A DNA stretch of 64,000 nt from Deltaproteobacteria bacterium. GTDB taxonomy: Bacteria; Desulfobacterota; Syntrophobacteria; Syntrophobacterales; Thermodesulforhabdaceae. Numbering within the stretch: position 1 is the stretch's first letter; each line of letters begins with the position of its first letter. The position numbers and the translations under genes were made by a program. The notes below the pieces were generated by a model. That model was not told the DNA's origin, did not search any database, and worked only from the letters and a program-made list of their open reading frames with translations. This document shows, piece by piece, positions 1 to 64,000 of this stretch. Where the stretch lies: positions 1-64,000 of the forward strand of contig JAFDGW010000005.1 in assembly GCA_019309115.1 (NCBI GenBank), in the 5' to 3' direction.

Positions 1-209
1 TCTGTCAAGTTGTTTAATTCCAAGACTATTGCTCTTTTCGTTTTCATCTCTGCAGTTGTAATCTATACTCACAGTTGTTTAGTTTCAAGGTGCTAACGCA
101 CCTGCGGGCTTTCACCCCCTCCCCTTACGGAATGGGTCTTCCCGCCCGCAAAAGATAAATGTTATCTATAATTCTGTGGATTATGAACATGCCGAAAACG
201 GAGTGGTCC

Positions 210-1709
210 ATGAAGGTTAATACTAGAACCCGAGTGCTGGTGCTTCTGGTGATGACACTGATGGTAAGCTGGGGTGGTGCCATCTTTACTCTGTGGTTTG
301 CTCAGCAGGCGAAGCGATTGAATGCGCAGACCACTACCACTGTGGAGTCTCTTCTCACTCTCGAACACCTTGTAGAATCCTTCATCATGCAAAAGGGATA
401 CCTGACCTACTATTTTCTGAGTGAGGACCCTAAATGGCTCAAAATACTTAGAAATCATGAAGAGGCCTTTCAGAAATACCTGAAAAATCTTCGGTTACTT
501 CTTTCCCGGACGGACAGTTTCTTTTCCGATAAAAGCATCAGTATTCTCGATGACTTGTCTCAGTTAGAATCCATGTACGTGAGGTATTCGGCCCGCAGGG
601 ATCAGGTCTTGAATCTCTACCGCTCAGGAAAACGCACCGAGGGAATGACTCTTCACTGGGAAATCAGAAAGGAATTCCATGAGATACTGGCCTATGCCAA
701 AAAGATACAAGGCCAGGTGGAGGAGAAGCTATCTCAGGCCAGGACTCTTCAGAACACCAGGTTTCGGACTCTGAACCTGCTGGCCTGGGGAGCTATGCCG
801 ACCTCCCTTATTATAACATCCTTGCTTGCTATAATTCTCTTTCGCAGCCTACTCGATCCTCTGAGACGTCTTGCTTACGAAGACGACATGGAAAATGAGG
901 TTACCGGAAGCGATGAAATTCGGGCGCTCTATAAGAAAATTGCATCCCTTATGGACAGTGTAACGGAGGTTAGCAGTAAACTTGAGGAAAGCAGGGAACA
1001 TCTCGCTCAATCCGAAAAAATGGCTCTCGTGGGACGGCTTGCAGCAGGAGTTGTCCACAGTATCCGCAACCCTCTCACGTCTGTAAAAATGCGGCTCTTC
1101 GCCCTGGAAAGAAGCCTTAAGCTGACTCCGACTCAGCGGGAAGACTTTGAGGTAATTTCAGAAGAGATTCACCATATCGATACCATTCTCAGAAACTTCC
1201 TTGAATTTGCGAGACCTCCTCGTCTGACCATGCAAAGGATAAGCTTTTCTGACATCACCGACGGGGCTCTTCAACTCCTTCATCACCGGCTTGAATCCTA
1301 CGGGGTACGAGTAACGGTTCACCGCAGTGACCGCATGCCGGAGTCAGAACTTGATCCAGACCAGATGAAGGAAGTTCTGGTTAATATCATACTTAATGCC
1401 TGTGAGGCTATGGTGGATGGAGGGAATCTCGATATTTTTGAGGAAGTGGGAACGGTAGAGCCACACGGTCAGATAATTCTTGTTAAAATAAGGGACACGG
1501 GCCCTGGAATTCCACAGGATATTCAAAACAAGATATTTGAACCTTTTTTCAGCACAAAGGACGAAGGATCTGGTCTGGGGTTGAGCATAGCAAAGCGAGT
1601 GGTCGAGGATCACGGAGGTTGGATACACGTCCATTCCAATCTAGGTCAGGGTACGACTTTTGTCATTGGAATACCTCTTCGGGGGAAGATTGCATGGCCA
1701 AGATTGTAA
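210..1709 (+). CDS. Membrane sensor histidine kinase
   Basis: This is a 499-residue sensor kinase that probably phosphorylates the sigma-54 regulator encoded just after it. It has an N-terminal membrane segment (about residues 5-27), a helical periplasmic region of about 160 residues, a second membrane segment near 190-210, a linker, a HisKA domain with the phospho-acceptor in VVHSIRNPL (His283), and a HATPase domain with the DTGPGIP and GSGLGLSIAK boxes. The ATG at 210 is chosen because GGAG lies six bases before it; in-frame ATGs at 159 and 189 lack a ribosome site. It overlaps the next gene by 16 bases, so the two are surely coupled. The ligand is unknown. The family is certain, the start fairly so. 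Confidence 0.93.
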   Translation: MKVNTRTRVLVLLVMTLMVSWGGAIFTLWFAQQAKRLNAQTTTTVESLLTLEHLVESFIMQKGYLTYYFLSEDPKWLKILRNHEEAFQKYLKNLRLLLSRTDSFFSDKSISILDDLSQLESMYVRYSARRDQVLNLYRSGKRTEGMTLHWEIRKEFHEILAYAKKIQGQVEEKLSQARTLQNTRFRTLNLLAWGAMPTSLIITSLLAIILFRSLLDPLRRLAYEDDMENEVTGSDEIRALYKKIASLMDSVTEVSSKLEESREHLAQSEKMALVGRLAAGVVHSIRNPLTSVKMRLFALERSLKLTPTQREDFEVISEEIHHIDTILRNFLEFARPPRLTMQRISFSDITDGALQLLHHRLESYGVRVTVHRSDRMPESELDPDQMKEVLVNIILNACEAMVDGGNLDIFEEVGTVEPHGQIILVKIRDTGPGIPQDIQNKIFEPFFSTKDEGSGLGLSIAKRVVEDHGGWIHVHSNLGQGTTFVIGIPLRGKIAWPRL

Positions 1710-3106
1710 TTATCGACGATGATGCACAACTTAGAAGAAGCCTAGCCAGGCTTCTCAGCGAGGACGGTCACGAAGTAAAGGGTATTGGTTCGGGAGAAGC
1801 CGGCATAGATTACCTTTCAAATCATCCGGCAGACCTTGTCATACTTGACCTCCGTCTTCCCGGAATGGACGGAATGGAAACCTTCCAGGCTATAAAGGAA
1901 CTAGATCCGAAACTCCCTGTAATTATCATGACGGCTTATGGCACGACCGATACGGCCATTGAAGCCACAAAACAGGGAGCTTTTGACTATGTGCTGAAAC
2001 CCTTTGAGGTGAAATCTTTTCTCAAAATAGTGGATGAAGCGCTCAGAGCCGCCAATTTCACAAGAAGTCGCGTGAGCGTTAATCCCACAGAACCTGATGA
2101 GGAAATGTTCAGGGATGCGATTGTGGGACGCAGTCCCGCCATGCAGGAAGTTTATAAGGCCATAGGGAGGGTGGCGCCGACGGATGCAACGGTACTGGTT
2201 AGAGGCGAGTCGGGAACGGGAAAAGAGCTGGTTGCCAGAGCCATATATCAGCACAGCCATCGTTCGGATAAACCTTTTATGGTAATAAATTGCGTCGCTA
2301 TTCCGGAAACTCTTCTTGAAAGTGAACTCTTCGGTTATGAAAAAGGGGCATTTACCGGAGCCGTCAGCAGAAAACTCGGAAAGATAGAGCAGGCCAACGG
2401 AGGCACTATATTTCTTGACGAAATAGGCGATATGTCCTTATCCACTCAGGCAAAACTATTGAGGCTTCTCCAGGAGAAGAAAATTGAGCGTCTCGGAGGA
2501 GGCAAACCCATCCCGGTAGATGTACGGATTATCGCCGCAACCAACAGAGATCTTGAAGCCGCCGTATCCGAAGGCACCTTCAGGGACGACCTCTACTACA
2601 GGCTCAAGGTTGTAACCATTACGCTTCCTCCCTTGCGAGAACGCAGAGAAGACATATCCCTCCTGGTAGATTACTTCCTAAGGCGCAGTTCTCAAGAAAT
2701 GGGAATACCCAATCCGGGAATAACCAACGAAGCTCTGGCCTTCATGACAACCCTGGACTGGCCTGGCAATGTACGAGAACTGGAGAACACCGTGAGGAAG
2801 CTTCTCATATTTAACCGTGGTGTTCCGATAACTCAGGAAGAAGTGCAAAAAGCCCTGGCAGAAAGTCCATCATCAGATGTATATCCCCCCGACGAGGAGG
2901 CCCTCATTCGCTGGATAAGATCTCAACTCACGTCTAACCCTCAAAGACAACACCTCTTTGAGTACCTCCTGGACTACACCGCAGAACTCATCATACGCGA
3001 GGCCCTTCAGATTACAGGTGGGAACCGTTCTCAAGCAGCAAGACTGCTCGGTCTATCCCGTCCGGCTCTGCTCGGAAGGATGGAAAAATACGGCATTCGC
3101 ACCTGA
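1694..3106 (+). CDS. Sigma-54-dependent response regulator (NtrC family)
   Basis: This 470-residue protein has a receiver (phospho-Asp in [12 protein letters not shown], Lys in VLKPFE), a sigma-54 interaction AAA+ domain (Walker A GESGTGKE, sigma-54 loop GAFTGA, arginine-rich sensor region) and a Fis-type helix-turn-helix at the end ([15 protein letters not shown]). It activates transcription by RNA polymerase with sigma-54 after phosphorylation. A spacer of about 60 residues between the AAA+ and Fis domains is somewhat long. The start is the ATG at 1694, where the receiver fold begins ([10 protein letters not shown]); it lies inside the end of the kinase gene. The partner kinase is almost certainly the gene at 210. 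Targets are not proven; one of the six sigma-54 promoters in the window is a reasonable guess. Confidence 0.95.
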
Positions 3107-3165
3107 AGAACTACAATACAAAACCCTGACGCACTCCTCCAATGGTCAACTCTCCCGTTCAAGGT

Positions 3166-4125
3166 CTAGGAGCAGGATACAATCCATACGGTCTCCTGAC
3201 GCGCGAGTTGAAGCACCTTATTGCTCACACGGCCCAACAAAAACTCCTCTACTCTTGAAATTCCTCGACGCCCCACAACAACTGTACCATACTTCAGATT
3301 CCGGGCCTGGTTAATAATCTCCTCGGCACGGCTCGCAACGTCGGTCACAACTGTCTTTTCGGCACTAAGCCCGTAACTTGCCAGAATCTCAACCACATCA
3401 TCCATCAGCCCTTCAACCTGTCTCCGGGCATTTTCTCTTTCCTGCTCAACCCAATCGAACCACTTTGGAGGCAGAGCCGAAGGGGACATATCCGTAATGG
3501 GAGGCATTACCGTTTGTCTGACGCCCCTCAAGATGTGGACCACCCGCAAGGGGTTATTTGAATTCTCCAAAATCCGCCCGATACAGTGGGCAATCTTGGT
3601 TGACTCAGGCGAGCCATCCACTGCGAGAACAACTCCCTTTTTATAAGGGCCAGTCCCAACCACGGCAATGGGAATCATACTCAGCCTGCCCATAACCTTG
3701 CCAACTACACTTCCGAGGATCAGATCCTTGAGTCTGCTTTCTCCTCGACGTCCCAGCACAAGCAGATCATAACCTTTCTGAGCCTCAAAAATAATGTCCC
3801 GTGCAACACCTACCTGGCGCACCTCCGTCTTTACGGTTACAAGATCTCCGGAAAATCCACTGTTCAGCAGCTTGCCACGATTTTCCTCAAGCCTTTTCTC
3901 CACTCCCTGCCTGTACGCATCCAGATAAGCCCTGACCTCTTGCATCCTGTATCTTGCCACGGGATTCTGCTGAAAGTCCCAGAGTATTTCAGGCAGAGGA
4001 TTTGCCACGTGGAAAAGAACCACTTCTGTGCCTTCTTTTGGAAAAACCTCACAAATGTAATCGATAACTCGATCCGTCCATTCCGAACCATCAACGGCCG
4101 CCAGAATCCTTCTTGACCGATTCAT
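3166..4125 (-). CDS. Tandem universal stress protein (two UspA domains)
   Basis: The 319-residue protein has two UspA folds, about 1-155 and 165-319. Each carries the nucleotide-binding signature of G-2x-G-9x-G(S/T) type: GRRGESRLKDLILGS in the first half is canonical, while the second (GRRGISRVEEFLLGR) has Arg in place of the final Ser/Thr. Such proteins bind ATP or AMP and respond to energy or stress state in the cytoplasm. It is the last gene of the ten-gene minus-strand operon, 27 bases after the Pat-like acetyltransferase; Usp and acetyltransferase neighbours fit a metabolic-state output. GGAGG lies seven bases before the ATG. It converges with the sigma-54 regulator gene. Confidence 0.93.
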   Translation of the reverse strand: MNRSRRILAAVDGSEWTDRVIDYICEVFPKEGTEVVLFHVANPLPEILWDFQQNPVARYRMQEVRAYLDAYRQGVEKRLEENRGKLLNSGFSGDLVTVKTEVRQVGVARDIIFEAQKGYDLLVLGRRGESRLKDLILGSVVGKVMGRLSMIPIAVVGTGPYKKGVVLAVDGSPESTKIAHCIGRILENSNNPLRVVHILRGVRQTVMPPITDMSPSALPPKWFDWVEQERENARRQVEGLMDDVVEILASYGLSAEKTVVTDVASRAEEIINQARNLKYGTVVVGRRGISRVEEFLLGRVSNKVLQLARQETVWIVSCS

Positions 4126-4152
4126 CCCTAAATCCTCCCGTATTGCAGTTGG

Positions 4153-6858
4153 TTAATCCCCGAAATATTCTTTTTCCGGAAGAGGCGTTTTCTCGAGGTC
4201 GATCACCACTTCACATTCGCCCAGATCTATTGAAAATTTCGTGGAGAAATTGAGTTTTTTAGCCAGCGCCAACATCCCTCTGTTTTCCCTCAACACCGTT
4301 CCCCAGACCTCCTTGATACCTCGCCTTTTGGCAATAACCAGGCATCTCGAAAGTAGCATCGCCCCCACGCCTCGCCCCTGCCACGGATCTCCAATCAGGA
4401 CGGAAAACTCCGCCCGTTTTCCATCAGGATCCGATATAACTCGTGCTACTCCCAGCATACGCTCGCCTGCCGAAGATGCATCCATTGCAACCAGTGCAAT
4501 TTCACGGTCGTAATCAACCTGAGTGAACCTCACCAGCATGTCTTCAGAAAGTTCCTTTAAAGGCCGAAAGAATCGATAGTATATGCTTGTAGGGGACAGC
4601 ACGTGGAACAGTTCCACAAGAAGAGGGGCATCTTCCGGTCGAATAGGTCTTACAAAAACCTCCAGCCCTCCGGAGGTTGTACCCCGTACTTCCCACTCTT
4701 CAGGATAAGGGCTTATAATGAGATGCCAAGGTGACGGGACCGAAGAGGGCTGTAAAATCACTCTTGCATCCACAACAAGAGGCTTCCCGTTGACAATAAA
4801 AAGAGGGTTCATATCAACTTCAGCCACCTGAGGGAAATCAGTGAGCAGTTGAGAAAAGCGGATGAGGAGTTCCTCAAGGGCCTCAATGTCCGCTCTGGGA
4901 AGGTTGCGAAATCCCGAAAGAATCTTGAAAACCTTTGTCTTTTCCATAAGTTCCCTTGCAAGCCCTCTGTTCAACGGAGGGAATGTGACGGCTCTGTCAC
5001 GAATTATTTCCGTGTAGATGCCGCCCATTCCAAAAAGTACGGCCGGCCCGAAGAGTGGATCGTGTTTAGCCCCGATCAAGACCTCACAGTCGGCTTTTTT
5101 GATCATTTTTTGGACACTCACGCCGTCGATGCGGGCTGAGGGGTTCCGGGATCTTGCGGATGCTACAATCTCGTCAAAAACTCCGACTACTTCCTCCGGC
5201 GATCTGACATCTACCCGAACACCTCCGGCCTCTGTTTTATGGAGGATGTCAGGGGATGCAATCTTCATCACCACAGGAAAGCCCAGATCCTGAGCAATGA
5301 GTCTTGCTTCTTCGGCGCTTCTGGCCAGATGTGTAGGGTTTACAGGAATGCCATAGGCGTCGAGAAGCTCTTTGGCCTCAATTTCCCCCATCACACCGGC
5401 GAACTCATTCATAGAGTTTTCTATGAGCTCCCGTGCTTTTGCCCGGTCGAAGGCAAGGGACCTGTTGAGTCTCGGAGGAATTTGCTGAATCACTTTTAAT
5501 TGAAGCTGTTGCTTGTAGAGATAAATAAACGACTCAATGGCACGCTCGGGTGTTTCATAAGTAGGTATATTCGCCCTGTTAAGGATATCGCAACCGAGCT
5601 GGACATTCCGCCCGCCCATCCAGACGGCAAGTATGGGTTTTGCGGCGTATCCGATTTCCCGGGCTATGCTTTCGGCAACTGCTGTAGGATCGGTCATAGC
5701 CTGAGGGGTCAGGATGACCACAATTCCGTCGATCTCCGGGGCTCTAAGACAGATCTGTATGGTTTCGAGATAGCGCTGTGGAGAGGCGTCTCCGAGGATG
5801 TCTATCGGGTTGTTGTGGCTCCACTGAGAAGGAAGAACTTCGTTTAACTTTTGAAGGGTTTCGGGTTCCAGCTTTGCTGGCTCAAAGCCCATATCGGCAA
5901 GGGCATCTGCTGCCATAACACCGGGGCCTCCGGCATTGGTGATGATCGCAAGTGACGATCCTCTTGGTCTCGGCTGTTTACCAAGCAGCTCTGCACAATC
6001 AAAAAGCTCGCCAATTGTTTGCACTCTATGAACACCGGCACGCCAGAAGGCTGCATTGTACAAGACATCCTCACCGGCCATGGCTCCCGTGTGAGATGCG
6101 GCGGCCCGGGCTCCTGCAGGAGACTTCCCCGCCTTGAGAGCAATTATCGGCTTGAGGCGGGAAACCGCCCGGCAGGCGCTCATGAATTTTCTCATATTGG
6201 GAATGCTTTCCACATAGAGAAGAATACTGGTCACCCTTGGGATATTTCCGAGGTAGTCGATGAGATCGGCGAAGTCAACGTCGGCCATAGATCCAATACT
6301 GACAAAGTAGCTGAAACCAAAGCCCTCTGCCATCGCTAGATCCAGCACGGCCGTGCATATGGCCCCGCTCTGGGAAATAAAGGCCATGCCGCCGGAAGGA
6401 GGTGTGGCAGCTGCAAAGCTCGCATTGAGCTTTCCATGAGGGACAATAATCCCGAGGCAGTTAGGACCGATAATCCTGACAGAGTACTTCCTGGCCTCCT
6501 CCAGAATCTCTTCTTCAAGCCTTCGACCCTCTGCTCCCGTTTCACGCCCTCCGGCCGAAAGCACCACAACACCTCCGACCCCTCGCTCACCGCATCTTCG
6601 AATAACTTCGGGAACAGCTGCAATGGGAACGGCAATAACCGCAAGGTCTATCTTTTCATCGATTTCCGATATGTTACCGAAACACTGCCTGTCCCACACC
6701 TTTTCGTACTTGGGATTGACGGGAAAAACCGGTCCCGGGAAGCCTCCTTCAATAAGATTCTTCATAACGGCCCAGCCGACGCTCTCCGGATTGTTGCTGG
6801 CACCAATCACGGCGATTGATTCAGGATCAAATATGCGATCGAGCCCGTAAATTCCCAT
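4153..6858 (-). CDS. Pat-like protein acetyltransferase: ADP-forming acyl-CoA synthetase domains plus GNAT
   Basis: The 901-residue protein starts with a CoA-binding Rossmann domain (DPESIAVIGAS), followed by succinyl-CoA-ligase-like domains containing the SHTGAMAG motif (His256, the phospho-His of ADP-forming acetyl-CoA synthetases), an ATP-grasp domain at about 470-690, and a C-terminal GNAT domain (about 730-880) with the acetyl-CoA loop QGRGVG. This is the architecture of Salmonella Pat and mycobacterial relatives, which acetylate acyl-CoA synthetases on lysine. Unlike Pat, the SHTG histidine is retained, so acyl-CoA synthetase activity is also possible. The start at 6858 has a strong AGGAG site and gives a 13-base gap to the upstream kinase. 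A longer start at 6900 would overlap that gene. Confidence 0.9.
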   Translation of the reverse strand: MGIYGLDRIFDPESIAVIGASNNPESVGWAVMKNLIEGGFPGPVFPVNPKYEKVWDRQCFGNISEIDEKIDLAVIAVPIAAVPEVIRRCGERGVGGVVVLSAGGRETGAEGRRLEEEILEEARKYSVRIIGPNCLGIIVPHGKLNASFAAATPPSGGMAFISQSGAICTAVLDLAMAEGFGFSYFVSIGSMADVDFADLIDYLGNIPRVTSILLYVESIPNMRKFMSACRAVSRLKPIIALKAGKSPAGARAAASHTGAMAGEDVLYNAAFWRAGVHRVQTIGELFDCAELLGKQPRPRGSSLAIITNAGGPGVMAADALADMGFEPAKLEPETLQKLNEVLPSQWSHNNPIDILGDASPQRYLETIQICLRAPEIDGIVVILTPQAMTDPTAVAESIAREIGYAAKPILAVWMGGRNVQLGCDILNRANIPTYETPERAIESFIYLYKQQLQLKVIQQIPPRLNRSLAFDRAKARELIENSMNEFAGVMGEIEAKELLDAYGIPVNPTHLARSAEEARLIAQDLGFPVVMKIASPDILHKTEAGGVRVDVRSPEEVVGVFDEIVASARSRNPSARIDGVSVQKMIKKADCEVLIGAKHDPLFGPAVLFGMGGIYTEIIRDRAVTFPPLNRGLARELMEKTKVFKILSGFRNLPRADIEALEELLIRFSQLLTDFPQVAEVDMNPLFIVNGKPLVVDARVILQPSSVPSPWHLIISPYPEEWEVRGTTSGGLEVFVRPIRPEDAPLLVELFHVLSPTSIYYRFFRPLKELSEDMLVRFTQVDYDREIALVAMDASSAGERMLGVARVISDPDGKRAEFSVLIGDPWQGRGVGAMLLSRCLVIAKRRGIKEVWGTVLRENRGMLALAKKLNFSTKFSIDLGECEVVIDLEKTPLPEKEYFGD

Positions 6859-6871
6859 AATCCACCTCTCC

Positions 6872-8173
6872 TCAGAAAAGGGCCTTTTTATTCGAGCCAC
6901 AAGCCGATGTTTTCACCTTCTTGATGCTCACGTGAAAAGTACTTCCACAACCCGGTTTTGAGTGCACCCACGTTGAACCGTTATGTCTTTCGGCAACCTC
7001 CCTGACAACGCTCAAACCCAGGCCTGATCCTGAAGAAGTCCGATTTGACCCCGGTGAAAAAAGGACATGGAAAGGTTTGAAGAGATCTTTTTGTGCTTCC
7101 TCAGGGATTCCCTGGCCATTATCTCGTACCCAGATCACATAATGAGAGGGTGTCTCATCGCAACCCACTTCTATAACATCGGCACCTCCGTGTTTGATGG
7201 CATTCTGGATCAGATTTCTGAGCGCTCTGGTAATCATGATCCTGTCGGCAACGATGACGGGCAAGTGACAGGCCGTTCGGACGGTCACCCCTAACCCTTC
7301 ACAAATTTCAGACAGTTCTTCACATACTTCCTGGACCACCGCATCCAGTGGAATATCCTCCAGCCTCATGGGCATCTCACGGGTATGCACCAGAGCATTT
7401 ATCTGCTCAAGCAGTTCCATAGCCGCCTGGCATGACTTCATAATCTGCTCACAGTAAAACTGGCCTTTGTTATCCAACATCCCTCTGCAACGGACTAGTA
7501 ACCTTCGGGCAAATCCATAAGCTGCTATGATAGGGCCTTTCAAATCGTGAGAGATACTGGACGCGAATAATTTGATTACCTCCTTCCTATCGTGAAGTTC
7601 CTCAACCTTTTTGCCCAACTGCCCCAGCAAACGACAGTGGCTGAGGGCTACAGCAACTTGCTGGCCCAGAGCCATAAGAAGATCCACTCGCTCCTGGCTC
7701 AGCCTGATTGCCTTACGACATCCCAAGTTCATAACCCCTTCAAGGCGCCCTGCAACAAGTAAGGGCACACATATCACGACGCGAATCCCACGAGAGCGCA
7801 GGATTCTGGCACGTTCAGAGTCTTCCAGATCTCTCACATGCTGAGCCAGAAAGGATTTTGTCAGCGCAGCCTTACCGGTAAAGCCCTCACCGAATTTGAT
7901 ACGCTCCAGACCGGTTACATCCATCCCTCGATGAGCCCTGAGCTCAAGGAATGTTCTGTCCTCTGACACTGCATATAATCGCCCCGTATCCATCTTGAAA
8001 CGGGACATGACTATATCCAAGCATCCCTCCATGAGCTCACATACGTTTTCCGTTTTTACAAGCCACGAACTCATTTCCATAAGGGTGGCTAGCTGACGAT
8101 TCCTCCTTGCCAGCCGGGAAGGAGAAAAAGGTATAGTAATGTACTTTTCTGTTCTATTGTTCTGTTTTGGCAT
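6872..8173 (-). CDS. Cytoplasmic GAF-domain sensor histidine kinase
   Basis: This 433-residue kinase has no membrane segment. A GAF domain (about 25-180) precedes HisKA with ISHDLKGP (His209) and a HATPase domain with the N box (NLIQNAIKHGG), DNGQGIP and SGSGLGLSVV boxes. GAF domains sense small ligands or redox state in the cytoplasm. It lies between the PEP-synthase-like gene (11 bases upstream) and the Pat-like gene (13 bases downstream) in one operon, so its signal could be metabolic. No receiver is directly beside it; the operon's stand-alone receivers further upstream are candidate partners. GAGG precedes the ATG. The domain call is sure; the ligand and partner are not known. Confidence 0.92.
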   Translation of the reverse strand: MPKQNNRTEKYITIPFSPSRLARRNRQLATLMEMSSWLVKTENVCELMEGCLDIVMSRFKMDTGRLYAVSEDRTFLELRAHRGMDVTGLERIKFGEGFTGKAALTKSFLAQHVRDLEDSERARILRSRGIRVVICVPLLVAGRLEGVMNLGCRKAIRLSQERVDLLMALGQQVAVALSHCRLLGQLGKKVEELHDRKEVIKLFASSISHDLKGPIIAAYGFARRLLVRCRGMLDNKGQFYCEQIMKSCQAAMELLEQINALVHTREMPMRLEDIPLDAVVQEVCEELSEICEGLGVTVRTACHLPVIVADRIMITRALRNLIQNAIKHGGADVIEVGCDETPSHYVIWVRDNGQGIPEEAQKDLFKPFHVLFSPGSNRTSSGSGLGLSVVREVAERHNGSTWVHSKPGCGSTFHVSIKKVKTSACGSNKKALF

Positions 8174-8184
8174 TTCTTACCTCT

Positions 8185-10821
8185 TTAAAGGGTTCGACCC
8201 CTCTCGAGTTCCTTAAGATCTCTTAAAAACCTCTGCCTGTATTGGTCCACGGACGATAAATCGGTCATAATCATATCTAGTTGTCTCGTATGTATGATAA
8301 TGTATCCCAAAATGCGAAGCCGGCCAAACATGATGTCTTCAGAATAGGCTTCAATACGAGCTTCAAGAGAGTCTTCCACCATGCGGGTATTGAATCCGTA
8401 ATCCTCCAGAATATCCTGAATAAAAAGGGCTCTCATAACCCTTCTTTTCAAATCCGCCGCTCCGCCCTTAAATCGAAAGCTTACGTAATTTTCTTTAGTT
8501 CTTTCGCTGACATAGGCTTCCACTGTCGAAAAATGAAATCCAAAACGGGACTGAAGACTGCAATAATCACGTGAAATCATGAAATAATTTTTCACGGAGT
8601 AGGGAGATGACAGGCCGGGGTCAAGGTGTGGATTCATGGTAGCTTCGTAGAGGATGGCCATAAACCCTTGTGTATCAACCGGAGGTGGTCCCTGCCACGG
8701 AACCGCCGTCATTCCTTCCCATAGAGCTATCATAGGCTTACACACAATCTGATCGAGAGACACATAGGATCCTTCCACGTCCTCCCCAAAGCCTCCGTCC
8801 AAGTCCAGTATCCAGAACTGCATGGGAACATCGGTTACCAGTCTTTTGGCACTCTTTTGAGGGAAGGTTTGATCAGTCCCGAAGCTGAACATTTCCACCA
8901 CAGCCTTTTCGTGACAGAAGCGTGTAATGTCGTGATAGGTTTTGCAATGTTTGGGATGGAAGTGGGGTGAGTCGGGATCAAGCAGTGTGAGTGGGATGAT
9001 ACTGGGAGCGATTCTGCTCAGCAGGTTGTGTACGGGTGTTCCGGTCATAAGGGCCCCTGTAGCCCCTCCCACGTGCACGGCCATTCCTTCCTGTTCTCCC
9101 TCGAGTATCTGACACCTGTGAGCATCAACTGTAACTGTCTGACCTTCCTTAAGGATTTCCATTACTCCGGAAATCCCAAAAACAGCTGGTACATTGAACT
9201 CTCTTGCCACATGAGCCAAATGCCCCACAATGCTCCCTTCTTCGGTCACAATGGCAGCAGCTCTCTGGAGCGCCGATGCCCACACGGGCAGAGCCTGCGC
9301 TGCCACAAGAACGGCTCCTTCGGGTACGCGGAGTAGATCTGCATAGCGCTTCAAGAAAAACACCGGCCCCGAAGCAACACCCGGGGAGACCGTATTCCCA
9401 CCCTGGAGAATTACCGTCCCCTCTACTTTGGCCTCCCAATCGGAACCACTCTTGGGGATTGACTGAAGTGGCCGTGTTTGAAGAAAGACAAGCCTTCCTT
9501 TCCGGTCAACCGCCCATTCAATGTCTTGAGGTTCGCCGAAGTGCTCATCTACCTTCATTGCCATACATGCCAGATCTGTAATCTGTTCATCCGTAAGAGA
9601 CGGTTCCATGCGCTCCGTTTCAACCACCTTAACCCTGCAAATCCCCTCATCGGGTAAGCACATAACTTTTCGATCTTTATCGCGAATCTGTTTTTCAATT
9701 ATCCGATATGGCCTCTTACGGGTCACAATGAACTCATCGAACCGACCGGTTCCATCGACCACGGCCTTTGGAAGCCCCCATGTGGAGTTGATCAAGAGTA
9801 CATCCTCATTTCCAAAGGGGTGCAGGGTGTACAGAACCCCTCCTGACACTGCATCCACCATGGCCAAACACCCAACGGCCATGGCAAGCCCTTCCTCCAA
9901 AATGCCGTGCCGGTATCGATATGTTATAGCAGTCAAGTTGTAGAGGCTGGAAATTACTTCTTTGTAGGCATTGAACACGAAATCCTCCGATACATTAAGT
10001 ACCGATCTATACTGGCCGGCAAAGGAGACACCTTTCGAATCTTCACCGATAGCGCTGGACCGCATGGCCAGCCTAATTGATGGACCCATCTTTTCTTTCA
10101 TGCCTTCAAGATGCCTCTCCACTTCAAGCTTAACTTGCTCAGGGACCGGGCTATCCAGAATAGCCTTTTGAACACGTGTGCTCATGCGGTAAAGATCGTC
10201 CATATCATTGCGGTCGGCACTCTGAATTATCCGGGCTATTTCCTCATGAAGCCCCGATTCCTCGATAAACAAGCGAAATGCTTCAGTTGTGATAACAAAC
10301 CCTTCGGGCACAAGTATCCCAAGCCTGTTTTTGAGCTCTCCTAGATTGGCCATCTTGGGCCCCACCAGGTCGGCATGATCACTGCTTACGTCGGTAAGAT
10401 CCATCACCAGGGGACGGGAGGCTCCGTCCGAAAGGCTATTCAGTTCTGTGCTATCAAGCTCCTTCTGGATCTTTTGCCTGATGGATTCGAAGGTATCAAA
10501 AAGCTCACCATATTTGCCCGGAGCAAGCAGATTGAGATTTTGGACCATGGTGTAAACCTGGGTGGTGATCTCAGTGCAGGTAGCCTTTATATAGGACATA
10601 CCGAAGGGGCGGGTACCACGAAGTTTTTCCTCCATATCGGTCATGAGAGTAAGAGCGCGGTTGTTTGCTGCGATAAGGCGCCTGAAGGCCAGATAACGGG
10701 ATTGAAATGTAAGGCGGAGTTCTTTTATATTCTGAAAGTTGTGGGAAGATGGCCCATCTGAGGGTGAGAAGATTGATCTGGTGAGACGCTTTATGGCTGT
10801 AATCAAGCCTTTTATGGCCAT
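8185..10821 (-). CDS. PEP-synthase-like protein: PPDK ATP-grasp and phospho-His domains with an unusual C-terminal domain
   Basis: The 878-residue protein begins with about 120 residues of helices of unknown role. A PEP synthase/PPDK-type ATP-grasp domain follows (RSSAIGEDSKGVSFAGQY; IEWAVDRKGRLVFLQTRPLQ), then the swivelling phospho-histidine domain (IVGHLAHVAREF, His534). The last 250-270 residues do not look like the PEP/pyruvate TIM barrel that normally ends these enzymes; they carry motifs such as HDITRFCHEK, LDLDGG, NYVSFRFKGGAAD. ATP-dependent phosphorylation of the histidine is therefore likely, but the acceptor is unknown and ordinary PEP synthesis is doubtful. A paralogue lies at 22677-25286. 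The start at 10821 is preceded by AGGAAGG; the next upstream gene is 107 bases away in the same operon. Confidence 0.85.
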   Translation of the reverse strand: MAIKGLITAIKRLTRSIFSPSDGPSSHNFQNIKELRLTFQSRYLAFRRLIAANNRALTLMTDMEEKLRGTRPFGMSYIKATCTEITTQVYTMVQNLNLLAPGKYGELFDTFESIRQKIQKELDSTELNSLSDGASRPLVMDLTDVSSDHADLVGPKMANLGELKNRLGILVPEGFVITTEAFRLFIEESGLHEEIARIIQSADRNDMDDLYRMSTRVQKAILDSPVPEQVKLEVERHLEGMKEKMGPSIRLAMRSSAIGEDSKGVSFAGQYRSVLNVSEDFVFNAYKEVISSLYNLTAITYRYRHGILEEGLAMAVGCLAMVDAVSGGVLYTLHPFGNEDVLLINSTWGLPKAVVDGTGRFDEFIVTRKRPYRIIEKQIRDKDRKVMCLPDEGICRVKVVETERMEPSLTDEQITDLACMAMKVDEHFGEPQDIEWAVDRKGRLVFLQTRPLQSIPKSGSDWEAKVEGTVILQGGNTVSPGVASGPVFFLKRYADLLRVPEGAVLVAAQALPVWASALQRAAAIVTEEGSIVGHLAHVAREFNVPAVFGISGVMEILKEGQTVTVDAHRCQILEGEQEGMAVHVGGATGALMTGTPVHNLLSRIAPSIIPLTLLDPDSPHFHPKHCKTYHDITRFCHEKAVVEMFSFGTDQTFPQKSAKRLVTDVPMQFWILDLDGGFGEDVEGSYVSLDQIVCKPMIALWEGMTAVPWQGPPPVDTQGFMAILYEATMNPHLDPGLSSPYSVKNYFMISRDYCSLQSRFGFHFSTVEAYVSERTKENYVSFRFKGGAADLKRRVMRALFIQDILEDYGFNTRMVEDSLEARIEAYSEDIMFGRLRILGYIIIHTRQLDMIMTDLSSVDQYRQRFLRDLKELERGRTL

Positions 10822-10928
10822 CTTCCCTTCCTGCTTTCTCCGCCGCCCACAGGGGGAGACCCCCAGAGGGAGGAGAGCGAAGGTCCGGAGCGAATGACAA
10901 GAGCATGAGAAGGGGGGAAAGGAAAAAC

Positions 10929-11633
10929 TCACACCTCTTTCTTCGCTCCGGCCTTCATCTCAAGGCCTATTCCGTCAAAAAGCATGAGAATCGCATATCC
11001 CCACCACACGGTGTAAAGCACATAGAAGATGAGAGCGAAAGTGAGAATCCCTGCCTTTTCGGAAGCGCTCTTGGGCTCGATGCCGTAAAAATTGTAACCC
11101 ACCTCAACGGCCCGTTTTTGAATTTCTTTTACGAGCTTTGCCCATGAGAACTGTTTCTGGCTGGCAAGTTCTCTATTTAACAGGGAAAGCATTTTCCACC
11201 AGGCAAAGAGGACCTGTCTTTCGTCAACTCCGTAGCGCTGCCTTACGACTTCACCTCGATTGTAATACATATCGTCAGAGTCGACCACAGCAGCAGCCAG
11301 GATTGTCCCGAGATCACCTTTTATGTGTAGCCCATCTCCCTCCCTCCGGATGGTAACTCCATGGGTTGATAGAATCCTCTCCATGTTGGCCTGCAAAAGC
11401 TGAGAATCAACACTCAATTTCACTTCCACAATGTTTCCCTTTGCCGCTGCTGATTTCTCAGCCATTTCCTTCATGAAATAACTTGAACCCTTTGAAATCT
11501 GACTGAATAAACGGTCCGCTGCATGAAAGGCGTTTTCACCTCCAAAATAAGGCTGAAACATAACCCCCAGTATGACAAAGAAGCTTAAGCTCAATACAAC
11601 ACCGAAAGTAAATCGTTTCCCATGTCTAACCAT
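10929..11633 (-). CDS. Bitopic membrane protein linked to the TSUP transporter
   Basis: I do not recognise a named family. The 234-residue protein has a membrane segment near residues 8-28, a region of about 155 residues presumably outside the cytoplasmic membrane, and one or two closely spaced membrane segments near 195-222. It ends with FDGIGLEMKAGAKK, which resembles the end of the small protein beside the other TSUP gene (MERTGLDLRTRK at 42047-42346). It follows the TSUP gene by four bases and has the ribosome site GGGAGGTG, so it is surely co-translated with the transporter. I infer an accessory or sensory subunit of the transporter. Confidence 0.75.
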   Translation of the reverse strand: MVRHGKRFTFGVVLSLSFFVILGVMFQPYFGGENAFHAADRLFSQISKGSSYFMKEMAEKSAAAKGNIVEVKLSVDSQLLQANMERILSTHGVTIRREGDGLHIKGDLGTILAAAVVDSDDMYYNRGEVVRQRYGVDERQVLFAWWKMLSLLNRELASQKQFSWAKLVKEIQKRAVEVGYNFYGIEPKSASEKAGILTFALIFYVLYTVWWGYAILMLFDGIGLEMKAGAKKEV

Positions 11634-11637
11634 TTTG

Positions 11638-12927
11638 TCACACCTCCCCTCTGAGAATCCTCAGGTTTCCTACAAACTTGGACAGGACCCAGATGCCGAA
11701 GATTCCCACTAGCACGAAAAACACGCTGTTCCCAATAACATTGAAGGTTTTCACAGATGCAGAAGACATAGTGAGAACCTTCAAATGCACCAGTTTCCCG
11801 GGAAGGGCAAAGAGCCGATTCAGAAACCCCGCAAGTATGGCGGTTGCGTAAAAACCTCGAATGTACATCCCTTTAACAACCTTGGTTGTGAGAGCACCGA
11901 CTTGAATACCCAGAAGAGACCCGAGGAGCATACCCATTGCCAGCGTGTAAAAGATAAACCCGTATATTGCATACTGGCTGATGGAAGCATATCCGGCGGT
12001 GAATATGATCTGGAAAATGTCGGTCCCAACCGTTGTAAAGGATGACACCCCGAGTACATAAACGAAGATTGGAAAGGTCAGAAATCCACCTCCAACCCCC
12101 ATGATTGCTGCGACCAGACCTACAATAAAGCCTGCGGCCCCAACAAACCATGCTGAGATCCTCTTGCCACCCGGCACTAGATCCATGTCAAACTTTATTG
12201 TAGGAGGAATAGAAACGGACTGAAGCCGTGCTGGAAGCCCCACCTTCCCGGTTGCAGCCTTGGTACCCTTAGGGCTTTCACCGTGATGAGCTCCAACCTC
12301 CACACCGGATTTCCGCAGTTTCATAAAGTCAACAAAGGCATAGATGCCGAGGAACCCCAGAAGGAGAACATAAACAATGCTAATAAAAAGGTCGCTCAAA
12401 ACGGGGTTGTACTCATATATTGCCCGGTTCAGGGTTCCTCCTACTGTAACTCCAATTGTCGAACCCACAAGAAAGGCAATTGCCAGTCCTACGCAGACGT
12501 TTCCCAGCTTTCTGTGAACCGCGGTGCCCATTATGGCCTTTGCAAAGATGTGAAAAAGGTCAGTACCGACTGCGAGAATTCCCTTGATACCAGCACTCAT
12601 CAGGGCAGGCGTTATGACAAACCCTCCACCTGCTCCTATGCAGCCTGTAATGAGACCCGCGCAAAGCCCTATGATAACGGAAATCAGGAATATCTTGGTT
12701 GAGTAAAAGGCCGGAGCATACGCCGATTTTCCGCCTAGAATGTGGGGCAGTTCACCCCCAGATGCTGCAAAAGAGACGGCAAAAATCAGCGCCGGAGCGG
12801 CAATCAACCCCAGAATAAAGAGCCTCTTTCTGCTGGAAACAATGTTTCTCGCGATTTGCATCTCCCACTTCGCATGTGCTTCCGAAGCGGCAAGCAATCC
12901 CTCATAAACTCTGCGAAGTAACTTCAT
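11638..12927 (-). CDS. TauE/SafE (TSUP) family anion transporter
   Basis: This 429-residue membrane protein has about eight to ten hydrophobic segments in two halves. Each half begins with a glycine-rich signature: GCIGAGGGFVITPALM and MGVGGGFLTFPIFV. TSUP proteins move sulfite, sulfoacetate, sulfate and similar sulfur or organic anions. A hydrophilic loop of about 50 residues sits between the halves, and there is a short cytoplasmic N-terminus. It lies between two receivers and a membrane partner in the sigma-54-promoted operon. In a sulfate reducer sulfate or sulfite is a likely substrate, but direction and substrate are inferred. AGGAGGT lies before the ATG. Confidence 0.92.
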   Translation of the reverse strand: MKLLRRVYEGLLAASEAHAKWEMQIARNIVSSRKRLFILGLIAAPALIFAVSFAASGGELPHILGGKSAYAPAFYSTKIFLISVIIGLCAGLITGCIGAGGGFVITPALMSAGIKGILAVGTDLFHIFAKAIMGTAVHRKLGNVCVGLAIAFLVGSTIGVTVGGTLNRAIYEYNPVLSDLFISIVYVLLLGFLGIYAFVDFMKLRKSGVEVGAHHGESPKGTKAATGKVGLPARLQSVSIPPTIKFDMDLVPGGKRISAWFVGAAGFIVGLVAAIMGVGGGFLTFPIFVYVLGVSSFTTVGTDIFQIIFTAGYASISQYAIYGFIFYTLAMGMLLGSLLGIQVGALTTKVVKGMYIRGFYATAILAGFLNRLFALPGKLVHLKVLTMSSASVKTFNVIGNSVFFVLVGIFGIWVLSKFVGNLRILRGEV

Positions 12928-12953
12928 CTTGCTAAACCTCCTTGCACAATTTT

Positions 12954-13394
12954 TTATTTATCCTCATCTTCATTCCCCCCCTCTGCAATCTTTCGCCTCA
13001 GGGCAATTCTGGTTTCATGCAACATCTTCTTCTGGTAAGCATCCTGCACCTTGTAGAGCAGTTCATCGATGTCCATTGGTTTCATGAGATAATCGAATGC
13101 ACCAAGCTCCATTCCCGTTACCGCCGTTTCCACATTGGCATGACCTGTGAGCATTATGACCTCAACAAGAGGGTGTTTTGCTTTAATGGCTTTGAGTGTT
13201 TCCAGGCCATCCATGCCGGGCATCTTTACATCCAGGATCACCACATCAATGGGCTCCCTACCGAGACACTCAAGTGCCTCTTCTCCGCTCTTTACGCCCT
13301 GTACATGCACCCCCCGCTTCCTCAGACGCTTCATAAGAGTTTCAAGAAAGTCCAGCTCATCATCAACAACAAGGAGTTTTATACTTTCAATCAT
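12954..13394 (-). CDS. Stand-alone response regulator receiver with C-terminal tail
   Basis: The 146-residue protein is a receiver with complete active site (VVDDE; phospho-Asp in VVILDVKMPGMDG; Thr in MLTGH; Lys in LMKPMD) and a charged helical tail of about 25 residues. There is no DNA-binding domain, so it acts through protein contact, phosphorelay or as a phosphate sink. The ATG at 13394 (ribosome site GGGAGG) overlaps the stop of the previous receiver gene by eight bases. It is closely similar to the receivers at 28583 and 30782, which also flank a transporter gene, so these may modulate the transporters themselves. Confidence 0.9.
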   Translation of the reverse strand: MIESIKLLVVDDELDFLETLMKRLRKRGVHVQGVKSGEEALECLGREPIDVVILDVKMPGMDGLETLKAIKAKHPLVEVIMLTGHANVETAVTGMELGAFDYLMKPMDIDELLYKVQDAYQKKMLHETRIALRRKIAEGGNEDEDK

Positions 13395-13782
13395 GCTTCT
13401 CCCTCCCAAGGGTGAGCGCTTTCTCTATGACCTCCAGCAGTGAAGTGAAATCGCAGGGTTTTCCCAGGTATTCAAAGGCGCCCAGGGCCTTACCTGCAGT
13501 TGCTGCTTCCTCCGAGCCATGGCCGGTAATCATAATTACCGGCATGGAAGGCTCCAGGGTTCTGAAAATCTTGAGCACCTCAAGGCCGCTCAAATCCTCC
13601 ATCTTCAGATCCACTATTGCCACATCAAAGGACCCTTTCCTCAGCTTCTGAACGGCTTCCTTTCCCGAACATGCACTCTCCACCTCATAGCCCCGTCTTT
13701 TCAGCCTTCTAGACAACACATCCGCATATGCCACTTCGTCGTCAACAATTAGAATTCGGGCCCTATTTTCACTCGCCGCCAT
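13387..13782 (-). CDS. Stand-alone response regulator receiver
   Basis: This 131-residue protein is a single receiver domain with the acidic pair (VDDE), phospho-Asp in VAIVDLKMEDLSG, Thr in MITGHG and Lys in YLGKPCD. It has no output domain. Its gene overlaps the end of the Cache kinase gene by 14 bases and the next receiver by eight bases, a kinase-receiver-receiver cassette. The ATG at 13782 is preferred to the GTG at 13788 because GGAAGG is five bases upstream of the ATG region. The upstream kinase is its probable phosphodonor. Confidence 0.9.
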   Translation of the reverse strand: MAASENRARILIVDDEVAYADVLSRRLKRRGYEVESACSGKEAVQKLRKGSFDVAIVDLKMEDLSGLEVLKIFRTLEPSMPVIMITGHGSEEAATAGKALGAFEYLGKPCDFTSLLEVIEKALTLGREKHD

Positions 13783-15511
13783 TGTCACCTTCCCGTTTCT
13801 CCTGAATTACAGGCAGATAGACCTTAAAGGTTGTTCCCTGGCCGACCACGCTGTCCACCGTGATTTCACCACCAAGCCGTTTCACTATTCCGTAGCAAAT
13901 GGAAAGCCCCAGACCGGTACCTTTACCGACGGGTTTTGTTGTGAAGAAGGGATCGAAAATTCTGGGCAATACGGATTCAGGAATACCCGGGCCCGTATCG
14001 GCCACGGTTATAACAACCCAGCCATTTTCCTGAGCCGTGCGGACAATGAGATCGCCACCCTGTGCGTCCATCGCATCCAGGGAATTATTTATTAAGTTCA
14101 GCAAGACCTGCTGTAGTTCAGATGGAGAAGCAAAAACCGGTTTGAGCCCGTTGGAACATTCAACTTTTAGGGTAACACGATCATATTTGGCCTTCTGGCT
14201 GATAACCCCTACAACATCCTCGATAACATCATTGACATTCACCTCCTGGACCCGAGCATCACTCCCCCTTGCAAAACTCAAGAGTTTCTGGGTTATATCC
14301 TTGCAACGCGCTCCCTGAGTCTTAATCTGGTGAACGGTATTGGCAATCTCGGTTATGAGATCTTCCCGCCCGGCAGACTGAGCCACAGCCTGAATATCCG
14401 GTAAAAGGTCCTCAATCCAACCCGCCTCCTCAACCATTATGGCGATGGGATTGTTAATTTCGTGAGCAACGCCGGCAGCAAGCTCACCCAGAGATGCCAG
14501 CTTACCCGTCTGAATTACCTGCTCGCTCAGCATCTCCTTTTCCCGATCCACCTGTTCAATTCTGCCCACCACCTTGTAAGAAAGAGCCCAGGCAATGAAG
14601 ATCACAGTAATTATGCTAAGAGCCACAAGGGCGATACTGAAACGCCTTGCCGAATAGAGCTCAGAAAAGGCATCACGGCTGTTCTGTTCATAAATGAGAA
14701 ACCAGTCACCCTTCTTAAGGGGTCTGGCTAAATAGAGCGTACCATCGATTTCCTTGTATATTACTGATGATGCCCCATTCACCGCGCGCAAACTTCCTGA
14801 GGGTGCATCGGCCGATTTACTTGCCAGGCTCTCAAGGATCTGTTTTGGCTCCAGTTTGGGTTGGAAAGAGACGGCAGTTTGATATTCTCCTTGCCGGTTG
14901 AGGATAAATGCTCTGCCTGTCTCTCCAACCCTTACGCTTTCAACAAGGCGGGTAAAACCGAGAAAGTTGATGGTAGCCCGCAGTATCAAAAAGGAGTCTT
15001 TATAGGGCACTTGGACAGCAACGATGAAATGAGGTAACCCCCTTAACCCCAGGAAAACATCGCTTATAAAGTAGGGCTGGGCGCTTGCCTTTTTGAACCA
15101 CTCCGCTTTCGCATAATTTGCCCTGGCAAGATGAAATGGCCCGGCATAAGCAACTTGATATCCACTAGAGTCCACACATCCAAAATCTACGTAAACTCCA
15201 CCAAAGCTCTTCTGGAAACTATATAGGATTTCCGCCAGGCTGGCACTGCTGGTAAGCTCTTCAACAGGGGTAATCGTTGCAAGTGTCTGAATCTCCGCCA
15301 GCTTTTCTAGCAGAAACTGATCAATCTGCCGCGCATGTTTCTCAACTATCTCCTGGAGGTGACTGATTACTTTACCCCGATAGGAGGTGTGAAAACGGTA
15401 ACCGGCAACTGCGGCCAAGAGGAAAAGGGGAAAAAGGGATACGGCCACTATGATTAGAGCAATGGTGCGACGGAGCGATTTATAGTAGGTATCCTCATTA
15501 TTCTTCATCAT
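13769..15511 (-). CDS. Cache-domain sensor histidine kinase
   Basis: The 580-residue kinase has a membrane segment at about 14-36, a periplasmic Cache-type sensor of about 240 residues ([38 protein letters not shown]), a second segment near 288-308, HisKA with [17 protein letters not shown] (His350) and HATPase with DTGPGIP and [11 protein letters not shown]. Cache domains of this type bind small organic ligands. The sequence after the H box (E-x-A-G-W-x-x-D-L-L) is shared with kinases at 20602 and 33080, showing a local paralogue family. It overlaps both neighbours (a degenerate receiver upstream, a receiver downstream). Confidence 0.94.
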
Positions 15512-15911
15512 CGCCCCCTCTCTTCATGCTACCGCAACAACGCTCAGCGCAACTCAGAATAGCTTCTCGGAGAGCTATCATGTTGCCCTTTTCAACAACC
15601 ACAATGCGATCGTCCCAGCCTGGCGGAATAGTTGCGTAGAGGGTGTCGGGAGTGAGATCAATTGAATGGAGTATTACAATCATGTGAGGGTTGTGCTTAT
15701 GGAGGATCTCAAAGGAGCTCCACATTCGGCCATGAAGCAATTCGGGATCCACAACAACAATGTCATAATCGACCCTCTTTCCGGCACCTACAAACCCATC
15801 ATCAGAAACGGCTTGCACCTCGTGCCCGTCTCTCAGCAGTTCCCTTTGCAGAAAGGATCGAACATGCCTGTTCTTATCGATGACCAGCACCCGACACCCT
15901 GAAATCTCCAT
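15498..15911 (-). CDS. Atypical receiver protein, first gene of the ten-gene operon
   Basis: The 137-residue protein has a receiver-like fold, with the probable phospho-Asp in IVVVDPELL, but the usual acidic pair reads VIDKN (one acid replaced by Lys), the conserved Thr/Ser position in IVILHS looks altered, and only the Lys in VVVEKG is kept. It may be poorly phosphorylated or constitutively in one state. The ATG at 15911 is chosen over that at 15932 because the sigma-54 promoter at 15953-15969 predicts a transcript beginning near 15942, too close for a ribosome site before 15932; GAGG lies before 15911. It overlaps the Cache kinase gene by 14 bases. Confidence 0.75.
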   Translation of the reverse strand: MEISGCRVLVIDKNRHVRSFLQRELLRDGHEVQAVSDDGFVGAGKRVDYDIVVVDPELLHGRMWSSFEILHKHNPHMIVILHSIDLTPDTLYATIPPGWDDRIVVVEKGNMIALREAILSCAERCCGSMKRGGDDEE

Positions 15912-15952
15912 TTTGCTCAATCCTCGCTTCATTGCCGTTCACCTGAGGTTAG

Positions 15953-15969
15953 GGCAAGTAGCATGCCAA
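15953..15969 (-). promoter_or_regulatory. Sigma-54 promoter for the TSUP/PEP-synthase-like operon
   Basis: Read on the minus strand the site is TTGGCATGCTACTTGCC, close to the consensus TGGCACG-N4-TTGC, with exactly ten bases between the -24 GG and the -12 GC. It points at the gene starting at 15911. The inverted repeat at 16033-16050 lies about 64 bases upstream and could be an activator site. Confidence 0.72.
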
Positions 15970-16032
15970 AAGGCCAAAGGCATGAGTTCCGCGGCCTGGG
16001 GCCAACTGTCTGCACCTCGAGGTGTTGGTCGG

Positions 16033-16050
16033 CTTTACAGTAGTGTAAAG
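16033..16050. promoter_or_regulatory. Inverted repeat, candidate upstream activator site between divergent sigma-54 promoters
   Basis: The sequence CTTTACA-GTAG-TGTAAAG is a perfect 7-4-7 inverted repeat. It sits 63 bases from the left-pointing promoter (15969) and 62 bases from the right-pointing one (16113), almost exactly midway. The related half-site TTTACAG occurs twice upstream of the chemoreceptor promoter. I infer binding by an NtrC-family protein, most simply the one at 19139. Confidence 0.6.
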
Positions 16051-16062
16051 TCGGCCGACAGT

Positions 16063-16080
16063 GCCCTGCTCCAGCAGGGC
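16063..16080. repeat. Palindrome between the divergent operons
   Basis: GCCCTGCT-CC-AGCAGGGC is a perfect 8-2-8 inverted repeat in the divergent control region, next to GTCGGCCGAC (16051-16060), another perfect palindrome. It has no T-run and lies upstream of the right-pointing promoter, so a protein site is more likely than a terminator. Its role is unknown. Confidence 0.5.
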
Positions 16081-16112
16081 AAAGATGTCACATATAAAGC
16101 CTGTCTGGCGGG

Positions 16113-16128
16113 TGGTCTGGCATTTGCT
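16113..16128 (+). promoter_or_regulatory. Sigma-54 promoter for the kinase/regulator operon
   Basis: TGGTCTGGCATTTGCT matches TGG-N3-G-N4-TTGCT with ten bases between GG and GC. Transcription would start near 16139, 30 bases before the ATG at 16169. The -24 box is less perfect (TGGTCTG) than the other five, but the -12 box is ideal. Confidence 0.65.
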
Positions 16129-16168
16129 GTGAATAATAAAGGAGAATAAGGTTGAGGAGCCGGTGAAG

Positions 16169-17065
16169 ATGGCGCTGCGTCTTTCGGGCCTTCTTATCCA
16201 ATGGATTTGCCTAATGATTGGCCTTTACGGAATCTTTCTGGGAGAAATGGAGCTGGAGTTTATTGGGTTGTCCTGCCTCGCTCTTATTTCATCGTGGCAG
16301 TATCTGAGTTGGCAGAAGCAAATCCTGGAGCTGAAAAGAGACAAAGCTACAGTTCGAGAAAGCCTCATAAGGTCTCAAAAGCTTGCCGTAATTGGTACGC
16401 TGGCCTCAGGCATCGCTCATGAAATAAACAACCCTCTCGCCGTGATTGACCAGGAGGCACAGTGGCTCGAAAGCCTTTTGGCCAGGTTTCCGGAAAAGAT
16501 CGATGAGGAGGTGCGACGGGAATTAAAGGAATCCCTTTCGGTTATCCAAAATCATGTAAAACGTTGTGCAGAGGTAACCCACCGAGTGCTTCAGATGGCA
16601 AGACGAGACCAACCATTGCTGCAGCAGGTGGAGCTTAACAGGCTTGTAGATGATGTGGTGAGAACGGTGGAGAGGGTTGTCGGAAACAAGAAGATTACTT
16701 TTGTCAGGAATTTTGATCTTTCACTTTATCCCGTGAAAACCGACCCTCCTTTAATACGGTTGATACTGGTAAATCTTCTAAACAATGCAATTCATGCCGT
16801 TGGAGACGGTGGCGAAATAGTTATCGCAACTGGCCAGAACAGTCGAGGAGCAGTCTTTTTTTCCGTATCGGACAATGGTCCGGGAATTCCCAAAGAGAAT
16901 CTGGAGAGGATATTCGAACCTCTTTTCACCACCAAAGATGAGGGTACGGGGATTGGTCTAGCACTATGCCAGGTACTGGCGGAGAGACTTGGAGGAACTA
17001 TCGAGGTGGAGAGCACTCCGGGGCGTGGGACGACGTTTACGGTCTGGCTCAGTGGAGGTGAATAA
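16169..17065 (+). CDS. Small membrane histidine kinase
   Basis: This 298-residue kinase has two hydrophobic segments in its first 45 residues with almost no extracytoplasmic loop, a short coiled linker, HisKA with [17 protein letters not shown] (His84) and a complete HATPase domain (DNGPGIP, GTGIGLALCQ). With no sensor domain it probably senses through the membrane or a partner. The ATG at 16169 is nine bases from GAGGAG; a GTG two codons earlier is too near. It begins the six-gene operon driven by the promoter at 16113. The next kinase gene starts five bases after its stop. Confidence 0.92.
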   Translation: MALRLSGLLIQWICLMIGLYGIFLGEMELEFIGLSCLALISSWQYLSWQKQILELKRDKATVRESLIRSQKLAVIGTLASGIAHEINNPLAVIDQEAQWLESLLARFPEKIDEEVRRELKESLSVIQNHVKRCAEVTHRVLQMARRDQPLLQQVELNRLVDDVVRTVERVVGNKKITFVRNFDLSLYPVKTDPPLIRLILVNLLNNAIHAVGDGGEIVIATGQNSRGAVFFSVSDNGPGIPKENLERIFEPLFTTKDEGTGIGLALCQVLAERLGGTIEVESTPGRGTTFTVWLSGGE

Positions 17066-17069
17066 GGCT

Positions 17070-19142
17070 GTGAAACCGAACCGTGATGTCACAGGCATTC
17101 CGGTAATTGTAACGATAGCTTTGCTGGGGGTTGTGGTTCTTGTAGCTCTGGGTATCTGGGCAGACAGAGCCATGCGTAGCGCTGTTATTGATCAGTTCAA
17201 TGCTCAGCAGATGATACTGGCCGATGTTGCTTGCAAATCCATAAAAGAAAAATTCGAAAGGCTCATTCAGCAGCTGGCCTCATTTGCGAAATCAGAAACT
17301 CAGGATACGCATTTCGACCTTAAATCCTGGGGAGTGAAAAGCATCCGGATAATGGATTGTGGTATCGGAAAGCTCTTTAAAAAATCCGAAGATTACCCCG
17401 AATTGGATAAGGAAATACTTGAAAAAAGCTGTAAGCTCCATGAGCCTACCTGGTTTGATACCGACAACGATAACGTGCAGAAGCCATTAGGACTGCTTGT
17501 GGTACCGACTAAGGAAAACTCCCAAGTTTTGACCTTTGTGGATATCTATCTCTTTCTCAAACCCATCCTTCAAGAGATTAGCTCCGGGAAAACAGGCTAT
17601 GCCTGGCTAATAGACCAGCACGGTCGCTTTGTTTACCATCCCATGGACGCCTTTGTCGGACAGAATGCCTTTGTTATACGCGAAAAGGTTGCCCCAGGTC
17701 TTCCTTATAAATCCATCTACCATATTCAGAATGCCATGATACGTGGTGAAAGAGGAATGGGGAGATACTGGTCTGCATGGCATCGCGACTGGGTTGGACC
17801 CGTCGAAAAACTAATAGCTTACACTCCCGTAAAGCCCGCCTCGCCTCAAGGGGTTTTCTGGTCGCTCGCCGTGGTTGCCCCCATCTGGGAAGTTGAGGGG
17901 GCCGTGAGATCGGTGGGAAGAAAACTTTTTGCCTTTTATGCCTTCGTTTTTCTTCTTCTGGTCGGGGGCGGAATTTTTATCACCTATAGAGAACGAAAAT
18001 GGGCGGATAATTTGGAGAAACTTGTCGAAGAGCGGACCCGGGAACTGCGGCAGTCGGAAGATCGCTATCGTTCCCTGGTAGAAAGTGCGGAAGATTTTAT
18101 ATTTACGGTAACCCAAGATGGTATGATCGGATCAATAAACAGCTTTATGGCCCGCTTCTTCGGTATTTCACCTTCAGATGCTAACAATAAGCCCGTCTAT
18201 AGCCTCTTTCCCCCCGATGCTGCCTCAAGACTCATGGAAATGGTGGATTACACGCTGACCAATGGAAGAAGTTGCCGCAAGGAGATCGAGGTTGCCCTTA
18301 AACCCACCGAAAATCCAATGTTTCTATCCGTAACAATATGCCCCTTCGGTTTTGAAGCTCACCATCAAAGTGTTGCTCTGTGCATAGCCCGGGACCTCAC
18401 AGAATACAGAAAACTGGAACGTCAGCTCATAAACGCCGAAAAACTGGCCTCTCTCGGCACCCTTGCTGCCGGTGTTGCCCACGAAATAAACAATCCCCTC
18501 GGTGTAATCCTCGGATTCTGTGATTTGCTCAAAGAAAAATTCCCTCCCGGCTCCGAAGAATATGAAGACCTGCTTATCATCGAAAAACAAGGTAGCCTCT
18601 GCAAAGGGGTAGTGGAAAACCTGCTCAGCTTTGCCCGTAAAAAGGGAGCAGAAAACGGTGGGGTTGATGTAAATGCCTGCATAATCGAACTACTTCGCCT
18701 GGTAGGCCATTCTCTAGAACTGGATAATATACAGGTTGTTACCGACCTACGGGAAAACCTTCCCCCCATTGATGCCGACCAGGGCGAGCTCCAGCAAGTA
18801 TTCCTGAATCTCATTACCAATGCCCGCGCCGCCATGAAGAAGGGAGGAACCCTATCGATAAGAACCTTTTCAGACCACAGCAAGGCTCAGGTGATTGTGG
18901 AGGTTGCCGATACGGGAGAAGGTATACCCGAAGAGCATATGGACAGAATATTTGAACCATTTTTCACGACAAAGCCTGAGGGGGAAGGCACCGGTTTGGG
19001 GCTCTTTGTAACCTACGGAATTGTGACCAAATATGGAGGAGCAATCACCTGTGAAAGCCCAATCAACAGATCGGAGGCCGGGAAAGGAGGCACCCTGTTT
19101 CGCATCACACTCCCGGCAGTGATTCAGAAGGAGGAATCATGA
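17070..19142 (+). CDS. Cache-PAS sensor histidine kinase
   Basis: The 690-residue protein has a membrane segment at about 12-30, a periplasmic Cache-like sensor ([16 protein letters not shown]), a second segment near 285-310, a PAS domain (about 335-450), HisKA with [14 protein letters not shown] (His471) and HATPase ([18 protein letters not shown]). No ATG fits: the GTG at 17070, nine bases after GGAGG, is the likely start, and the GTG at 17058 is an alternative. It overlaps the following sigma-54 regulator by four bases (ATGA), so the two form the operon's cognate pair. Confidence 0.92.
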
Positions 19143-20599
19143 GCAATGAGACTATTCTTATTGTAGATGATGAACCCGATATGCTGCGACTTCTAGAACG
19201 GATTCTCACAACCAGAGGAGGCTACCGGGTAATTAAAGACTCAGATCCTTATTCCGCACTGGAGACACTCAAAAAAACAAAGGTTAATGCCATTGTGGTT
19301 GACCTGAAGATGCCCGGGATGAACGGAATACAGTTCATCCAGGAAGCAAAGACTATACAGCCCGATGTGGAAGCTCTGGTAATTACGGCCTACGGCACCA
19401 TAGAATCAGCAGTTGAAGCGGTCAAAAAGGGGGCTTTTGACTATATTACTAAGCCGTTCAAAAAGGAAAGGCTTCTGATTGCTCTATCCAGAGCTCTGGA
19501 GTGGCGACGGATCCTTGCCGAAAACCGTAGCCTTAAAGAGGTTATCGGGGAACAGGAGGAGCACCTTGGAATAATAGGGAACAGCGAAGCCATATGTCGG
19601 GTACGACGACTGATTGCTCAGGTGGCGCCCACAGGCGCAACCGTTTTGATCACAGGTTCCAGCGGCACTGGCAAAGAGCTTGTTGCCCAGGCAATACATC
19701 GCTTGAGCCCAAGACGAAACAAAAGATTCATAAGCATAAATTGTGCTGCCATTCCCGAATCCGTCCTTGAAAGCGAGCTTTTCGGTTACGTTCGTGGAGC
19801 CTTTACAGGCGCGTGGAAGGACCGAAGAGGGCTCATTGAAGAGGCTCAGGGAGGGACCCTATTCCTTGACGAAATAGGCGATATGCCCATGGCCGTTCAG
19901 GCCAAACTGCTGAGGCTTCTCGACCAGGGCGAATACAGACCTCTTGGAAGCAACGAACTGAAAAAATCAGACGTGAGAATCATAGCAGCAACGAATAAAA
20001 ACCTGGATGAAGCTGTGGCCCATAAGACCTTTCGGGAAGACCTTTATTATCGTCTAAAGGTCTTCCACATTCATGTTCCGGATCTCGATGAACATAAAGA
20101 AGACATACCTGTTTTATCCCAATTTTTCTTGAAAAAGTATGCCAACATTCACGGGAAAACCGTAAAATCTATATCTCCAGAAGCACTCAGGCTGCTCCTT
20201 TCCCGAACATGGCCGGGAAACGTTAGAGAGCTGGCTCATGCAATTGAGCGGGCGGTTATTATGTCACCAGGTGTGGTATTGGAGACGAAGGACTTTTTCC
20301 CTGAGCAGGGGCTCCAAAAACCAGACAGTGATACACCACCTAAAGAGCCCATCTTGGATCAACCCGACACAAAGGAGCTTTCATTTATACTCTCTCTGCC
20401 TTTTAAAGATGCCAAAAACCACATAATTCGATGGTTCCATAAAATTTACATAACGTCACTACTCAAAAGATGCAGCGGTAATGTTTCTCAGGCAGCGGAG
20501 ATTGCCGGCATACAACGGCAATATCTTCATCAAATTATGAAGGAAGAAGGAATTCAGGCGCATACATTCCGTTCACGGGATGCAAGCGATATGGATTGA
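19139..20599 (+). CDS. Sigma-54-dependent response regulator (NtrC family)
   Basis: The 486-residue regulator has a receiver (VDDE; Asp in AIVVDLKMPGMNG; Lys in ITKPFK), an AAA+ domain (Walker A GSSGTGKE, GAFTGA loop, FLDEIGDMP) and a C-terminal Fis-like helix-turn-helix (GNVSQAAEIAGIQRQYLHQIMK). Its start overlaps the stop of the Cache-PAS kinase. It sits in the operon headed by the sigma-54 promoter at 16113, so it may activate its own operon and the divergent one through the repeat at 16033-16050. That link is inference from position. Confidence 0.95.
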   Translation: MSNETILIVDDEPDMLRLLERILTTRGGYRVIKDSDPYSALETLKKTKVNAIVVDLKMPGMNGIQFIQEAKTIQPDVEALVITAYGTIESAVEAVKKGAFDYITKPFKKERLLIALSRALEWRRILAENRSLKEVIGEQEEHLGIIGNSEAICRVRRLIAQVAPTGATVLITGSSGTGKELVAQAIHRLSPRRNKRFISINCAAIPESVLESELFGYVRGAFTGAWKDRRGLIEEAQGGTLFLDEIGDMPMAVQAKLLRLLDQGEYRPLGSNELKKSDVRIIAATNKNLDEAVAHKTFREDLYYRLKVFHIHVPDLDEHKEDIPVLSQFFLKKYANIHGKTVKSISPEALRLLLSRTWPGNVRELAHAIERAVIMSPGVVLETKDFFPEQGLQKPDSDTPPKEPILDQPDTKELSFILSLPFKDAKNHIIRWFHKIYITSLLKRCSGNVSQAAEIAGIQRQYLHQIMKEEGIQAHTFRSRDASDMD

Positions 20600-20601
20600 T
20601 T

Positions 20602-22263
20602 ATGGAAAGACGATATATATCATTGCAGGTAAGGATCATTTGTGCGATTTTGTTTTTTTCAGTTGTACCCCTTGTCATTTTGGGAACCTCCATATACTAC
20701 GAATTTTACCGATCTTACACCCGGCAGGTAACTGATTACCTCCGTTCTATCCTAGAAGATCGAAAACATGCTCTGGATCTTTTCTTCCAGGAAAGAATTG
20801 CCCAGCTCACCACCGTTGCCTATACCCACTCCCTTGAGCAACTAAGAAATGAAGAATATTTAGAATACATCTTCAGGCTCATGCAGGGTAAGTCGCAATT
20901 TTACATCGATCTGGGAGTGATTGATCAAAATGGAAACCACTTGGCCTACTGTGGGCCCTACAAGCTCAGAGGGGTTAACTACTCTAAGGCTCTATGGTTT
21001 CGTGAAGTCATGAGGCGAGGGATATACATAAGCGACGTCTTTATGGGTTTCAGACAGTACCCGCATTTTATAGTGGCGGTAAGCAGGCATGAAAAAGGAA
21101 GCTGGTGGATTTTAAGGGCTACCATAAACACGGACTTTTTCGAATCTCTGATCAAAACTGCTCAAATCGGCCGCGGTGGAGACGCCTTTCTCTTGAACGA
21201 GGCCGGGGTTTATCAAACCACCCCGCGCTTTCAGGGAAAGCTTCTCGATGCCATTCCAGGCTTTCGGTGGCCTCATTTTCGTGGAACTCGTGTTGCGGAA
21301 ATGAACTTTCGTGGCAGAACCTCTCTGGTGGGCACAACCTGGCTGAAAACCGTCCCCTGGCTGCTGGTCATAGCAACTGATCTTTCCGAAGAGCTGAAAC
21401 CGCTTCATCAAGCTGGAAGGCTCAGCCTCGTTATCGGCATTGGAGGTGTTCTTTTAGTTTTCCTAGGAGCCTTCACAGTATCACGCATAATGATAAATCA
21501 GCTCATAGCAGCCGAAAGAGAAAAAGAAGCCCTCGATGCAAGCCTTCTCCAGTCAAGCAAGATGATGGCCCTCGGCCGCCTCGCTGCGGGCATTGCACAT
21601 GAGATCAACAATCCACTTTCGGTAATAAAGGAGAAGGCTGGGTGGTTGAAAGATCTGCTAGAAGAAGAGGACATCGCTTTGAGCAGAAACTTCCAGGAGT
21701 TCGCCGAAGCCGTGGAAAAGATTGAATACCACGTGGACAGAGCCAGAACCGTAACGCACAGGCTACTGGGATTTGCAAGGCGCATGGAACCTTTCCAAGA
21801 ATCGGTGGATGTTAACAAGATTCTGGAAGAATCCTTGAGCTTTATAGAAAACGAGGCCTTGCATAGAAATATCAAAATTCTGCGCTCATTCGATCCGAAG
21901 ATGCCTTTTATCACAACCGATCCCTCTCAGCTCCAGCAGGTCTTCCTCAACCTCCTGAATAACGCATTGGACGCTGTAGACAGAAATGGCACCATATGGG
22001 TTGACACTTATTATAACCACCTGCGCGAAGAAGTAGTAATTCAGATCAGCGACAGTGGTCCGGGTATCCCGGAAAGCATCATAGACAGGATTTTTGACCC
22101 CTTCGTAACCACTAAAGCCTTGGGTAAGGGAACAGGGCTTGGGCTCTCTATAACTTATTCAATTGTTCAAAAATTAGGAGGATGGATAACTGCGGAGAAT
22201 TCGCGTGAAGAGGATAAAGGAGCAGTGTTTACGGTTGTTCTGCCTGCCAAGGCGCGCCTTTAG
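20602..22263 (+). CDS. Cache-domain sensor histidine kinase
   Basis: The 553-residue protein has an N-terminal membrane segment (about 10-32), a Cache sensor ([39 protein letters not shown]), a second membrane segment near 275-297, HisKA with [17 protein letters not shown] (His333) and HATPase ([18 protein letters not shown]). It is clearly a paralogue of the kinases at 13769 and 33080. The ATG at 20602 follows directly on the stop of the regulator gene with no clear ribosome site, suggesting translational coupling; a TTG at 20596 is an alternative. Confidence 0.93.
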
Positions 22264-22284
22264 GGAAAGCAAAAGAGGTGATCT

Positions 22285-22680
22285 ATGGATAAAATAGAAT
22301 GCCGGGTGTTGGTTATAGATGACGAGCAGGATTTTGTGGAAACCCTTGTAAGACGCCTTGAGAGGCGTGGGTTTAAGGCCTATGGAGCGTTGCGGGGAAG
22401 AGAAGGGCTTGATTTGCTGGAAAGGCATGAAATTGACGTTGTGGTTCTGGACATTCGCATGCCTGAGATGGACGGCCTTGAGGTCCTTGAGACCATCAAG
22501 AGACGATGGCCTTTCGTGGAGGTTATTCTTCTAACTGGACATGGCTCTCTTGAATCCAGCCTGAAGGGACTGGAGCTCGGCGCCTATGATTACATGCTCA
22601 AACCGGCAGATCTTGCCGATCTGATCAGGAAGATCAAAGAAGCCCATGAAAGGAAGCTTCTTAGAAGGGAGCAAGGGTGA
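22285..22680 (+). CDS. Stand-alone response regulator receiver
   Basis: The 131-residue protein is a receiver with intact site residues (IDDE; Asp in VVVLDIRMPEMDG; Thr in LLTGHG; Lys in MLKPAD). It lacks an output domain. It follows the Cache kinase by 21 bases and overlaps the PEP-synthase-like gene by four bases. A receiver translated together with a PEP-synthase-like protein suggests that one may control the other. Confidence 0.9.
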   Translation: MDKIECRVLVIDDEQDFVETLVRRLERRGFKAYGALRGREGLDLLERHEIDVVVLDIRMPEMDGLEVLETIKRRWPFVEVILLTGHGSLESSLKGLELGAYDYMLKPADLADLIRKIKEAHERKLLRREQG

Positions 22681-25286
22681 GGCGCTTCGGAATGGGCATG
22701 TTCAAGTACTTTTCCCGGAAAAGGCACAGGGATCGAGCGATCCTGAGAGAGAAAATCAGGCGGAGGCTTCGCGAAAAATATTCCAACTTTTTGGAATTAC
22801 TCAGCTCCAACGTGGAACTTGCAGACATCATCTCCGATATATCCGAAACACTACGAAGCCAAAAGCTCTTTGGAATGTCCTATGTACGATCCAGAGCAAC
22901 TCTAGCTATGTCGCACGCCTTTAGAATGATAAGAGCCCTTAACGAGATGTCCGACAACCGCTATATTGAACTCTATGATGTTTTCGAAACAATAAAAAAT
23001 GCCATAGAAAAGGTAATTACCCTGCGCCCCTTCTCGCTCCCCGAGACCTTGGTTTTTCCACTCTCCCATGTGGACCTAACCATGGACGATTGGGTAGGTG
23101 GTAAGAGCGCCCATTTGGGTGAAATAGCATCAAGATTGAAACTCCCAATTCCGGACGGATTTGCCGTAAGCATAAGGGCATTCCATATCTTTTTTGAAAA
23201 AAACGACCTGAAGGCGGAAATCTCAAGACTGAAGCAGTTGACCAATTTCAACGATTTGTCCGCCCTACAGAGTCTAAGCGAACAGATCCAGGCACTTATC
23301 ATGAGATCTGCTGTACCCGATGAGGTGGCAAATGCCCTCCTGGCCGCCTTCGACGAGATGGCTCGAGCTAAAAAAGTTCAAAGCTTCACGGTAGCCGTAA
23401 GGAGTAGCGCCATTGGTGAGGATTCGGAAGTCAGCTTTGCAGGTCAATATGTTTCCCTCTTGAACATCCCTCGGGAAAAGATTGTGGACGCCTACAAGAT
23501 CGTTGTTGCAAGTCTCTACACCCCTCGGGCTCTGGCATACAGGTTTTATAAAGGCATTCCCGATGAAGACGTGGCCATGGGAGTGCTGTGTCTCGAGATG
23601 ATTGACTCTGTGGCCTCTGGTGTCCTTTATACCCAAGATCCCACAAACCCTGCATCTGACCGGATTATCATTTCTGCCGTGTGGGGACTGGGGCCGTACG
23701 CCGTTGAAGGACGGATACAGCCCGATAGATACATTGTAACCCGCACAGCGCCCTTGACCATTGCTAAAACACTTGTATCGGAAAAGCCTGTACAGCTTGT
23801 AAGAAACCCGGCCGGAGGGCTCGCCGAACTGCCGGTCTGTGCCGAAAAGATCAAGGCCTCATGCCTTAACCCAGATCAAATAATAACCCTTGCGGAATAT
23901 GGCCTTCACCTTGAATCTCATTTTGGCTGCCCTCAGGATGTGGAATGGGCTCTCGGGCCGGACGGTCGGCTCCTGATCCTCCAGAGTAGGCCATTACAGT
24001 CTTTGAATATTGACAGAGACGATGTTATCGAGACACCGGAGCTTCAGGGTCTGGAGCCTGTTGCTTTGGGAGGCGAAACGGCTTGTCCTGGAACAGGAGC
24101 CGGTAGGGCTTTTATAATTGAGAGCGAGGATGACCTCGGAAAGTTTCCCGAAGGAAGTGTACTCATCGCTAGACACTCATCCCCACAGTTTGCTGTCCTG
24201 ATGAACAAAGCCTCGGCCATTGTATGTGAGTACGGTTCCGTAACAGGCCATATGGCATCGATAGCACGAGAATTCGGAATACCCACAATTCTAGGTGTGC
24301 CGGGCATCACAGAAAAGCTGGAAAATGGAATGGAGGTAACCGTTGATGCTACGAAAAAAAAGATCTTTCCGGGAATAGTGAAGGAAATTTTACAGAAAAA
24401 GAAGCGCCCCATAATTACCACTTCCGAGTCCCCGGTGTACAATGTCCTTTCCAGAGTCAGCAAATTCATACTACCACTAAACCTTATAAATCCACGGGAT
24501 GCATCATTTTCTACTGAAAATTGCCGCACCATTCACGACATAATGAGGTTTGTGCACGAAAAATCCTACGAAGAAATGTTCACTCTGGGTGACACGCTCT
24601 CCAAGGAAGTTCGCTTTGCACTCCATGTCAGGGCACCCCTTCCGATAGATCTTTACATCATAGACCTGGGAGGAGGACTCACCAAAGAAGACCTTTTTCT
24701 TGAAAGAGACTTTGTAGAAATTGATGAAATTGTCAATCCCCCACTGCGGGCAATCCTTGCCGGAATGACTGATGAGAGGGTAAGGCAGACGGAGCCGAGA
24801 CCCGTTGACTTCAGAGGTTTTCTCTCCGTTATGACCGAGCAGATGCTCTCGCCTCCTAAACTCGGTGCAGAACGTTTCGGCGACCGAAGTTACGCAATGA
24901 TCTCCGACAAATATCTGAACTTTAGCTCACGGGTTGGATACCATTACAGCCTGCTGGATGCATATTGCGGTAGAACTGTACACAAAAACTATGTGACTTT
25001 TTCCTTCATGGGCGGAGCAGCCGACGATGTAAGGCGCCATCGGCGGGCAAGGTGCATCGGGATTATTTTAAAAGAGCTGGGCTTCTTGGTGAACATAAAA
25101 GGCGATCAGGTGGTGGGACGGATTGTAAAGTACGAAGCCTCTTACCTTTTGGAGTGTCTAAGGCAAATAGGATTAATGCTTGAGTACACACGGCAAATGG
25201 ACATGCTTATGTCAACGGACAAATCGGCCGAATTCTTCGCCCGCAGATTTCTCAAACAAGATTACCGACTCGACGATATCAGTTGA
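22677..25286 (+). CDS. PEP-synthase-like protein, second paralogue
   Basis: The 869-residue protein repeats the architecture of the gene at 8185: a helical N-terminal region of about 120 residues, an ATP-grasp domain (VRSSAIGEDSEVSFAGQY; VEWALGPDGRLLILQSRPLQ), the phospho-His domain (SVTGHMASIAREF, His525) and the same unusual C-terminal domain (HDIMRFVHEK, IDLGGG, NYVTFSFMGGAAD). The standard PEP/pyruvate barrel is not apparent. I start it at the GTG at 22677, inside the receiver stop (GTGA) and a few bases after GGAG; ATGs at 22692 and 22698 are alternatives. It ends the operon and converges on the Usp gene with 21 bases between. Confidence 0.84.
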   Translation: MRRFGMGMFKYFSRKRHRDRAILREKIRRRLREKYSNFLELLSSNVELADIISDISETLRSQKLFGMSYVRSRATLAMSHAFRMIRALNEMSDNRYIELYDVFETIKNAIEKVITLRPFSLPETLVFPLSHVDLTMDDWVGGKSAHLGEIASRLKLPIPDGFAVSIRAFHIFFEKNDLKAEISRLKQLTNFNDLSALQSLSEQIQALIMRSAVPDEVANALLAAFDEMARAKKVQSFTVAVRSSAIGEDSEVSFAGQYVSLLNIPREKIVDAYKIVVASLYTPRALAYRFYKGIPDEDVAMGVLCLEMIDSVASGVLYTQDPTNPASDRIIISAVWGLGPYAVEGRIQPDRYIVTRTAPLTIAKTLVSEKPVQLVRNPAGGLAELPVCAEKIKASCLNPDQIITLAEYGLHLESHFGCPQDVEWALGPDGRLLILQSRPLQSLNIDRDDVIETPELQGLEPVALGGETACPGTGAGRAFIIESEDDLGKFPEGSVLIARHSSPQFAVLMNKASAIVCEYGSVTGHMASIAREFGIPTILGVPGITEKLENGMEVTVDATKKKIFPGIVKEILQKKKRPIITTSESPVYNVLSRVSKFILPLNLINPRDASFSTENCRTIHDIMRFVHEKSYEEMFTLGDTLSKEVRFALHVRAPLPIDLYIIDLGGGLTKEDLFLERDFVEIDEIVNPPLRAILAGMTDERVRQTEPRPVDFRGFLSVMTEQMLSPPKLGAERFGDRSYAMISDKYLNFSSRVGYHYSLLDAYCGRTVHKNYVTFSFMGGAADDVRRHRRARCIGIILKELGFLVNIKGDQVVGRIVKYEASYLLECLRQIGLMLEYTRQMDMLMSTDKSAEFFARRFLKQDYRLDDIS

Positions 25287-25307
25287 TTAATGAACTTCCG
25301 AGGATAA

Positions 25308-26144
25308 CTACCTCCCGACCCAGAGACAAAACCCGCTCAAATGATCCATCATAGACTCAAAACAAGATCCTCGAAACCACCCCTTCTTATCTCCTCGCCC
25401 CCTTCTTCCCATAGCAACAACTCCCAACCTTTCTCGCTTGAGCTTTTGCAAAGTAACCGCTCCAGGTTTTCCCCCTGCAACTATGTCTACAGAAATTCTC
25501 TCAGCAGGAATGCCGTTTTCGCGAAGTATAGCCACAGCCTTTTCCACCACCATAGCTCCTTCACTCTCTCCTCCCTTTGACTCAACAACGTGAAGCACAA
25601 CCACCTCATGAGAGGACTCCTCACTGAGTATGAAACCCACATGATCAGCAACAGAGAAGCTGGCATCGGAACCGTCCACACACAAAAGACAACCGCGGCG
25701 GTCCTTTTCAAATTCCCTGCATATCCACAGAGGAAATGATACAGGCTGGTTAAGAATCTCACGGCTTACACTGTAGGAAAAAAGCTTTTCAAAGACAGTA
25801 TAACCCCTTCGACCAAGAACCACCGCATCGTACAAGCCATGATGCCCCTCTCGGATGATATCCTTAACCGTGCCGAATTTGCGTGTTGTAATCTTGAACT
25901 CTATGTTTTCCTTCTTAAAACCGTTCCGTATAAGGATGTCCTCAGCCGTGGCAAGGGCTTCTTTCAATCGAGCAAGCACCTCATTCTCTCCCTGACTCCC
26001 TCTCTTTACGGACACAGTCTCAGGCGGGGCAACATAGAAAAGGGTTACCTTCATTCTATCCACCCTTCTGAAAAATCCGGCAACAAACCTTACCCCATAA
26101 AGATAGCTCGGATTATCACTTACTGTAATCAAAGCATGTCTCAT
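25308..26144 (-). CDS. Tandem universal stress protein
   Basis: This 278-residue protein has two UspA domains. The second keeps the full nucleotide signature (GRRGRGDKKGWFRGS); in the first the final Gly-Ser is changed (GRRGYTVFEKLFSYS), so probably only the C-terminal half binds nucleotide. That is the reverse of the Usp at 3166, whose first half is canonical. The ATG at 26144 overlaps the receiver stop upstream; a GTG one codon earlier is possible. It is the last gene of the chemoreceptor operon, which shares an operator-like half-site with the Usp operon at 3166-15911. Confidence 0.88.
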   Translation of the reverse strand: MRHALITVSDNPSYLYGVRFVAGFFRRVDRMKVTLFYVAPPETVSVKRGSQGENEVLARLKEALATAEDILIRNGFKKENIEFKITTRKFGTVKDIIREGHHGLYDAVVLGRRGYTVFEKLFSYSVSREILNQPVSFPLWICREFEKDRRGCLLCVDGSDASFSVADHVGFILSEESSHEVVVLHVVESKGGESEGAMVVEKAVAILRENGIPAERISVDIVAGGKPGAVTLQKLKRERLGVVAMGRRGRGDKKGWFRGSCFESMMDHLSGFCLWVGR

Positions 26145-26146
26145 CA

Positions 26147-26503
26147 CTAGTTGCCCCCTCTATCTATAAGGGTCAAAACATCAGATACTGAAAAGGGTCT
26201 GTTGATTACATGCACGCATCCTTCCTTCGGCAAACGATTCACCAGCTTTCCCCTTGAATAGCCCGTCATCAAAACAACCCTTATATCGCTTTTCTGCGCT
26301 AGAACCCGTTCTATTAGCTCACATCCGTCTATCTGTCCTGGAAGCCCCAAATCCGTGATGACAATGTTAACACGACCACCAATTTCTTGAACAACCTTCA
26401 AAGTTTCCTCCTCGCTTTCTGCACCATGCACGACGAAACCTTTTTTTACAAGGAATTCCGATAGCATTTTCCGAAGCGGTGTTTCGTCTTCTACCAGTAA
26501 TAT
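26147..26503 (-). CDS. Receiver domain protein with no normal start codon
   Basis: The frame encodes a complete receiver: ILLVEDE, phospho-Asp in IVITDLGLPGQIDG, Thr in LMTGY, and the helix-5 region with INRPFS, where Arg-Pro replaces the usual Lys-Pro. The first ATG, at 26467, would delete strand 1 and the acidic pair. Upstream the frame is open only as far as a stop just before 26517 and has no ATG, GTG or TTG. An ATA at 26503, five bases after AAGG, is my tentative start. Alternatively a +1 shift at the chemoreceptor stop codon would fuse the receiver to the chemoreceptor. The missing Lys makes normal phospho-signalling uncertain. Confidence 0.7.
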   Translation of the reverse strand: MLLVEDETPLRKMLSEFLVKKGFVVHGAESEEETLKVVQEIGGRVNIVITDLGLPGQIDGCELIERVLAQKSDIRVVLMTGYSRGKLVNRLPKEGCVHVINRPFSVSDVLTLIDRGGN

Positions 26504-26510
26504 ACAGGCC

Positions 26511-28301
26511 TTAACATTCTACCGCATCAGCAGCAGTTACGTTCGAAAGAAGCCCTTTCCCGTTAATGCCACTCATTTCAGCCAGTTTTGCTGTGGTGCT
26601 GTTAAGCATTTCCACTGCGGTTTTTATGTCCGATGCAAAAGCTGCAACTTCTTCGGCCAGTGACGCGGTTTGGGTCACAACCTGATTTATTTCCGAAAAG
26701 GCTGTATTTAGCTGGTCTATCCCCGTTCGTTGCTCTTTCGCCCCTTGTACGATCTCATTCATCAACCCAGCCATATGTTTGGTGCTGTTAAAAAGCCGTT
26801 CAAAGAAGGTAATGCAGTTTCTTACAACGCTACCCCCAGCTTCGACCTTCGACGAAGCAAGCTGGATGAGACGAGCAGTATCTTTCGCCGCTTCCGCAGT
26901 CCTTAAAGCCAGAGCCCGAACCTCATCGGCCACTACCGCAAAGCCTGTCCCAGCATCGCCTGCTCGAGCTGCCTCCACTGCTGCATTCAGCGCCAGCAGA
27001 TTGGTTTGAAAGGCAATTTCATCGATTTTCTTTACAATAACCGAACTTTCTTCATTGGCCTTACGGATTTCCTCCATCGCCGAAACCACATCTTCTAGGG
27101 ATTCACGAACCTGAATAACCGTATCCTCTGTCTCACGAGCAAGCCGACCCATTTTCTGTCCTTTATCCTCGTTTGCTCTAGCCATTGCTGCAATTTCTTC
27201 CAGAGATGCAAAACTCTCTTCCACTGAGGATGCCTGTTGCGATGCACCCTGCGCAAGCTCCCTGCTTCCTCGATCCAGACCAATCACCTTTTCCGTTATA
27301 TCCGAAACGCTCTGACTCGCATCGTCAACGGCCATTGTAATAGGCCGAATTATTGATCGTGACATGAGAATCCCAAGGATTATACCCACAAACAGGGTAA
27401 CCGTAGCCACGATAATAAACAGCTTTATCAAAAAAGCTATATTCCCCGCTACACGGGCTCGTAACTTCTGCAACAAACCATCCAGGCCACCAAGAACAGC
27501 TCTGGATCCAGAAACCATTTTTTCCTCGCCCAAAAGTTTTTTCTCCAAAGCACTTTTGTACTCCTTACCGGCCTTTTCATAGGCATGAATAAGGCTCTCC
27601 ACCTTTCCGGCCATCTGTCCCAAATTCGCTACACTAATGTCCTCAGTAAGCCCTTTGAACTTATCAAGGGCTGTTTTCACCGTTTTTAATTGAGCCTCAT
27701 AGCTCTCAAAAGCCTCAAGGGTACCCACATGAACTGCGTACATCGCTTTAACTCTGAGGATAAGAAACTCTCTTAAAAGGGAGTGAAAAGCCTTAGTGTA
27801 CTTGCTCGAGAGCTGAAGAGACTCCAACTCCTTCTCTATATCTTGGAACTCTTTTGTCATCTCCCACGCCAGCTTGCTCCAGCGGTTAAAAGCCTCCAGA
27901 CGAGGCTTATAGGATCCAACATAGTCAACCACAAAGGCTTTCTTGTAAGCATCCAGACTTTTAAAGACGGATTTAACATCGTCACTGTAACGAGCCTTTA
28001 CATAAGGATGCTTTGCGAGATTATCCAGAGTCTCCTGTAACTTATCATAATCTCTCTGCCACTTCTCAACGGAATTGAGCTTATCACCCTTGACCTTTTT
28101 AAATCCTCTCAATGCAAAGTTTTTCTCCTGCCTTCTCAATTGAAGAACCAAAACCACGGCATCATTGGCAATCTCATCCAGCGGTGCAAGATTCCTGATC
28201 TCCATAAGGCCATAGCAGGCAATGGCGGAAAGAACACCTATTAAAAGAAGAAAAAAAGCAACAAGGAACCCTATCTTCTTGCTGATCTTTCCGGCTCTCA
28301 T
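26511..28301 (-). CDS. Methyl-accepting chemotaxis-type receptor
   Basis: The 596-residue receptor has membrane segments near 9-31 and 290-315, a long helical periplasmic domain of four-helix or HBM type, a HAMP-like linker and the MCP signalling hairpin ([20 protein letters not shown]). No C-terminal CheR-binding pentapeptide is seen. There is no CheA, CheW or flagellar gene in the window, so it may feed a chemosensory array elsewhere or a non-motility output. The ATG at 28301 (AGGAGG upstream) is required because the sigma-54 promoter at 28360-28375 starts the transcript near 28349, after the earlier ATG at 28364. It heads the operon with a receiver and a Usp. Confidence 0.92.
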
Positions 28302-28359
28302 AATTCCTCCTCCAATCTCCCCTTCCCGAATTTGTAATGATTGATTTTCCCCATAGGAA

Positions 28360-28375
28360 GGCAAATTCTGTGCCC
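28360..28375 (-). promoter_or_regulatory. Sigma-54 promoter for the chemoreceptor operon
   Basis: On the minus strand it reads GGGCACAGAATTTGCC, with GG and GC exactly ten bases apart. It is almost identical in its boxes to the site at 41948 (GGGCACA-N4-TTGCC). It lies 59 bases before the chemoreceptor ATG. Confidence 0.75.
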
Positions 28376-28443
28376 AGAGTAGGCTTTTCGGTGATTCTCA
28401 TATTCAGGAGGGAAGAATGGAGTGCCACGAGGTGTCGGATTGG

Positions 28444-28470
28444 TTTACAGTATGTCTGTTTTGTTTACAG
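28444..28470. promoter_or_regulatory. TTTACAG direct repeats, candidate activator site
   Basis: TTTACAG occurs at 28444-28450 and 28464-28470, exactly 20 bases apart (two helical turns), about 70-95 bases upstream of the sigma-54 promoter for the chemoreceptor. The same half-site forms the inverted repeat at 16033-16050, and flanking bases (GTGTCGG or GTGTTGG on one side) are also alike. Confidence 0.5.
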
Positions 28471-28496
28471 TGTCATCGAGCAGAAGACAGATTAGG

Positions 28497-28576
28497 GGCG
28501 CGGCAGGGAGGGCTCCATGAAAATCTTGCCGCGCCTTAGAGGGAGTGCGCTTATTCGGGAAGGGGGGGAACCCGAA
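28497..28576. terminator. Stem-loops downstream of the DASS/receiver operon
   Basis: A 6-base stem (TTCGGG 28554-28559 with CCCGAA 28571-28576) lies seven bases after the receiver stop, followed by a 9-base perfect stem (GGCGCGGCA 28497-28505 with TGCCGCGCC 28527-28535) with a 21-base loop. Neither has a T-run, so they may stabilise the transcript end or terminate with Rho rather than act alone. Confidence 0.4.
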
Positions 28577-28582
28577 GAAGCA

Positions 28583-29014
28583 TCACTCCACAAAGGATAG
28601 CGCATTTCGTATGGCTGCTTCCCTGATCTTCTCCTCGTGAGAGCGCTTCTTTTCCGTAGCTTCTTTGACCTTTTTGAGGAGTTCGTCTATATCACAGGGC
28701 TTCATGAGATAATCGAATGCTCCTTTTTTCATGCCCTCAACGGCATTTTCCACCGTGGCATGGCCGGTAAGCATGATAACCTCTATGAGAGGAAAACGAG
28801 CTTTGATTTCTCTCAGGGTTTCTATGCCGTCCATTCCTGGCATTTTTACATCCAGTATAACCACATCAACATCTCGATGATTATCCAGTTTCTCAAGGGC
28901 TTCTTCACCGCTGAGAGCACTTATAATCTTGAGATCACGTTTTGACAGTCGCTTTGTCATGGCCTCTACAAAGGCTTCCTCATCGTCAACCAGCATAACA
29001 TAAGGCTCTTGCAT
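28583..29014 (-). CDS. Stand-alone response regulator receiver with helical tail
   Basis: The 143-residue receiver has all active-site residues (VDDE; Asp in VVILDVKMPGMDG; Thr in MLTGHA; Lys in LMKPCD) and a charged tail of about 25 residues (KKRSHEEKIREAAIRNAL). It lies after the DASS symporter gene, with a strong hairpin between them (29054-29080), and AAGGAG precedes its ATG. It is very like the receivers at 12954 and 30782, which also lie beside transporters. I infer direct control of the symporter or a shared phosphorelay; this is untested. Confidence 0.9.
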   Translation of the reverse strand: MQEPYVMLVDDEEAFVEAMTKRLSKRDLKIISALSGEEALEKLDNHRDVDVVILDVKMPGMDGIETLREIKARFPLIEVIMLTGHATVENAVEGMKKGAFDYLMKPCDIDELLKKVKEATEKKRSHEEKIREAAIRNALSFVE

Positions 29015-29053
29015 AGTTCGCTCCTTCTAGAAAGAAACTTTTTAGACATTACT

Positions 29054-29080
29054 GGGGCCCCCGACTAACCCGGGGACCCC
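29054..29080 (-). other. Intercistronic hairpin in the DASS operon
   Basis: Bases 54-63 pair with 71-80 (of 29000): GGGG with CCCC, one mismatch, then CCCC with GGGG and a closing G-C pair around a 7-base loop. It lies between the symporter stop and the receiver ATG without a T-run. It may set different transcript levels for the two genes. Confidence 0.4.
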
Positions 29081-29091
29081 CTCAGCGGAGT

Positions 29092-30702
29092 TTACCTTGC
29101 ACCACCTGACGTAAGCACATTCCGTGCCGTTTCAAGCAACCCTTCGGGAAAGCCGACAAGGGGGAAAAGCACCATAAAACCCAGTACCCACACCAGCACC
29201 AGAGACAGAATCCAGGCCACAAACCCGTATTTAACAAAATCCACAGGCTCGATGGCGTTTTTCCCGGTATCGGGATAGGTCCCCAGTGCATAGACTATAG
29301 CGTTATTGGGAGTGCCCACAATCAGGAAGTGGGCAAAGGATGTAGCAAAGGCCGTGGCAAGGCCCGATGCCCAAGGCTCTGCCGGGTGACCGGACATGAT
29401 GCTCATGGGCACCACGATAGGCCCGAGCAGTGCAGTCACTCCGGCATCGGACATGAAGTTGGTCATGACTCCCGAGAACGCCGAAAGCCCGATCCAGAGC
29501 CCCAGTCCCTGACCTATTCCAACGGACTTGAGAGCATCTAGGAAGGTGCTGGCAAGCCACATAGCCGCTCCACTCTTCTTAAGAAGCTCACCGAGAGTGA
29601 GAGCTCCGCAGTACATGAACCAGGCATCCCACGATATGCCGTGCAGAATCTTCTGCCATGGTGTAATGCGAAAGATAACGGGGATGAGCAACGCCAGAAG
29701 GGATGGGCCGCCGAGGCCGAGGCCATGTCCTCCGAAGATCCAGAGCAGCAGAATCAAAAGGAGCATGCCAAGGGTGACCCATTCTTCATATTTCATTTTT
29801 CCCATCTGCTTGGTTTCTTCCTTAAGAGCCGCAAGACCAGGAGTAAGGTCCTTTGTTTTGATATTGCGTCCGAATATAACGAGCATGTAAACGGCAACCA
29901 TCAAACCAAGTACGGGGGCCAGAGGAAAGCCATATTTCATCCAGGTAAAGAAGTCCATGGGAACCTTGTAACCTTCCCAGAAACCCATCATGAGAACGTT
30001 TCGGCCGCCTGCTGCGGGAGATCCCACACCACCGACGTTGAGAGAAAAACAGAGGGCAAAGAGGAGAAATTTCGCCAGGGCAGGATCATGTTCAACTTGC
30101 CCCGAAGGGCTTTTTGCAAGGACAGATCCATAATAGACTGCCATTATCACTGGCGTCATGAAGGCGCACATGGCATGGGCCGAAATAAAGGAGCCTATGA
30201 TGGACATGCTTATGCAAAGGACAAAGACCGGAACCAGGAATCCCCGGGTCCAGCCAAGAATCCAGGTTGCAAGGCGCTTGTGAAGACCAACCTCCACCAC
30301 AACAACCCCCATGGCAAGAACTCCAAGCAGGAACATGGGAGCATCACCGGCAAAGCTCTTTCCGACTTCCTTTTTGGGTAGAAGCCCCAGAAAGTAAGCC
30401 AGGATGGGCATCAGAATCCCCGTTAGACCTATGGGAAGAGCCTCGGTGGCAAAGAAGATGACGGCCATGGGAATTATTCCAAGAACAATCATGGTCTTTC
30501 GGGCTGCTTCGTTTACATCATGGGCCAAATGCCACTTTATCATTTGATCGGCAAATCCCTGGTCGGAGATGATTTTCACCAGGCTTTCGGGTGGCGGTAT
30601 AAGGAAACCCACAATAACGAACACTGCCGCACCGATACAAAGCCAAAGGGTTTTGTTTGCCAAAATTCCCTTTTTTGTGGGAGCGTGTACTTCGTGAGCC
30701 AT
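29092..30702 (-). CDS. DASS/SLC13-type sodium:anion symporter (probable sulfate or dicarboxylate)
   Basis: The 536-residue membrane protein has about twelve hydrophobic segments. It shows the features of the divalent-anion:sodium symporter family, such as ASNV-like loops replaced here by SPAAGGRNV in the middle and VGTPNNAIVYA near the end, each a Ser/Thr-Pro/Asn hairpin that binds substrate carboxylate or sulfate in relatives. In a sulfate reducer, sodium-coupled sulfate import is plausible, but C4-dicarboxylates cannot be excluded. The start at 30702 follows a GGGGG stretch; an upstream ATG at 30777 would add an atypical N-terminus. It lies between two receivers and downstream of a CBS protein. 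Confidence 0.88.
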   Translation of the reverse strand: MAHEVHAPTKKGILANKTLWLCIGAAVFVIVGFLIPPPESLVKIISDQGFADQMIKWHLAHDVNEAARKTMIVLGIIPMAVIFFATEALPIGLTGILMPILAYFLGLLPKKEVGKSFAGDAPMFLLGVLAMGVVVVEVGLHKRLATWILGWTRGFLVPVFVLCISMSIIGSFISAHAMCAFMTPVIMAVYYGSVLAKSPSGQVEHDPALAKFLLFALCFSLNVGGVGSPAAGGRNVLMMGFWEGYKVPMDFFTWMKYGFPLAPVLGLMVAVYMLVIFGRNIKTKDLTPGLAALKEETKQMGKMKYEEWVTLGMLLLILLLWIFGGHGLGLGGPSLLALLIPVIFRITPWQKILHGISWDAWFMYCGALTLGELLKKSGAAMWLASTFLDALKSVGIGQGLGLWIGLSAFSGVMTNFMSDAGVTALLGPIVVPMSIMSGHPAEPWASGLATAFATSFAHFLIVGTPNNAIVYALGTYPDTGKNAIEPVDFVKYGFVAWILSLVLVWVLGFMVLFPLVGFPEGLLETARNVLTSGGAR

Positions 30703-30781
30703 GACGTAAATCCCCCTTTCGCATGATAGATTCACACGATCATCTTCAAAAATTGCGTTATAAACTTCTAATACCAATTAG

Positions 30782-31234
30782 TTATGGATCTTCTTTGTCT
30801 TCCAGGACAGCTCTGGGCGATTCAAAATATCGCATCATCTTGGCCTTTCTTATTCGGTCTTCCTGCTCTGCCTTTCTAGAATAAGCGGCCTGCACCTTTG
30901 TCACCAGATCGTCAATCTCCGTCGGTTTTAAAAGGTAGTCATAGGCCCCAAGTTTCATTCCTTCAATGGCAGTTTCAACAGTGGCATGACCGGTAAGCAT
31001 TATTACTTCGGTAAGGGGTTTGAGATTTTTGATTTCTCTTAGAGTCTGAACCCCATCCATCCCCGGCATGGCCACATCCAAAATGACCACATCGTAGTTG
31101 TACTCTTTGACCATGCCCACCGCCTCCTCACCACTGTAAGCCTTTGACACATCAAAGTCTCGAAACTCAAGACGCTCGGCCAGAGAATCGGTAAAATCCT
31201 TTTCGTCATCCACAATTAAAAGACGTATCTTCAT
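30782..31234 (-). CDS. Stand-alone response regulator receiver with helical tail
   Basis: The 150-residue protein is a receiver (VDDE; Asp in VVILDVAMPGMDG; Thr in MLTGHA; Lys in LLKPTE) with a charged tail of about 35 residues. It precedes the symporter gene by about 80 bases and follows the CBS gene by 28 bases. Its closest relatives in the window are at 28583 and 12954. It has no DNA-binding domain. Confidence 0.9.
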   Translation of the reverse strand: MKIRLLIVDDEKDFTDSLAERLEFRDFDVSKAYSGEEAVGMVKEYNYDVVILDVAMPGMDGVQTLREIKNLKPLTEVIMLTGHATVETAIEGMKLGAYDYLLKPTEIDDLVTKVQAAYSRKAEQEDRIRKAKMMRYFESPRAVLEDKEDP

Positions 31235-31262
31235 TTACCTCCCCCCTCTGACGAAAATTTTT

Positions 31263-31850
31263 CTATATCGGACACGCTTCAATCGCCGAAGCAATTACCT
31301 CAAACACATCAACCAGCCTTAAAATCCCTACAATTTCACCACTTCTGTCCAAGACCAGCAAAGACTGATGCTGCCCCATAACAAGCTTGTGAACAGCTCT
31401 GTCCAGGGTGTCCTCATCACGGACGTATTCCCCTTCCTGAGGTGTGTACATAAAGTCACGCACCCTCCTTTCAGCCGCCTTTTGACAGAGATCCTTAAGG
31501 CCTGAGGAAAAGAGGCCGTACCTTTCAATCAAATCTTCAAGGAACTCGGCACTGAAACCGCTTGCTGCAAGCCTGCCCAAAGATGGCGATGTCATTATAC
31601 GAGCATACTGAGGTTCCAAAGCCCTGAGAACATCGAGCTGACTGATCTTGCCCACAACCCGGCCCTGAGAGTCAAGGACAAGGACAGCCCGATGGGGATA
31701 ACGAACTTCCCTCGAAGCTTTTGCTTGCTCAAGATACTTCTTCTGAACTTCCCTGAGCACCCGCACTGCTTCGTAGAGCGTAGCATTTTCGCTAACTGTG
31801 GTATATTCACCAAGCGGTATCATAAGATCCTTAACTTTTAGCCGCTTCAT
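31263..31850 (-). CDS. CBS-domain pair protein
   Basis: The 195-residue protein has two CBS motifs, about 5-90 (VLVLDSQGRVVGKISQLDVLRAL) and 128-190 (LLVLDRSGEIVGILRLVDVFEVI), separated by a 35-residue helical insert. CBS pairs bind adenine nucleotides and often gate transporters or enzymes by energy charge. It is the first gene of the symporter operon, just after the sigma-54 promoter at 31905, so it may report energy state to the symporter or receivers. That role is inferred. Confidence 0.9.
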   Translation of the reverse strand: MKRLKVKDLMIPLGEYTTVSENATLYEAVRVLREVQKKYLEQAKASREVRYPHRAVLVLDSQGRVVGKISQLDVLRALEPQYARIMTSPSLGRLAASGFSAEFLEDLIERYGLFSSGLKDLCQKAAERRVRDFMYTPQEGEYVRDEDTLDRAVHKLVMGQHQSLLVLDRSGEIVGILRLVDVFEVIASAIEACPI

Positions 31851-31904
31851 CTTTGTCTCCTGTTAACAATCAAGAGAAATCCGTCACAATCACACCTCGG
31901 AATA

Positions 31905-31920
31905 AGCAACAACCGTGCCT
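31905..31920 (-). promoter_or_regulatory. Sigma-54 promoter for the CBS/symporter operon
   Basis: On the minus strand it reads AGGCACGGTTGTTGCT, the best match to consensus in the window (GGCACG-N4-TTGCT, ten bases between GG and GC). Transcription would start near 31894, 44 bases before the CBS start codon. Confidence 0.8.
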
Positions 31921-31943
31921 GACCAAAAAGGCCAGTTATTTCA

Positions 31944-31998
31944 GCATAATGCCATAATATGGACATAATAGTAACAACTATGGAACATTATGAAACAA
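31944..31998. promoter_or_regulatory. CATAATG repeat cluster, candidate activator sites
   Basis: GCATAATG, CCATAATA and ACATAATA follow each other at 31944-31970, and GGAACATTATGAAACA at 31983-31998 holds the reverse complement of TTTCATAATGTT. The same 12-base core occurs at 36690-36701 upstream of the activator gene and the sigma-54 promoter at 36789. These sites are 25-80 bases upstream of the promoter at 31905. Confidence 0.55.
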
Positions 31999-32037
31999 AA
32001 TCCAATGTGGTGGGTTTAATTTTGAAACAATATGAAT

Positions 32038-32670
32038 CTATTCCTTGATCTCTCTTGTCCTGATGGCTACATCTTTCCCTATATCTGCCTCGGCCTCTAT
32101 TAGAGCCATTGTTTTTCGGAAGGATGCATCTTCAAGGAGTGCCCTCAAGGTGGGGTATTCAGACCTGGGGGAACCATTTGGGCAAAATATCACAGCAACC
32201 CCGGAGTCCTCACCAAAACATCTTATTTCTATGGGTTCAGTAGCATCTATGTCATCGGCAAGGCTCATTAGTACTGCGAAGTGCACCATATTCCATTTGA
32301 CCGCATAGGTTTTTATAATAATGGGATCGACCTGGGTCAAAAAACATTCTCTCTTCTTTTGTCTCAGAAAACGCTGGGAAAGAACAGCCATATCCTGAAG
32401 ACTCTGTCTCACGTCTAGGCTCTGAATCGGAAAGTCCGTACTGTGAGCGTAACGATTAAGGGCGCTGAGAATAGCCTGGCCTCTAGATATCTGCTCCTTG
32501 ATGAGTACGAACTTTGAGCTGAACTTCTCATAGGCTCCTTTAAACTGCAAAATGTCTTCTACAAGCCCGGCAGACTCCCCGATGATTGCCAGAACATTTC
32601 TCAACTCATGAGTTGCCCCTGCCGTCAGTTTGCCAATAAAGGCCGACTCTCGTACTTTCCAATCTTCCAT
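32038..32670 (-). CDS. Histidine-kinase-like protein with degenerate ATPase domain
   Basis: The 210-residue protein keeps a DHp-like H box (ATHELRNVLAIIGESAGL, His21) but the following part lacks the D-x-G-x-G and G-x-G-L-G boxes of HATPase; the N-box region reads VHFAVLMSLADDID. It has no membrane segment. It is probably not an active kinase, but could be a histidine phosphotransfer protein or a phosphatase for the receiver encoded just upstream (32693, gap 22 bases). The ATG at 32670 has GGAG eight bases upstream. The H-box extension resembles that of the nearby Cache kinases, so it may descend from one of them. Confidence 0.75.
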   Translation of the reverse strand: MEDWKVRESAFIGKLTAGATHELRNVLAIIGESAGLVEDILQFKGAYEKFSSKFVLIKEQISRGQAILSALNRYAHSTDFPIQSLDVRQSLQDMAVLSQRFLRQKKRECFLTQVDPIIIKTYAVKWNMVHFAVLMSLADDIDATEPIEIRCFGEDSGVAVIFCPNGSPRSEYPTLRALLEDASFRKTMALIEAEADIGKDVAIRTREIKE

Positions 32671-32692
32671 CTGTCTTCTCCGCTTTTTTCCT

Positions 32693-33067
32693 TCATGAAG
32701 TCTGGGTAGCCTCAAAAATCTTTTCCATAAGAGTATCAATATCGAGAGGCTTCATAAGGTAGTCAAAAGCCCCAAGCCTCATACCCTCAATACCATCCTT
32801 GGTATCTCCATGACCCGTAAGAAGTATCACCGGAAGATCCGGCTTGATGGACTTTATTTGCCTCAACACATCAAGACCACTCATACCTGGCATTCTTACA
32901 TCCAGAACCACAACATCCACATCGGATTGATCGAGTAAATCCATGGCTTCGATCCCGTCCAGTGCAACACGGGTCATCAATCCTCTAAGCTCAAGCCTTT
33001 CAGCCAAAGTCCTCACAAATTCTTCCTCGTCATCCACAAGCAATACTCGGCATTTCTTCTCCATCAT
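32693..33067 (-). CDS. Stand-alone response regulator receiver
   Basis: The 124-residue protein is a receiver with complete site residues (VDDE; Asp in VVVLDVRMPGMSG; Thr in LLTGHG; Lys in LMKPLD) and no output domain. It lies 12 bases after the Cache kinase gene and before the degenerate kinase gene, so a kinase-receiver-phosphotransfer relay is possible. Confidence 0.9.
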   Translation of the reverse strand: MMEKKCRVLLVDDEEEFVRTLAERLELRGLMTRVALDGIEAMDLLDQSDVDVVVLDVRMPGMSGLDVLRQIKSIKPDLPVILLTGHGDTKDGIEGMRLGAFDYLMKPLDIDTLMEKIFEATQTS

Positions 33068-33079
33068 CCACCCCCCAAA

Positions 33080-34804
33080 CTATTCTGCATGCGGTGCCTT
33101 TTTGGGCAGGTACACCGTGAAGGTTGTACCCTCACCTACATGACTCTGGACCTGAATGTCTCCCCCTAGTTTTTTAACTATTCCGTAGGTAATAGGGAGC
33201 CCAAGACCTGTCCCATAACTCTTTTTGGTGGTAAAAAAAGGTTCAAAGATATGCTTCATAGTTTCTTCGTCCATACCGTGACCGTTATCCTGTATACTTA
33301 CGGCAACCTTGTCTGCATCAACCTCCCAGGAGGTTATAGAAACAATTCCTCCATCGGGAACGGCCTCAAAGGCATTATTCAGGATGTTTAGGAAAACTTG
33401 CTGGAGCTGGCCACGGTCCGAAGCTATACGAGGCAGATTCTCCGCAAGCTGTAGCCTCACGTCGATATTCCTGTAGAGGGCTTCTTTCTCCAGGAAGGTC
33501 AGCACCTCACGGACCACTTCGTTTAGATCCAGAACCTCAATCTGCACATCCATACGCCGGGCAAAACCAAGCAAACGGTGTGTGATGTTGCGACACCGAT
33601 CCACCGACTTGAGAATATCCCGTGTTAGGGTTTCCAATCGATCCCGGTAAGGACTCTGAGGCATCTGCGGAAGAAGATCCAGTATGAGACCGGCCTTTTC
33701 GTTGATTATGGCCATGGGATTGTTGATTTCATGGGCAACTCCTGCAGCAAGACGCCCCAGAGAAGAAAGCTTGTGGTGATGTTGTAACTCCCTGAAGGCC
33801 GCTTCCCTTTTTTCATCAGCCTCTTTTATCCTGTTAACAAAGATCCCTGTAATCTTAATCACAACAAAAAGAACTATCAGGGTACCACCAACAAAGAGAA
33901 CAAGCATTTCACTTTTTAGAGTCGTCCAGGCTTTAAGAACCCTTACCTTCGGCTTCACCATTACAAGAATCAGATTGGGCTCACGAAGGAATGCGTAGCT
34001 CATAAAGAGCTCTCTTCCCTGGTCATCCCTTAATGACACCACGGAGGGCTGATAGGTGGGAGACGGAATGGGAAACGATAGTCTATCGAGGACGTTACCG
34101 TAGAACTTTGACGGAGTCTGGAGTATGCCTTCCCGGTTTATCAAAAAGGCATCACTTTCGGGGTCCAGGCTCATGGAAAGTATAACATCATTGAGCCGAT
34201 CGGTATCAATTGTTGCCCTCACTATCCAGCTTTTTCCGCCGGGCACGGAGCTTTCTACTGCAACGACCATGTGGGGAAATTTACGGTACCCCAAAAATAC
34301 ATCACTTACATAACTGCCCTTGACCCGGACCTCGTGAAACCATGGTTGTTCGGAATAATCCTTGCCGAGGAGCTGATAGGGACCCACATAGTTTATCTGT
34401 ATGCCTTTTTCATTGATGATTCCAAGGTCTACAAACCCCTGAAACTCTGTTTTCATTACCGAAAAAATCTGGCTCAACCTCTGAGGATCAGCCAGCTCCT
34501 CAAAGGAATATGCTTTTGAGACAAAGCTTACCGTTGCGACCCGCTCAGCAATAAAAAGCTCCAGGGAGTGCTTGGCCTTACCCACAAGGGATTGCATAGG
34601 AGATAGAATTTCCTTGTGTAGCGTCGCGCGATATTCCACATAATTTATGAAGGCCATCAAAAAAAGAGGGACAAAGGTCACCAGTATCATGGTGACAGCA
34701 AGATTTCTTCGAAGAATTACATACCTCGCCTCTCCGGCCTTTTCGGGACGGAATGTGAAAAAGTTCTGAAGCCTGGTCCAAAACTTATTCTTCAGAAAGC
34801 TCAT
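33080..34804 (-). CDS. Cache-domain sensor histidine kinase
   Basis: The 574-residue kinase has membrane segments near 34-55 and 300-322 around a Cache sensor (GFVDLGIINEKGIQINYVG; VRATIDTDRLNDVI), then HisKA with AHEINNPMAIINEKAG (His358) and HATPase (DNGHGMD, GTGLGLPITYG). The sensor shares its layout with those of 13769 and 20602. It overlaps the NifX-like gene upstream by 20 bases and precedes its likely receiver partner by 12 bases. Confidence 0.93.
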   Translation of the reverse strand: MSFLKNKFWTRLQNFFTFRPEKAGEARYVILRRNLAVTMILVTFVPLFLMAFINYVEYRATLHKEILSPMQSLVGKAKHSLELFIAERVATVSFVSKAYSFEELADPQRLSQIFSVMKTEFQGFVDLGIINEKGIQINYVGPYQLLGKDYSEQPWFHEVRVKGSYVSDVFLGYRKFPHMVVAVESSVPGGKSWIVRATIDTDRLNDVILSMSLDPESDAFLINREGILQTPSKFYGNVLDRLSFPIPSPTYQPSVVSLRDDQGRELFMSYAFLREPNLILVMVKPKVRVLKAWTTLKSEMLVLFVGGTLIVLFVVIKITGIFVNRIKEADEKREAAFRELQHHHKLSSLGRLAAGVAHEINNPMAIINEKAGLILDLLPQMPQSPYRDRLETLTRDILKSVDRCRNITHRLLGFARRMDVQIEVLDLNEVVREVLTFLEKEALYRNIDVRLQLAENLPRIASDRGQLQQVFLNILNNAFEAVPDGGIVSITSWEVDADKVAVSIQDNGHGMDEETMKHIFEPFFTTKKSYGTGLGLPITYGIVKKLGGDIQVQSHVGEGTTFTVYLPKKAPHAE

Positions 34805-35180
34805 CCGTGCTTTCTCCTGCCCTTTTGACGAGAATGTTTCCTGCCTTCAGGGTTCCTGATGCAATCCTTTTTTTTACCTCATCCAGTGATCCAACCACGA
34901 AATCAACAACGTTTATCTTCTTCCATGTAAGATAATCGTAATACTCCTGTTCGATACCTCCACACACTACGGTATTGACACCTTCGGAAACAATAAGCCT
35001 GCAAAGGTTTTCCGCCGAGGCTTGAGGAAGCACCACGGTCTTCTCATTGGTAAAACCCTCGCCTTCCCTGTAGGTTCCCAGCCAGGCTTCAGGGGCCATG
35101 TCAAAGCGGCTTGCAACCTCTTCACCTCTCAAGGCAACCAATATCTTCTGCCTCCCTCTTTCCTCCTTCATAATCACCAT
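34785..35180 (-). CDS. NifX/NifB-like dinitrogenase-cofactor domain protein
   Basis: The 131-residue protein matches the dinitrogenase iron-molybdenum cofactor biosynthesis fold (VALRGEEVASRFDMAPEAWL; VNTVVCGGIEQEYYDYLTWKKI). Members bind or carry metal clusters; many in anaerobes are not tied to nitrogen fixation, and no nif genes occur here. The start at 35180 lies just after the activator's stop; 35171 is an alternative with GGGGATGG upstream. Sitting between a PAS activator with four cysteines and a Cache kinase, it may take part in redox or metal sensing; that is inference. Confidence 0.75.
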   Translation of the reverse strand: MVIMKEERGRQKILVALRGEEVASRFDMAPEAWLGTYREGEGFTNEKTVVLPQASAENLCRLIVSEGVNTVVCGGIEQEYYDYLTWKKINVVDFVVGSLDEVKKRIASGTLKAGNILVKRAGESTDELSEE

Positions 35181-35188
35181 CCCCGGTC

Positions 35189-36616
35189 TTATTCGGTTAT
35201 ACCGTACTGTTTCATTTTTCTCCAAAGAGTTGCCCTGCCCCAGCCGAGCATTCTCGCAGCCTTTGATTTTCTGCCTCCACATTTCATCAGCGCTTCCAGA
35301 ATCATCCGCCTTTCTAAATCCTCCCATTTGACCTGACCAGACTCTGACCTATTTTTCAAGAGATTTACATCTTCGTAAATCGCGCCATAGCTTCGAGAGG
35401 CCATCTCTTCGTCGCTCTTACCCTGTGACTGTACCGCCTCCACCACATAGGAAGGAATGTGCTCCAGGGTAATGAAAGCCCCAGTACAGATGTTCACAGC
35501 ATATTCCACAATGTTTTTTAGCTCGCGCACATTTCCGGGGTAACTGTACTTCAGAAGGACATTGCGAGCTTCGGAAGAGAATCGGGAAACCCTCTTCCCA
35601 AATTTAGCCGAAAAAGCTCGCAGGAAGTGATCCATAAGGAGTTGAACATCACCTTCTCGCTCCCTCAGAGGCGGAACGTGGAGCCTCACAACATTGAGCC
35701 TGAAGAGAAGATCTTCTCTAAACCTTCCCTCTCGAACCATTGCCGCCAGGTCTCTATGAGTTGCCGCAATAATACGTACATTAACCCTTACCCCCGTTCC
35801 GCTCCCCAGGGGATAGATTACATGATCATCGAGAAAGGTGAGGAGTTTGACTTGAAGTGAAAGGGGAAGATCTCCGATTTCGGTCAGGAAAAGCGTTCCG
35901 TTGTGAGCAAGTCTGAATCTCCCGGGTTTGTTGTGAGTTGCCCCAGTGAAAGCTCCCTTGACATGACCGAAAAGTTCTGACTCAAGAAGTGTTTCGGGAA
36001 GAGCTCCGCAGTTGATCTTCACAAAGGGCCCTTTTGCCCTGTTGGACATTTTGTGAATCACTTCAGCAAGGAGGTCTTTGCCGGTCCCTGTTTCTCCCGT
36101 TATGAGCACCGATGAGTCGGTTTGAGCAATTCCGGGAAGCATTGCAAAGAGCTTCTCCATTGTGGGGCTCCTTCCTATTATATCCCCGACACTGAAGGGA
36201 TGAGTCGGTGAGTCGGATCGCTGCCCCCCATCCCCCAAATCCTCAACAATCTCCGCATATCCAAGGCATCTACCCTCAGGACTTCGCACCCGGGTGAAGG
36301 TTATGCGAACTGGAACCCTTCTCCGATCCCTTGTAATGATATCCCCTTCCTCCGAAACCGATTCCTCTCCACCAAGATCCTCTCTTACGGGACACCTCCC
36401 TCCACATATGTTGCTCCTGAGAACATGGGAACAGGCAAGACCACAGGCCTCGAAGGATGAATAGCCCGTAAGAACCTCTGCCGCCCTGTTTTGATAAACC
36501 ACCCTACCCTCTTTAGAGATAAAAACCACCGCCACGGGAAGCTCATCAAAGACGCTTCCCAAGGCCACGGGGTCGCTGTAAAGTCCAGCAATAGTTATTC
36601 CAGCCGCAGAACTCAT
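35189..36616 (-). CDS. PAS-domain sigma-54-dependent activator
   Basis: The 475-residue protein has a PAS domain (about 20-130), a sigma-54 AAA+ domain (Walker A GETGTGKD, GAFTGA, FLTEIGDLP with Thr where Asp is usual) and a Fis-type helix-turn-helix (GGRKSKAARMLGWGRATLW). There is no receiver. The PAS domain holds four cysteines (58, 62, 71, 75; C-x3-C-x8-C-x3-C), which could bind a metal or iron-sulfur cluster or sense thiols. It is first in a five-gene operon; AGGAGAGG precedes the ATG. CATAATG repeats lie beside its promoter and beside the promoter at 31905, so it probably controls both the CBS/symporter and the 36861 operons. Confidence 0.93.
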   Translation of the reverse strand: MSSAAGITIAGLYSDPVALGSVFDELPVAVVFISKEGRVVYQNRAAEVLTGYSSFEACGLACSHVLRSNICGGRCPVREDLGGEESVSEEGDIITRDRRRVPVRITFTRVRSPEGRCLGYAEIVEDLGDGGQRSDSPTHPFSVGDIIGRSPTMEKLFAMLPGIAQTDSSVLITGETGTGKDLLAEVIHKMSNRAKGPFVKINCGALPETLLESELFGHVKGAFTGATHNKPGRFRLAHNGTLFLTEIGDLPLSLQVKLLTFLDDHVIYPLGSGTGVRVNVRIIAATHRDLAAMVREGRFREDLLFRLNVVRLHVPPLREREGDVQLLMDHFLRAFSAKFGKRVSRFSSEARNVLLKYSYPGNVRELKNIVEYAVNICTGAFITLEHIPSYVVEAVQSQGKSDEEMASRSYGAIYEDVNLLKNRSESGQVKWEDLERRMILEALMKCGGRKSKAARMLGWGRATLWRKMKQYGITE

Positions 36617-36667
36617 AGCTATACCTCTCCTGAACCTTGGTCTTTTTGATAAAGTGTATCATCATGT

Positions 36668-36709
36668 ACCATAATGTATCAAGAAAAATTTTCATAATGT
36701 TTCATAAGG
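36668..36709. promoter_or_regulatory. CATAATG repeat cluster upstream of the FAE-motif operon
   Basis: ACCATAATGTATC (36668-36680) and the tandem TTCATAATGT-TTCATAAGGT (36691-36710) lie between the divergent activator gene and the sigma-54 promoter at 36789, 80-120 bases upstream of it. They share TTTCATAATGTT with the cluster at 31983-31998. Confidence 0.55.
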
Positions 36710-36788
36710 TCTGCCTTGAATGTGGTTGTAAATAACAGATCGGGAAGAGATCTTGCTTGGCAGAGACAGAAGTAGATTTTGTATGGGA

Positions 36789-36804
36789 AGGAACGGGGGT
36801 TGCA
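36789..36804 (+). promoter_or_regulatory. Sigma-54 promoter for the FAE-motif operon
   Basis: AGGAACGGGGGTTGCA matches TGGCACG-N4-TTGCA with the right ten-base spacing and an ideal -12 box. Transcription would begin near 36814, 47 bases before the ATG at 36861. Confidence 0.68.
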
Positions 36805-36860
36805 TATAAGGATTGATCAAGGAAGCGAGCAAATAACCCTGGGTAAAGGGAGGATGAGTC

Positions 36861-37142
36861 ATGAAGTTCAAAAAATATCTTGAAGATAGCTTTGCGGCCT
36901 CGGCATTTGCAGAAGAAGGGCTTGATACGGGTAGCTTCGGTTTCAGGCGTACTCTAACGATGGGTGAACTGGCAAATAGTTTAAAGGATCTTTATGCAGC
37001 TGTGGCCTTTGCGGAAGAAAACTGCCATGATGTGGCTATGGAAATCCTGCAGAAAAAGGCTACCCGACCTGCTCTTATCAGGTTCCTTGAAGATGTAGGA
37101 CTAGTCAATGTCCCGGTAAAGCTTTGTGTTGTTAATATGTAG
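36861..37142 (+). CDS. Small protein with two FAE-motif repeats
   Basis: I do not recognise a named family. The 93-residue protein contains two copies of a short motif: LEDSFAASAFAEE (7-19) and LKDLYAAVAFAEE (41-53). The same motif ends both proteins encoded next (IEDVFVSSTFAEA, IEDTMVATTFAEA). Each copy looks helical and resembles one half of a TPR hairpin. The gene is first in a three-gene operon after a sigma-54 promoter, and a GGGAGGATG sequence gives a ribosome site. No signal peptide or membrane segment is seen. It may be an adaptor that binds the receivers through like-to-like helices; this is a guess. Confidence 0.8.
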   Translation: MKFKKYLEDSFAASAFAEEGLDTGSFGFRRTLTMGELANSLKDLYAAVAFAEENCHDVAMEILQKKATRPALIRFLEDVGLVNVPVKLCVVNM

Positions 37143-37161
37143 CCAACTGCCTTAACAGGAT

Positions 37162-37647
37162 ATGAAACCCAGCATTCTCGTTATGGGTGGTGATGAGGAT
37201 TTTCGAGAGAGGCTTGCAGAGATACTCAAAAAAAGAGGTTATCAGGTGTTAACTGCTGCAACCCCGGATGATCCATGTATTCATAACCTGGCCGATATAG
37301 ATATTGTTATTGTAAGTCAACACATATTGACCAGCCGGGAAAGAGACATTTTCAGCGTCTTCAGTTACCTGAAGCCTTCGCCGGAAATCATACTTATGCT
37401 TACCTCTGGAAGCATACAGAGTGCTATTGAAGGGATGAAGAAGGGTGTTTTCGACGATATATACGTACCTTTTGAAATATCGGAGCTTGAAGAGAAGATA
37501 TTTAAAGCTTTCAGAGCCCGGCAGAAGAAGGCTCGGAAGATGAAGCGGTGTAGTCTGAAACAGAAGATAGAGGATGTTTTCGTTTCCTCAACCTTCGCCG
37601 AAGCCAATGTGGAGTTGTCCAATCACAAAAGAAAGAAAACCCATTAA
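37162..37647 (+). CDS. Pseudo-receiver with C-terminal FAE motif
   Basis: The 161-residue protein has a receiver-like fold but lacks the phospho-Asp (VIVSQHIL has Ser at that place) and the conserved Lys (IYVPFE has Val), so it cannot be phosphorylated in the normal way. A basic stretch (RQKKARKMKR) leads to the motif IEDVFVSSTFAEA (136-148). It lies between the small FAE protein and a normal FAE receiver. It could act as a dominant partner or scaffold for the active receiver. Confidence 0.82.
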   Translation: MKPSILVMGGDEDFRERLAEILKKRGYQVLTAATPDDPCIHNLADIDIVIVSQHILTSRERDIFSVFSYLKPSPEIILMLTSGSIQSAIEGMKKGVFDDIYVPFEISELEEKIFKAFRARQKKARKMKRCSLKQKIEDVFVSSTFAEANVELSNHKRKKTH

Positions 37648-37659
37648 CGGAGGCCTCTC

Positions 37660-38118
37660 ATGGAAAAGATAAAGGTGCTTCTCGTCGATGACGAAAAGGA
37701 ATTTGTCGATGCTTTGAGGGAAAGGCTTGAGATACGGGACCTTCCGTCAGGCGTTGCCTACAACGGGGAGCAGGCACTTCAGATCGTCGAAGATGAAATT
37801 CCCGATGTTATTGTATTGGATTTAAAGATGCCGGGAATTGACGGAATGGAGGTTCTAAAAAGGGTCAGAAAAGCCTATCCTCAGGTTCAGGTTATTATTC
37901 TTACAGGACACGGTTCTGAAAAGGACGAGGAGGAAGCACGGCGCCTTGGAGCCTTTGAATATCTTCAGAAACCTGTGGACATAGATGAGCTGGTAAAGCT
38001 CCTTCGCTTGGCCTATAAGAAAAAAATAGAAGACACAATGGTTGCGACTACCTTTGCTGAAGCAGGAGAGTTTGAAACCGCAAGAGACATTATGAAAGAG
38101 GAAAAAGAAAAGGACTAA
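37660..38118 (+). CDS. Receiver with C-terminal FAE motif
   Basis: The 152-residue protein is a complete receiver (VDDE; Asp in VIVLDLKMPGIDG; Thr in ILTGHG; Lys in LQKPVD) followed by a tail with IEDTMVATTFAEAGEFETAR (123-142), which is TPR-like. It has no DNA-binding domain. The motif shared with the two upstream proteins suggests a signalling complex. It is the last gene before a convergent terminator region. Confidence 0.88.
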   Translation: MEKIKVLLVDDEKEFVDALRERLEIRDLPSGVAYNGEQALQIVEDEIPDVIVLDLKMPGIDGMEVLKRVRKAYPQVQVIILTGHGSEKDEEEARRLGAFEYLQKPVDIDELVKLLRLAYKKKIEDTMVATTFAEAGEFETARDIMKEEKEKD

Positions 38119-38206
38119 ATTCTGACAAGGCGTTGTTTTAGATAAGCAGTACATGCAGCATGTTCTTTTTGAAGCCTAAGAGGACTCATCTTTAGGCCAA
38201 CAAAAA

Positions 38207-38232
38207 GCCGTGGGAACCTCGGCTCCCACGGC
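38207..38232 (-). terminator. Rho-independent terminator of the trkAH operon
   Basis: GCCGTGGGA (38207-38215) pairs perfectly with TCCCACGGC (38224-38232). On the minus strand the stem is followed by TTTTTG, so it ends transcripts coming from trkH. The rest of the 38119-38415 gap shows no gene. Confidence 0.8.
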
Positions 38233-38415
38233 CTCTACCAACTATGTTAGGCTATATCAAAGGTACATTACGGATGAAGTCCCCCATTAAAATTTGCAAC
38301 CGTTGTTGAAAAAAATCATACAAGAACGTCACCACACATGACGCAATAGTTCAGGTGGTTGACTACCGGGGTTCGGTACGATGGGTTCACATCTCTTAAA
38401 GGGATCATTATTTCC

Positions 38416-39864
38416 TCACTTACGCCAAAATTCAGGAATGAACAAAATAATAACCGTAAAAATTTCAAGCCTGCCCAGGATCATGCAAAATGCCAGAATC
38501 CACTTGGCCATCCAGGGCATGTGAGAATAGTTTTCTGCAGGGCCAACGGTTCCCAGACCGGGTCCTATATTCCCTATGGTAGCCGCAACCGAGGCAATTG
38601 AAGTAAGAACGTCAACTCTTGTTGCGGCAACAAGAAGCACACCAGTACAATACAACAGTATGTAGAAGACAAAAAAACCGAGGACACTGCTCACAATGTC
38701 CTGAGGCACCTGCTGACCGTGAAGCTTAACTTGAGACACCCCATGTGGATGAATCAACCGGAACAGCTCGCGGTATCCGTGCTTGAGTAGCAACATTATC
38801 CTCATACACTTCATACCGCCTCCGGTCGATCCTGCACAGGCTCCTATGAACATGCACATGAAAAGGATTGCCTGCGGTAAAAAAGGCCAGGTTTCATAAT
38901 CCGCCGTTGCGTAACCCGTGGTGGTGATAATGGAAATAACCTGAAACATTGAGTAACGGAGAGCTTCCGGGATGCTTCCGTAAGAGTCTTTGTACACGGC
39001 AAAGGTTGTAATGACTACAAAAAGCATTACAAGAAAGCAGAAAAAGCGAAATTCCGAATTCTGAAGCATCTTTCGAGGTTTCCCGGTAAGCAGCTGATAA
39101 TGGAGGGAAAAGTTCACTCCGGCGACGAACATAAAGAAGATGATCACCCCATCAACGTAGGCACTCTGAAAATGCGCAATGCTCGCGTTTTTGGTGGAAA
39201 ATCCACCTGTTGCCAGAGTGCCAAAGGTATGACAAAGGGCATCATAGAGGTTCATGCCACCAAACATCAAAAGGACCGTCTCAAGAACTGTAAAAAGGAG
39301 GTAAACCTTCCAGAGCAAAAGAGCGGTATCTCTTATTCTGGGTCTGAGCTTATCGGGCACGGGGGATGGAACTTCGGCCTTATAGAGTTGCATACCTCCT
39401 GCCCCAAGAAACGGCAGGATAGCAAGAGAGAACACAATAATGCCCATTCCTCCCAGCCAGTGAGTAAAGCTTCTCCAGAAGAGAATTCCGGGTGCTGTGG
39501 ATTCTATATCGGTCATTACCGAAGCACCCGTTGTGGTAAAGCCCGAGACGGATTCAAAAAAGGAATCAATGAAAGTATCAAAGGTATGGCTAAAATAAAA
39601 TGGTAATGCCCCTATCAGACCGGCACCTATCCACCCCAAAGTAACAATGGCCATGCCTTCGCGATGACCCAGGGTAACAATCCCAGATTTGCAACCCAGT
39701 GCAAAAAGCAGGAAGCCTCCAACTAGCCCCACTACCATGGATTTTATAAGAGGGCCAACGGAGCTATCCGAATACCAGAGGCCTGCAACCATGGGAAAAA
39801 TCATTGTAAGGGATATGGAAATGAACAAACCACCAAGAGCCTTACTAATGTAGCCCCACTGCAT
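38416..39864 (-). CDS. trkH: Potassium uptake protein TrkH
   Basis: The 482-residue membrane protein is the translocating subunit of the Trk potassium system. It shows repeated pore-loop motifs typical of the family (SGFTTTGASV, TLATGGFSTKN, TTTGYATADYETW, ACAGSTGGGMK) with about ten hydrophobic segments. It lies three bases after trkA, its cytoplasmic gating partner. Length and motifs are normal. It ends 183 bases before the terminator at 38207. Confidence 0.96.
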   Translation of the reverse strand: MQWGYISKALGGLFISISLTMIFPMVAGLWYSDSSVGPLIKSMVVGLVGGFLLFALGCKSGIVTLGHREGMAIVTLGWIGAGLIGALPFYFSHTFDTFIDSFFESVSGFTTTGASVMTDIESTAPGILFWRSFTHWLGGMGIIVFSLAILPFLGAGGMQLYKAEVPSPVPDKLRPRIRDTALLLWKVYLLFTVLETVLLMFGGMNLYDALCHTFGTLATGGFSTKNASIAHFQSAYVDGVIIFFMFVAGVNFSLHYQLLTGKPRKMLQNSEFRFFCFLVMLFVVITTFAVYKDSYGSIPEALRYSMFQVISIITTTGYATADYETWPFLPQAILFMCMFIGACAGSTGGGMKCMRIMLLLKHGYRELFRLIHPHGVSQVKLHGQQVPQDIVSSVLGFFVFYILLYCTGVLLVAATRVDVLTSIASVAATIGNIGPGLGTVGPAENYSHMPWMAKWILAFCMILGRLEIFTVIILFIPEFWRK

Positions 39865-39867
39865 AAT

Positions 39868-41232
39868 CTATCTTTTCATCTTAACCATCAGTTCCCGTTC
39901 CACCGCAGAGATACCCTGGCGTGTTGTCAGGATAACAACTCGATCTCCGGGTTCAATAACCGTATCCCCCGTAGGAATATGTGTCTGATCTTCGCGAAAA
40001 ACACAAAGAATCAAAACTCCACGAGGAAATTTTATGTCTTTAAGAGGCTTACCGATTATTCCCGATTTGGCCTCTGCAACCACTTCAAGAACCTCTACAT
40101 TCTCACCTTTAAGAGCAATGGCCGAAACAACTCTGCCTCTCCTCACAAACTGCAAAATTGTGTTTATAGCCGCAAGCCTTGAACTCACTATGTTGCCCAG
40201 CCCGACGGCCGACATCATGGGAATATAAGCAAACCTGTTCACCCTTGTTATGGTCCTTGCCTCTCCGGTCTTTTTGGCAAGCAGAGAACACAGAATATTG
40301 GTGCCGTCATCCCCTGTCGCAGAAATAACCACATCCATATGATGAATGTTTTCTTCGAGCAAGAGATCCCAATCGGTACCATCACCGTTAATGACAACGG
40401 CACGATTGAGCACCGCAGATAGCTCCTCGCACCTCCGCAAATCCTTTTCCACAATCTTTACCCCGTAATTCTTGGACTCCAGGGTATGGGCCAACTTTAA
40501 TCCGAAACGGCCTCCTCCAATGATCATTATGTTTTTCGCATCTCTCGGAGCACACCGGAAAAACCCAAGAACCTCTCTCAAAATGCCCCGTTCACATGCC
40601 ACATAAATAAGATCATTCTCCCTGATTATGTCACCTCCTGTAGGAATAATTGTGCATTCATCTCTGAAGATCACGCCTATTATAAAGGGAAGCCCACCTG
40701 ATGCGGCCCTTATATCGGCAATGGTACGACCCACGAAAGGTGAACACTGGTCAATCCGAAGCCCAAGAAGTTTTATTCGCCCTCCTGCAAACTCACCTAC
40801 ATCCTCGGCATCCGGAACGGAAAGAAGCCTGGTAACGGTCTTAACCGCCTCTTCTTCAGGGTTGATGATCATGTCGATCTTCAATTCTCTCGACAGTATT
40901 TCTCGGCTTATTCCGTGATACATTTCACTTCGTATTCGGGCAAGTTTAACTACTTCAGGAGCCAAAACGCCGGCAAAAAAAGAGCTTATGATGTTTGTCT
41001 CATCACTGTTGGTTACCGCAAGAAAGAGATCCGCTTCCTTGACGCCTGATTCCAGGAGTATTTGAGGATCATTTCCCGAGCCCAGTATGGGCTGAACATC
41101 TAGAAGGTTTTCACACCTGTTCAAGACATCTGGATTGCGGTCAATGACGATGACTTCCTTGTTTTCCGCGGCAAGACGTCTGGCGATATAATATCCTACT
41201 TCACCAGCACCAACGATAACTACCCTTTTCAT
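39868..41232 (-). CDS. trkA: Potassium uptake regulatory protein TrkA
   Basis: The 454-residue cytoplasmic protein has two RCK (NAD-binding Rossmann plus TrkA-C) units, starting with VVIVGAGEVGYYIARRL and IMIIGGGRFGLKLAHTL. It binds NAD(H) or ATP and gates TrkH. It is the first gene of the pair, with a full-length normal structure. The region upstream (41233-41525) holds no clear promoter match that I can defend. Confidence 0.96.
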   Translation of the reverse strand: MKRVVIVGAGEVGYYIARRLAAENKEVIVIDRNPDVLNRCENLLDVQPILGSGNDPQILLESGVKEADLFLAVTNSDETNIISSFFAGVLAPEVVKLARIRSEMYHGISREILSRELKIDMIINPEEEAVKTVTRLLSVPDAEDVGEFAGGRIKLLGLRIDQCSPFVGRTIADIRAASGGLPFIIGVIFRDECTIIPTGGDIIRENDLIYVACERGILREVLGFFRCAPRDAKNIMIIGGGRFGLKLAHTLESKNYGVKIVEKDLRRCEELSAVLNRAVVINGDGTDWDLLLEENIHHMDVVISATGDDGTNILCSLLAKKTGEARTITRVNRFAYIPMMSAVGLGNIVSSRLAAINTILQFVRRGRVVSAIALKGENVEVLEVVAEAKSGIIGKPLKDIKFPRGVLILCVFREDQTHIPTGDTVIEPGDRVVILTTRQGISAVERELMVKMKR

Positions 41233-41525
41233 TTACTAGCCCCCCTAATGGCTTGAGTCCTCAGCGGGAGCGCAAAGTCTGTCTCTTTCTTGTAATTAAA
41301 GGAAGTAAAGGGTACAAGGAAAATTGTTTTTAGATGTCCGGACATTTGCACAAAAAGGCTGCACTCAACACAGCAAAATCAGCAGGATGCAGGCTCATAC
41401 AGTACGAAGGCCCGGTGGCAGTTCATGGGACGGTTGTGTTAGAATATTAGAATATACAAAATACGGAAACAGTCGCCCTGCGGGCACGTGTCTCCCTTTA
41501 TCTGAAGTGTCCTCATGAGAAGGCA

Positions 41526-41837
41526 ATGGTTGTGCTACTGGATGCGCTGTCTCGCCTAACTGCCGTTAACTTCCCTCAGGGAAACCTTCTCAACCAGTGG
41601 AATGCATGGCTCAAACAGCTTGAAAGGCTCTTGCAGAAGGACGAAGAACTCAGAAATATAATCGAGACACTAAGGCAACAGGCGGACCAGCCCCTACGAG
41701 CACTACCCGGAACCCATCACTCCATGAGTAGCCCTCAACAGGAGCCCAAAATTATTCACATTGACGACTTCATCAAAAAAAGCGTGAAAACGATACCCCC
41801 TCCTCAGACAAATAACACGCTCCCGCCCCCATCATGA
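41526..41837 (+). CDS. Small hypothetical protein
   Basis: I do not recognise this protein. It is 103 residues: an amphipathic helical first half (LLNQWNAWLKQLERLLQKDEELRNI) is followed by a Pro-, Gln- and Thr-rich tail. GAGAAGG lies a few bases before the ATG. It has no signal peptide or membrane segment. It stands alone between trkA and the second TSUP operon. The amino-acid composition is believable for a real gene but there is no other support. Confidence 0.45.
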   Translation: MVVLLDALSRLTAVNFPQGNLLNQWNAWLKQLERLLQKDEELRNIIETLRQQADQPLRALPGTHHSMSSPQQEPKIIHIDDFIKKSVKTIPPPQTNNTLPPPS

Positions 41838-41853
41838 CAGATCCTGCATGACA

Positions 41854-41874
41854 GTGTCGGCTCCGATCTGACAC
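41854..41874. promoter_or_regulatory. Inverted repeat upstream of the second TSUP operon
   Basis: GTGTC-N11-GACAC is an inverted repeat about 75-95 bases upstream of the sigma-54 promoter at 41948, a normal distance for an activator site. A direct repeat ATGACAG (41834 and 41849) adjoins it. It differs from the TTTACAG and CATAATG sites, so a third activator may bind here; the regulator at 1694 is the one left over. Confidence 0.45.
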
Positions 41875-41947
41875 GGGTCCTGCTTTGTTTCACGGCATTG
41901 CTTTCATATGGTGTTGTAATCACGGCACATTCCCCCTTGTATCAGTT

Positions 41948-41963
41948 GGGCACATTCTTTGCC
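41948..41963 (+). promoter_or_regulatory. Sigma-54 promoter for the second TSUP operon
   Basis: GGGCACATTCTTTGCC has GG and GC exactly ten bases apart and matches consensus well. Transcription would start near 41973, 74 bases before the ATG at 42047. Confidence 0.75.
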
Positions 41964-42046
41964 CCTAAGCTTGGTGACGACTGAAGCAGGTTAAAAAGAG
42001 AGAAGTGTCGAGAGCTGAGTGTCAAAGGACAAAGGGAGGTGCACAA

Positions 42047-42346
42047 ATGAGGGGCATCAAAAAAAAGCTTCATGGAATCTTTGGTTTAATTTTTGCCCTT
42101 ATGCCATCGCTTGCTTGGGCAGGAGGTAAAAAAGCAAGTATGCTCGTTGTTGTTGCGGACACACGGCGCATATCCAATCCTATATTCCATTATTTCGCCA
42201 ACTTGTACAACACCAACATAACTCTCTTTGCATTATGGGCCGTGGTCCTAACCGCCCTCTACGGTTGTGCTCTGGGACTCTTGATGGACTTTATCATGGA
42301 GCGGACAGGCCTTGATTTGAGAACACGAAAGATAATCGAACATTAA
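42047..42346 (+). CDS. Small TSUP-associated envelope protein
   Basis: The 99-residue protein has a signal peptide ending in AWA (residues 22-24), a segment with ADTRRISNPIFHYFANLYN, then one membrane helix and a short C-terminus (MERTGLDLRTRKIIEH). I recall similar small proteins encoded before TauE/SafE genes in other sulfate reducers, but no function. Its end resembles that of the 234-residue protein beside the other TSUP gene. GGGAGGTG precedes the ATG at 42047. It is the first gene of the operon and 23 bases before the transporter, so a transporter subunit or stabiliser is likely. Confidence 0.82.
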   Translation: MRGIKKKLHGIFGLIFALMPSLAWAGGKKASMLVVVADTRRISNPIFHYFANLYNTNITLFALWAVVLTALYGCALGLLMDFIMERTGLDLRTRKIIEH

Positions 42347-42369
42347 AGACATAGAAAGGAGGGTGTGGT

Positions 42370-43407
42370 ATGGATTGGCTTTATATTTATATGCCCATAG
42401 CCGGTTTTAAGATCTTTTGGCCAGGTTTGGTGTTGATAGGTTTCAGCGTTGGAGTGATTGGCGGATTTTTCGGGATGGGTGGTGCCTGGATGGTCACTCC
42501 AGGGCTTAATATTCTCGGCTTCCCAATGGCCTTTGCCATAGGAACCGATATTGCCCACATAGCCGGGAAATCAATGATTGCCACGTTCAGGCACGGAAAG
42601 TTTGGCAATGTTGACTACAAGCTCGGATTTGTAATGCTTGTGGGAACAATGATTGGTATAGAATGTGGTGCCAGGATTGTTATGTGGCTTGAGCGCATAG
42701 GACAGGTTGGAAGGGTTGTGAGGTGGGTCTATGTGGTCTTTCTGTTTCTCATAGCACTTATGGTCTTTGTGGACTATGCTAAGGCCGTGAGAAAGAAGAA
42801 AAGGGGCATCGTGGAAGGTGAGAAGGGTGCTGAAGGAATAACCTGGTATAAGACCCTGCACAGAATTAAAATACCGCCAATGGTTCATTTTAAGACTGCA
42901 GGCTTTACCTGTTCGGCCTGGTTGCCGATTATGGTCAGCTATGCCACGGGAGTCCTGGCTGGATTCCTGGGCATCGGGGGCGGACTATTGAGAATGCCTG
43001 CTCTTGTCTATTTCGTTGGTTGTCCCACTCACATAGCCGTCGGAACAGATCTTTTCGAAGTGATGATTTCCGGTCTCTACGGTGCATTTACCTATTCACT
43101 GAAGGGTCGAATTGAGCTGGTTGCCGTATTTATAATGCTTACAGGCGCTGCTATTGGAGCTCAAATTGGGACCGTCGCAACCAAATACTCCAAAGGGTAC
43201 GGCATAAGAGTGGCCTTTGGATCTGCCGTGGTATGCTGCATGATCTCCATCATACTCAAACAGCTCAAGTACAACCTGCCCGCTGCAATCCTCATTCTTG
43301 GTGCGATTACAACGATTTCTCTCTACATCATGATAACTATGTTCAGAGGCGCAGCTGCAGAGCTTCGTGAGAAAAAGGCTCGTATGGCAACAGCTCATTC
43401 TTCTTAA
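42370..43407 (+). CDS. TauE/SafE (TSUP) family anion transporter
   Basis: The 345-residue membrane protein has about eight hydrophobic segments in two halves with the signatures FFGMGGAWMVTPGLNIL and FLGIGGGLLRMPALVYF. It is shorter than the TSUP at 11638 and lacks its N-terminal extension. GAAAGGAGGGTG lies upstream. Being in a sigma-54 operon with four small envelope proteins and a receiver, it may move sulfate, sulfite or another anion under signal control. Substrate and direction are unknown. Confidence 0.92.
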   Translation: MDWLYIYMPIAGFKIFWPGLVLIGFSVGVIGGFFGMGGAWMVTPGLNILGFPMAFAIGTDIAHIAGKSMIATFRHGKFGNVDYKLGFVMLVGTMIGIECGARIVMWLERIGQVGRVVRWVYVVFLFLIALMVFVDYAKAVRKKKRGIVEGEKGAEGITWYKTLHRIKIPPMVHFKTAGFTCSAWLPIMVSYATGVLAGFLGIGGGLLRMPALVYFVGCPTHIAVGTDLFEVMISGLYGAFTYSLKGRIELVAVFIMLTGAAIGAQIGTVATKYSKGYGIRVAFGSAVVCCMISIILKQLKYNLPAAILILGAITTISLYIMITMFRGAAAELREKKARMATAHSS

Positions 43408-43423
43408 AAAGGAGGGGGTCAGC

Positions 43424-43768
43424 ATGAAAAAGCAACTGGTCTTTGTAATACTTTTCATTGGGCTTTGCGCTATCCTGGCTCGACCGGCCCTTGCCATAGA
43501 AGCAGAAGTAGCACAGGGAAAATGCATCTCCTTCAGCAGGGAGAGCGGTGAGGTGATTATAGAGGAGTACGATACAAACTTCTCTCAGCAACACCCCTAT
43601 GGAATGCCTACAGGCAAACATTTGAACATCAAACTAACGGAGAAAACCCTTGTTGGAATACCCCCTGAGCCTGGAGATATTCTGCGCATTGCCTATGTGG
43701 AACGGGAAGGCGTTCCGGTCGCACTTCGCATCATGAACGTGTCCAAGCAGGACCTCCGTAAGAAGTAG
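43424..43768 (+). CDS. Small exported protein
   Basis: The 114-residue protein has a clear signal peptide (cleavage near ALA-IEAEV, residue 24) and a mature part of about 90 residues with a beta-rich, OB-like look (GKCISFSRESGEVIIEEY; KTLVGIPPEPGDILRIAYV). I do not recognise the family. The ATG at 43424 follows GGAGGGGG; a longer reading frame overlapping the transporter is unlikely. It is probably periplasmic and translated with the transporter. Confidence 0.82.
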   Translation: MKKQLVFVILFIGLCAILARPALAIEAEVAQGKCISFSRESGEVIIEEYDTNFSQQHPYGMPTGKHLNIKLTEKTLVGIPPEPGDILRIAYVEREGVPVALRIMNVSKQDLRKK

Positions 43769-43857
43769 CCCATCCCAACTCTCCCCTCAGGGGTTTCCCT
43801 GGCTCACTCCCCCCGGGCCGGGGAAGCCCCGAAGAACGGTAAGAGGAGAAAAAGGCC

Positions 43858-44070
43858 ATGAACCTTACAGGACGTCAGTGGATAGCCGTCATAGTAATTG
43901 ATATCATCATTTTGTTTGAACTAACCCTGTCAATGTACCTGGCATCCAGATTCGGTGAGCTAACCTCAACTTTCCTGAGCATATTCGTCCCCTCTGCGCT
44001 CATAACGCTTCTGGTTGGCAGGAAAATAGTAAAAAGCATTGGGAAAGCGTCGGTTTCGAGGCAACGGTAG
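43858..44070 (+). CDS. Small two-helix membrane protein
   Basis: The 70-residue protein is almost entirely two hydrophobic helices (IAVIVIDIIILFELTLSMYL and FLSIFVPSALITLLVG) with a basic tail. AAGAGGAG precedes the ATG. The 89-base gap before it holds short GC-rich hairpins. No family is recognised. It is probably another small component of the TSUP operon's membrane complex. Confidence 0.72.
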   Translation: MNLTGRQWIAVIVIDIIILFELTLSMYLASRFGELTSTFLSIFVPSALITLLVGRKIVKSIGKASVSRQR

Positions 44071-44076
44071 AAAACC

Positions 44077-44871
44077 ATGAAATACTTTTCGGCAATGGTA
44101 AAATGGTTGGGATTAGTCATCGGCATTGTCTTTGTTCTGTCAGCAGCGGACGGTTGTATTTCAAGCTTTCGAAAACCTCCTAGAGAATACTCGGTTACAA
44201 GCGGCCAGGCCGTAAAAATCGCCGAGAAAGCGCCAAGGCCACTTACGCATCCGGGGATGATTTCCTTTTCATCCTCGTGCCCTTCAATCAGGCTCATCGT
44301 TACGGAAATTCAGGGTAGGCTATGGAATGGCACCATAGTAGTACCTGATGCCACACAATCCGGCAGCTGCAAGTTATCTGTTAGATATTCAGGTGATCCC
44401 AGAATAACCCATAATTATCACATAAGGATATTCCCCAACAGAGAGGCATTACTCAGTAATTCATATTCGCTTTTTGAGAAATGGGCAGGCTGGAATCCCT
44501 GGATGATTATGGCAGTCTCCTCTGTAACCATGGTGATGCTTATGGTCATATCCTATCTGCTTTCATTGAGGCAGGAGCAACAACCAAGAAATTTCAGAGC
44601 CGTAACGGCTGTCACAAACGATCCACAAAGGCTGTACGTCACATTCCCCTACCTTCGTGGCGACGACCTTGAGCCGGGGCAACCTGTTGCTCTGATCAAC
44701 GACCATGGAAACATTGTTGGTTTGGCAACCATCTCGAAAATAACTCGTTCAAATATACTGGCCATTGCAAGCAGGGAGGAAGATTTCAATATTTCGGCGG
44801 TATCGTGGGAATTTGACGACGTAATGCGGGCACTAGAGGCCCAGAGAGGCAAACATGTTCGAGAAGGCTAG
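44077..44871 (+). CDS. Membrane protein with periplasmic and cytoplasmic domains
   Basis: The 264-residue protein has an N-terminal hydrophobic segment (about 8-27) followed by Cys in ADGCISS, which could be a lipobox-like site, a periplasmic domain of about 110 residues, a second membrane segment (about 146-167) and a cytoplasmic domain of about 90 residues (VTNDPQRLYVTFPYLRGDDL). I do not recognise it. It starts six bases after the preceding gene and overlaps the next receiver gene by 17 bases, so it may pass a signal to that receiver or anchor it. Confidence 0.72.
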   Translation: MKYFSAMVKWLGLVIGIVFVLSAADGCISSFRKPPREYSVTSGQAVKIAEKAPRPLTHPGMISFSSSCPSIRLIVTEIQGRLWNGTIVVPDATQSGSCKLSVRYSGDPRITHNYHIRIFPNREALLSNSYSLFEKWAGWNPWMIMAVSSVTMVMLMVISYLLSLRQEQQPRNFRAVTAVTNDPQRLYVTFPYLRGDDLEPGQPVALINDHGNIVGLATISKITRSNILAIASREEDFNISAVSWEFDDVMRALEAQRGKHVREG

Positions 44872-45238
44872 AGTTTTGATTGTGGATGATGAAGATCATT
44901 TCAGAAAAGCGCTGAAGAAAAATCTGGAACTCGAGGGATTTTTTGTTGATGAGGCTCCATCCGGTGAGGATGCCGTGGAGAAAATTTCAAAATCTCCGTT
45001 CGATATCGTTCTGCTGGACATACGCATGCCCGGCATCGATGGGATCACAACCCTCGAGAAGATCAAGCAAATATGTCCTGATGTCGAAATAATTGTTCTT
45101 ACGGCGCATGCTTCCGTGGATGCTGCTGTAAAAATCATGCAACTTGGCGGCTTCGATTACTGCCTAAAACCCTGTGATGTAAAGGATCTAAGCAGCAAGA
45201 TCGAGCATGCCCTTGAAAAAAGACGTCGTAAGGAGTGA
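44855..45238 (+). CDS. Stand-alone response regulator receiver
   Basis: The 127-residue protein is a receiver with complete site residues (VDDE; Asp in IVLLDIRMPGIDG; Thr in VLTAHA; Lys in CLKPCD) and no output domain. It overlaps the upstream membrane protein gene by 17 bases and ends the operon. As with the first TSUP operon and the DASS operon, a transporter is accompanied by a lone receiver. Confidence 0.9.
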   Translation: MFEKARVLIVDDEDHFRKALKKNLELEGFFVDEAPSGEDAVEKISKSPFDIVLLDIRMPGIDGITTLEKIKQICPDVEIIVLTAHASVDAAVKIMQLGGFDYCLKPCDVKDLSSKIEHALEKRRRKE

Positions 45239-45598
45239 TGACAAAGGGCACGCGGTAGGGAACAAAAGGGTTACGCTTCTTCGGAATACCAGGCGGGATA
45301 TGGTCCTCAGCTTTCGGTGCTTATAGTTGAGCTTGCGGGGATAGCGGAAAATAGTCGCACATGGTTCAGGGTTTTTGCTATTCGGCGCTTGAGTTGCCTA
45401 TCAGTCTTGGGGCAATCCAGAAAGTAACTGATCGTGCTTCTGAAGCTATTTTGCCTCATTATGAAGCGATCTGAAATAAGGCTCGATCATCGAAAGTAAG
45501 TTAATGTAGATGAAACTTTATAGTGTAACGCCGGCGGTTCATAACTGGCTATGGGTGCTATGGGTTATGGTTAATCTTGTGATTGATTTAGAAAAAAA
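45239..45598. other. Gap without a recognisable gene
   Basis: This 360-base stretch lies between the receiver gene and the tRNA genes. I see no believable reading frame, no terminator with a T-run and no repeat that I can support. Confidence 0.5.
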
Positions 45599-45691
45599 TG
45601 GCGGAGAGAGTGGGATTCGAACCCACGGTGCGTGTTTCCACGCACACTCGCTTAGCAGGCGAGCGCCTTCGACCAACTCGGCCATCTCTCC
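45599..45691 (-). tRNA. tRNA-Ser (anticodon GCT)
   Basis: Read on the minus strand, the acceptor GGAGAGA pairs with TCTCTCC, followed by discriminator G and an encoded CCA. The anticodon loop CTGCTAA gives GCT, the long variable arm (GTGTGCGTGGAAACACGCAC) is that of a serine tRNA, and the T loop GGTTCGAATCC is standard. It reads codons AGC and AGT. Confidence 0.95.
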
Positions 45692-45704
45692 GCATTCCCC
45701 ATTA

Positions 45705-45796
45705 TGGCGGAGGGAGTAGGATTCGAACCTACGGTCCCGCGGTAGCGGGACAGCGGTTTTCAAGACCGCCGCCTTAAACCACTCGGCCATCCCTCC
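45705..45796 (-). tRNA. tRNA-Ser (anticodon TGA)
   Basis: On the minus strand the acceptor GGAGGGA pairs with TCCCTCC, with discriminator G and an encoded CCA. The anticodon loop TCTTGAAA gives TGA, the long variable arm (TGTCCCGCTACCGCGGGAC) marks serine, and the T loop is standard. It is 13 bases upstream of the other serine tRNA and probably on the same transcript. Confidence 0.95.
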
Positions 45797-45858
45797 GTGA
45801 GCAAGAATAAAATTAACATTTTCTTCAAAAAGTTGTCAACCCAAGCTCTTGCCCTTCA

Positions 45859-46587
45859 CTACTTTTTGCGCTTCCTCGGCGCAGGTAGCTCAAACCTGAA
45901 AAACAGGGCAAGAACACCAGCGATCAGCCCTACCATGCCGATAAGGCTTATGCGTTTCGGTTCGTACAACCACCCGTAAAATCCACCGAAAACGAAATCA
46001 GTCGGCATTTTGCCCATCTGGAAATATTGCCTCGCAAGTTTTTTATCTCCCCTATGAAGAAGAATAAAACCGGCTATTCTGTAAGCCTGGGCCGTCAGAT
46101 CGTCTGGAACGCCACTTTTTAAAAGAACCCGTACATCTGTTAAAGAAGCATCAAAATCACCCAGCAAGTATCGTGCTCTTGCCCTTTCCAATTGGGCCTG
46201 TCTGTTTTCTGGATTGATTTTAAGAGCCGATGTAAAATCCTGTTCGGCACCTTGGTAATTACCCTGAGCAAGCCGCACTTTACCACGCAGCAGATAGAGT
46301 TCATCCGAGTTTTTATCGATTTCAATGCACCGGTTGAGGTCATGTTCGGCAAGTTCATACTTTTTCTGGTAGTACAGTATTGTTGCTCGCTCTTTTCTCG
46401 CCTCCAGAAAATCGGGTTGGGTGGAAATGGCCTGCGAATACAGAGCAAGCTTTTCAAAGAGAAAGTTAGAATTTTGAGCCTCGACATAAAATTTCTGGGC
46501 GGTCGACATGGCAAAAGCGGTATGGGCTAAGGCTAAAACCAACAGACCAATTAAAATCCTGCTAATGACGCAAGCACTCGATCGCAT
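45859..46587 (-). CDS. Exported TPR-repeat protein
   Basis: The 242-residue protein has a signal peptide or signal anchor (ILIGLLVLALAHTAFA, cleavage near 26), four or five TPR units (for example AEHDLNRCIEIDKNSDELYLLRGKV; AEQDFTSALKINPENRQAQLERA) and a hydrophobic segment near the C-terminus followed by basic residues. It is probably periplasmic with a membrane tether. TPRs bind other proteins. It stands alone between the tRNAs and the DsrE-like gene. The role is unknown. Confidence 0.85.
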   Translation of the reverse strand: MRSSACVISRILIGLLVLALAHTAFAMSTAQKFYVEAQNSNFLFEKLALYSQAISTQPDFLEARKERATILYYQKKYELAEHDLNRCIEIDKNSDELYLLRGKVRLAQGNYQGAEQDFTSALKINPENRQAQLERARARYLLGDFDASLTDVRVLLKSGVPDDLTAQAYRIAGFILLHRGDKKLARQYFQMGKMPTDFVFGGFYGWLYEPKRISLIGMVGLIAGVLALFFRFELPAPRKRKK

Positions 46588-46690
46588 CGGCTACTTTCCC
46601 CTCCTCACATGAATTCGAATCCCTCACAAAGAGAGCCAGCACTTTCTGTGCCACATTTTTCTTACACCGGCAACACAAAAACTCAATCAA

Positions 46691-47146
46691 TTATATAAAC
46701 ATGTTAATTTGACAACTTTGTGCGTATTTCAAATAATCTTCGGCTGTTTCAACAACCACGCCGTCAATAAAATCTTTATCCTTAAGCCCCATCATGTCCA
46801 CCGTCATCTTGCAGGCAACAAATCGCACCTCTTCCAGTTGTGCCATTTCCAGAAGTTCTGAAATTGTCGGAATCTCAGCAGACTCTATTTTCCTGGCCAT
46901 CATCTTAGTAGCCACTGTAGCCATGCCAGGTATGGCTCCGACAAAACCGGGCGGATAAAATTTGCACTTCTCAGCCCCACCCTTTCTGATTACATTAATC
47001 CCCATGAAGGTGAAAAAAATTGTGGCATCCATACCCAGTCGTCTGGCATTTATTGCCAAAATCAGAGGTGGATAGGCACCATCAATAGTATCCCTGCTAC
47101 AGATAAAGGTGCAGGACACCTTCTGTTGTTCCTGGGCATTAGTCAT
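46691..47146 (-). CDS. DsrE2-like sulfur-relay family protein
   Basis: The 151-residue protein belongs to the DsrE/DsrF/DrsH-like group: it has the N-terminal core FICSRDTIDGAYPPLILA with a Cys near the start and a second conserved Cys in FVACKMTVDMMGL. Relatives carry or transfer sulfane sulfur and interact with TusA. It overlaps the ArsR gene by four bases (ATGA), so the pair is one operon. In a sulfate reducer it may handle persulfide. Confidence 0.88.
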   Translation of the reverse strand: MTNAQEQQKVSCTFICSRDTIDGAYPPLILAINARRLGMDATIFFTFMGINVIRKGGAEKCKFYPPGFVGAIPGMATVATKMMARKIESAEIPTISELLEMAQLEEVRFVACKMTVDMMGLKDKDFIDGVVVETAEDYLKYAQSCQINMFI

Positions 47147-47475
47147 GACTGGTTTCCTCCTTTATTTTGATCTATCTCAGGTTTAACCGCCGCCTGATCT
47201 CTTACACACTGAATGATTTTGATTACGTGAGGGTTAGCCACAGAATAGAAAATCTGTTGGGCTTCCCTTCGGGCTTCTAATACTCGGTGATATCTTAAGA
47301 TTGCCAGTTGCTGAGATACGTAAGGCTGAGGCATTTGCAAAGTTTCACACAACTGCCCGACGCTTTTCTCCCCATCCGCGAGCAAATCGATAATCTTCAG
47401 GCGTACCGGATGCGCAACTGCTCGTATTGCTTCAGAAACAGCTTTCAGTTTTTCATCATCGAAGCGTGTTGCCAT
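47143..47475 (-). CDS. ArsR-family transcriptional regulator
   Basis: The 110-residue protein is a winged-helix ArsR repressor (HPVRLKIIDLLADGEKSVGQL; QPYVSQQLAILRYHRVLEAR). It lacks the metal-binding ELCVC box but has Cys43 in QLCETL and Cys90 in IIQCVRD, so a thiol or persulfide response like BigR or SqrR is possible, though the spacing differs from theirs. A perfect 6-4-6 inverted repeat lies 33 bases upstream (47508-47523) and is a good operator for self-control. It is translated with the DsrE2-like gene. Confidence 0.9.
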   Translation of the reverse strand: MATRFDDEKLKAVSEAIRAVAHPVRLKIIDLLADGEKSVGQLCETLQMPQPYVSQQLAILRYHRVLEARREAQQIFYSVANPHVIKIIQCVRDQAAVKPEIDQNKGGNQS

Positions 47476-47507
47476 TTTCCCTCCAATTTGCTTTACACAA
47501 TATATAC

Positions 47508-47523
47508 GTATATTCGCATATAC
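47508..47523. promoter_or_regulatory. Inverted repeat, likely ArsR operator
   Basis: GTATAT-TCGC-ATATAC is a perfect inverted repeat in the divergent region between the ArsR gene and the DMT transporter gene; it overlaps the 12-base palindrome ATATACGTATAT (47502-47513). ArsR repressors of the sulfide-sensing group bind AT-rich repeats of this type. Confidence 0.65.
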
Positions 47524-47631
47524 ATGCTAATACAAAAAAGTCAAGCGTTTTTGTTTGCTACCCCAGGAAATATTGTGATATTGATTCCGCTGATTCGGGG
47601 GTTAAAATTCGAAAACAAAAGATGTTGCACA

Positions 47632-48567
47632 ATGAGTGCAAAAGCCACAGTTTCCAGAAAAGGGTATTTATGTGTGATTCTGGCTGCCGTTATGTGGGCT
47701 ATCTCCGGCACATCAGGAAAATATTTATTCCAGCACGGCCTGACACCCTACGACGTGGTACAACTTAGGCTCACTATCTCTACCCCAATCTTGGCCATTG
47801 CACTGGCCATAAAAAATCCCCAGCTCCTCAAAATAGAAAAATCAGATATCTTCTATTTTGCAATCCTAGGTATCGTCGGAATGGGAATGGTGCAGTTCAC
47901 ATATTTCTACGCCATAAGCAAGATAAAAGTAGCCGCTGCCATTCTGCTTGAATACCTAGCACCCGTTTTTATTGCTCTTTACTCGGTTATTGTAGCCGGT
48001 GAGAGGTTAAGCGGCCCAACTGTCATTGCGCTTTGCGGAGCGTTTTTGGGCTGTTATCTCGTCGTTGGAGGCTATGACCTCAACCTGCTGAGTATGAACA
48101 AGCTGGGAATTTTGGGAGGTCTTGCAGCGGCCGCTTCCTTCGCTTGGTATTCCATCCATGGCGAAAGAGGAATGAGGCGTTATCATCCGTGGACAGTGTT
48201 TTTTTACGCGCTGGTTTTTGCAACAATACTCTGGAATGTACTCCACCCACCCTTGGCATCCTTCCAGAAAAACTGTACCCCTTTCATGTGGACACTTATA
48301 GTTTATATTGCCATCTTTGGAACTCTTTTACCTTTTGGTCTATATTTTGAGGGGATTAATCTCATAAGGTCTACCAGAGCAAGCATCACAGCAACGCTGG
48401 AACCGATATCTGCAGGAATATTGTCCTTCGTGTTTCTGGGAGAAAAGCTGGCATTACCCCAGATCGCCGGAGGGCTTCTTGTTATAGGTTCAATAGTTTT
48501 ACTTCAGCTTGCCAAGGAAGAAGATCACGCCATTCCGGCTTTAATAAGGGCCCAAAGGGGTGAGTAA
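47632..48567 (+). CDS. EamA/DMT-family transporter
   Basis: The 311-residue membrane protein has ten hydrophobic segments in two EamA repeats (VILAAVMWAISGTSGKYLF; GLAAAASFAWYSIHGER) and the family's late motif RASITATLEPISAGILSFVFLGE. Such proteins export amino acids or metabolites. The ATG at 47632 begins just before the first segment; its ribosome site is weak. It is divergent from the ArsR gene, and the SAM hydrolase gene follows after eight bases, so the two are likely co-transcribed. Confidence 0.9.
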   Translation: MSAKATVSRKGYLCVILAAVMWAISGTSGKYLFQHGLTPYDVVQLRLTISTPILAIALAIKNPQLLKIEKSDIFYFAILGIVGMGMVQFTYFYAISKIKVAAAILLEYLAPVFIALYSVIVAGERLSGPTVIALCGAFLGCYLVVGGYDLNLLSMNKLGILGGLAAAASFAWYSIHGERGMRRYHPWTVFFYALVFATILWNVLHPPLASFQKNCTPFMWTLIVYIAIFGTLLPFGLYFEGINLIRSTRASITATLEPISAGILSFVFLGEKLALPQIAGGLLVIGSIVLLQLAKEEDHAIPALIRAQRGE

Positions 48568-48575
48568 AAGGCTTT

Positions 48576-49382
48576 ATGAATAGGAAACGCCCGTTGAACC
48601 CTGTTATTTGCTTTTTGACCGACTTCGGCCATAAGGACGGCTATGTTGCTGCAATGAAAGGTGTTATATTAACTAAATATTCCAAGGCAAGGTTTGTTGA
48701 TATTTCCCACGACATTGACCCTTTCAGGATAGAATCGGCAGCTTATATTTTAAAGAGCGTTTTTCCTTTCTTTCCTGAAGGAACCATGTTTGTGGTGGTT
48801 GTAGATCCCGGGGTTGGAACAACCAGAAAACCAGTAGTGATAAGGGCAAATGGTAAATTGCTCGTGGGGCCGGATAATGGGGTCTTTTCATGGATATTGA
48901 AGGATTATCCTTTCGAAGCCCGTGAAATTTCAAATCGCTCACTTCTGAGGCCCGAGATAAGCAGCACGTTTCATGGCAGAGATATTTTCGCTCCCGTAGC
49001 AGCTCACTTATTATCTGGAATTACACTTGAAGAGGTCGGCCCCTTGATTTCGCCCATTGAGTCCCCGTGGGTTCGCCCTGACATTCATGACAACGGGGAA
49101 ATCATCGGAAAAGTGGTACATATTGACAGATTCGGAAACTGCATAACCAACATCGAGAAACCTTTGGGCACGGAAAAAGGGGTAGTTCTTTTGCCCAACG
49201 GCATCGAAGTTTACCTGAAAAAAACCTATAGCGATGTACCTAACAAAGCCCCCCTCGCACTTTGGGGAAGCTGTAATCACCTTGAAATCTCGCTAAACAA
49301 GGGTAATGCAAGCAAACAGTTTGGCATTTCTATCGGGGATAACGTCCTGTTTAAGCCCTCCCATTTTACGGTTGACACCTAG
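48576..49382 (+). CDS. S-adenosylmethionine hydrolase (SAM hydroxide adenosyltransferase, DUF62)
   Basis: The 268-residue protein shows the family's N-terminal signature (CFLTDFGHKDGYVAAMKG), VVVDPGVGTTRKPV, LLVGPDNGVFSW, STFHGRDIFAPVAAHL and a C-terminal beta domain with IDRFGNCITNI. Members convert SAM and hydroxide to adenosine and methionine. Length and motifs are normal. It follows the DMT transporter by eight bases. Confidence 0.93.
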   Translation: MNRKRPLNPVICFLTDFGHKDGYVAAMKGVILTKYSKARFVDISHDIDPFRIESAAYILKSVFPFFPEGTMFVVVVDPGVGTTRKPVVIRANGKLLVGPDNGVFSWILKDYPFEAREISNRSLLRPEISSTFHGRDIFAPVAAHLLSGITLEEVGPLISPIESPWVRPDIHDNGEIIGKVVHIDRFGNCITNIEKPLGTEKGVVLLPNGIEVYLKKTYSDVPNKAPLALWGSCNHLEISLNKGNASKQFGISIGDNVLFKPSHFTVDT

Positions 49383-49606
49383 AATGTTGATAATGTATGA
49401 GGAAGCCTGTACCGATCAGAAAAGAAGAGTTAAAGTTGCGCTCTTGTAAGGTTAAAATGATAGAAAAATTTTTTGAAAGGAGGTGGAAAAAGGGGCTTTA
49501 GAAGTGGTTATGTGGGGTTTGAGTTTGAAGAAAGTGAGGAAAGGTGGATGGAAGAACGAGGAAGGATGTGGAGTGAAAAGACAGTGCATCAGAGGAGGAA
49601 AGAGCG

Positions 49607-50932
49607 ATGCGTAAATTTTTAGTAGGAATGGTGGCGTTGGTCGCTGCCGTAGCTTTGGCCCTACCTACTTTTGCGGTAGAATTCAAGTATGGCGGTATGT
49701 ATCGATGGCGGTTTCAAGCTCAGGACAATATGTCAGATGCCAACAGTGATTTGGACGATACCGCCAATTGGATTGACCAAAGGTTAAGGATGTACTTTAC
49801 CTTTGTAGGAAGTGAAAACTTGAAGCTCGTGACCAAGTGGGAAGCGGATACACTGTGGGGACTCGAAACGGGCGGCAGACATGGAGGTGGTGATATTAAT
49901 GCTGACGCTGTTAACCTTGAAATGAAAAACGTTTATCTCGATTTCATGATTCCTAACACGCCAGTCCGGGCAAAGGTTGGTGTTCAAGGGTTAGATATGC
50001 TCGATGGCTGGATTTTCAGCGATGATGCCTCTATTTTTGCTCTAGAAACAACTTTTGATCCAATTAAGGTTAAGGTTGGTTACATAGCTGCCCAAAATAT
50101 TGATACAGATGATGATGACAGCGTTGTGGGTGATGATGATGAAGAAGACGTCGATGATTGGTTTCTCGAGTTAAAGTATGCAGAAGGGCCATTAAGCGCC
50201 GCTGCAGTTTTGTTTTATCAGTATGCCCACGATGCTGACTGGAGCTGGCCTAACTGGGGTTATCCCAGCGAGGGTGATGTTGATAAGGAAGATAACCACT
50301 TGATAGATTTGGGCTTTTCTCTCGATTACAAAATGGATATGGCTGCTTTTAAGGCTACCTTCATAAAGAACTTTGGGAGCTATGACATTGCTGGTACTGA
50401 CGAGGATGAGGATTACGACGGCTGGATGGTCGAAGCAGAAGCAGATTTTTATATGGGTGCTTTTACCTTCACGTTAGGCGGATTCTGGACATCTGATGAT
50501 TTTGCATATCCAAAGGGTCGTTCCCATTACTGGGCTGAAATTGCAGGTGCCGGTACCTTAGAAGTGAACGTCAACGGCTATGATTGGTTGACTGGCGGGG
50601 TTGAAAACCGAGGTGATTACGTTCTGGGCGAATCTCCGCGCAATATCTGGACAATACATGCCGGTGCTGCATGGCAGGCTCTTGATACCACCAAGGTTAC
50701 GTTCAACTACTACTACATCGGCACCGATGATGATGTTCTCGCCAATGAAGCCACAGGTGAATACGACGACAGCATAGGTCACGAGCTTGATCTTTACATT
50801 GATCAGAAAGTCGTTGATGGTCTGACACTGCGGCTTGTTGGTGCTTACCTCATAGGGGACGATGCCCTTTCTACCAATGATGATGACGATAACGTATATG
50901 AAGTTGGTGCTCGCTTGTTGTGGAAGTTCTAA
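49607..50932 (+). CDS. Outer-membrane porin
   Basis: The 441-residue protein has a signal peptide (cleavage near TFA-VEF, residue 23), alternating beta-strand sequence, many Asp-rich loops (DTDDDDSVVGDDDEEDVDD) and a C-terminal Phe (RLLWKF), the outer-membrane insertion signal. It looks like the homotrimeric porins of Desulfovibrio-type bacteria. The acidic loops suggest cation preference or calcium binding. GGAGGAAAGAG precedes the ATG. The 224-base leader is purine-rich and contains a possible 34-codon frame (49510-49614) overlapping the start. A terminator follows. Confidence 0.9.
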   Translation: MRKFLVGMVALVAAVALALPTFAVEFKYGGMYRWRFQAQDNMSDANSDLDDTANWIDQRLRMYFTFVGSENLKLVTKWEADTLWGLETGGRHGGGDINADAVNLEMKNVYLDFMIPNTPVRAKVGVQGLDMLDGWIFSDDASIFALETTFDPIKVKVGYIAAQNIDTDDDDSVVGDDDEEDVDDWFLELKYAEGPLSAAAVLFYQYAHDADWSWPNWGYPSEGDVDKEDNHLIDLGFSLDYKMDMAAFKATFIKNFGSYDIAGTDEDEDYDGWMVEAEADFYMGAFTFTLGGFWTSDDFAYPKGRSHYWAEIAGAGTLEVNVNGYDWLTGGVENRGDYVLGESPRNIWTIHAGAAWQALDTTKVTFNYYYIGTDDDVLANEATGEYDDSIGHELDLYIDQKVVDGLTLRLVGAYLIGDDALSTNDDDDNVYEVGARLLWKF

Positions 50933-50960
50933 CTACTCTGAAATTCTGATTTAGCTAATA

Positions 50961-50992
50961 AACCCGGGGGATCGATTCTCCCGGGTTTTTCT
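50961..50992 (+). terminator. Rho-independent terminator after the porin gene
   Basis: AACCCGGG (50961-50968) pairs with CCCGGGTT (50980-50987) and the stem is followed by TTTC and further T residues. It is 29 bases after the porin stop. Confidence 0.88.
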
Positions 50993-51096
50993 TTGTTTTG
51001 AGTAGGAAGATAACCAACTTTCTTGCCAAACCCTAGATCCTGTGTTAGCAACAAATCCGCTTCGTTCAGGAAAAAGAATTAACTGGAGAGGATTGA

Positions 51097-52434
51097 ATGG
51101 CCATTGTATCTCCCTTTTGCGGAATTCGGTATAATGTTGAAAAAATTTCCCGTCTTCATGATGTAATTACACCCCCCTATGATGTGATATCGCCTGATGA
51201 ACGCGAAGTTTTAAGGGCTCGAAGCCCATACAACTTTGTCCACATCGATCTTCCCGTGCTGAAACCTGATGAGTCGGTGCAACCGTATCAAAAGGCAGCG
51301 GAGCTGTTCTTCGAATGGTTAAATAAGGGTGTCATGATTCGAGATAATGTGCCTTGCTTTTATTACTATGAACTGAGTTTCAAAAAACCTTCAGATTCCA
51401 CCACCTTCATAAGGCGTGGATTTGTTGCCATATTACGTATTGAGGAATTCGGTAAAGGTTGCGTTTACCCCCACGAAAAGACTTTCTCCAGAGTAAGGGC
51501 CGACAGGCTTCAGCTCATGCGCGCCTGTAAGGCTCAACTGAGTCCGGTGTTTGCTCTCTATTCCGATCCAAAGAAAAATGTAATATCCGAGCTTACCACA
51601 GCTAAGGAAAATTCTCCGGTACTTCACTTCACAGACGATGGGGATATGGAACATAAGTTGTGGCGGGTAACCGATGAACAGGTACATCGGCGAGTAGTAG
51701 AAATGCTGCGGCCAAAAGACATATTTGTTGCCGATGGACACCACCGATATGAAACCGCTCTCGCTTATAGAAACGAAATGAGGCAAAAAATGGGAGCACG
51801 GTCCACTGGAAATGAACCGTATGAATATTGTTTGATGTACCTGTCCCCTATGGAAGATCCCGGCCTGACCATTCTACCTACTCATCGTATGTTCACCAGT
51901 TTCCCGACTGAAAGACATAAAGAATTTCTTACTAAAGCACGGGAATTTTTTGATATAGAGGCCGTGAGTTTTGAAAAAGCAACGGAATTAGAAAATTACT
52001 TATGCAAATGCAGAAACCAGGGCATAATTGCTATTGGCCATGCTATTCAAGGGCAGGATAGGGTTTACCTACTCAGAGGAAAAACCAATCGTGTCAAACA
52101 ATTCATGGAGTCAAAAGGTGTTCGACCTCAATTCCATGACATTGATGTGGTAATATTGGATAGCTTGGTGTTCGGAGAATTGTACCAGTTACCCGAAAAC
52201 ATGATAAATGACGAAAAAGTGATCACCTTTGTGCATGATATTCACAAGGCTTTAGACGGCATTATGAACGGAAGGTATGAGGCCGGTTTCTTCATAAATC
52301 CAACCACAATTGAGCAGGTACGCCGTGTCGCATTGGCAGGTTTAACCATGCCTCATAAGGCAACATACTTCTATCCCAAAGTAGTCAGTGGATTGGTACT
52401 TTACGATATGTCAGGTAATGAATCTATCGCGTGA
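51097..52434 (+). CDS. DUF1015 family protein
   Basis: The 445-residue protein matches the DUF1015 family throughout (IVSPFCGIRYN; TPPYDVISPDER; FVADGHHRYETALAYRNEM; FFINPTTIEQVRRVALAG; MPHKATYFYPKVVSGLVLY). Members are common in anaerobes and often called uncharacterised or serine-kinase-like; the HHRYE motif recalls ParB/Srx-fold SerK-type kinases. GGAGAGG precedes the ATG. It overlaps the next methyltransferase gene by 17 bases, so they are co-translated. Confidence 0.9.
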   Translation: MAIVSPFCGIRYNVEKISRLHDVITPPYDVISPDEREVLRARSPYNFVHIDLPVLKPDESVQPYQKAAELFFEWLNKGVMIRDNVPCFYYYELSFKKPSDSTTFIRRGFVAILRIEEFGKGCVYPHEKTFSRVRADRLQLMRACKAQLSPVFALYSDPKKNVISELTTAKENSPVLHFTDDGDMEHKLWRVTDEQVHRRVVEMLRPKDIFVADGHHRYETALAYRNEMRQKMGARSTGNEPYEYCLMYLSPMEDPGLTILPTHRMFTSFPTERHKEFLTKAREFFDIEAVSFEKATELENYLCKCRNQGIIAIGHAIQGQDRVYLLRGKTNRVKQFMESKGVRPQFHDIDVVILDSLVFGELYQLPENMINDEKVITFVHDIHKALDGIMNGRYEAGFFINPTTIEQVRRVALAGLTMPHKATYFYPKVVSGLVLYDMSGNESIA

Positions 52435-53143
52435 CACTTTATTCAATGGAAAACTGGTAATCTATCAGGATTCAAAGGGGTATCGTTTTGCCATAGATTC
52501 AATATTGTTGGCAGGGTTGACTCCTATATATGACGGCGAAAACGTTGCAGATCTCGGGTGTGGTTCGGGAGTAGTAGGGCTTATTTGCCTTTTTCGAAAT
52601 CCGACTATCAAGGTGGCAGCCGTTGAAATACAACCAGAGCTCGTAGCATTGGCAAGGAAGAATACTCATGAAAACCGCATGGAAGATAAAATACAAGTTT
52701 ATCACGGAGATGTCAGAACCGTGGACAAAATATTAAAACCAGCCACATTTGACGCCGTTGTTACCAATCCTCCCTATCGCAGGGCAAATTCGGGAAGACT
52801 AAACCCCGACGAGCAAAAGGCAATTGCACGACATGAGATTTATGGCACCATCGATGACTTCCTTGCCGCTGGCTACTACCTGCTGAAATCTAAAGGTCGA
52901 ATGGCAGTGGTTTATCCCGCTCAACGCCTTGATGACCTTATAATTGCCGCGAATCGTAACCATCTCAGGCTCAAGTACCTCAGGTTAATTTACTCCTATG
53001 CCGACAGTCCGGCCAGACTAGTGTTCGGGCTGTTTCGGAAAAACGCCGGTCAGGAACTCTCGGTGGGACCACCTTTTGTAATCTATGCAAACAGAAAGAA
53101 AGAATATACACCGGAGATGAAGGCACTTTATGACGCATCTTAA
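52418..53143 (+). CDS. TrmN6-like adenine-N6 methyltransferase
   Basis: The 241-residue protein is a class I SAM methyltransferase: SAM loop VADLGCGSGVVGL, acidic residue in AAVEIQPELVALA, and the catalytic VVTNPPY motif of N6-adenine methylases. It is closest in layout to TrmN6/YfiC, which methylates A37 of tRNA-Val. The ATG at 52418 (after AGGT) is preferred to an earlier one at 52388. Substrate assignment is by family only. Confidence 0.88.
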   Translation: MNLSRDTLFNGKLVIYQDSKGYRFAIDSILLAGLTPIYDGENVADLGCGSGVVGLICLFRNPTIKVAAVEIQPELVALARKNTHENRMEDKIQVYHGDVRTVDKILKPATFDAVVTNPPYRRANSGRLNPDEQKAIARHEIYGTIDDFLAAGYYLLKSKGRMAVVYPAQRLDDLIIAANRNHLRLKYLRLIYSYADSPARLVFGLFRKNAGQELSVGPPFVIYANRKKEYTPEMKALYDAS

Positions 53144-53162
53144 AAAACTTCGAGGAGGTAAA

Positions 53163-53954
53163 ATGATGGATCTTGGGTTGAAAGGAAAGGTAGCTTTGGT
53201 TGCCGGGGCAAGTCAGGGTCTTGGCAAAGCCGTCGCAACTGAGATGGGGAGGGAAGGAGCCCGCCTTGCTATATGTGCCCTTGATGACCCAGAACTTCCG
53301 AAGGCTGTGGAGGAAATAAAAAAAACTACCGGCTGTGAAATCATCGGCATTCCGGCAGATGTCAGCAATCCGGAAGAAGCGAGAAATTTTGTAAGAAAGG
53401 CAATAGATTATTATGGAACGGTTGATATTCTGGTTAATAATGCTGGGGGACCGCCATCCAAAAATTTCCTGGAAATAGAAGATGAATTATGGCTCTTTGG
53501 CTTTCGTCTTAACCTTCTTAGCGCAATTGTCATGACGCGGGAAGTCGTGCCGATAATGAAAGAAAAACGTTGGGGAAGGATTATCAACATGACATCTGTT
53601 TCCGTAAAGCAGCCAATCGAAGGCCTAATTCTTTCCAATACCATTCGCATGGGGGTGGTCGGGTTTGCAAAGACTCTTTCCAACGAGCTAGCACCATACA
53701 ACATCACGGTGAACAATGTCTGCCCCGGATACACGCTAACCGACCGGGTAAGAAAACTTGCAGAAGTTACGGCGGAAAAAGAAGGAACTACACCGCAGGA
53801 AATCATAAAAAGGTGGGAATCGCAAATTCCAATGGGACGCCTTGGTACACCGGAAGAATTTGCTGCGCTTGTGACCTTTCTTGCCTCTGAGAGAGCCGGT
53901 TACATAACAGGGGCTTCTATTCAGATCGACGGCGGTTGGTACAGGGGTTATTAG
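53163..53954 (+). CDS. Short-chain dehydrogenase/reductase (3-oxoacyl-ACP reductase-like)
   Basis: The 263-residue protein has the NAD(P) motif GASQGLGKAV, NNAGG, a Ser in INMTSVSVKQP and the C-terminal GYITGASIQIDGGW. The usual Tyr-x-x-x-Lys pair is not apparent: the region after the Ser reads LSNTIRMGVVGFAKTLSNEL, with no Tyr and no Lys at the normal spacing. The fold and cofactor site are clear, but ordinary SDR catalysis is in doubt. GAGGAGGT lies before the ATG at 53163. Confidence 0.88.
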   Translation: MMDLGLKGKVALVAGASQGLGKAVATEMGREGARLAICALDDPELPKAVEEIKKTTGCEIIGIPADVSNPEEARNFVRKAIDYYGTVDILVNNAGGPPSKNFLEIEDELWLFGFRLNLLSAIVMTREVVPIMKEKRWGRIINMTSVSVKQPIEGLILSNTIRMGVVGFAKTLSNELAPYNITVNNVCPGYTLTDRVRKLAEVTAEKEGTTPQEIIKRWESQIPMGRLGTPEEFAALVTFLASERAGYITGASIQIDGGWYRGY

Positions 53955-54287
53955 CGTTATTTAATTCTGGAACGTTTCAAGTTTATGCTCGTCCGTGTGG
54001 AACACCGTTGTAGTGCATAGGAAAGAGAGCTTCTTTTTGGGCTGTGGACAATCTGGGGCCTTGACTCTGAGACTATAGAGATATCACGCTTGGCTCCACA
54101 GCCCCCTTGAAAGCTGTCAAAAAGAAAAGGCTCCTGGCTCATAGTTTCATTGTAAAAACATCTTTGTCCGTCAATTGAACCTGGAGCAGGAAGCTGTAAT
54201 CGAGAAAACGGCTGTTGATTTCTCCGGTTTGGTGTATTTTTACGCACCGTCATTTTGCGGAATATTTTCGTTGAACAGGAGGAATTT
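53955..54287. other. Gap with a long nested inverted repeat, candidate structured RNA
   Basis: This 333-base gap has no believable gene. GGGCTGTGGA (54039-54048) pairs perfectly with TCCACAGCCC (54095-54104), and outside it CTTTTTG (near 54032-54039) can pair with CAAAAAG (54119-54125) with GAGC/GCTC further out. The whole could fold as a hairpin of about 110 bases with an internal bulge. It lies upstream of fabH. It resembles no riboswitch family that I can name. Confidence 0.4.
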
Positions 54288-55307
54288 ATGGAAATGCAAC
54301 AAAAAACCTTAAGAAGAGCTCACATAAGTTCGGTTGGCCGTTTTTTGCCGGAGAAGCGGCTAACCAACAAAGAGCTTGAAAAAATGATAGACACGTCTGA
54401 TGAGTGGATCGTTACGAGAACCGGAATTCGAGAACGACGAATTCTCGAACCCGGTTTAGGCAATTCCTACATGGCCGTTAGAGCCGCTCGAGATTGCCTG
54501 GAAAGGGCTGGTGTTGCCCCTGAAGCGGTGGATACCATAATTGTTGCTACAGTAACACCGGACATGTTTTTCCCATCAACGGCCTGCCTGGTGCAGCGGG
54601 ACATTGGAGCAATAAAAGCCTGGGGGTTCGATCTGTCTGCCGGGTGTTCCGGTTTTGTGTTTGCTCTGACTACGGCTGCCCAATTTGTCGAATCAGGTCG
54701 TTACGATCGCGTACTCGTTATCGGTAGTGATGTTATGAGTTCAATTATTGATTATACAGATCGCGCTACCTGCGTTCTTTTTGGCGATGCCGCAGGAGCT
54801 GTGCTCATTGAACCATGTCCGGAAAATGATTTTGGAATTATTGATTTTGTTCAGAGGTGCGATGGCTCGGGGGAACCTCATCTGCACATGAAAGCTGGAG
54901 GAAGCAGAAAACCCGCATCAATGGAGACTGTGAAAAATCGCGAGCATTATGTTTATCAGGAGGGTGCTCAGGTTTTCAAGGTTGCGGTAACTCAAATGGC
55001 AGATGTAACGGTTGAGATTCTCAGGAAAAATAACCTAACCGGCAGTGACGTGTCATTCCTTCTGCCCCACCAGGCAAACCTTCGGATAATCAAAGCCTGT
55101 GCAGACCGTGCTGGTATTCCCATGGAAAAGGTCGTGGTTAACATCGACCGCTTTGCCAACACCACTGCTGCAACCATTCCACTGTGTCTTTATGACATAG
55201 TGGTTGAAGACAAACGTGTAAAAAAGGGAGATTATCTGGTAATGTCAGCTTTTGGAGCCGGTTACACCTGGGGTAGTGTGTTGGTGCGATGGTGGGAAGA
55301 TTGGTAA
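54288..55307 (+). CDS. fabH: 3-oxoacyl-[acyl-carrier-protein] synthase III (FabH type)
   Basis: The 339-residue enzyme has the thiolase-fold catalytic triad of FabH: Cys120 in SAGCSGF, His261 in PHQANLRI and Asn291 in FANTTAATIP. It starts fatty-acid synthesis by condensing acyl-CoA with malonyl-ACP. AGGAGG is seven bases before the ATG at 54288. It stands apart from other fab genes here, with an SDR upstream, so a special substrate is possible. Motifs and length are normal. Confidence 0.93.
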   Translation: MEMQQKTLRRAHISSVGRFLPEKRLTNKELEKMIDTSDEWIVTRTGIRERRILEPGLGNSYMAVRAARDCLERAGVAPEAVDTIIVATVTPDMFFPSTACLVQRDIGAIKAWGFDLSAGCSGFVFALTTAAQFVESGRYDRVLVIGSDVMSSIIDYTDRATCVLFGDAAGAVLIEPCPENDFGIIDFVQRCDGSGEPHLHMKAGGSRKPASMETVKNREHYVYQEGAQVFKVAVTQMADVTVEILRKNNLTGSDVSFLLPHQANLRIIKACADRAGIPMEKVVVNIDRFANTTAATIPLCLYDIVVEDKRVKKGDYLVMSAFGAGYTWGSVLVRWWEDW

Positions 55308-55421
55308 AAGCAACGAATAGTTTATCCATGCACAGAGTTGTTGAATGGAAAAGGGGCGCGTAGTTTTGTCGTCGCAATTGAGGGAAATAATTAGAAGGAA
55401 GCAGTTATTTCCGCCGTGGCT

Positions 55422-56090
55422 TTAACGATGAGAGTCAACTCTATTTACCACGTGTACGTATATAATCAGATCTCCGGGCCTAGCCTGTGGATAGGTATGA
55501 TCACCGCCGCCATGAATTCGCAACTGATATCCCGATGGACAACCGGCAGGTATGGTAACATTGACTTCAGCCTCTTCTTCGGTAAAACCACGTCCGCGGC
55601 AAATGGAACAATTCTTATAACTTAACCCCTTTCCGACGCATTCCTGACAATAAACCAGCCGAGTGTAATGGATGGTTTCCTTGCGTACTACTGTTAGCTG
55701 CTCAGCCAGAAAGTGAAAATCAAATCTGAGGTCATTACACCGTGAATTGTTTCCGCCTCGCCAGCTAATGCCAAAATACTCGTGCAATAAATTGGCAACA
55801 TGCCTTTTGTCCCAACCAGATAAATCGGCGTTTGAACTTGAAAATTTTTTGCCTCTTCCCCGCCCGCTACTATTTCTTCCCACAAAGCCATGCCGGTAGT
55901 CGTAAACTGATCTTTTTTTGGGATCTATTAGGGTCTCGTAAGCTTCTCTTATCTCTTGAAAGTATTCTCGGGCGTTAGGGTGATCACTCTGATCAGGGTG
56001 CCACTTCAAGGCCAGCGCACGAAATGCTTTTTTTACTTCTTCTTCGGTTGCATCTACTGGAATACCCAATATGTCGTAGTAAGACTTCAT
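55422..56090 (-). CDS. DnaJ-domain protein with half a zinc-finger region
   Basis: The 222-residue protein starts with a J domain (YYDILGIPVDATEEEVKKAFRALALKWHPDQ, with HPD intact), has a Gly/Ser-rich linker, and then only two of the four CxxCxGxG repeats (CQECVGKG, CSICRGRG), followed by a short C-terminal DnaJ beta domain (VTIPAGCPSGYQLRIHGGG). It is much shorter than DnaJ. It would stimulate a DnaK ATPase and may bind few clients. An ATG at 56096 is an alternative start. Confidence 0.87.
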   Translation of the reverse strand: MKSYYDILGIPVDATEEEVKKAFRALALKWHPDQSDHPNAREYFQEIREAYETLIDPKKRSVYDYRHGFVGRNSSGRGRGKKFSSSNADLSGWDKRHVANLLHEYFGISWRGGNNSRCNDLRFDFHFLAEQLTVVRKETIHYTRLVYCQECVGKGLSYKNCSICRGRGFTEEEAEVNVTIPAGCPSGYQLRIHGGGDHTYPQARPGDLIIYVHVVNRVDSHR

Positions 56091-56231
56091 GACCATTTCA
56101 CTTGACCATTCTTAACCGAGTCAACCAATCAAAACTGCCCCAAAAGTATTCCCACTTCTTTACGAAGCTATGATTTTATTTTAGAAAAATTTGACTCAAT
56201 AACAATACTAAACTGTTTTCGTCGATGCAAA

Positions 56232-57773
56232 ATGATTGCGCGTCTTAATACATTCACAATCCTTGGCATTGAAGCTCATCCGGTAGAAGTAGAAGTGGAC
56301 ATTTCCCCGGGGATGCCAGCCTTTAACATAGTTGGTCTCCCTGATAACGTAGTAAAAGAAAGCAAAGAGCGGGTTAGGACAGCGATAAAAAACAGCGGAT
56401 TTGAATTTCCCCTAGAACGAATAACGGTAAACCTTGCGCCCGCACAACTCAGGAAAGAAGGCTCCGGCTTTGATCTCCCAATCGCCCTTGGAATTCTCAT
56501 GGCAAACGGTGTTCTTCCATGCCAACGTAATGGCAGCCCCATTTACTGTGCAGGGGAGCTCGCTCTTGACGGCAGAATAAAACCCGTGTTCGGTGCTCTT
56601 TCTATGTCAATCACTGCAAAGGAAATCGGTATTTCAGATCTCATTCTCCCGCTGGAAAACGCTATGGAAGCCGCCCTGGTACAGGAAGTGACAGTTTATC
56701 CTCTTCAGACATTTAATGAAACTGTGCTCTTTTTGATGGGGAAAAAAGACATTCAGCCGCTACAGGCGAACCTGAACGAGCTTACAAAGATAAGCCAATG
56801 TCACACGGGTGATTTTGCCGAAGTGCGGGGACAGGAACAGGCAAAAAGAGGGATGGAGATTGCAGCGGCGGGAGGACACAACATTCTTATGGTTGGACCT
56901 CCCGGTGCGGGTAAAACAATGCTAGCCCAGCGATTACCGTCCATTCTCCCGCCAATGTCTTTCGAAGAAGCCCTTGAAACCACCAAAATCTACAGCGTCG
57001 CCGGATTAACAGGCCGCGATAAACCTTTGATCTTTACCCGTCCCTTTCGAGCTCCTCATCACAGTATATCCGACGCTGGTCTTATCGGAGGAGGGCAAAT
57101 TCCAAAACCTGGGGAAGTTAGCCTGGCACATAATGGTGTGCTTTTCCTCGATGAATTCCCCGAGTTCAAACGCAATATCATTGATCTTTTGCGGCAGCCA
57201 ATGGAAGATGGTAAGGTAACTATTTCGCGTGCTACCATTACCCTGACATACCCGGCAAAATTTATGCTCGTCGCAGCCATGAATCCATGCCCTTGCGGAT
57301 ATCTTGGGTCATCTCAGAAACCCTGCACATGCACCACCACCCAGGTCATTCGCTACCAGAGCAAAATATCAGGACCCGTGCTGGACAGGATAGATATACA
57401 CATTGACGTACCGGCGGTATCATACAAAGAATTGAGTTCACACTGCAAAAATATGGAAACTTCAGAGGAGATACGAAATCGCGTAGTTAAAGCCCGACAG
57501 CGACAGATAGATCGCTATTACGGCGAACCGATCGCCTGCAATGCGCATCTGTCACCGTCCCTGATAGAAAAATACTGTCCCATCACTAATCAGGGCCACA
57601 GGTTGTTGAAAGAAGCCATGGAACGGCTGAACCTCAGCGCTAGGGCTTATCACAGAATTATAAAAGTAGCGAGAACCATAGCGGATCTGGAAGACAGCGA
57701 GAATATTAGTGAAGATCACCTTTTGGAAAGCATTCAATATAGGACTCTCGACAGGTCGTACGGCCTGCTATAG
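56232..57773 (+). CDS. YifB/ComM family Mg-chelatase-like AAA+ ATPase
   Basis: The 513-residue protein has the N-terminal ChlI-like Lon-protease-fold domain (GMPAFNIVGLPDNVVKESKERV), a Walker A GPPGAGKTMLA, Walker B VLFLDEFPEF and the C-terminal Mg-chelatase domain (LNLSARAYHRIIKVARTIADLE), as well as cysteines in NPCPCGYLGSSQKPC. ComM of other bacteria is a hexameric helicase that helps branch migration in natural transformation. Size and motifs are normal. Confidence 0.94.
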   Translation: MIARLNTFTILGIEAHPVEVEVDISPGMPAFNIVGLPDNVVKESKERVRTAIKNSGFEFPLERITVNLAPAQLRKEGSGFDLPIALGILMANGVLPCQRNGSPIYCAGELALDGRIKPVFGALSMSITAKEIGISDLILPLENAMEAALVQEVTVYPLQTFNETVLFLMGKKDIQPLQANLNELTKISQCHTGDFAEVRGQEQAKRGMEIAAAGGHNILMVGPPGAGKTMLAQRLPSILPPMSFEEALETTKIYSVAGLTGRDKPLIFTRPFRAPHHSISDAGLIGGGQIPKPGEVSLAHNGVLFLDEFPEFKRNIIDLLRQPMEDGKVTISRATITLTYPAKFMLVAAMNPCPCGYLGSSQKPCTCTTTQVIRYQSKISGPVLDRIDIHIDVPAVSYKELSSHCKNMETSEEIRNRVVKARQRQIDRYYGEPIACNAHLSPSLIEKYCPITNQGHRLLKEAMERLNLSARAYHRIIKVARTIADLEDSENISEDHLLESIQYRTLDRSYGLL

Positions 57774-57801
57774 CAAGAGTCTTTACTGAAGCTTATCTTT
57801 A

Positions 57802-58230
57802 TCAGTTCATGGGAATCATTTTTGATACCTCTGCATTTACGTAGCGATAAATCTCTTCATCGGTACCGTAAATATCAATAATGCACTTGTGGTCAATAAG
57901 CTTTTCAATAATCCAGGCGGTAACGTAAAGGCTTATAAAATGCGGCCTTGGAACTATGTGTCGGATCTCTGCCGTCTGGTACTGTATGTCAAAATCTTCC
58001 GCCGTAAGCAGGCTCTGAAGACAAAGGTTAACCTGTTGTTCCAGCTCTATCTTGCTGGTCGTTTCAACGGCCCTAACCTCGATGAGACGCGATGTTATTC
58101 GTTCGCTTAACTCATCGAGATGCTTCTTAAGTAACCTCAAGGCTCGCATCTTCTGAGCCTCTTTTGCATGATCTAGCCTAGAGATTACCGCGGCTTCTCT
58201 ACCGTCTGGTCTGAAATCTCCTCTTGCCAT
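57802..58230 (-). CDS. Uncharacterised protein overlapping larB
   Basis: I do not recognise this 142-residue protein. It is mostly helical with a charged N-terminal coiled-coil-like region (AKEAQKMRALRLLKKHLDEL) and has no signal, membrane or metal motif. AGGAGG precedes the ATG, which lies 46 bases inside the end of larB. The strong ribosome site and overlap show that it is real and translated with larB. Confidence 0.78.
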   Translation of the reverse strand: MARGDFRPDGREAAVISRLDHAKEAQKMRALRLLKKHLDELSERITSRLIEVRAVETTSKIELEQQVNLCLQSLLTAEDFDIQYQTAEIRHIVPRPHFISLYVTAWIIEKLIDHKCIIDIYGTDEEIYRYVNAEVSKMIPMN

Positions 58231-58997
58231 TGCGAATCCCCTCCTTTCAGAGCAATTCTCCTGTGAATGATAGATGCCACATAGCCCCCTCCAAAGCCAT
58301 TGTCAATATTAACAACAACAATTCCCGGAGAGCAGCTATTGAGCATAGTGAGCAAGGCTGCAATGCCACCAAAGCTGCTCCCATATCCTGCGCTGGTCGG
58401 AATAGCGATTATGGGGCCCTCAACCAGGCTCGCCACAACACTTGGAAGGGCGCCTTCCATACCGGCAACAACCACCCAGACCGTGGCCTTTCTGAGCTCT
58501 GCCCAGATGTCCATCAACCTGTGCAACCCTGCTACTCCAACATCGTAAAAGCGCTTCACCCTGCTCCCCATTAACTCAGCCGTTATGGCTGCCTCTTCAG
58601 CAACGGGAATATCCACAGTGCCACCTGTCAGAATTGCTACATATCCTTCATCAACTGCAGGAATGTCTGATCCCCGCATAAACCAGACCCTGGCTGTTTT
58701 GCTGTAATTTCCTTCCGGAAACGAAGCTGACAATTCCGCAGCAACATCTTTATCAATTCGTGTTATCAATACAGTAGAACCCATTTCCTGCATTGATGTC
58801 ACAATTTCTTTTAGCTGTTCCACAGTTTTGCCATTGCCATACACGACTTCAGGAAAGCCCCGCCTCAAAGTCCTGTGATGATCCAGCCTTGCAAAGGACA
58901 AATTTTCATAGGGAAGTCGGGCTATGAATTCACAAACTTCATGAACATCTACGAAGCCTTTCTTAAAATCTTCCAAAACTTTTATGAGTTGCTTCAT
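58185..58997 (-). CDS. larB: LarB, nickel-pincer cofactor biosynthesis carboxylase/hydrolase
   Basis: The 270-residue protein matches LarB: an AIR-carboxylase-like C-terminal domain with GTVDIPVAEEAAITAELMG, VAGMEGALPSVVASL, IAIPTSAGYGSSFGGIAALLTMLNSCSPG and DNGFGGGYVAS. LarB carboxylates and hydrolyses nicotinic acid adenine dinucleotide to start synthesis of the pincer cofactor of lactate racemase. LarC, LarE and LarA are not in the window. The ATG at 58997 overlaps the kdtA stop (ATGA). Confidence 0.9.
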   Translation of the reverse strand: MKQLIKVLEDFKKGFVDVHEVCEFIARLPYENLSFARLDHHRTLRRGFPEVVYGNGKTVEQLKEIVTSMQEMGSTVLITRIDKDVAAELSASFPEGNYSKTARVWFMRGSDIPAVDEGYVAILTGGTVDIPVAEEAAITAELMGSRVKRFYDVGVAGLHRLMDIWAELRKATVWVVVAGMEGALPSVVASLVEGPIIAIPTSAGYGSSFGGIAALLTMLNSCSPGIVVVNIDNGFGGGYVASIIHRRIALKGGDSQWQEEISDQTVEKPR

Positions 58998-60310
58998 AGT
59001 TGATGTCTCTCCCGTAGCCAATCTACTATCCATCTGACATAAGTCTTCGACACCCCATAAAAACTTCTCCTGATTTTTTCGTACTTATCCCGAGGAACCC
59101 TACCCTCGTGAGGATTGGTGATAAAATTCACCACAACCCTTTCCAGTTCCTTCGCATTTTTCACCATCACCCCGCATCCCAGGGATTGCAATAGCTCTTG
59201 CTCTGACTTCACCTTGCTAATGTATGGACCATAAATCACCTTTCTGCCTCGGGCTATCGGCTCCATTATGTTGTGTCCCCCGATAGGAACTAACGACCCC
59301 CCGCAAAACACAGCATCTCCAAGGGCGTAGATGTCAAACAAGAAACCCATCAAATCTACTATGAGCACTCTTTCCTTAGGTTTTTCCAGACCCTGAAGAA
59401 CTCTGGATAAAAACGAACACGGAATTGCTTTTCGGTTCAACAACTCAGCCAACTGCGAAACTCGACCAAGATGCCTTGGAACGAGTATGCATTTTACATT
59501 ATCAAATTTCTTAATAATTTTCGAACATACATCAACAATCATGTTACACTCATTACTTCTGAGACTTCCAGCAACAAACACCCTTGTATCCTTGCCAATG
59601 TCCAGCATCTCAGCCCATTCGGAAGGCGAATACTTGAAGTTCCGGCAGGTTTCGAAAAGCTCCTCGTGTTTCGAATTACCTGTAACATGGACCCTTGACG
59701 GATCCGCGCCAAGATCAATGATACGCAGCTTATCTCCATGGCTAACCATTCCCGCCCGCCACAACCTTTGGAAAATGTCTTTGAAAACGCCCTCGAGTAA
59801 ACGGTATACACGAAAAGAACGATAAGAAATCCTCCCATTGCAAAGCAGGGTCGCCACACCTAGGTTACTCAAAAAGGCATGGGTAACAGGCCAGTACTCA
59901 GCTTCGAATGTAACGAAAAGGTCAGGCACAGAGCTTTGAAAAAAACGAGATACAGGCTCGTGAAAATCAAAAGGGGCTGGCACAACCTCAAAACTAAGGT
60001 TCCTAGCAACAGATACAGCCTTTTTAAAGCCTGTAAAGGTTCCAACGGAAACAAAGATGCTACCCTTAAAGCCGCTATTTCGCAGCCCGCGAACAACAGG
60101 GAATATACCGTTCAATTCACCAACTGACGCTCCGTGCAAAATAACCACAGGCCGGTTCAACGGAGAAGTAACACACTCTAGGCCGGTTCCCTGAATGCGG
60201 TGCACCCAGAAGTCACATTCCTCGCTAGACAAATTGTTCATCTTTCTGGTTTTAAAAAAGACGAAAGCCTTTAAAAATTTTTCATAAATTCGGAAAAAAA
60301 TTTTTTGCAT
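58994..60310 (-). CDS. waaA: 3-deoxy-D-manno-octulosonic acid transferase (KdtA/WaaA)
   Basis: The 438-residue membrane-anchored glycosyltransferase (GT30) adds Kdo to lipid A. Family features are VILHGASVGELNGI, VSVGTFTGFKKA, TFEAEYWPVTHAFL, VFVAGSLRSNE and the sugar-nucleotide site GGSLVPIGGHNIMEPIARGRKVIYGP. In the first motif His-Gly-Ala-Ser-Val-Gly-Glu holds the catalytic Glu. The ATG at 60310 is used; a GTG at 60328 just after AAGGAG is equally possible. It is divergent from asnS with about 80 bases between. Confidence 0.9.
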   Translation of the reverse strand: MQKIFFRIYEKFLKAFVFFKTRKMNNLSSEECDFWVHRIQGTGLECVTSPLNRPVVILHGASVGELNGIFPVVRGLRNSGFKGSIFVSVGTFTGFKKAVSVARNLSFEVVPAPFDFHEPVSRFFQSSVPDLFVTFEAEYWPVTHAFLSNLGVATLLCNGRISYRSFRVYRLLEGVFKDIFQRLWRAGMVSHGDKLRIIDLGADPSRVHVTGNSKHEELFETCRNFKYSPSEWAEMLDIGKDTRVFVAGSLRSNECNMIVDVCSKIIKKFDNVKCILVPRHLGRVSQLAELLNRKAIPCSFLSRVLQGLEKPKERVLIVDLMGFLFDIYALGDAVFCGGSLVPIGGHNIMEPIARGRKVIYGPYISKVKSEQELLQSLGCGVMVKNAKELERVVVNFITNPHEGRVPRDKYEKIRRSFYGVSKTYVRWIVDWLRERHQL

Positions 60311-60390
60311 AACTTTTGTTGTCAGCACAGACTCCTTCAAATTATCATAGAGTGGTTGCCTAAAATACACAAACACCGGCAGGAGGCGAA

Positions 60391-61758
60391 ATGATTCCAA
60401 CGGGTATTCCAATCAAAGAACTTTTCAGGAGCTTTTCGTCCCACCTGGGCAAAGACATCAGGGTAAATGGTTGGGTCAGAACAAGGCGCGATTCCAAGGC
60501 AGGAATCAGCTTTGTAGAACTCAATGACGGGAGCTGCCTGAAGAACCTTCAGGTAATCATAAGCCACGACAATCCGTCGCTTGTCGAAATGCTTCCTATA
60601 ATTACTACTGGAGCAGGCATTTCTGCATTCGGTACGCTCAAAAAATCCCCTGCAAAGGGGCAGCCGATAGAACTGGAAGCAAAAGAGATAACAATATACG
60701 GCACGGCCGATCCGGTATCGTATCCGCTTCAGAAAAAGCGCCATTCCTTTGAATTCCTTCGTCAGATTGCACATCTTCGCCCTCGCACTAATACTATTGG
60801 GGCTGTCACAAGGGTAAGAAATCGCCTTAGCTACACCATACATCGATTCTTTCAAGAGCGCGGTTTTTATTACATCCATACACCGATAATAACAACCAGT
60901 GATTGCGAAGGGGCCGGTGAAGTCTTCCGGGTTGTGGCAGAACATATGGAAGAAGAATTTTTCGGTAGGCCGACCTATCTTACAGTGAGTGGACAGCTCC
61001 AGGCGGAAATTTTCGCACTGGCTCTCGGCAAGGTTTACACCTTTGGTCCTACCTTCCGTGCAGAAAATTCAAATACTCGCCGCCATCTGGCAGAATTCTG
61101 GATGATCGAACCCGAAGTGGCCTTTGCTGACATCGAAGATAATCTAAAACTGGCCGAAGAAATGCTCCGCCAAATCGTTCAGGATGTGCTTGATAACTGT
61201 GACGAGGACCTTCAGTTTTTCGCGCGCTTTATAGATCCAAATCTGATCGGTAGACTCGAAATGATCATAAAGAAACCCTTTGAAGTCATCACCTACACGG
61301 AAGCCGTAAAGATTTTGGAGGAAAGTGGCGAACAATTCGATTATCCTGCTCGTTGGGGATGTGACCTTCAGGCCGAGCATGAACGCTACCTAACCGAGAA
61401 AAAATTCAAACGCCCCGTTGCCGTCATTGACTATCCCAGAACCCTTAAGCCCTTTTATATGAAGGTAAATGACGATGAACAAACTGTTGCTGCAATGGAC
61501 GTGCTGGTGCCTGAAGTTGGTGAAATCGTAGGTGGATCTGAAAGGGAATATCGTTACGATGTTCTCGTCGAACAGATGAAACAGAAAAACATGAACTTGG
61601 AAGACTACCAGTGGTACCTGGACCTTAGACGATTCGGTTCTGTTCCCCATGCCGGATTTGGACTGGGGTTCGAAAGATTGGTTCAGTTTGTGACCGGTGT
61701 TCAGAACATACGCGAAGCGATTCCGTTTCCGAGGACACCGGGGCATGCCTTATTTTAA
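60391..61758 (+). CDS. asnS: Asparaginyl-tRNA synthetase
   Basis: The 455-residue class II synthetase has an N-terminal OB anticodon domain ([20 protein letters not shown]), motif 2 ([25 protein letters not shown]) and motif 3 ([15 protein letters not shown]), with the asparagine-type ending [21 protein letters not shown] lies before the ATG. Length is normal. The two small genes downstream may be co-transcribed with it. Confidence 0.95.
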
Positions 61759-61772
61759 CGGAGGTAATAACT

Positions 61773-62210
61773 ATGTGCTTTCATCAGAGAATAAGGTGCT
61801 TCTGCGGCAAAAATGAGGCTTTTCTATTTTATCGTGACAATGTATTGCCGGAGGAAGTCTTGGTTGAAGTTTTCTGTCCTGATTGTCGGTCCATGGCGGG
61901 GTGGGATCCCGAAAGCATGATTGATGACGGTGGCTGGATTCTTCATTACGACATGGAAATTGCGTCCTTTTACCTGAAACAAAAAGGAATCAACGTTAAG
62001 CCAACTCCGGAATTTTTGTTCGACCAGGAATATTGTTCCTGGTATGGACTAAGCCCTGATGACATCGATGCTAACATTCGACTGACGGAAGAACTGGCAC
62101 CGCTTAAAGACAAAAACCTTGCTTTATACTTTAACACCTTCAGAAAAAAGCGCCTTGAACGGGTAGAAAAACTGAAAAAACAAGGCTTCAGAAAAGCTTT
62201 GAACTCATGA
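61773..62210 (+). CDS. Uncharacterised zinc-ribbon-like protein
   Basis: I do not recognise a named family. The 145-residue protein has paired cysteines C-x-C (9, 11) and C-x2-C (34, 37) of zinc-ribbon type, then acidic and helical regions with a basic C-terminal helix (FRKKRLERVEKLKKQGFRKA). GGAGG precedes the ATG 14 bases after asnS. No membrane segment is present. Confidence 0.78.
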   Translation: MCFHQRIRCFCGKNEAFLFYRDNVLPEEVLVEVFCPDCRSMAGWDPESMIDDGGWILHYDMEIASFYLKQKGINVKPTPEFLFDQEYCSWYGLSPDDIDANIRLTEELAPLKDKNLALYFNTFRKKRLERVEKLKKQGFRKALNS

Positions 62211-62255
62211 GCAAAGGCGTCGCAGGGACAGTGAGGCCCTCGACGCCAAAAACCG

Positions 62256-62432
62256 CTAATTCAACACCACTTCTTCCACCTTTTTCAAAATATTTTTTGG
62301 AATCGGGTATTCATCCTTATTCAAATACAACTTCAGGAGTTGGGGATCAAACTCAATTTTCTGTGCAATCTCAGCAATATCCAAACCCTTTTCTTCAATG
62401 GCCTCTATAACCTTCAGTTTTTCTTCAACCAT
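62256..62432 (-). CDS. Small helix-turn-helix-like protein of 58 residues
   Basis: The frame encodes MVEEKLKVIEAIEEKG and then LDIAEIAQKIEFDPQLLKLY, which looks like the helix-turn-helix core of a small regulator, ending KKVEEVVLN. GAGGAGGG lies 8 bases before the ATG, and a TATAAT-like box occurs about 40 bases upstream. It is below the usual size cut-off but the ribosome site and sensible composition support it. The target, if any, is unknown. Confidence 0.72.
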   Translation of the reverse strand: MVEEKLKVIEAIEEKGLDIAEIAQKIEFDPQLLKLYLNKDEYPIPKNILKKVEEVVLN

Positions 62433-62609
62433 GGATCAACCCTCCTCAGCTTCACTGTGACGTCCTATTATAATCTGTCCTTATTTTGATATTACCTGCC
62501 ACGATAAGACGAAGCCTTCAAGTTTTTTCTTTCACTATTGTCTTTGATTGAATAGAATAGCTTAGCTTCGGTGTGGAGCGGAAAAAAATAAAAAGTGGGG
62601 TGTGTATCC

Positions 62610-63158
62610 ATGATTGAAGTCAGATTTCACGGTCGTGGAGGTCAGGGAGCGGTAACTTCTGCCGAACTTACCGCTCTTGCGGCGATCGCGCAGGGGAAAT
62701 ACGGTCAGGCATTTCCCAGTTTTGGTCCCGAACGCCGGGGTGCACCGGTTATGGCTTTTGTTCGGGTGGGTGAGGAACCTATAAGGAGTAGGGAGAAGAT
62801 ATACGAGCCCGACGTAGTTGTTGTACTGGATCCGAGCCTTCCAGAGATTGTGGACGTTCAGTCGGGCTTGAAGGAAAATGGGACAGTGGTGCTGAATACA
62901 AGGAAAAGCATTGATGAAGTTCGCAGAGAACACGGCTTCAACTGTCGTCTCGCAGTGGTGGACGCTATGTCCATTGCCATGGATGTACTGAAGGTGCCCA
63001 TTACAAACACCACCATGCTGGGGGCATTGATTAAGGCGTCCGGTATATTACCATTGGAGGCTCTGCACGAGCTTATAAAGCACCGTTTTGGTCCGCTGGG
63101 AGATAAAAATTTCGAGGCTTGTCGTCGTGCGTTTGAAGAAACAGTAGTGGAGGAATAA
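62610..63158 (+). CDS. 2-oxoacid:ferredoxin oxidoreductase, gamma subunit
   Basis: The 182-residue protein has the gamma-subunit signature VRFHGRGGQGAVTSAELTALAA and FPSFGPERRGAPVMAFVRV. It belongs to the four-subunit pyruvate or 2-oxoacid:ferredoxin oxidoreductases that link acyl-CoA and CO2 to reduced ferredoxin. The ATG at 62610 starts the conserved fold; the frame's earlier GTG at 62595 is less likely. It begins the gamma-delta-alpha operon, with the beta gene expected beyond the right edge. Confidence 0.93.
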   Translation: MIEVRFHGRGGQGAVTSAELTALAAIAQGKYGQAFPSFGPERRGAPVMAFVRVGEEPIRSREKIYEPDVVVVLDPSLPEIVDVQSGLKENGTVVLNTRKSIDEVRREHGFNCRLAVVDAMSIAMDVLKVPITNTTMLGALIKASGILPLEALHELIKHRFGPLGDKNFEACRRAFEETVVEE

Positions 63159-63161
63159 TCC

Positions 63162-63455
63162 GTGGCTAAAGAAACAGGAATCTGCAGCTGGAAAGAATTG
63201 GCTTTGGGGACGGCAATTTTGACGCCTGGTAATGCATCGGAACTTAAAACCGGCGATTGGCGGTCTATGCGGCCGGTTGTAGATTATGAAAAGTGCGTCA
63301 AGTGCGGCCGATGCTACATCCTGTGTCCTGATATGGTATATTCGCCCCGCGATGATGGATACTACGAACTTAACTATTATTACTGCAAAGGATGTGGCAT
63401 CTGCGCTCACGAATGCCCGAAGGGTGCTATTGAAATGGTTGAGGAGGAGAGGTAA
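63162..63455 (+). CDS. 2-oxoacid:ferredoxin oxidoreductase, delta (ferredoxin-like) subunit
   Basis: The 97-residue protein has two [4Fe-4S] motifs, [12 protein letters not shown] and [12 protein letters not shown], that carry electrons to ferredoxin. It starts with GTG at 63162, three bases after the gamma stop and nine bases from GGAGG. Its stop overlaps the alpha start (TAATG). Confidence 0.94.
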
Positions 63456-64000
63456 TGGCAAGACGAGTAGGCATGGAGGTTTCCATCGCGGCGGCGGAAA
63501 CCGTGGCACTTCTTGACGTTGACGTGGTTGCAGCGTATCCGATAACGCCGCAAACCCACATAGTTGAACACCTTTCCGAACTGGTTGCTGACGGGCAACT
63601 GGATGCTGAATTTGTTCCCGTTGAATCCGAACACAGTGCAATGAGCGTTTGTGTTGGAGCGGCCGCTGCGGGAGCACGCACCTTTACATCAACAAGTTCT
63701 CAGGGCTATGCTCTGATGGTTGAAATCTGCTACATAGCGTCGAGTCTTAGACTACCTATAGTGATGGCCCTTGCTAACCGATCTATGAGCGCCCCTATAA
63801 GCATATGGAATGATCACGCTGACATGATGCTGGCTCGAGATACCGGCTGGATTCAAACCGTTGCCGAAAACGGTCAAGAAGTGGTGGACCTCATTATGCA
63901 CGCTTACCGTGTCGCTGAAGATCACAGGGTTCTCCTGCCGGTAATAGTTAACCTCGATGGTTTCATTCTCACTCATATGATAGAACCGATACAGCTTCCC
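63455..64000 (+). CDS. 2-oxoacid:ferredoxin oxidoreductase, alpha subunit (partial)
   Basis: The reading frame starts at 63455 and runs open to the right edge, giving 182 residues. It matches the alpha-subunit N-terminus: [52 protein letters not shown] and the [11 protein letters not shown] region. Pyruvate and related 2-oxoacids are the likely substrates; the remainder and the beta subunit lie outside. GGAGAGG precedes the start. Confidence 0.93.

Follow-up and report, generated by a model that had tools for sequence, protein, structure and literature searches.

Dikinases of the swivel-His superfamily combine an ATP-grasp domain and a swivel domain bearing a histidine with a variable acceptor domain, and members in which the acceptor domain has been exchanged are already known (rifampin phosphotransferase (RPH), HpeHI and PpsAB). 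In RPH, the His domain comes last, after the rifampin-binding domain (PMC4844700). HpeHI, CreHI and phenylphosphate synthase (PpsAB) are dikinases with ATP-grasp and swivel parts whose acceptors are compounds other than pyruvate (PMC12167813); each consists of two proteins and functions in the breakdown of aromatic compounds. In PEP synthase, the two domains stand in the same chain order with the histidine in mid-chain. The swivel-His domain is also common to pyruvate phosphate dikinase (PPDK) and PTS enzyme I, both of which carry the PEP-utilizers_C barrel.

To place a PEP-synthase-like protein (PEPSL) encoded in a 64,000-nucleotide stretch of DNA (hereafter the window) among these enzymes, its domains, homologues and gene neighbours were compared with theirs. 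PEPSL has the superfamily layout of ATP-grasp domain, swivel His and variable acceptor domain. It shares domain order and mid-chain histidine with PEP synthase, which is the best sequence relative of residues 137–578, but has no barrel, possesses an extra N-terminal helical domain and ends in a different C-terminal domain. RPH, which likewise joins ATP-grasp and swivel domains to a non-barrel acceptor domain, is the best structural match of residues 135–575 (Z 39.6). By contrast with RPH, however, PEPSL places its His domain centrally, with the histidine at residue 534 of an 878-residue chain and over 300 residues still to follow, and ends in the private domain. The RPH model NF041857 scored 233.9 bits on PEPSL against a cut-off of 999. 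The rifampin-binding domain gave no profile match to the PEPSL C-terminal domain and did not figure in the few weak structural hits obtained with the C-terminal model, an absence that carries no weight as to shared fold. HpeI matched the ATP-grasp domain (Z 31), but whereas HpeHI, CreHI and PpsAB are two-protein systems, PEPSL carries ATP-grasp, swivel and private domains on a single polypeptide, and its genetic linkage is to signalling genes. To the extent of the databases and literature searched, the novelty of PEPSL lies in its pair of undescribed domains and its association with two-component systems.

The PEPSL gene is an uninterrupted open reading frame that begins with an ATG at 10821 and ends with a stop codon at 8185–8187 (Table 1). 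An in-frame GTG at 10932 could add 37 residues; homologues start at the ATG. In agreement with a reading made beforehand from the sequence alone (the sequence-only reading), both the ATP-grasp and phospho-His domains are intact, with Pfam matches to PPDK_N at residues 151–457 (6e-93) and PEP-utilizers at residues 500–569 (3.5e-19), an SFAGQ motif at residues 266–270 and the swivel histidine at residue 534. PEPSL has thus kept both ATP-using parts of PEP synthase and has lost the pyruvate-binding part. The replacement domain proposed in that reading exists, at ~290 residues rather than the 250–270 suggested. Two of the motifs ascribed to it, HDI-x-RF-x-HEK and NYVxFxF-x-GGAAD, are present, with HDITRFCHEK at residues 630–639 and NYVSFRFKGGAAD at residues 778–790; the third, a GGG loop, reads LDGGFG in this copy, and GGG itself occurs only in the paralogue at 22.7 kb. 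The strand, the N-terminal helical domain, the two paralogues, the two-component and TauE context, the nitrate-cluster phenotype and the kinase-less variants described below were absent from the sequence-only reading.

Table 1 Features of the PEPSL locus and related genes. Positions are those of the window unless another locus is named.
Feature	Position	Strand	Basis
PEPSL gene, dikinase-like, 878 aa; N-helical / ATP-grasp / swivel His / undescribed C-terminal domain	8185..10821	-	
Private N-terminal helical domain, residues ~25-122, three helices in model	10456..10749	-	model + profile
ATP-grasp domain (PPDK_N), residues 151-457; K156, R254, E435, Q448, R450 conserved	9451..10371	-	
Swivel phospho-His domain, residues 500-569; His534 = codon 9220-9222	9115..9324	-	
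Undescribed C-terminal domain, residues 590-878, in the position of the PEP/pyruvate barrel	8188..9054	-	
Tandem universal stress protein	3166..4125	-	
NDP-forming acyl-CoA synthetase fused to GNAT domain, overlaps GAF kinase gene	4153..6900	-	
GAF-domain histidine kinase, 11 nt downstream of PEPSL	6872..8173	-	
h234, 234 aa, hydrophobic stretches at both ends (read from sequence), directly upstream of PEPSL	10929..11633	-	
TauE/SafE-type permease (PF01925), 4 nt upstream of h234	11638..12927	-	
Receiver-only response regulator	12954..13409	-	
Receiver-only response regulator	13387..13788	-	
dCache histidine kinase	13769..15511	-	
Receiver-like 144-aa protein, below Pfam cut-off	15498..15932	-	
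Histidine kinase upstream of the 22285-22680 regulator; resembles the dCache kinase at 13769-15511	20596..22263	+	
Receiver-only response regulator, ~12 nt upstream of second PEPSL	22285..22680	+	
Second PEPSL paralogue, 37% identical	22692..25286	+	
Kinase-less 393-aa variant, followed by dual-specificity phosphatase gene	L142 2277-3458	-	
Kinase-less 393-aa variant, followed by dual-specificity phosphatase gene	L143 3308-4489	-	

The replacement of the barrel was supported by each of the profile and structure comparisons applied to the C-terminal domain. No credible Pfam family was found at residues 590–878, a search with the domain alone returned no Pfam match at E<=10, and there was no NCBIfam match. 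When the genome was searched with the barrel family PF02896, its PPDK (contig 19) and an enzyme-I-like protein (contig 28) were detected, serving as positive controls, but none of its three PEPSLs was. Similarly, a profile–profile comparison of 118 C-terminal sequences with the genome's own barrels gave a probability of 0.3–0.4%, whereas the N-terminal part of that alignment reached 99.3% against PPDK. In AlphaFold2 models, the C-terminal part was predicted to form helices around an antiparallel sheet (residues 745–824) rather than an eightfold beta-alpha barrel, with moderate confidence for this domain (pLDDT 75.9, built from 10 sequences); fold searches with residues 135–585, conversely, recovered the RPH, PEP synthase and PPDK folds (best Z 25–40). 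A known fold for the C-terminal domain was sought and rejected: its profile matched nothing in the PDB below E 0.3, RPH included, Foldseek on the model found no match at E<=0.001, and the best VIA-align hit (Z 7.1 over 65 residues) was to designed ferredoxin-like folds. Since that match reflects no more than a common arrangement, we offer only that the domain contains a ferredoxin-like stretch.

These data bear directly on whether PEPSL might still be a PEP synthase with a diverged or circularly rearranged barrel. Annotation pipelines would give it that name, and NCBIfam PEP synthase models (TIGR01418, NF005057) do match residues 137–578; the match, however, spans only the first 466 of 798 model positions, and the scores fall well short of the equivalog cut-offs (348.7 against 598 bits and 336.7 against 739.75 bits). 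Together with the PF02896 result, the profile comparison and the predicted antiparallel alpha/beta fold, this makes such a reading extremely improbable and close to refuted. The last ~290 residues of PEPSL are not a PEP/pyruvate barrel, and are predicted to adopt a non-barrel alpha/beta fold; an ordinary barrel, the structural result named in the sequence-only reading as its refutation, did not emerge.

The architecture proved to be widespread. The genome holds three PEPSL copies (two in the window, at 8185–10821 and 22692–25286, and one on contig 19), and a profile of the C-terminal domain matched 146 of 395 sampled Desulfobacterota genomes, nearly always in open reading frames of ~850–980 aa. 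Within a single family of the phylum, PEPSL was present in 101 of 149 genomes, at up to nine copies each. A profile of the N-terminal helical domain, run on ten genomes, fell in open reading frames of PEPSL size (~800–1080 aa) in 35 of its 36 matches. The four domains therefore constitute a stable unit, as both private profiles match PEPSL-sized frames almost throughout. Nor is the architecture a product of chance or of a frameshift, because the whole layout recurs across these 146 genomes and the 118 aligned homologues share invariant residues. A scan of 84,980 genomes with a narrow peptide pattern gave seven matches, all in Deltaproteobacteria or Desulfovibrio-type records. One 1838-aa frame that appeared to be a fusion was set aside as most likely a read-through of a false upstream frame.

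Conservation extended to both halves of the protein. Among the 118 homologues, catalytic residues were kept in 112 (R254 in 116, E435 in 114, R450 in 115 and H534 in 112), and the C-terminal domain displayed a near-invariant set comprising H630, D631, R634, H637, G703, H763, G786–G787, R797, G839 and D849 (H630 in 116 sequences; D631, H637, H763, G786, G787, R797, G839 and D849 in 116–118). Six homologues departed from this pattern: in four, the kinase residues and the histidine were replaced together while the C-terminal set remained intact, and two were without the swivel domain. Two further proteins of 393 aa consisted of the N-terminal helical and C-terminal domains with nothing between them. 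Phosphotransfer is thus not needed everywhere, given these dead cores, swivel-less copies and two-domain proteins. The retention of the private C-terminal domain in kinase-dead and kinase-less proteins implies a function separable from phosphotransfer, and the pattern of conservation suggests that the private N- and C-terminal pair has such a function and that most copies have been selected to keep phosphotransfer as well. This recurring pair defines two new domain families. The idea that loss of the swivel domain always entails loss of H630 had to be dropped, since the position is R in two such proteins, Y in one and H in the fourth. In loci L109, L110 and L006, a kinase-dead PEPSL (His to Arg, ATP-grasp Glu lost) is paired in tandem with an intact one, the two being separated by a regulator or kinase gene.

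The existence of these variants is what would be expected if PEPSL were a non-catalytic scaffold or ATP sensor, in which phosphotransfer is incidental and the private domains do the work; the kinase-less two-domain proteins, the intact C-terminal domains of kinase-dead copies, and the position of three of the four dead copies beside an intact paralogue all fit it. We nevertheless regard this as quite unlikely, since H534, E435, R254 and R450 are kept in ~95% or more of the homologues and about two events on the tree suffice to account for the losses of an intact kinase.

In the window, the PEPSL gene lies in an operon-like array of signalling and transport genes (Table 1). The protein h234, which had no Pfam or NCBIfam match, usually sits between TauE and PEPSL and represents an undescribed family, perhaps a permease subunit. 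The acyl-CoA synthetase–GNAT protein of the same operon (4153–6900) might act as a Pat-like protein acyltransferase and not as an acetate–CoA ligase. The flanks (159–3106 and 15498–36616) form a dense two-component region with many histidine kinases and both receiver-only and NtrC-type regulators, interleaved with a DASS permease (29092–30777), a CBS-domain protein and a chemotaxis-type receptor. At 42370–44871 (plus strand), the window encodes a further TauE-type permease, followed by an anchored protein of 264 aa and with no PEPSL beside it; similar pairs of TauE and a ~266-aa protein adjoin PEPSL genes elsewhere (loci L086 and L092). Two tandem tRNA genes, 16 nt apart, lie at 45602–45796 (minus strand). 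A defence role was considered and found no PADLOC match, and no sign of viral or plasmid carriage was found.

The same partners recurred across the family. Within 6 kb of 78 PEPSL genes and on the same strand, raw counts (homology-weighted gene picking at loci chosen by PEPSL similarity, with no random-gene baseline and with some spurious antisense clusters remaining) were 48 for response regulators, 44 for histidine kinases, 38 for TauE and 33 for h234, followed by NtrC-type regulators (19), universal stress proteins (14), acyl-CoA synthetase (7) and DASS permease (4). The nearest labelled upstream gene was h234 in 24 of 76 cases and a regulator in 16, most of these regulators being receiver-only (125–165 aa) and ~35 nt or less from PEPSL; 26 of the 76 had no labelled gene just upstream. 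The commonest order was kinase, regulator(s), TauE, h234 and PEPSL, as in the window from 13769 to 8185, and in another order a regulator directly preceded PEPSL, as at 22285–22680 and 22692. In the window's own genome, which has only seven TauE genes, two of the three PEPSL genes have one of these no more than two genes away, for which the chance is ~5 in 10,000 if gene positions are random (~2,300 genes, estimated). These partners point to a role in signalling ahead of anion uptake, and not in PEP synthesis.

The closeness of regulator and PEPSL genes invites the idea that PEPSL phosphorylates or dephosphorylates the receiver itself, as an ATP-fed side entry to the relay within the two-component system. 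Receiver-only genes abut or overlap those for PEPSL, with most gaps between −13 and +35 nt, and are also found between tandem PEPSL genes. We know of no swivel dikinase that passes its phosphoryl group to a receiver, which counts against this idea, and we judge it very unlikely.

The permeases raise another alternative, in which PEPSL is a catabolic small-molecule dikinase: the permease would import an organic or sulfur-containing anion, which PEPSL would phosphorylate with ATP and so trap, in the way that RPH, HpeHI and phenylphosphate synthase treat their substrates, the C-terminal domain being the substrate site. Its first two domains are those of RPH, HpeHI and phenylphosphate synthase, the near-invariant His/Arg/Asp/Gly-Gly set of the C-terminal domain resembles an anion site as judged from sequence, and PEPSL has permeases beside it and, at some loci, an acyl-CoA synthetase; HpeHI and PpsAB are proven precedents (PMC12167813). 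However, besides h234 the commonest upstream partners are short-gap receiver-only regulators rather than catabolic enzymes, and the C-terminal residues are kept even in kinase-dead and kinase-less copies. On balance, and in light of the nitrate phenotype discussed below, we consider a catabolic role possible but unlikely.

One clade of PEPSLs has a further partner. In 10 of 10 members, a 350-aa protein with a dual-specificity phosphatase domain is encoded directly downstream, mostly at 0–36 nt, and both 393-aa kinase-less proteins also have a downstream dual-specificity phosphatase. Several of these loci read histidine kinase, regulator, PEPSL and phosphatase, with TauE upstream in two. A search of the window's own genome, made without a positive control, found no such phosphatase.

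The gene set and order of the phosphatase clade are also those of a Desulfovibrio cluster with a known phenotype, the 'nitrate cluster' (DVU0251–DVU0245 in D. vulgaris; Dde_0597–0605 in D. alaskensis), which like the PEPSL loci includes TauE, a small conserved protein, a histidine kinase, a receiver-only regulator, a dikinase-like protein and a phosphatase. D. vulgaris with insertions in DVU0246 (a transposon insertion), DVU0247, DVU0250 or DVU0251 grew equally with or without 100 mM nitrate, whereas mutants of DVU0245 (dual-specificity phosphatase, 1110 bp) had no such nitrate resistance (PMC4001038). DVU0251 is TauE, DVU0250 a small protein and DVU0247 a receiver (360 bp), while DVU0246 (744 aa) was annotated with PPDK ATP-grasp and PEP-utilizing mobile domains (PMC4001038). 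The D. alaskensis counterparts gave a similar though not identical picture, and for the phosphatase and h234-like genes fitness was not the same in the two strains (PMC4001038). Korte and colleagues suggested a leaky thiosulfate transporter and gave the dikinase-like gene no role (PMC4001038). The cluster differs from the window's operon in having a PtxB-like gene and the phosphatase, both absent from the latter, and in the 744-aa length of DVU0246. On the basis of synteny and domain content, DVU0246 is probably a PEPSL orthologue. Provided that transcription runs from 0251 to 0245, an insertion in DVU0246 cannot silence TauE by polarity, and the dikinase-like gene itself would therefore be needed for nitrate sensitivity. 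Such a phenotype would be predicted for a permease regulator, and would not be expected of the presumed orthologue if it were purely a catabolic kinase acting after import.

Taken together, these observations lead us to favour, tentatively and with somewhat less than even confidence, a model that casts PEPSL as a swivel-type ATP dikinase in which a private acceptor or regulatory domain has taken the place of the barrel, and as the output of a histidine kinase and receiver-only regulator pathway setting the activity of an anion permease (TauE, sometimes DASS type). In this model, a sensor kinase would phosphorylate the receiver, and the receiver, perhaps via the private N- and C-terminal domains, would license PEPSL. 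By analogy with RPH and HpeHI, ATP would then phosphorylate His534, and the swivel domain would carry the phosphoryl group to the C-terminal domain, from which it would pass to an acceptor, candidates being a protein (the permease, h234 or a regulator) or a small effector. The transfer would switch anion uptake on, and in one clade the adjacent dual-specificity phosphatase may reverse it. The architecture, conservation and linkage behind the model are computed and the nitrate phenotype comes from the literature; orthology, His phosphorylation, the acceptor and the direction of control we infer. The proposal in the sequence-only reading that PEPSL could be a dikinase acting on a new acceptor, which might be a protein, is possible and fits the kept catalytic residues and, in one clade, the strictly linked phosphatase. 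A bolder formulation, which we put forward as doubtful, is that PEPSL represents an unrecognised class of signalling enzyme, a PEP-synthase-derived dikinase serving as a two-component output that switches anion permeases by protein phosphorylation, opposed by the clade-specific phosphatase and with kinase-dead or kinase-less copies as regulatory partners.

PEPSL proteins are abundant in sulfate-reducing bacteria and are bound to be annotated as PEP synthase or 'PEP/pyruvate-binding'; no stated function for them was found in the literature searched. If PEPSL gates anion uptake, this would explain the nitrate resistance of Desulfovibrio with a broken 'pyruvate dikinase' gene, the mechanism of which was left open in 2014 and which is of practical interest for the control of oil-field souring. 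If true, it would also provide a new route by which two-component systems act without transcription, many of the regulators concerned being bare receivers. Protein phosphorylation under receiver control, if shown, would merit its own category.

Follow-up and report, generated by a model that had tools for sequence, protein, structure and literature searches.

Sulfate uptake is the first step in dissimilatory sulfate reduction and, to our knowledge, how it is switched is largely unknown. Two sets of genes, described separately from one another, come closest to the locus analyzed here. In Desulfosarcina variabilis, a DASS sulfate-transporter cluster contains Cache kinases and CBS proteins, and passages of the same report place related clusters in 26 SRB species (PMC11887813). 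In Desulfovibrio vulgaris, the receiver-Lon three-component system consists of three signalling genes, DVU3303-3305, that act together genetically, and DVU3299, a putative anion transporter, is important under chlorate (PMC10102598); DVU3305 controls DVU3302-3298, and genes of the DVU3298-3302 region respond to high pH, heat and stationary phase (PMC3333781). The protein module described below, which we call the FAE module, connects these two systems.

The locus lies in a stretch of 64,000 nucleotides from a Deltaproteobacteria bacterium (contig JAFDGW010000005.1, positions 1 to 64,000), referred to here as the window. Likened by content, not by sequence, this locus, which we call type I, belongs with the DASS clusters of SRB as passages of the D. 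variabilis report present them: a Cache kinase, receivers, a CBS protein and a DASS permease are found together in both. It differs in its FAE module, its protein with two copies of that module and its candidate phosphotransferase, none of which is mentioned in those passages. The activator-to-permease part of the locus consists of the following genes.

29092-30777, minus strand: DASS-type anion permease (CitMHS / Na_sulph_symp)
30782-31234, minus strand: single-domain receiver RR150
31263-31850, minus strand: CBS-domain protein
32038-32739, minus strand: 233-aa candidate Spo0B/ChpT-like phosphotransferase, H-box kept, ATP-binding G-boxes absent
32693-33067, minus strand: single-domain receiver RR124
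33080-34804, minus strand: Cache-domain histidine kinase
34785-35327, minus strand: NifX/MrpORP-like small protein, conserved in type I loci
35189-36616, minus strand: PAS-AAA+-Fis sigma-54 activator, GAFTGA present, divergent from ORF1

In relatives, the order of the type I locus is EBP (the sigma-54 activator)-NifX-Cache HK-RR-HPt-like-ORF1-ORF2-REC/FAE-RR-CBS-DASS, the HPt-like gene encoding a kinase-like protein of 225-240 aa; ORF1-3 and the activator-to-permease part are on opposite strands both in the window and in its closest relative. The 233-aa protein is, by its sequence, a candidate phosphotransferase of the Spo0B/ChpT kind. It matches kinases of known structure along its length, with PDB matches down to 6e-16. 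Residues H44 and N48 are invariant in 13 aligned members of the family, and no DxGxG box is seen in the 19 homologues listed. Like Spo0B and ChpT, the family is thus kinase-related with the H-box kept and the G-boxes gone; unlike them, its sequence is nearer to ordinary HisKA kinases, and its match to the HPTransfase Pfam family is at noise level. Together, the kinase, a single receiver, the phosphotransferase and a second receiver would make up the set that a phosphorelay requires.

The three genes that carry the FAE module in the window are preceded by a promoter element and are encoded one after another.

36789-36804, plus strand: sigma-54 -24/-12 box AGGAACGGGGGTTGCA, 56 bp upstream of ORF1, shuffle p 0.003
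36861-37142, plus strand: ORF1, 93 aa, two FAE modules and a C-terminal FLExVGLxxVxVxYGxxxx segment
36879-36917, plus strand: first FAE copy of ORF1 (residues 7-19), degenerate over its second half in the source genome
36981-37055, plus strand: second FAE copy of ORF1, a full-length module (residues 41-65)
37162-37647, plus strand: ORF2, 161-aa pseudo-receiver with a C-terminal FAE module, phospho-Asp and active-site Lys replaced
37552-37614, plus strand: FAE module of ORF2 (residues 131-151), second half truncated
37660-38118, plus strand: ORF3, 152-aa intact receiver with a C-terminal FAE module, Response_reg 1.3e-30
38008-38106, plus strand: FAE module of ORF3 (residues 117-149)

The original prediction placed a 13-residue motif at four positions in these proteins, and all four copies are there: residues 7-19 (LEDSFAASAFAEE) and 41-53 (LKDLYAAVAFAEE) of ORF1, residues 136-148 of ORF2 (IEDVFVSSTFAEA) and residues 123-135 of ORF3 (IEDTMVATTFAEA). 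The last copy continues as GEFETARDIM, in agreement with the GEFETAR that had been pointed out. The motif had been drawn too short, being the core of a helical module of about 32 residues with the consensus xxKxKLEDxMxAxTFAEAGxFxTARxxMxE. In ORF1 copy 1 and in the ORF2 copy, the second half of the module has been lost and only the first half is kept.

ORF3 had been taken for an active receiver and ORF2 for an inactive one, and both assignments hold. The Pfam match of ORF3 is accompanied by an active site (D10, D11, D54, T82, K104) that is invariant in 17 sequences, the MVA.TFAE core of the tail being invariant in the same 17 (alignment A4), and the structures that Foldseek lists for its predicted model are all receivers, with those of Spo0F and CpxR at 4e-12. 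ORF2, at 0.00026, falls below the cut-off for Response_reg; its phospho-acceptor Asp is replaced (VSQHIL), and in most homologues the conserved Lys is V or I (VPF/IPF; alignment A5). ORF1 has homologues in 15 of 98 relatives, and in ORF1 and most of these homologues the two FAE copies are followed by the conserved FLExVGLxxVxVxYG segment. This segment (window 37083-37139, plus strand) is repeated in some homologues (L088, L071) and is not known to belong to any family.

Since the stretch is short and Ala-rich, and within the window only 13 residues are alike, the likeness might be thought a chance resemblance of Ala-rich helices. The chance test used profile HMMs trained exclusively on sequences from other genomes. 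An HMM of ten receiver tails, all from other genomes, gives E-values of 2.5e-20 for ORF3, 8.8e-8 for ORF1 and 5e-4 for ORF2. The ORF that ranks next in the window reaches 0.45, and the best score in a five-fold shuffled set is 0.85. A second HMM, made from the free-standing small proteins of other genomes, recovers the same trio. When the 2.5-Mb genome from which the window comes was searched with a 25-sequence profile (A1) at E<=10, six places were found, namely the four copies in the window and two on another contig (C70), so that the genome has five FAE proteins at two loci and no further copies. The module is therefore not widespread at chance level, as neither the genome nor the shuffled set gives any background, and it is conserved in the orthologues of these genes and over many families. 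Chance origin is ruled out by the window HMM tests and the whole-genome search, its probability being next to nil; the original observation is correct and far above chance. One part of it needs to be widened: ORF1-3 are not the only carriers, as others exist at the second locus and in other genomes.

No named domain had been recognized for the motif, and none was found here. Pfam gives no significant match to the module, apart from a weak touch of TPR_4 in three of 25 members (best E 0.019), a PDB sequence search with the module profile returns only noise, and a literature search on the motif letters yields no name. With ORF1 as the query, Pfam, NCBIfam and PHROGs give no significant match, and the PDB gives designed TPR and alpha solenoid proteins at just E 0.05-0.3. 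The likeness to half a TPR that had been pointed out is supported as far as the spacing goes. Like a TPR, the module has about 32-34 residues, in what may be a helix-turn-helix spacing, and its F, G, A and M align in register with Y11, G15, A20 and F24 of the consensus TPR, at an hhalign probability of 22%. In contrast to TPRs, it occurs in single copies rather than in arrays, and the FAE core is specific to it. "TPR-like" is thus a resemblance rather than a membership. In the AlphaFold2 (AF2) model of ORF1, which is poor (pLDDT 54), helices span residues 34-52 and 56-64, so that copy 2 is predicted, at low confidence, as a hairpin. In the AF2 model of ORF3 (pLDDT 88), the tail is one long helix that continues alpha5 (pLDDT ~65), with no hairpin.

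The module was observed in seven settings: as a free-standing protein of about 56 aa with a basic, Pro-rich C-terminus; twice in ORF1-type proteins; behind intact receivers; behind pseudo-receivers; ahead of a universal-stress-like domain; inside a universal-stress domain (a 168-aa protein of locus L101, Usp 1.7e-8); and, as a weak copy, before a membrane-spanning protein directly upstream of TauE (L137 3995-4408, plus strand). Two further genomes from that genus show a weak match like this last one. In a draw of 394 Desulfobacterota genomes, each at least 90% complete, which was used for both the spread and the dsrA scans, FAE is found at E<=0.01 in 63 genomes and in 43 of 248 genera. Among these 63 genomes, 59 have dsrA, versus 145 of the 331 others (Fisher 9e-15, kinship ignored), a relation that is an association only. 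Carriers include Desulfacinum infernum, MAGs assigned to Desulfovibrio, Humidesulfovibrio, Desulfomonile and Desulfobulbus, and many Desulfobacterales; the module is also found in two Nitrospirae MAGs and one Melioribacteraceae MAG. Of the 35 named loci, 23 have an identified permease of the DASS or TauE/SafE kind, and several of the remainder are short contigs. The 32-residue profile can be used to list candidate regulators of anion transporters in any genome.

The second FAE locus of the source genome, on contig C70 (L065), is of a different kind, which we call type II. Its order is a receiver-Lon gene (LonRR) followed by small FAE-USP/FAE(s)-DASS or TauE-HK-NtrC, and in most type II loci the receiver-Lon adjoins the small FAE gene and is divergently encoded. 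Receiver-Lon, HK and NtrC stand beside USP and anion transporter genes in L065, most of L100-L118, L133 and L135. At L065 8619-10637 (plus strand), the Lon protease has an inserted receiver domain and is divergent from the small FAE gene. The small FAE proteins, such as those at L065 8189-8359 (minus strand), L101 6560-6736 and L132 8407-8583, have conserved basic C-terminal tails that end in RPx(L/M)R(A/I/V), RPRxRVYRT or RPRPSLKA; the first two of these forms may resemble the ClpX-binding tail of SspB (RPxLRxxx-type). No basic tail of this kind is seen in ORF1-3. Compared by layout, the type II loci of four genomes from a single family (f45), in which the small protein carries FAE, match DVU3298-3305, where a receiver-Lon, an HK and an NtrC control a sigma-54 operon next to them that encodes UspA proteins and an anion transporter. 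The type II loci differ in the FAE module, of which PMC3333781 and PMC10102598 give no description.

In the original prediction, the shared stretch looked like a docking helix that gathers ORF1, ORF2 and ORF3, or else like a tag in common that an external partner would recognize. A shared module is indeed present on the receiver, the pseudo-receiver and the two-copy protein, but mutual docking cannot be its sole role. In five minimal type I loci (L087, L090, L095, L098 and L136), the FAE receiver is present and ORF1 and ORF2 are absent beside it. The L095 genome has one FAE place only at E<=5, and three related genomes (G131, G156 and G220) each have a strong place and a second, weak place at E ~0.02; in G131 the weak place adjoins TauE. 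Because some genomes have a clear FAE on one protein only, pairing between different FAE proteins is not the sole role of the module. These FAE receivers with no second clear FAE protein therefore favor a shared non-FAE partner or self-pairing, either of which is more likely than pairing among different FAE proteins. The idea of a tag for an outside partner fits the single-carrier cases better than mutual docking does, as does self-pairing.

The module is homologous across architectures, and both locus types occur within one genome. These observations, along with the conserved gene orders, the invariance of both receiver active site and MVA.TFAE tail, the H-box without G-boxes, the dsrA association and the published clusters, speak for a reading to which we give about an even chance: FAE is a small, mobile helical docking module whose carriers are soluble proteins that regulate stress and the uptake of anions (probably of the sulfate type), chiefly in dissimilatory sulfate reducers. 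The poor ORF1 model, the unbroken helix predicted for the ORF3 tail and the loci with a single FAE protein weigh against it. The substrate of the permease is judged from its family and the literature. In a type I locus, the Cache kinase would sense a signal, and phosphate would pass from it, by way of the single receivers and the kinase-like phosphotransferase, to the receiver of ORF3. Because ORF3 has no DNA-binding domain, its output would have to be made by contact, and the FAE tail would be that contact. The two-module ORF1 and the pseudo-receiver ORF2, which has a single module, may play an accessory part, either as bridges to the partner that ORF3 contacts or as competitors for it. That partner could be a member of the conserved core (the kinase or phosphotransferase, the second receiver, the CBS protein or the permease) or the module itself. 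In a type II locus, the same module would act on the small basic protein and the universal-stress proteins, with the permease adjoining. More tentatively, and we regard this wider version as doubtful, FAE may be an undescribed domain family that provides the control of anion uptake in sulfate reducers with a common docking code, by which receivers, pseudo-receivers, USPs and small adaptors plug into one partner and couple phosphorelay and stress signals to sulfate/anion permeases at the protein level. Removal of the tail would be a direct handle on such control.

Other readings would explain parts of the same evidence. The long alpha5 predicted for the ORF3 tail, together with genomes in which a single clear FAE protein makes self-pairing sufficient, is what would be expected if FAE were a mere stabilizing or self-pairing helix (an alpha5 extension or small-protein cap) that spread as neighbouring genes were duplicated and fused and that has no partner in common. 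However, a cap would not be required to have the same core on unrelated folds (receiver, USP, free-standing), nor a core as invariant as the receiver active site, and we find this reading rather unlikely. Quite unlikely, in our estimate, is a part in regulated proteolysis, in which FAE would be the recognition or adaptor element for receiver-Lon (or ClpX), with the small basic FAE protein as the adaptor and the USP and receiver proteins as its cargo. The adjoining receiver-Lon in most type II loci, the recurring RPx(L/M)R(A/I/V) or RPRxRVYRT tails and the joint genetic action of DVU3303-3305 (PMC10102598) speak for it, but type I loci have no receiver-Lon and ORF1-3 no basic tail. Moreover, four genomes (G131, G156, G220 and G239) have FAE receivers and no full-length receiver-Lon match, which rules out receiver-Lon as a universal reader of the module.

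The reader might also be the permease itself, with the regulators docked onto the DASS or TSUP transporter encoded nearby, on its cytoplasmic side, so that uptake is gated post-translationally. This would suit the frequency of DASS or TauE/SafE permeases among the named loci and the weak FAE copy of L137, which precedes a membrane-spanning segment directly upstream of TauE. The DASS and TSUP folds are unrelated, however, so that one module for both is less natural, and we regard a permease reader as quite unlikely as well. The reading that we prefer, of FAE as a docking module on soluble regulators, leaves the permease as one of several conceivable partners.

The assignment of ORF1-3 to a sigma-54 operon is well supported by the box AGGAACGGGGGTTGCA before ORF1 and by matching boxes in relatives, such as TGGAACGGCCGTTGCA at the equivalent place in L066. 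Boxes of the -24/-12 type stand 43-61 bp before ORF1 in the window, L066, L085, L086, L089, L093 and L094, and twelve type II loci have one 42-55 bp before their small FAE gene; the upstream scan shows none in several FAE loci. A literature search for DVU0145/0149/0150 returned one passing mention only. Elsewhere in the window (42005-43407, plus strand), a TauE/SafE permease comes directly after a DVU0150-family protein, and the sigma-54-like box GGGCACATTCTTTGCC stands 41 bp upstream.
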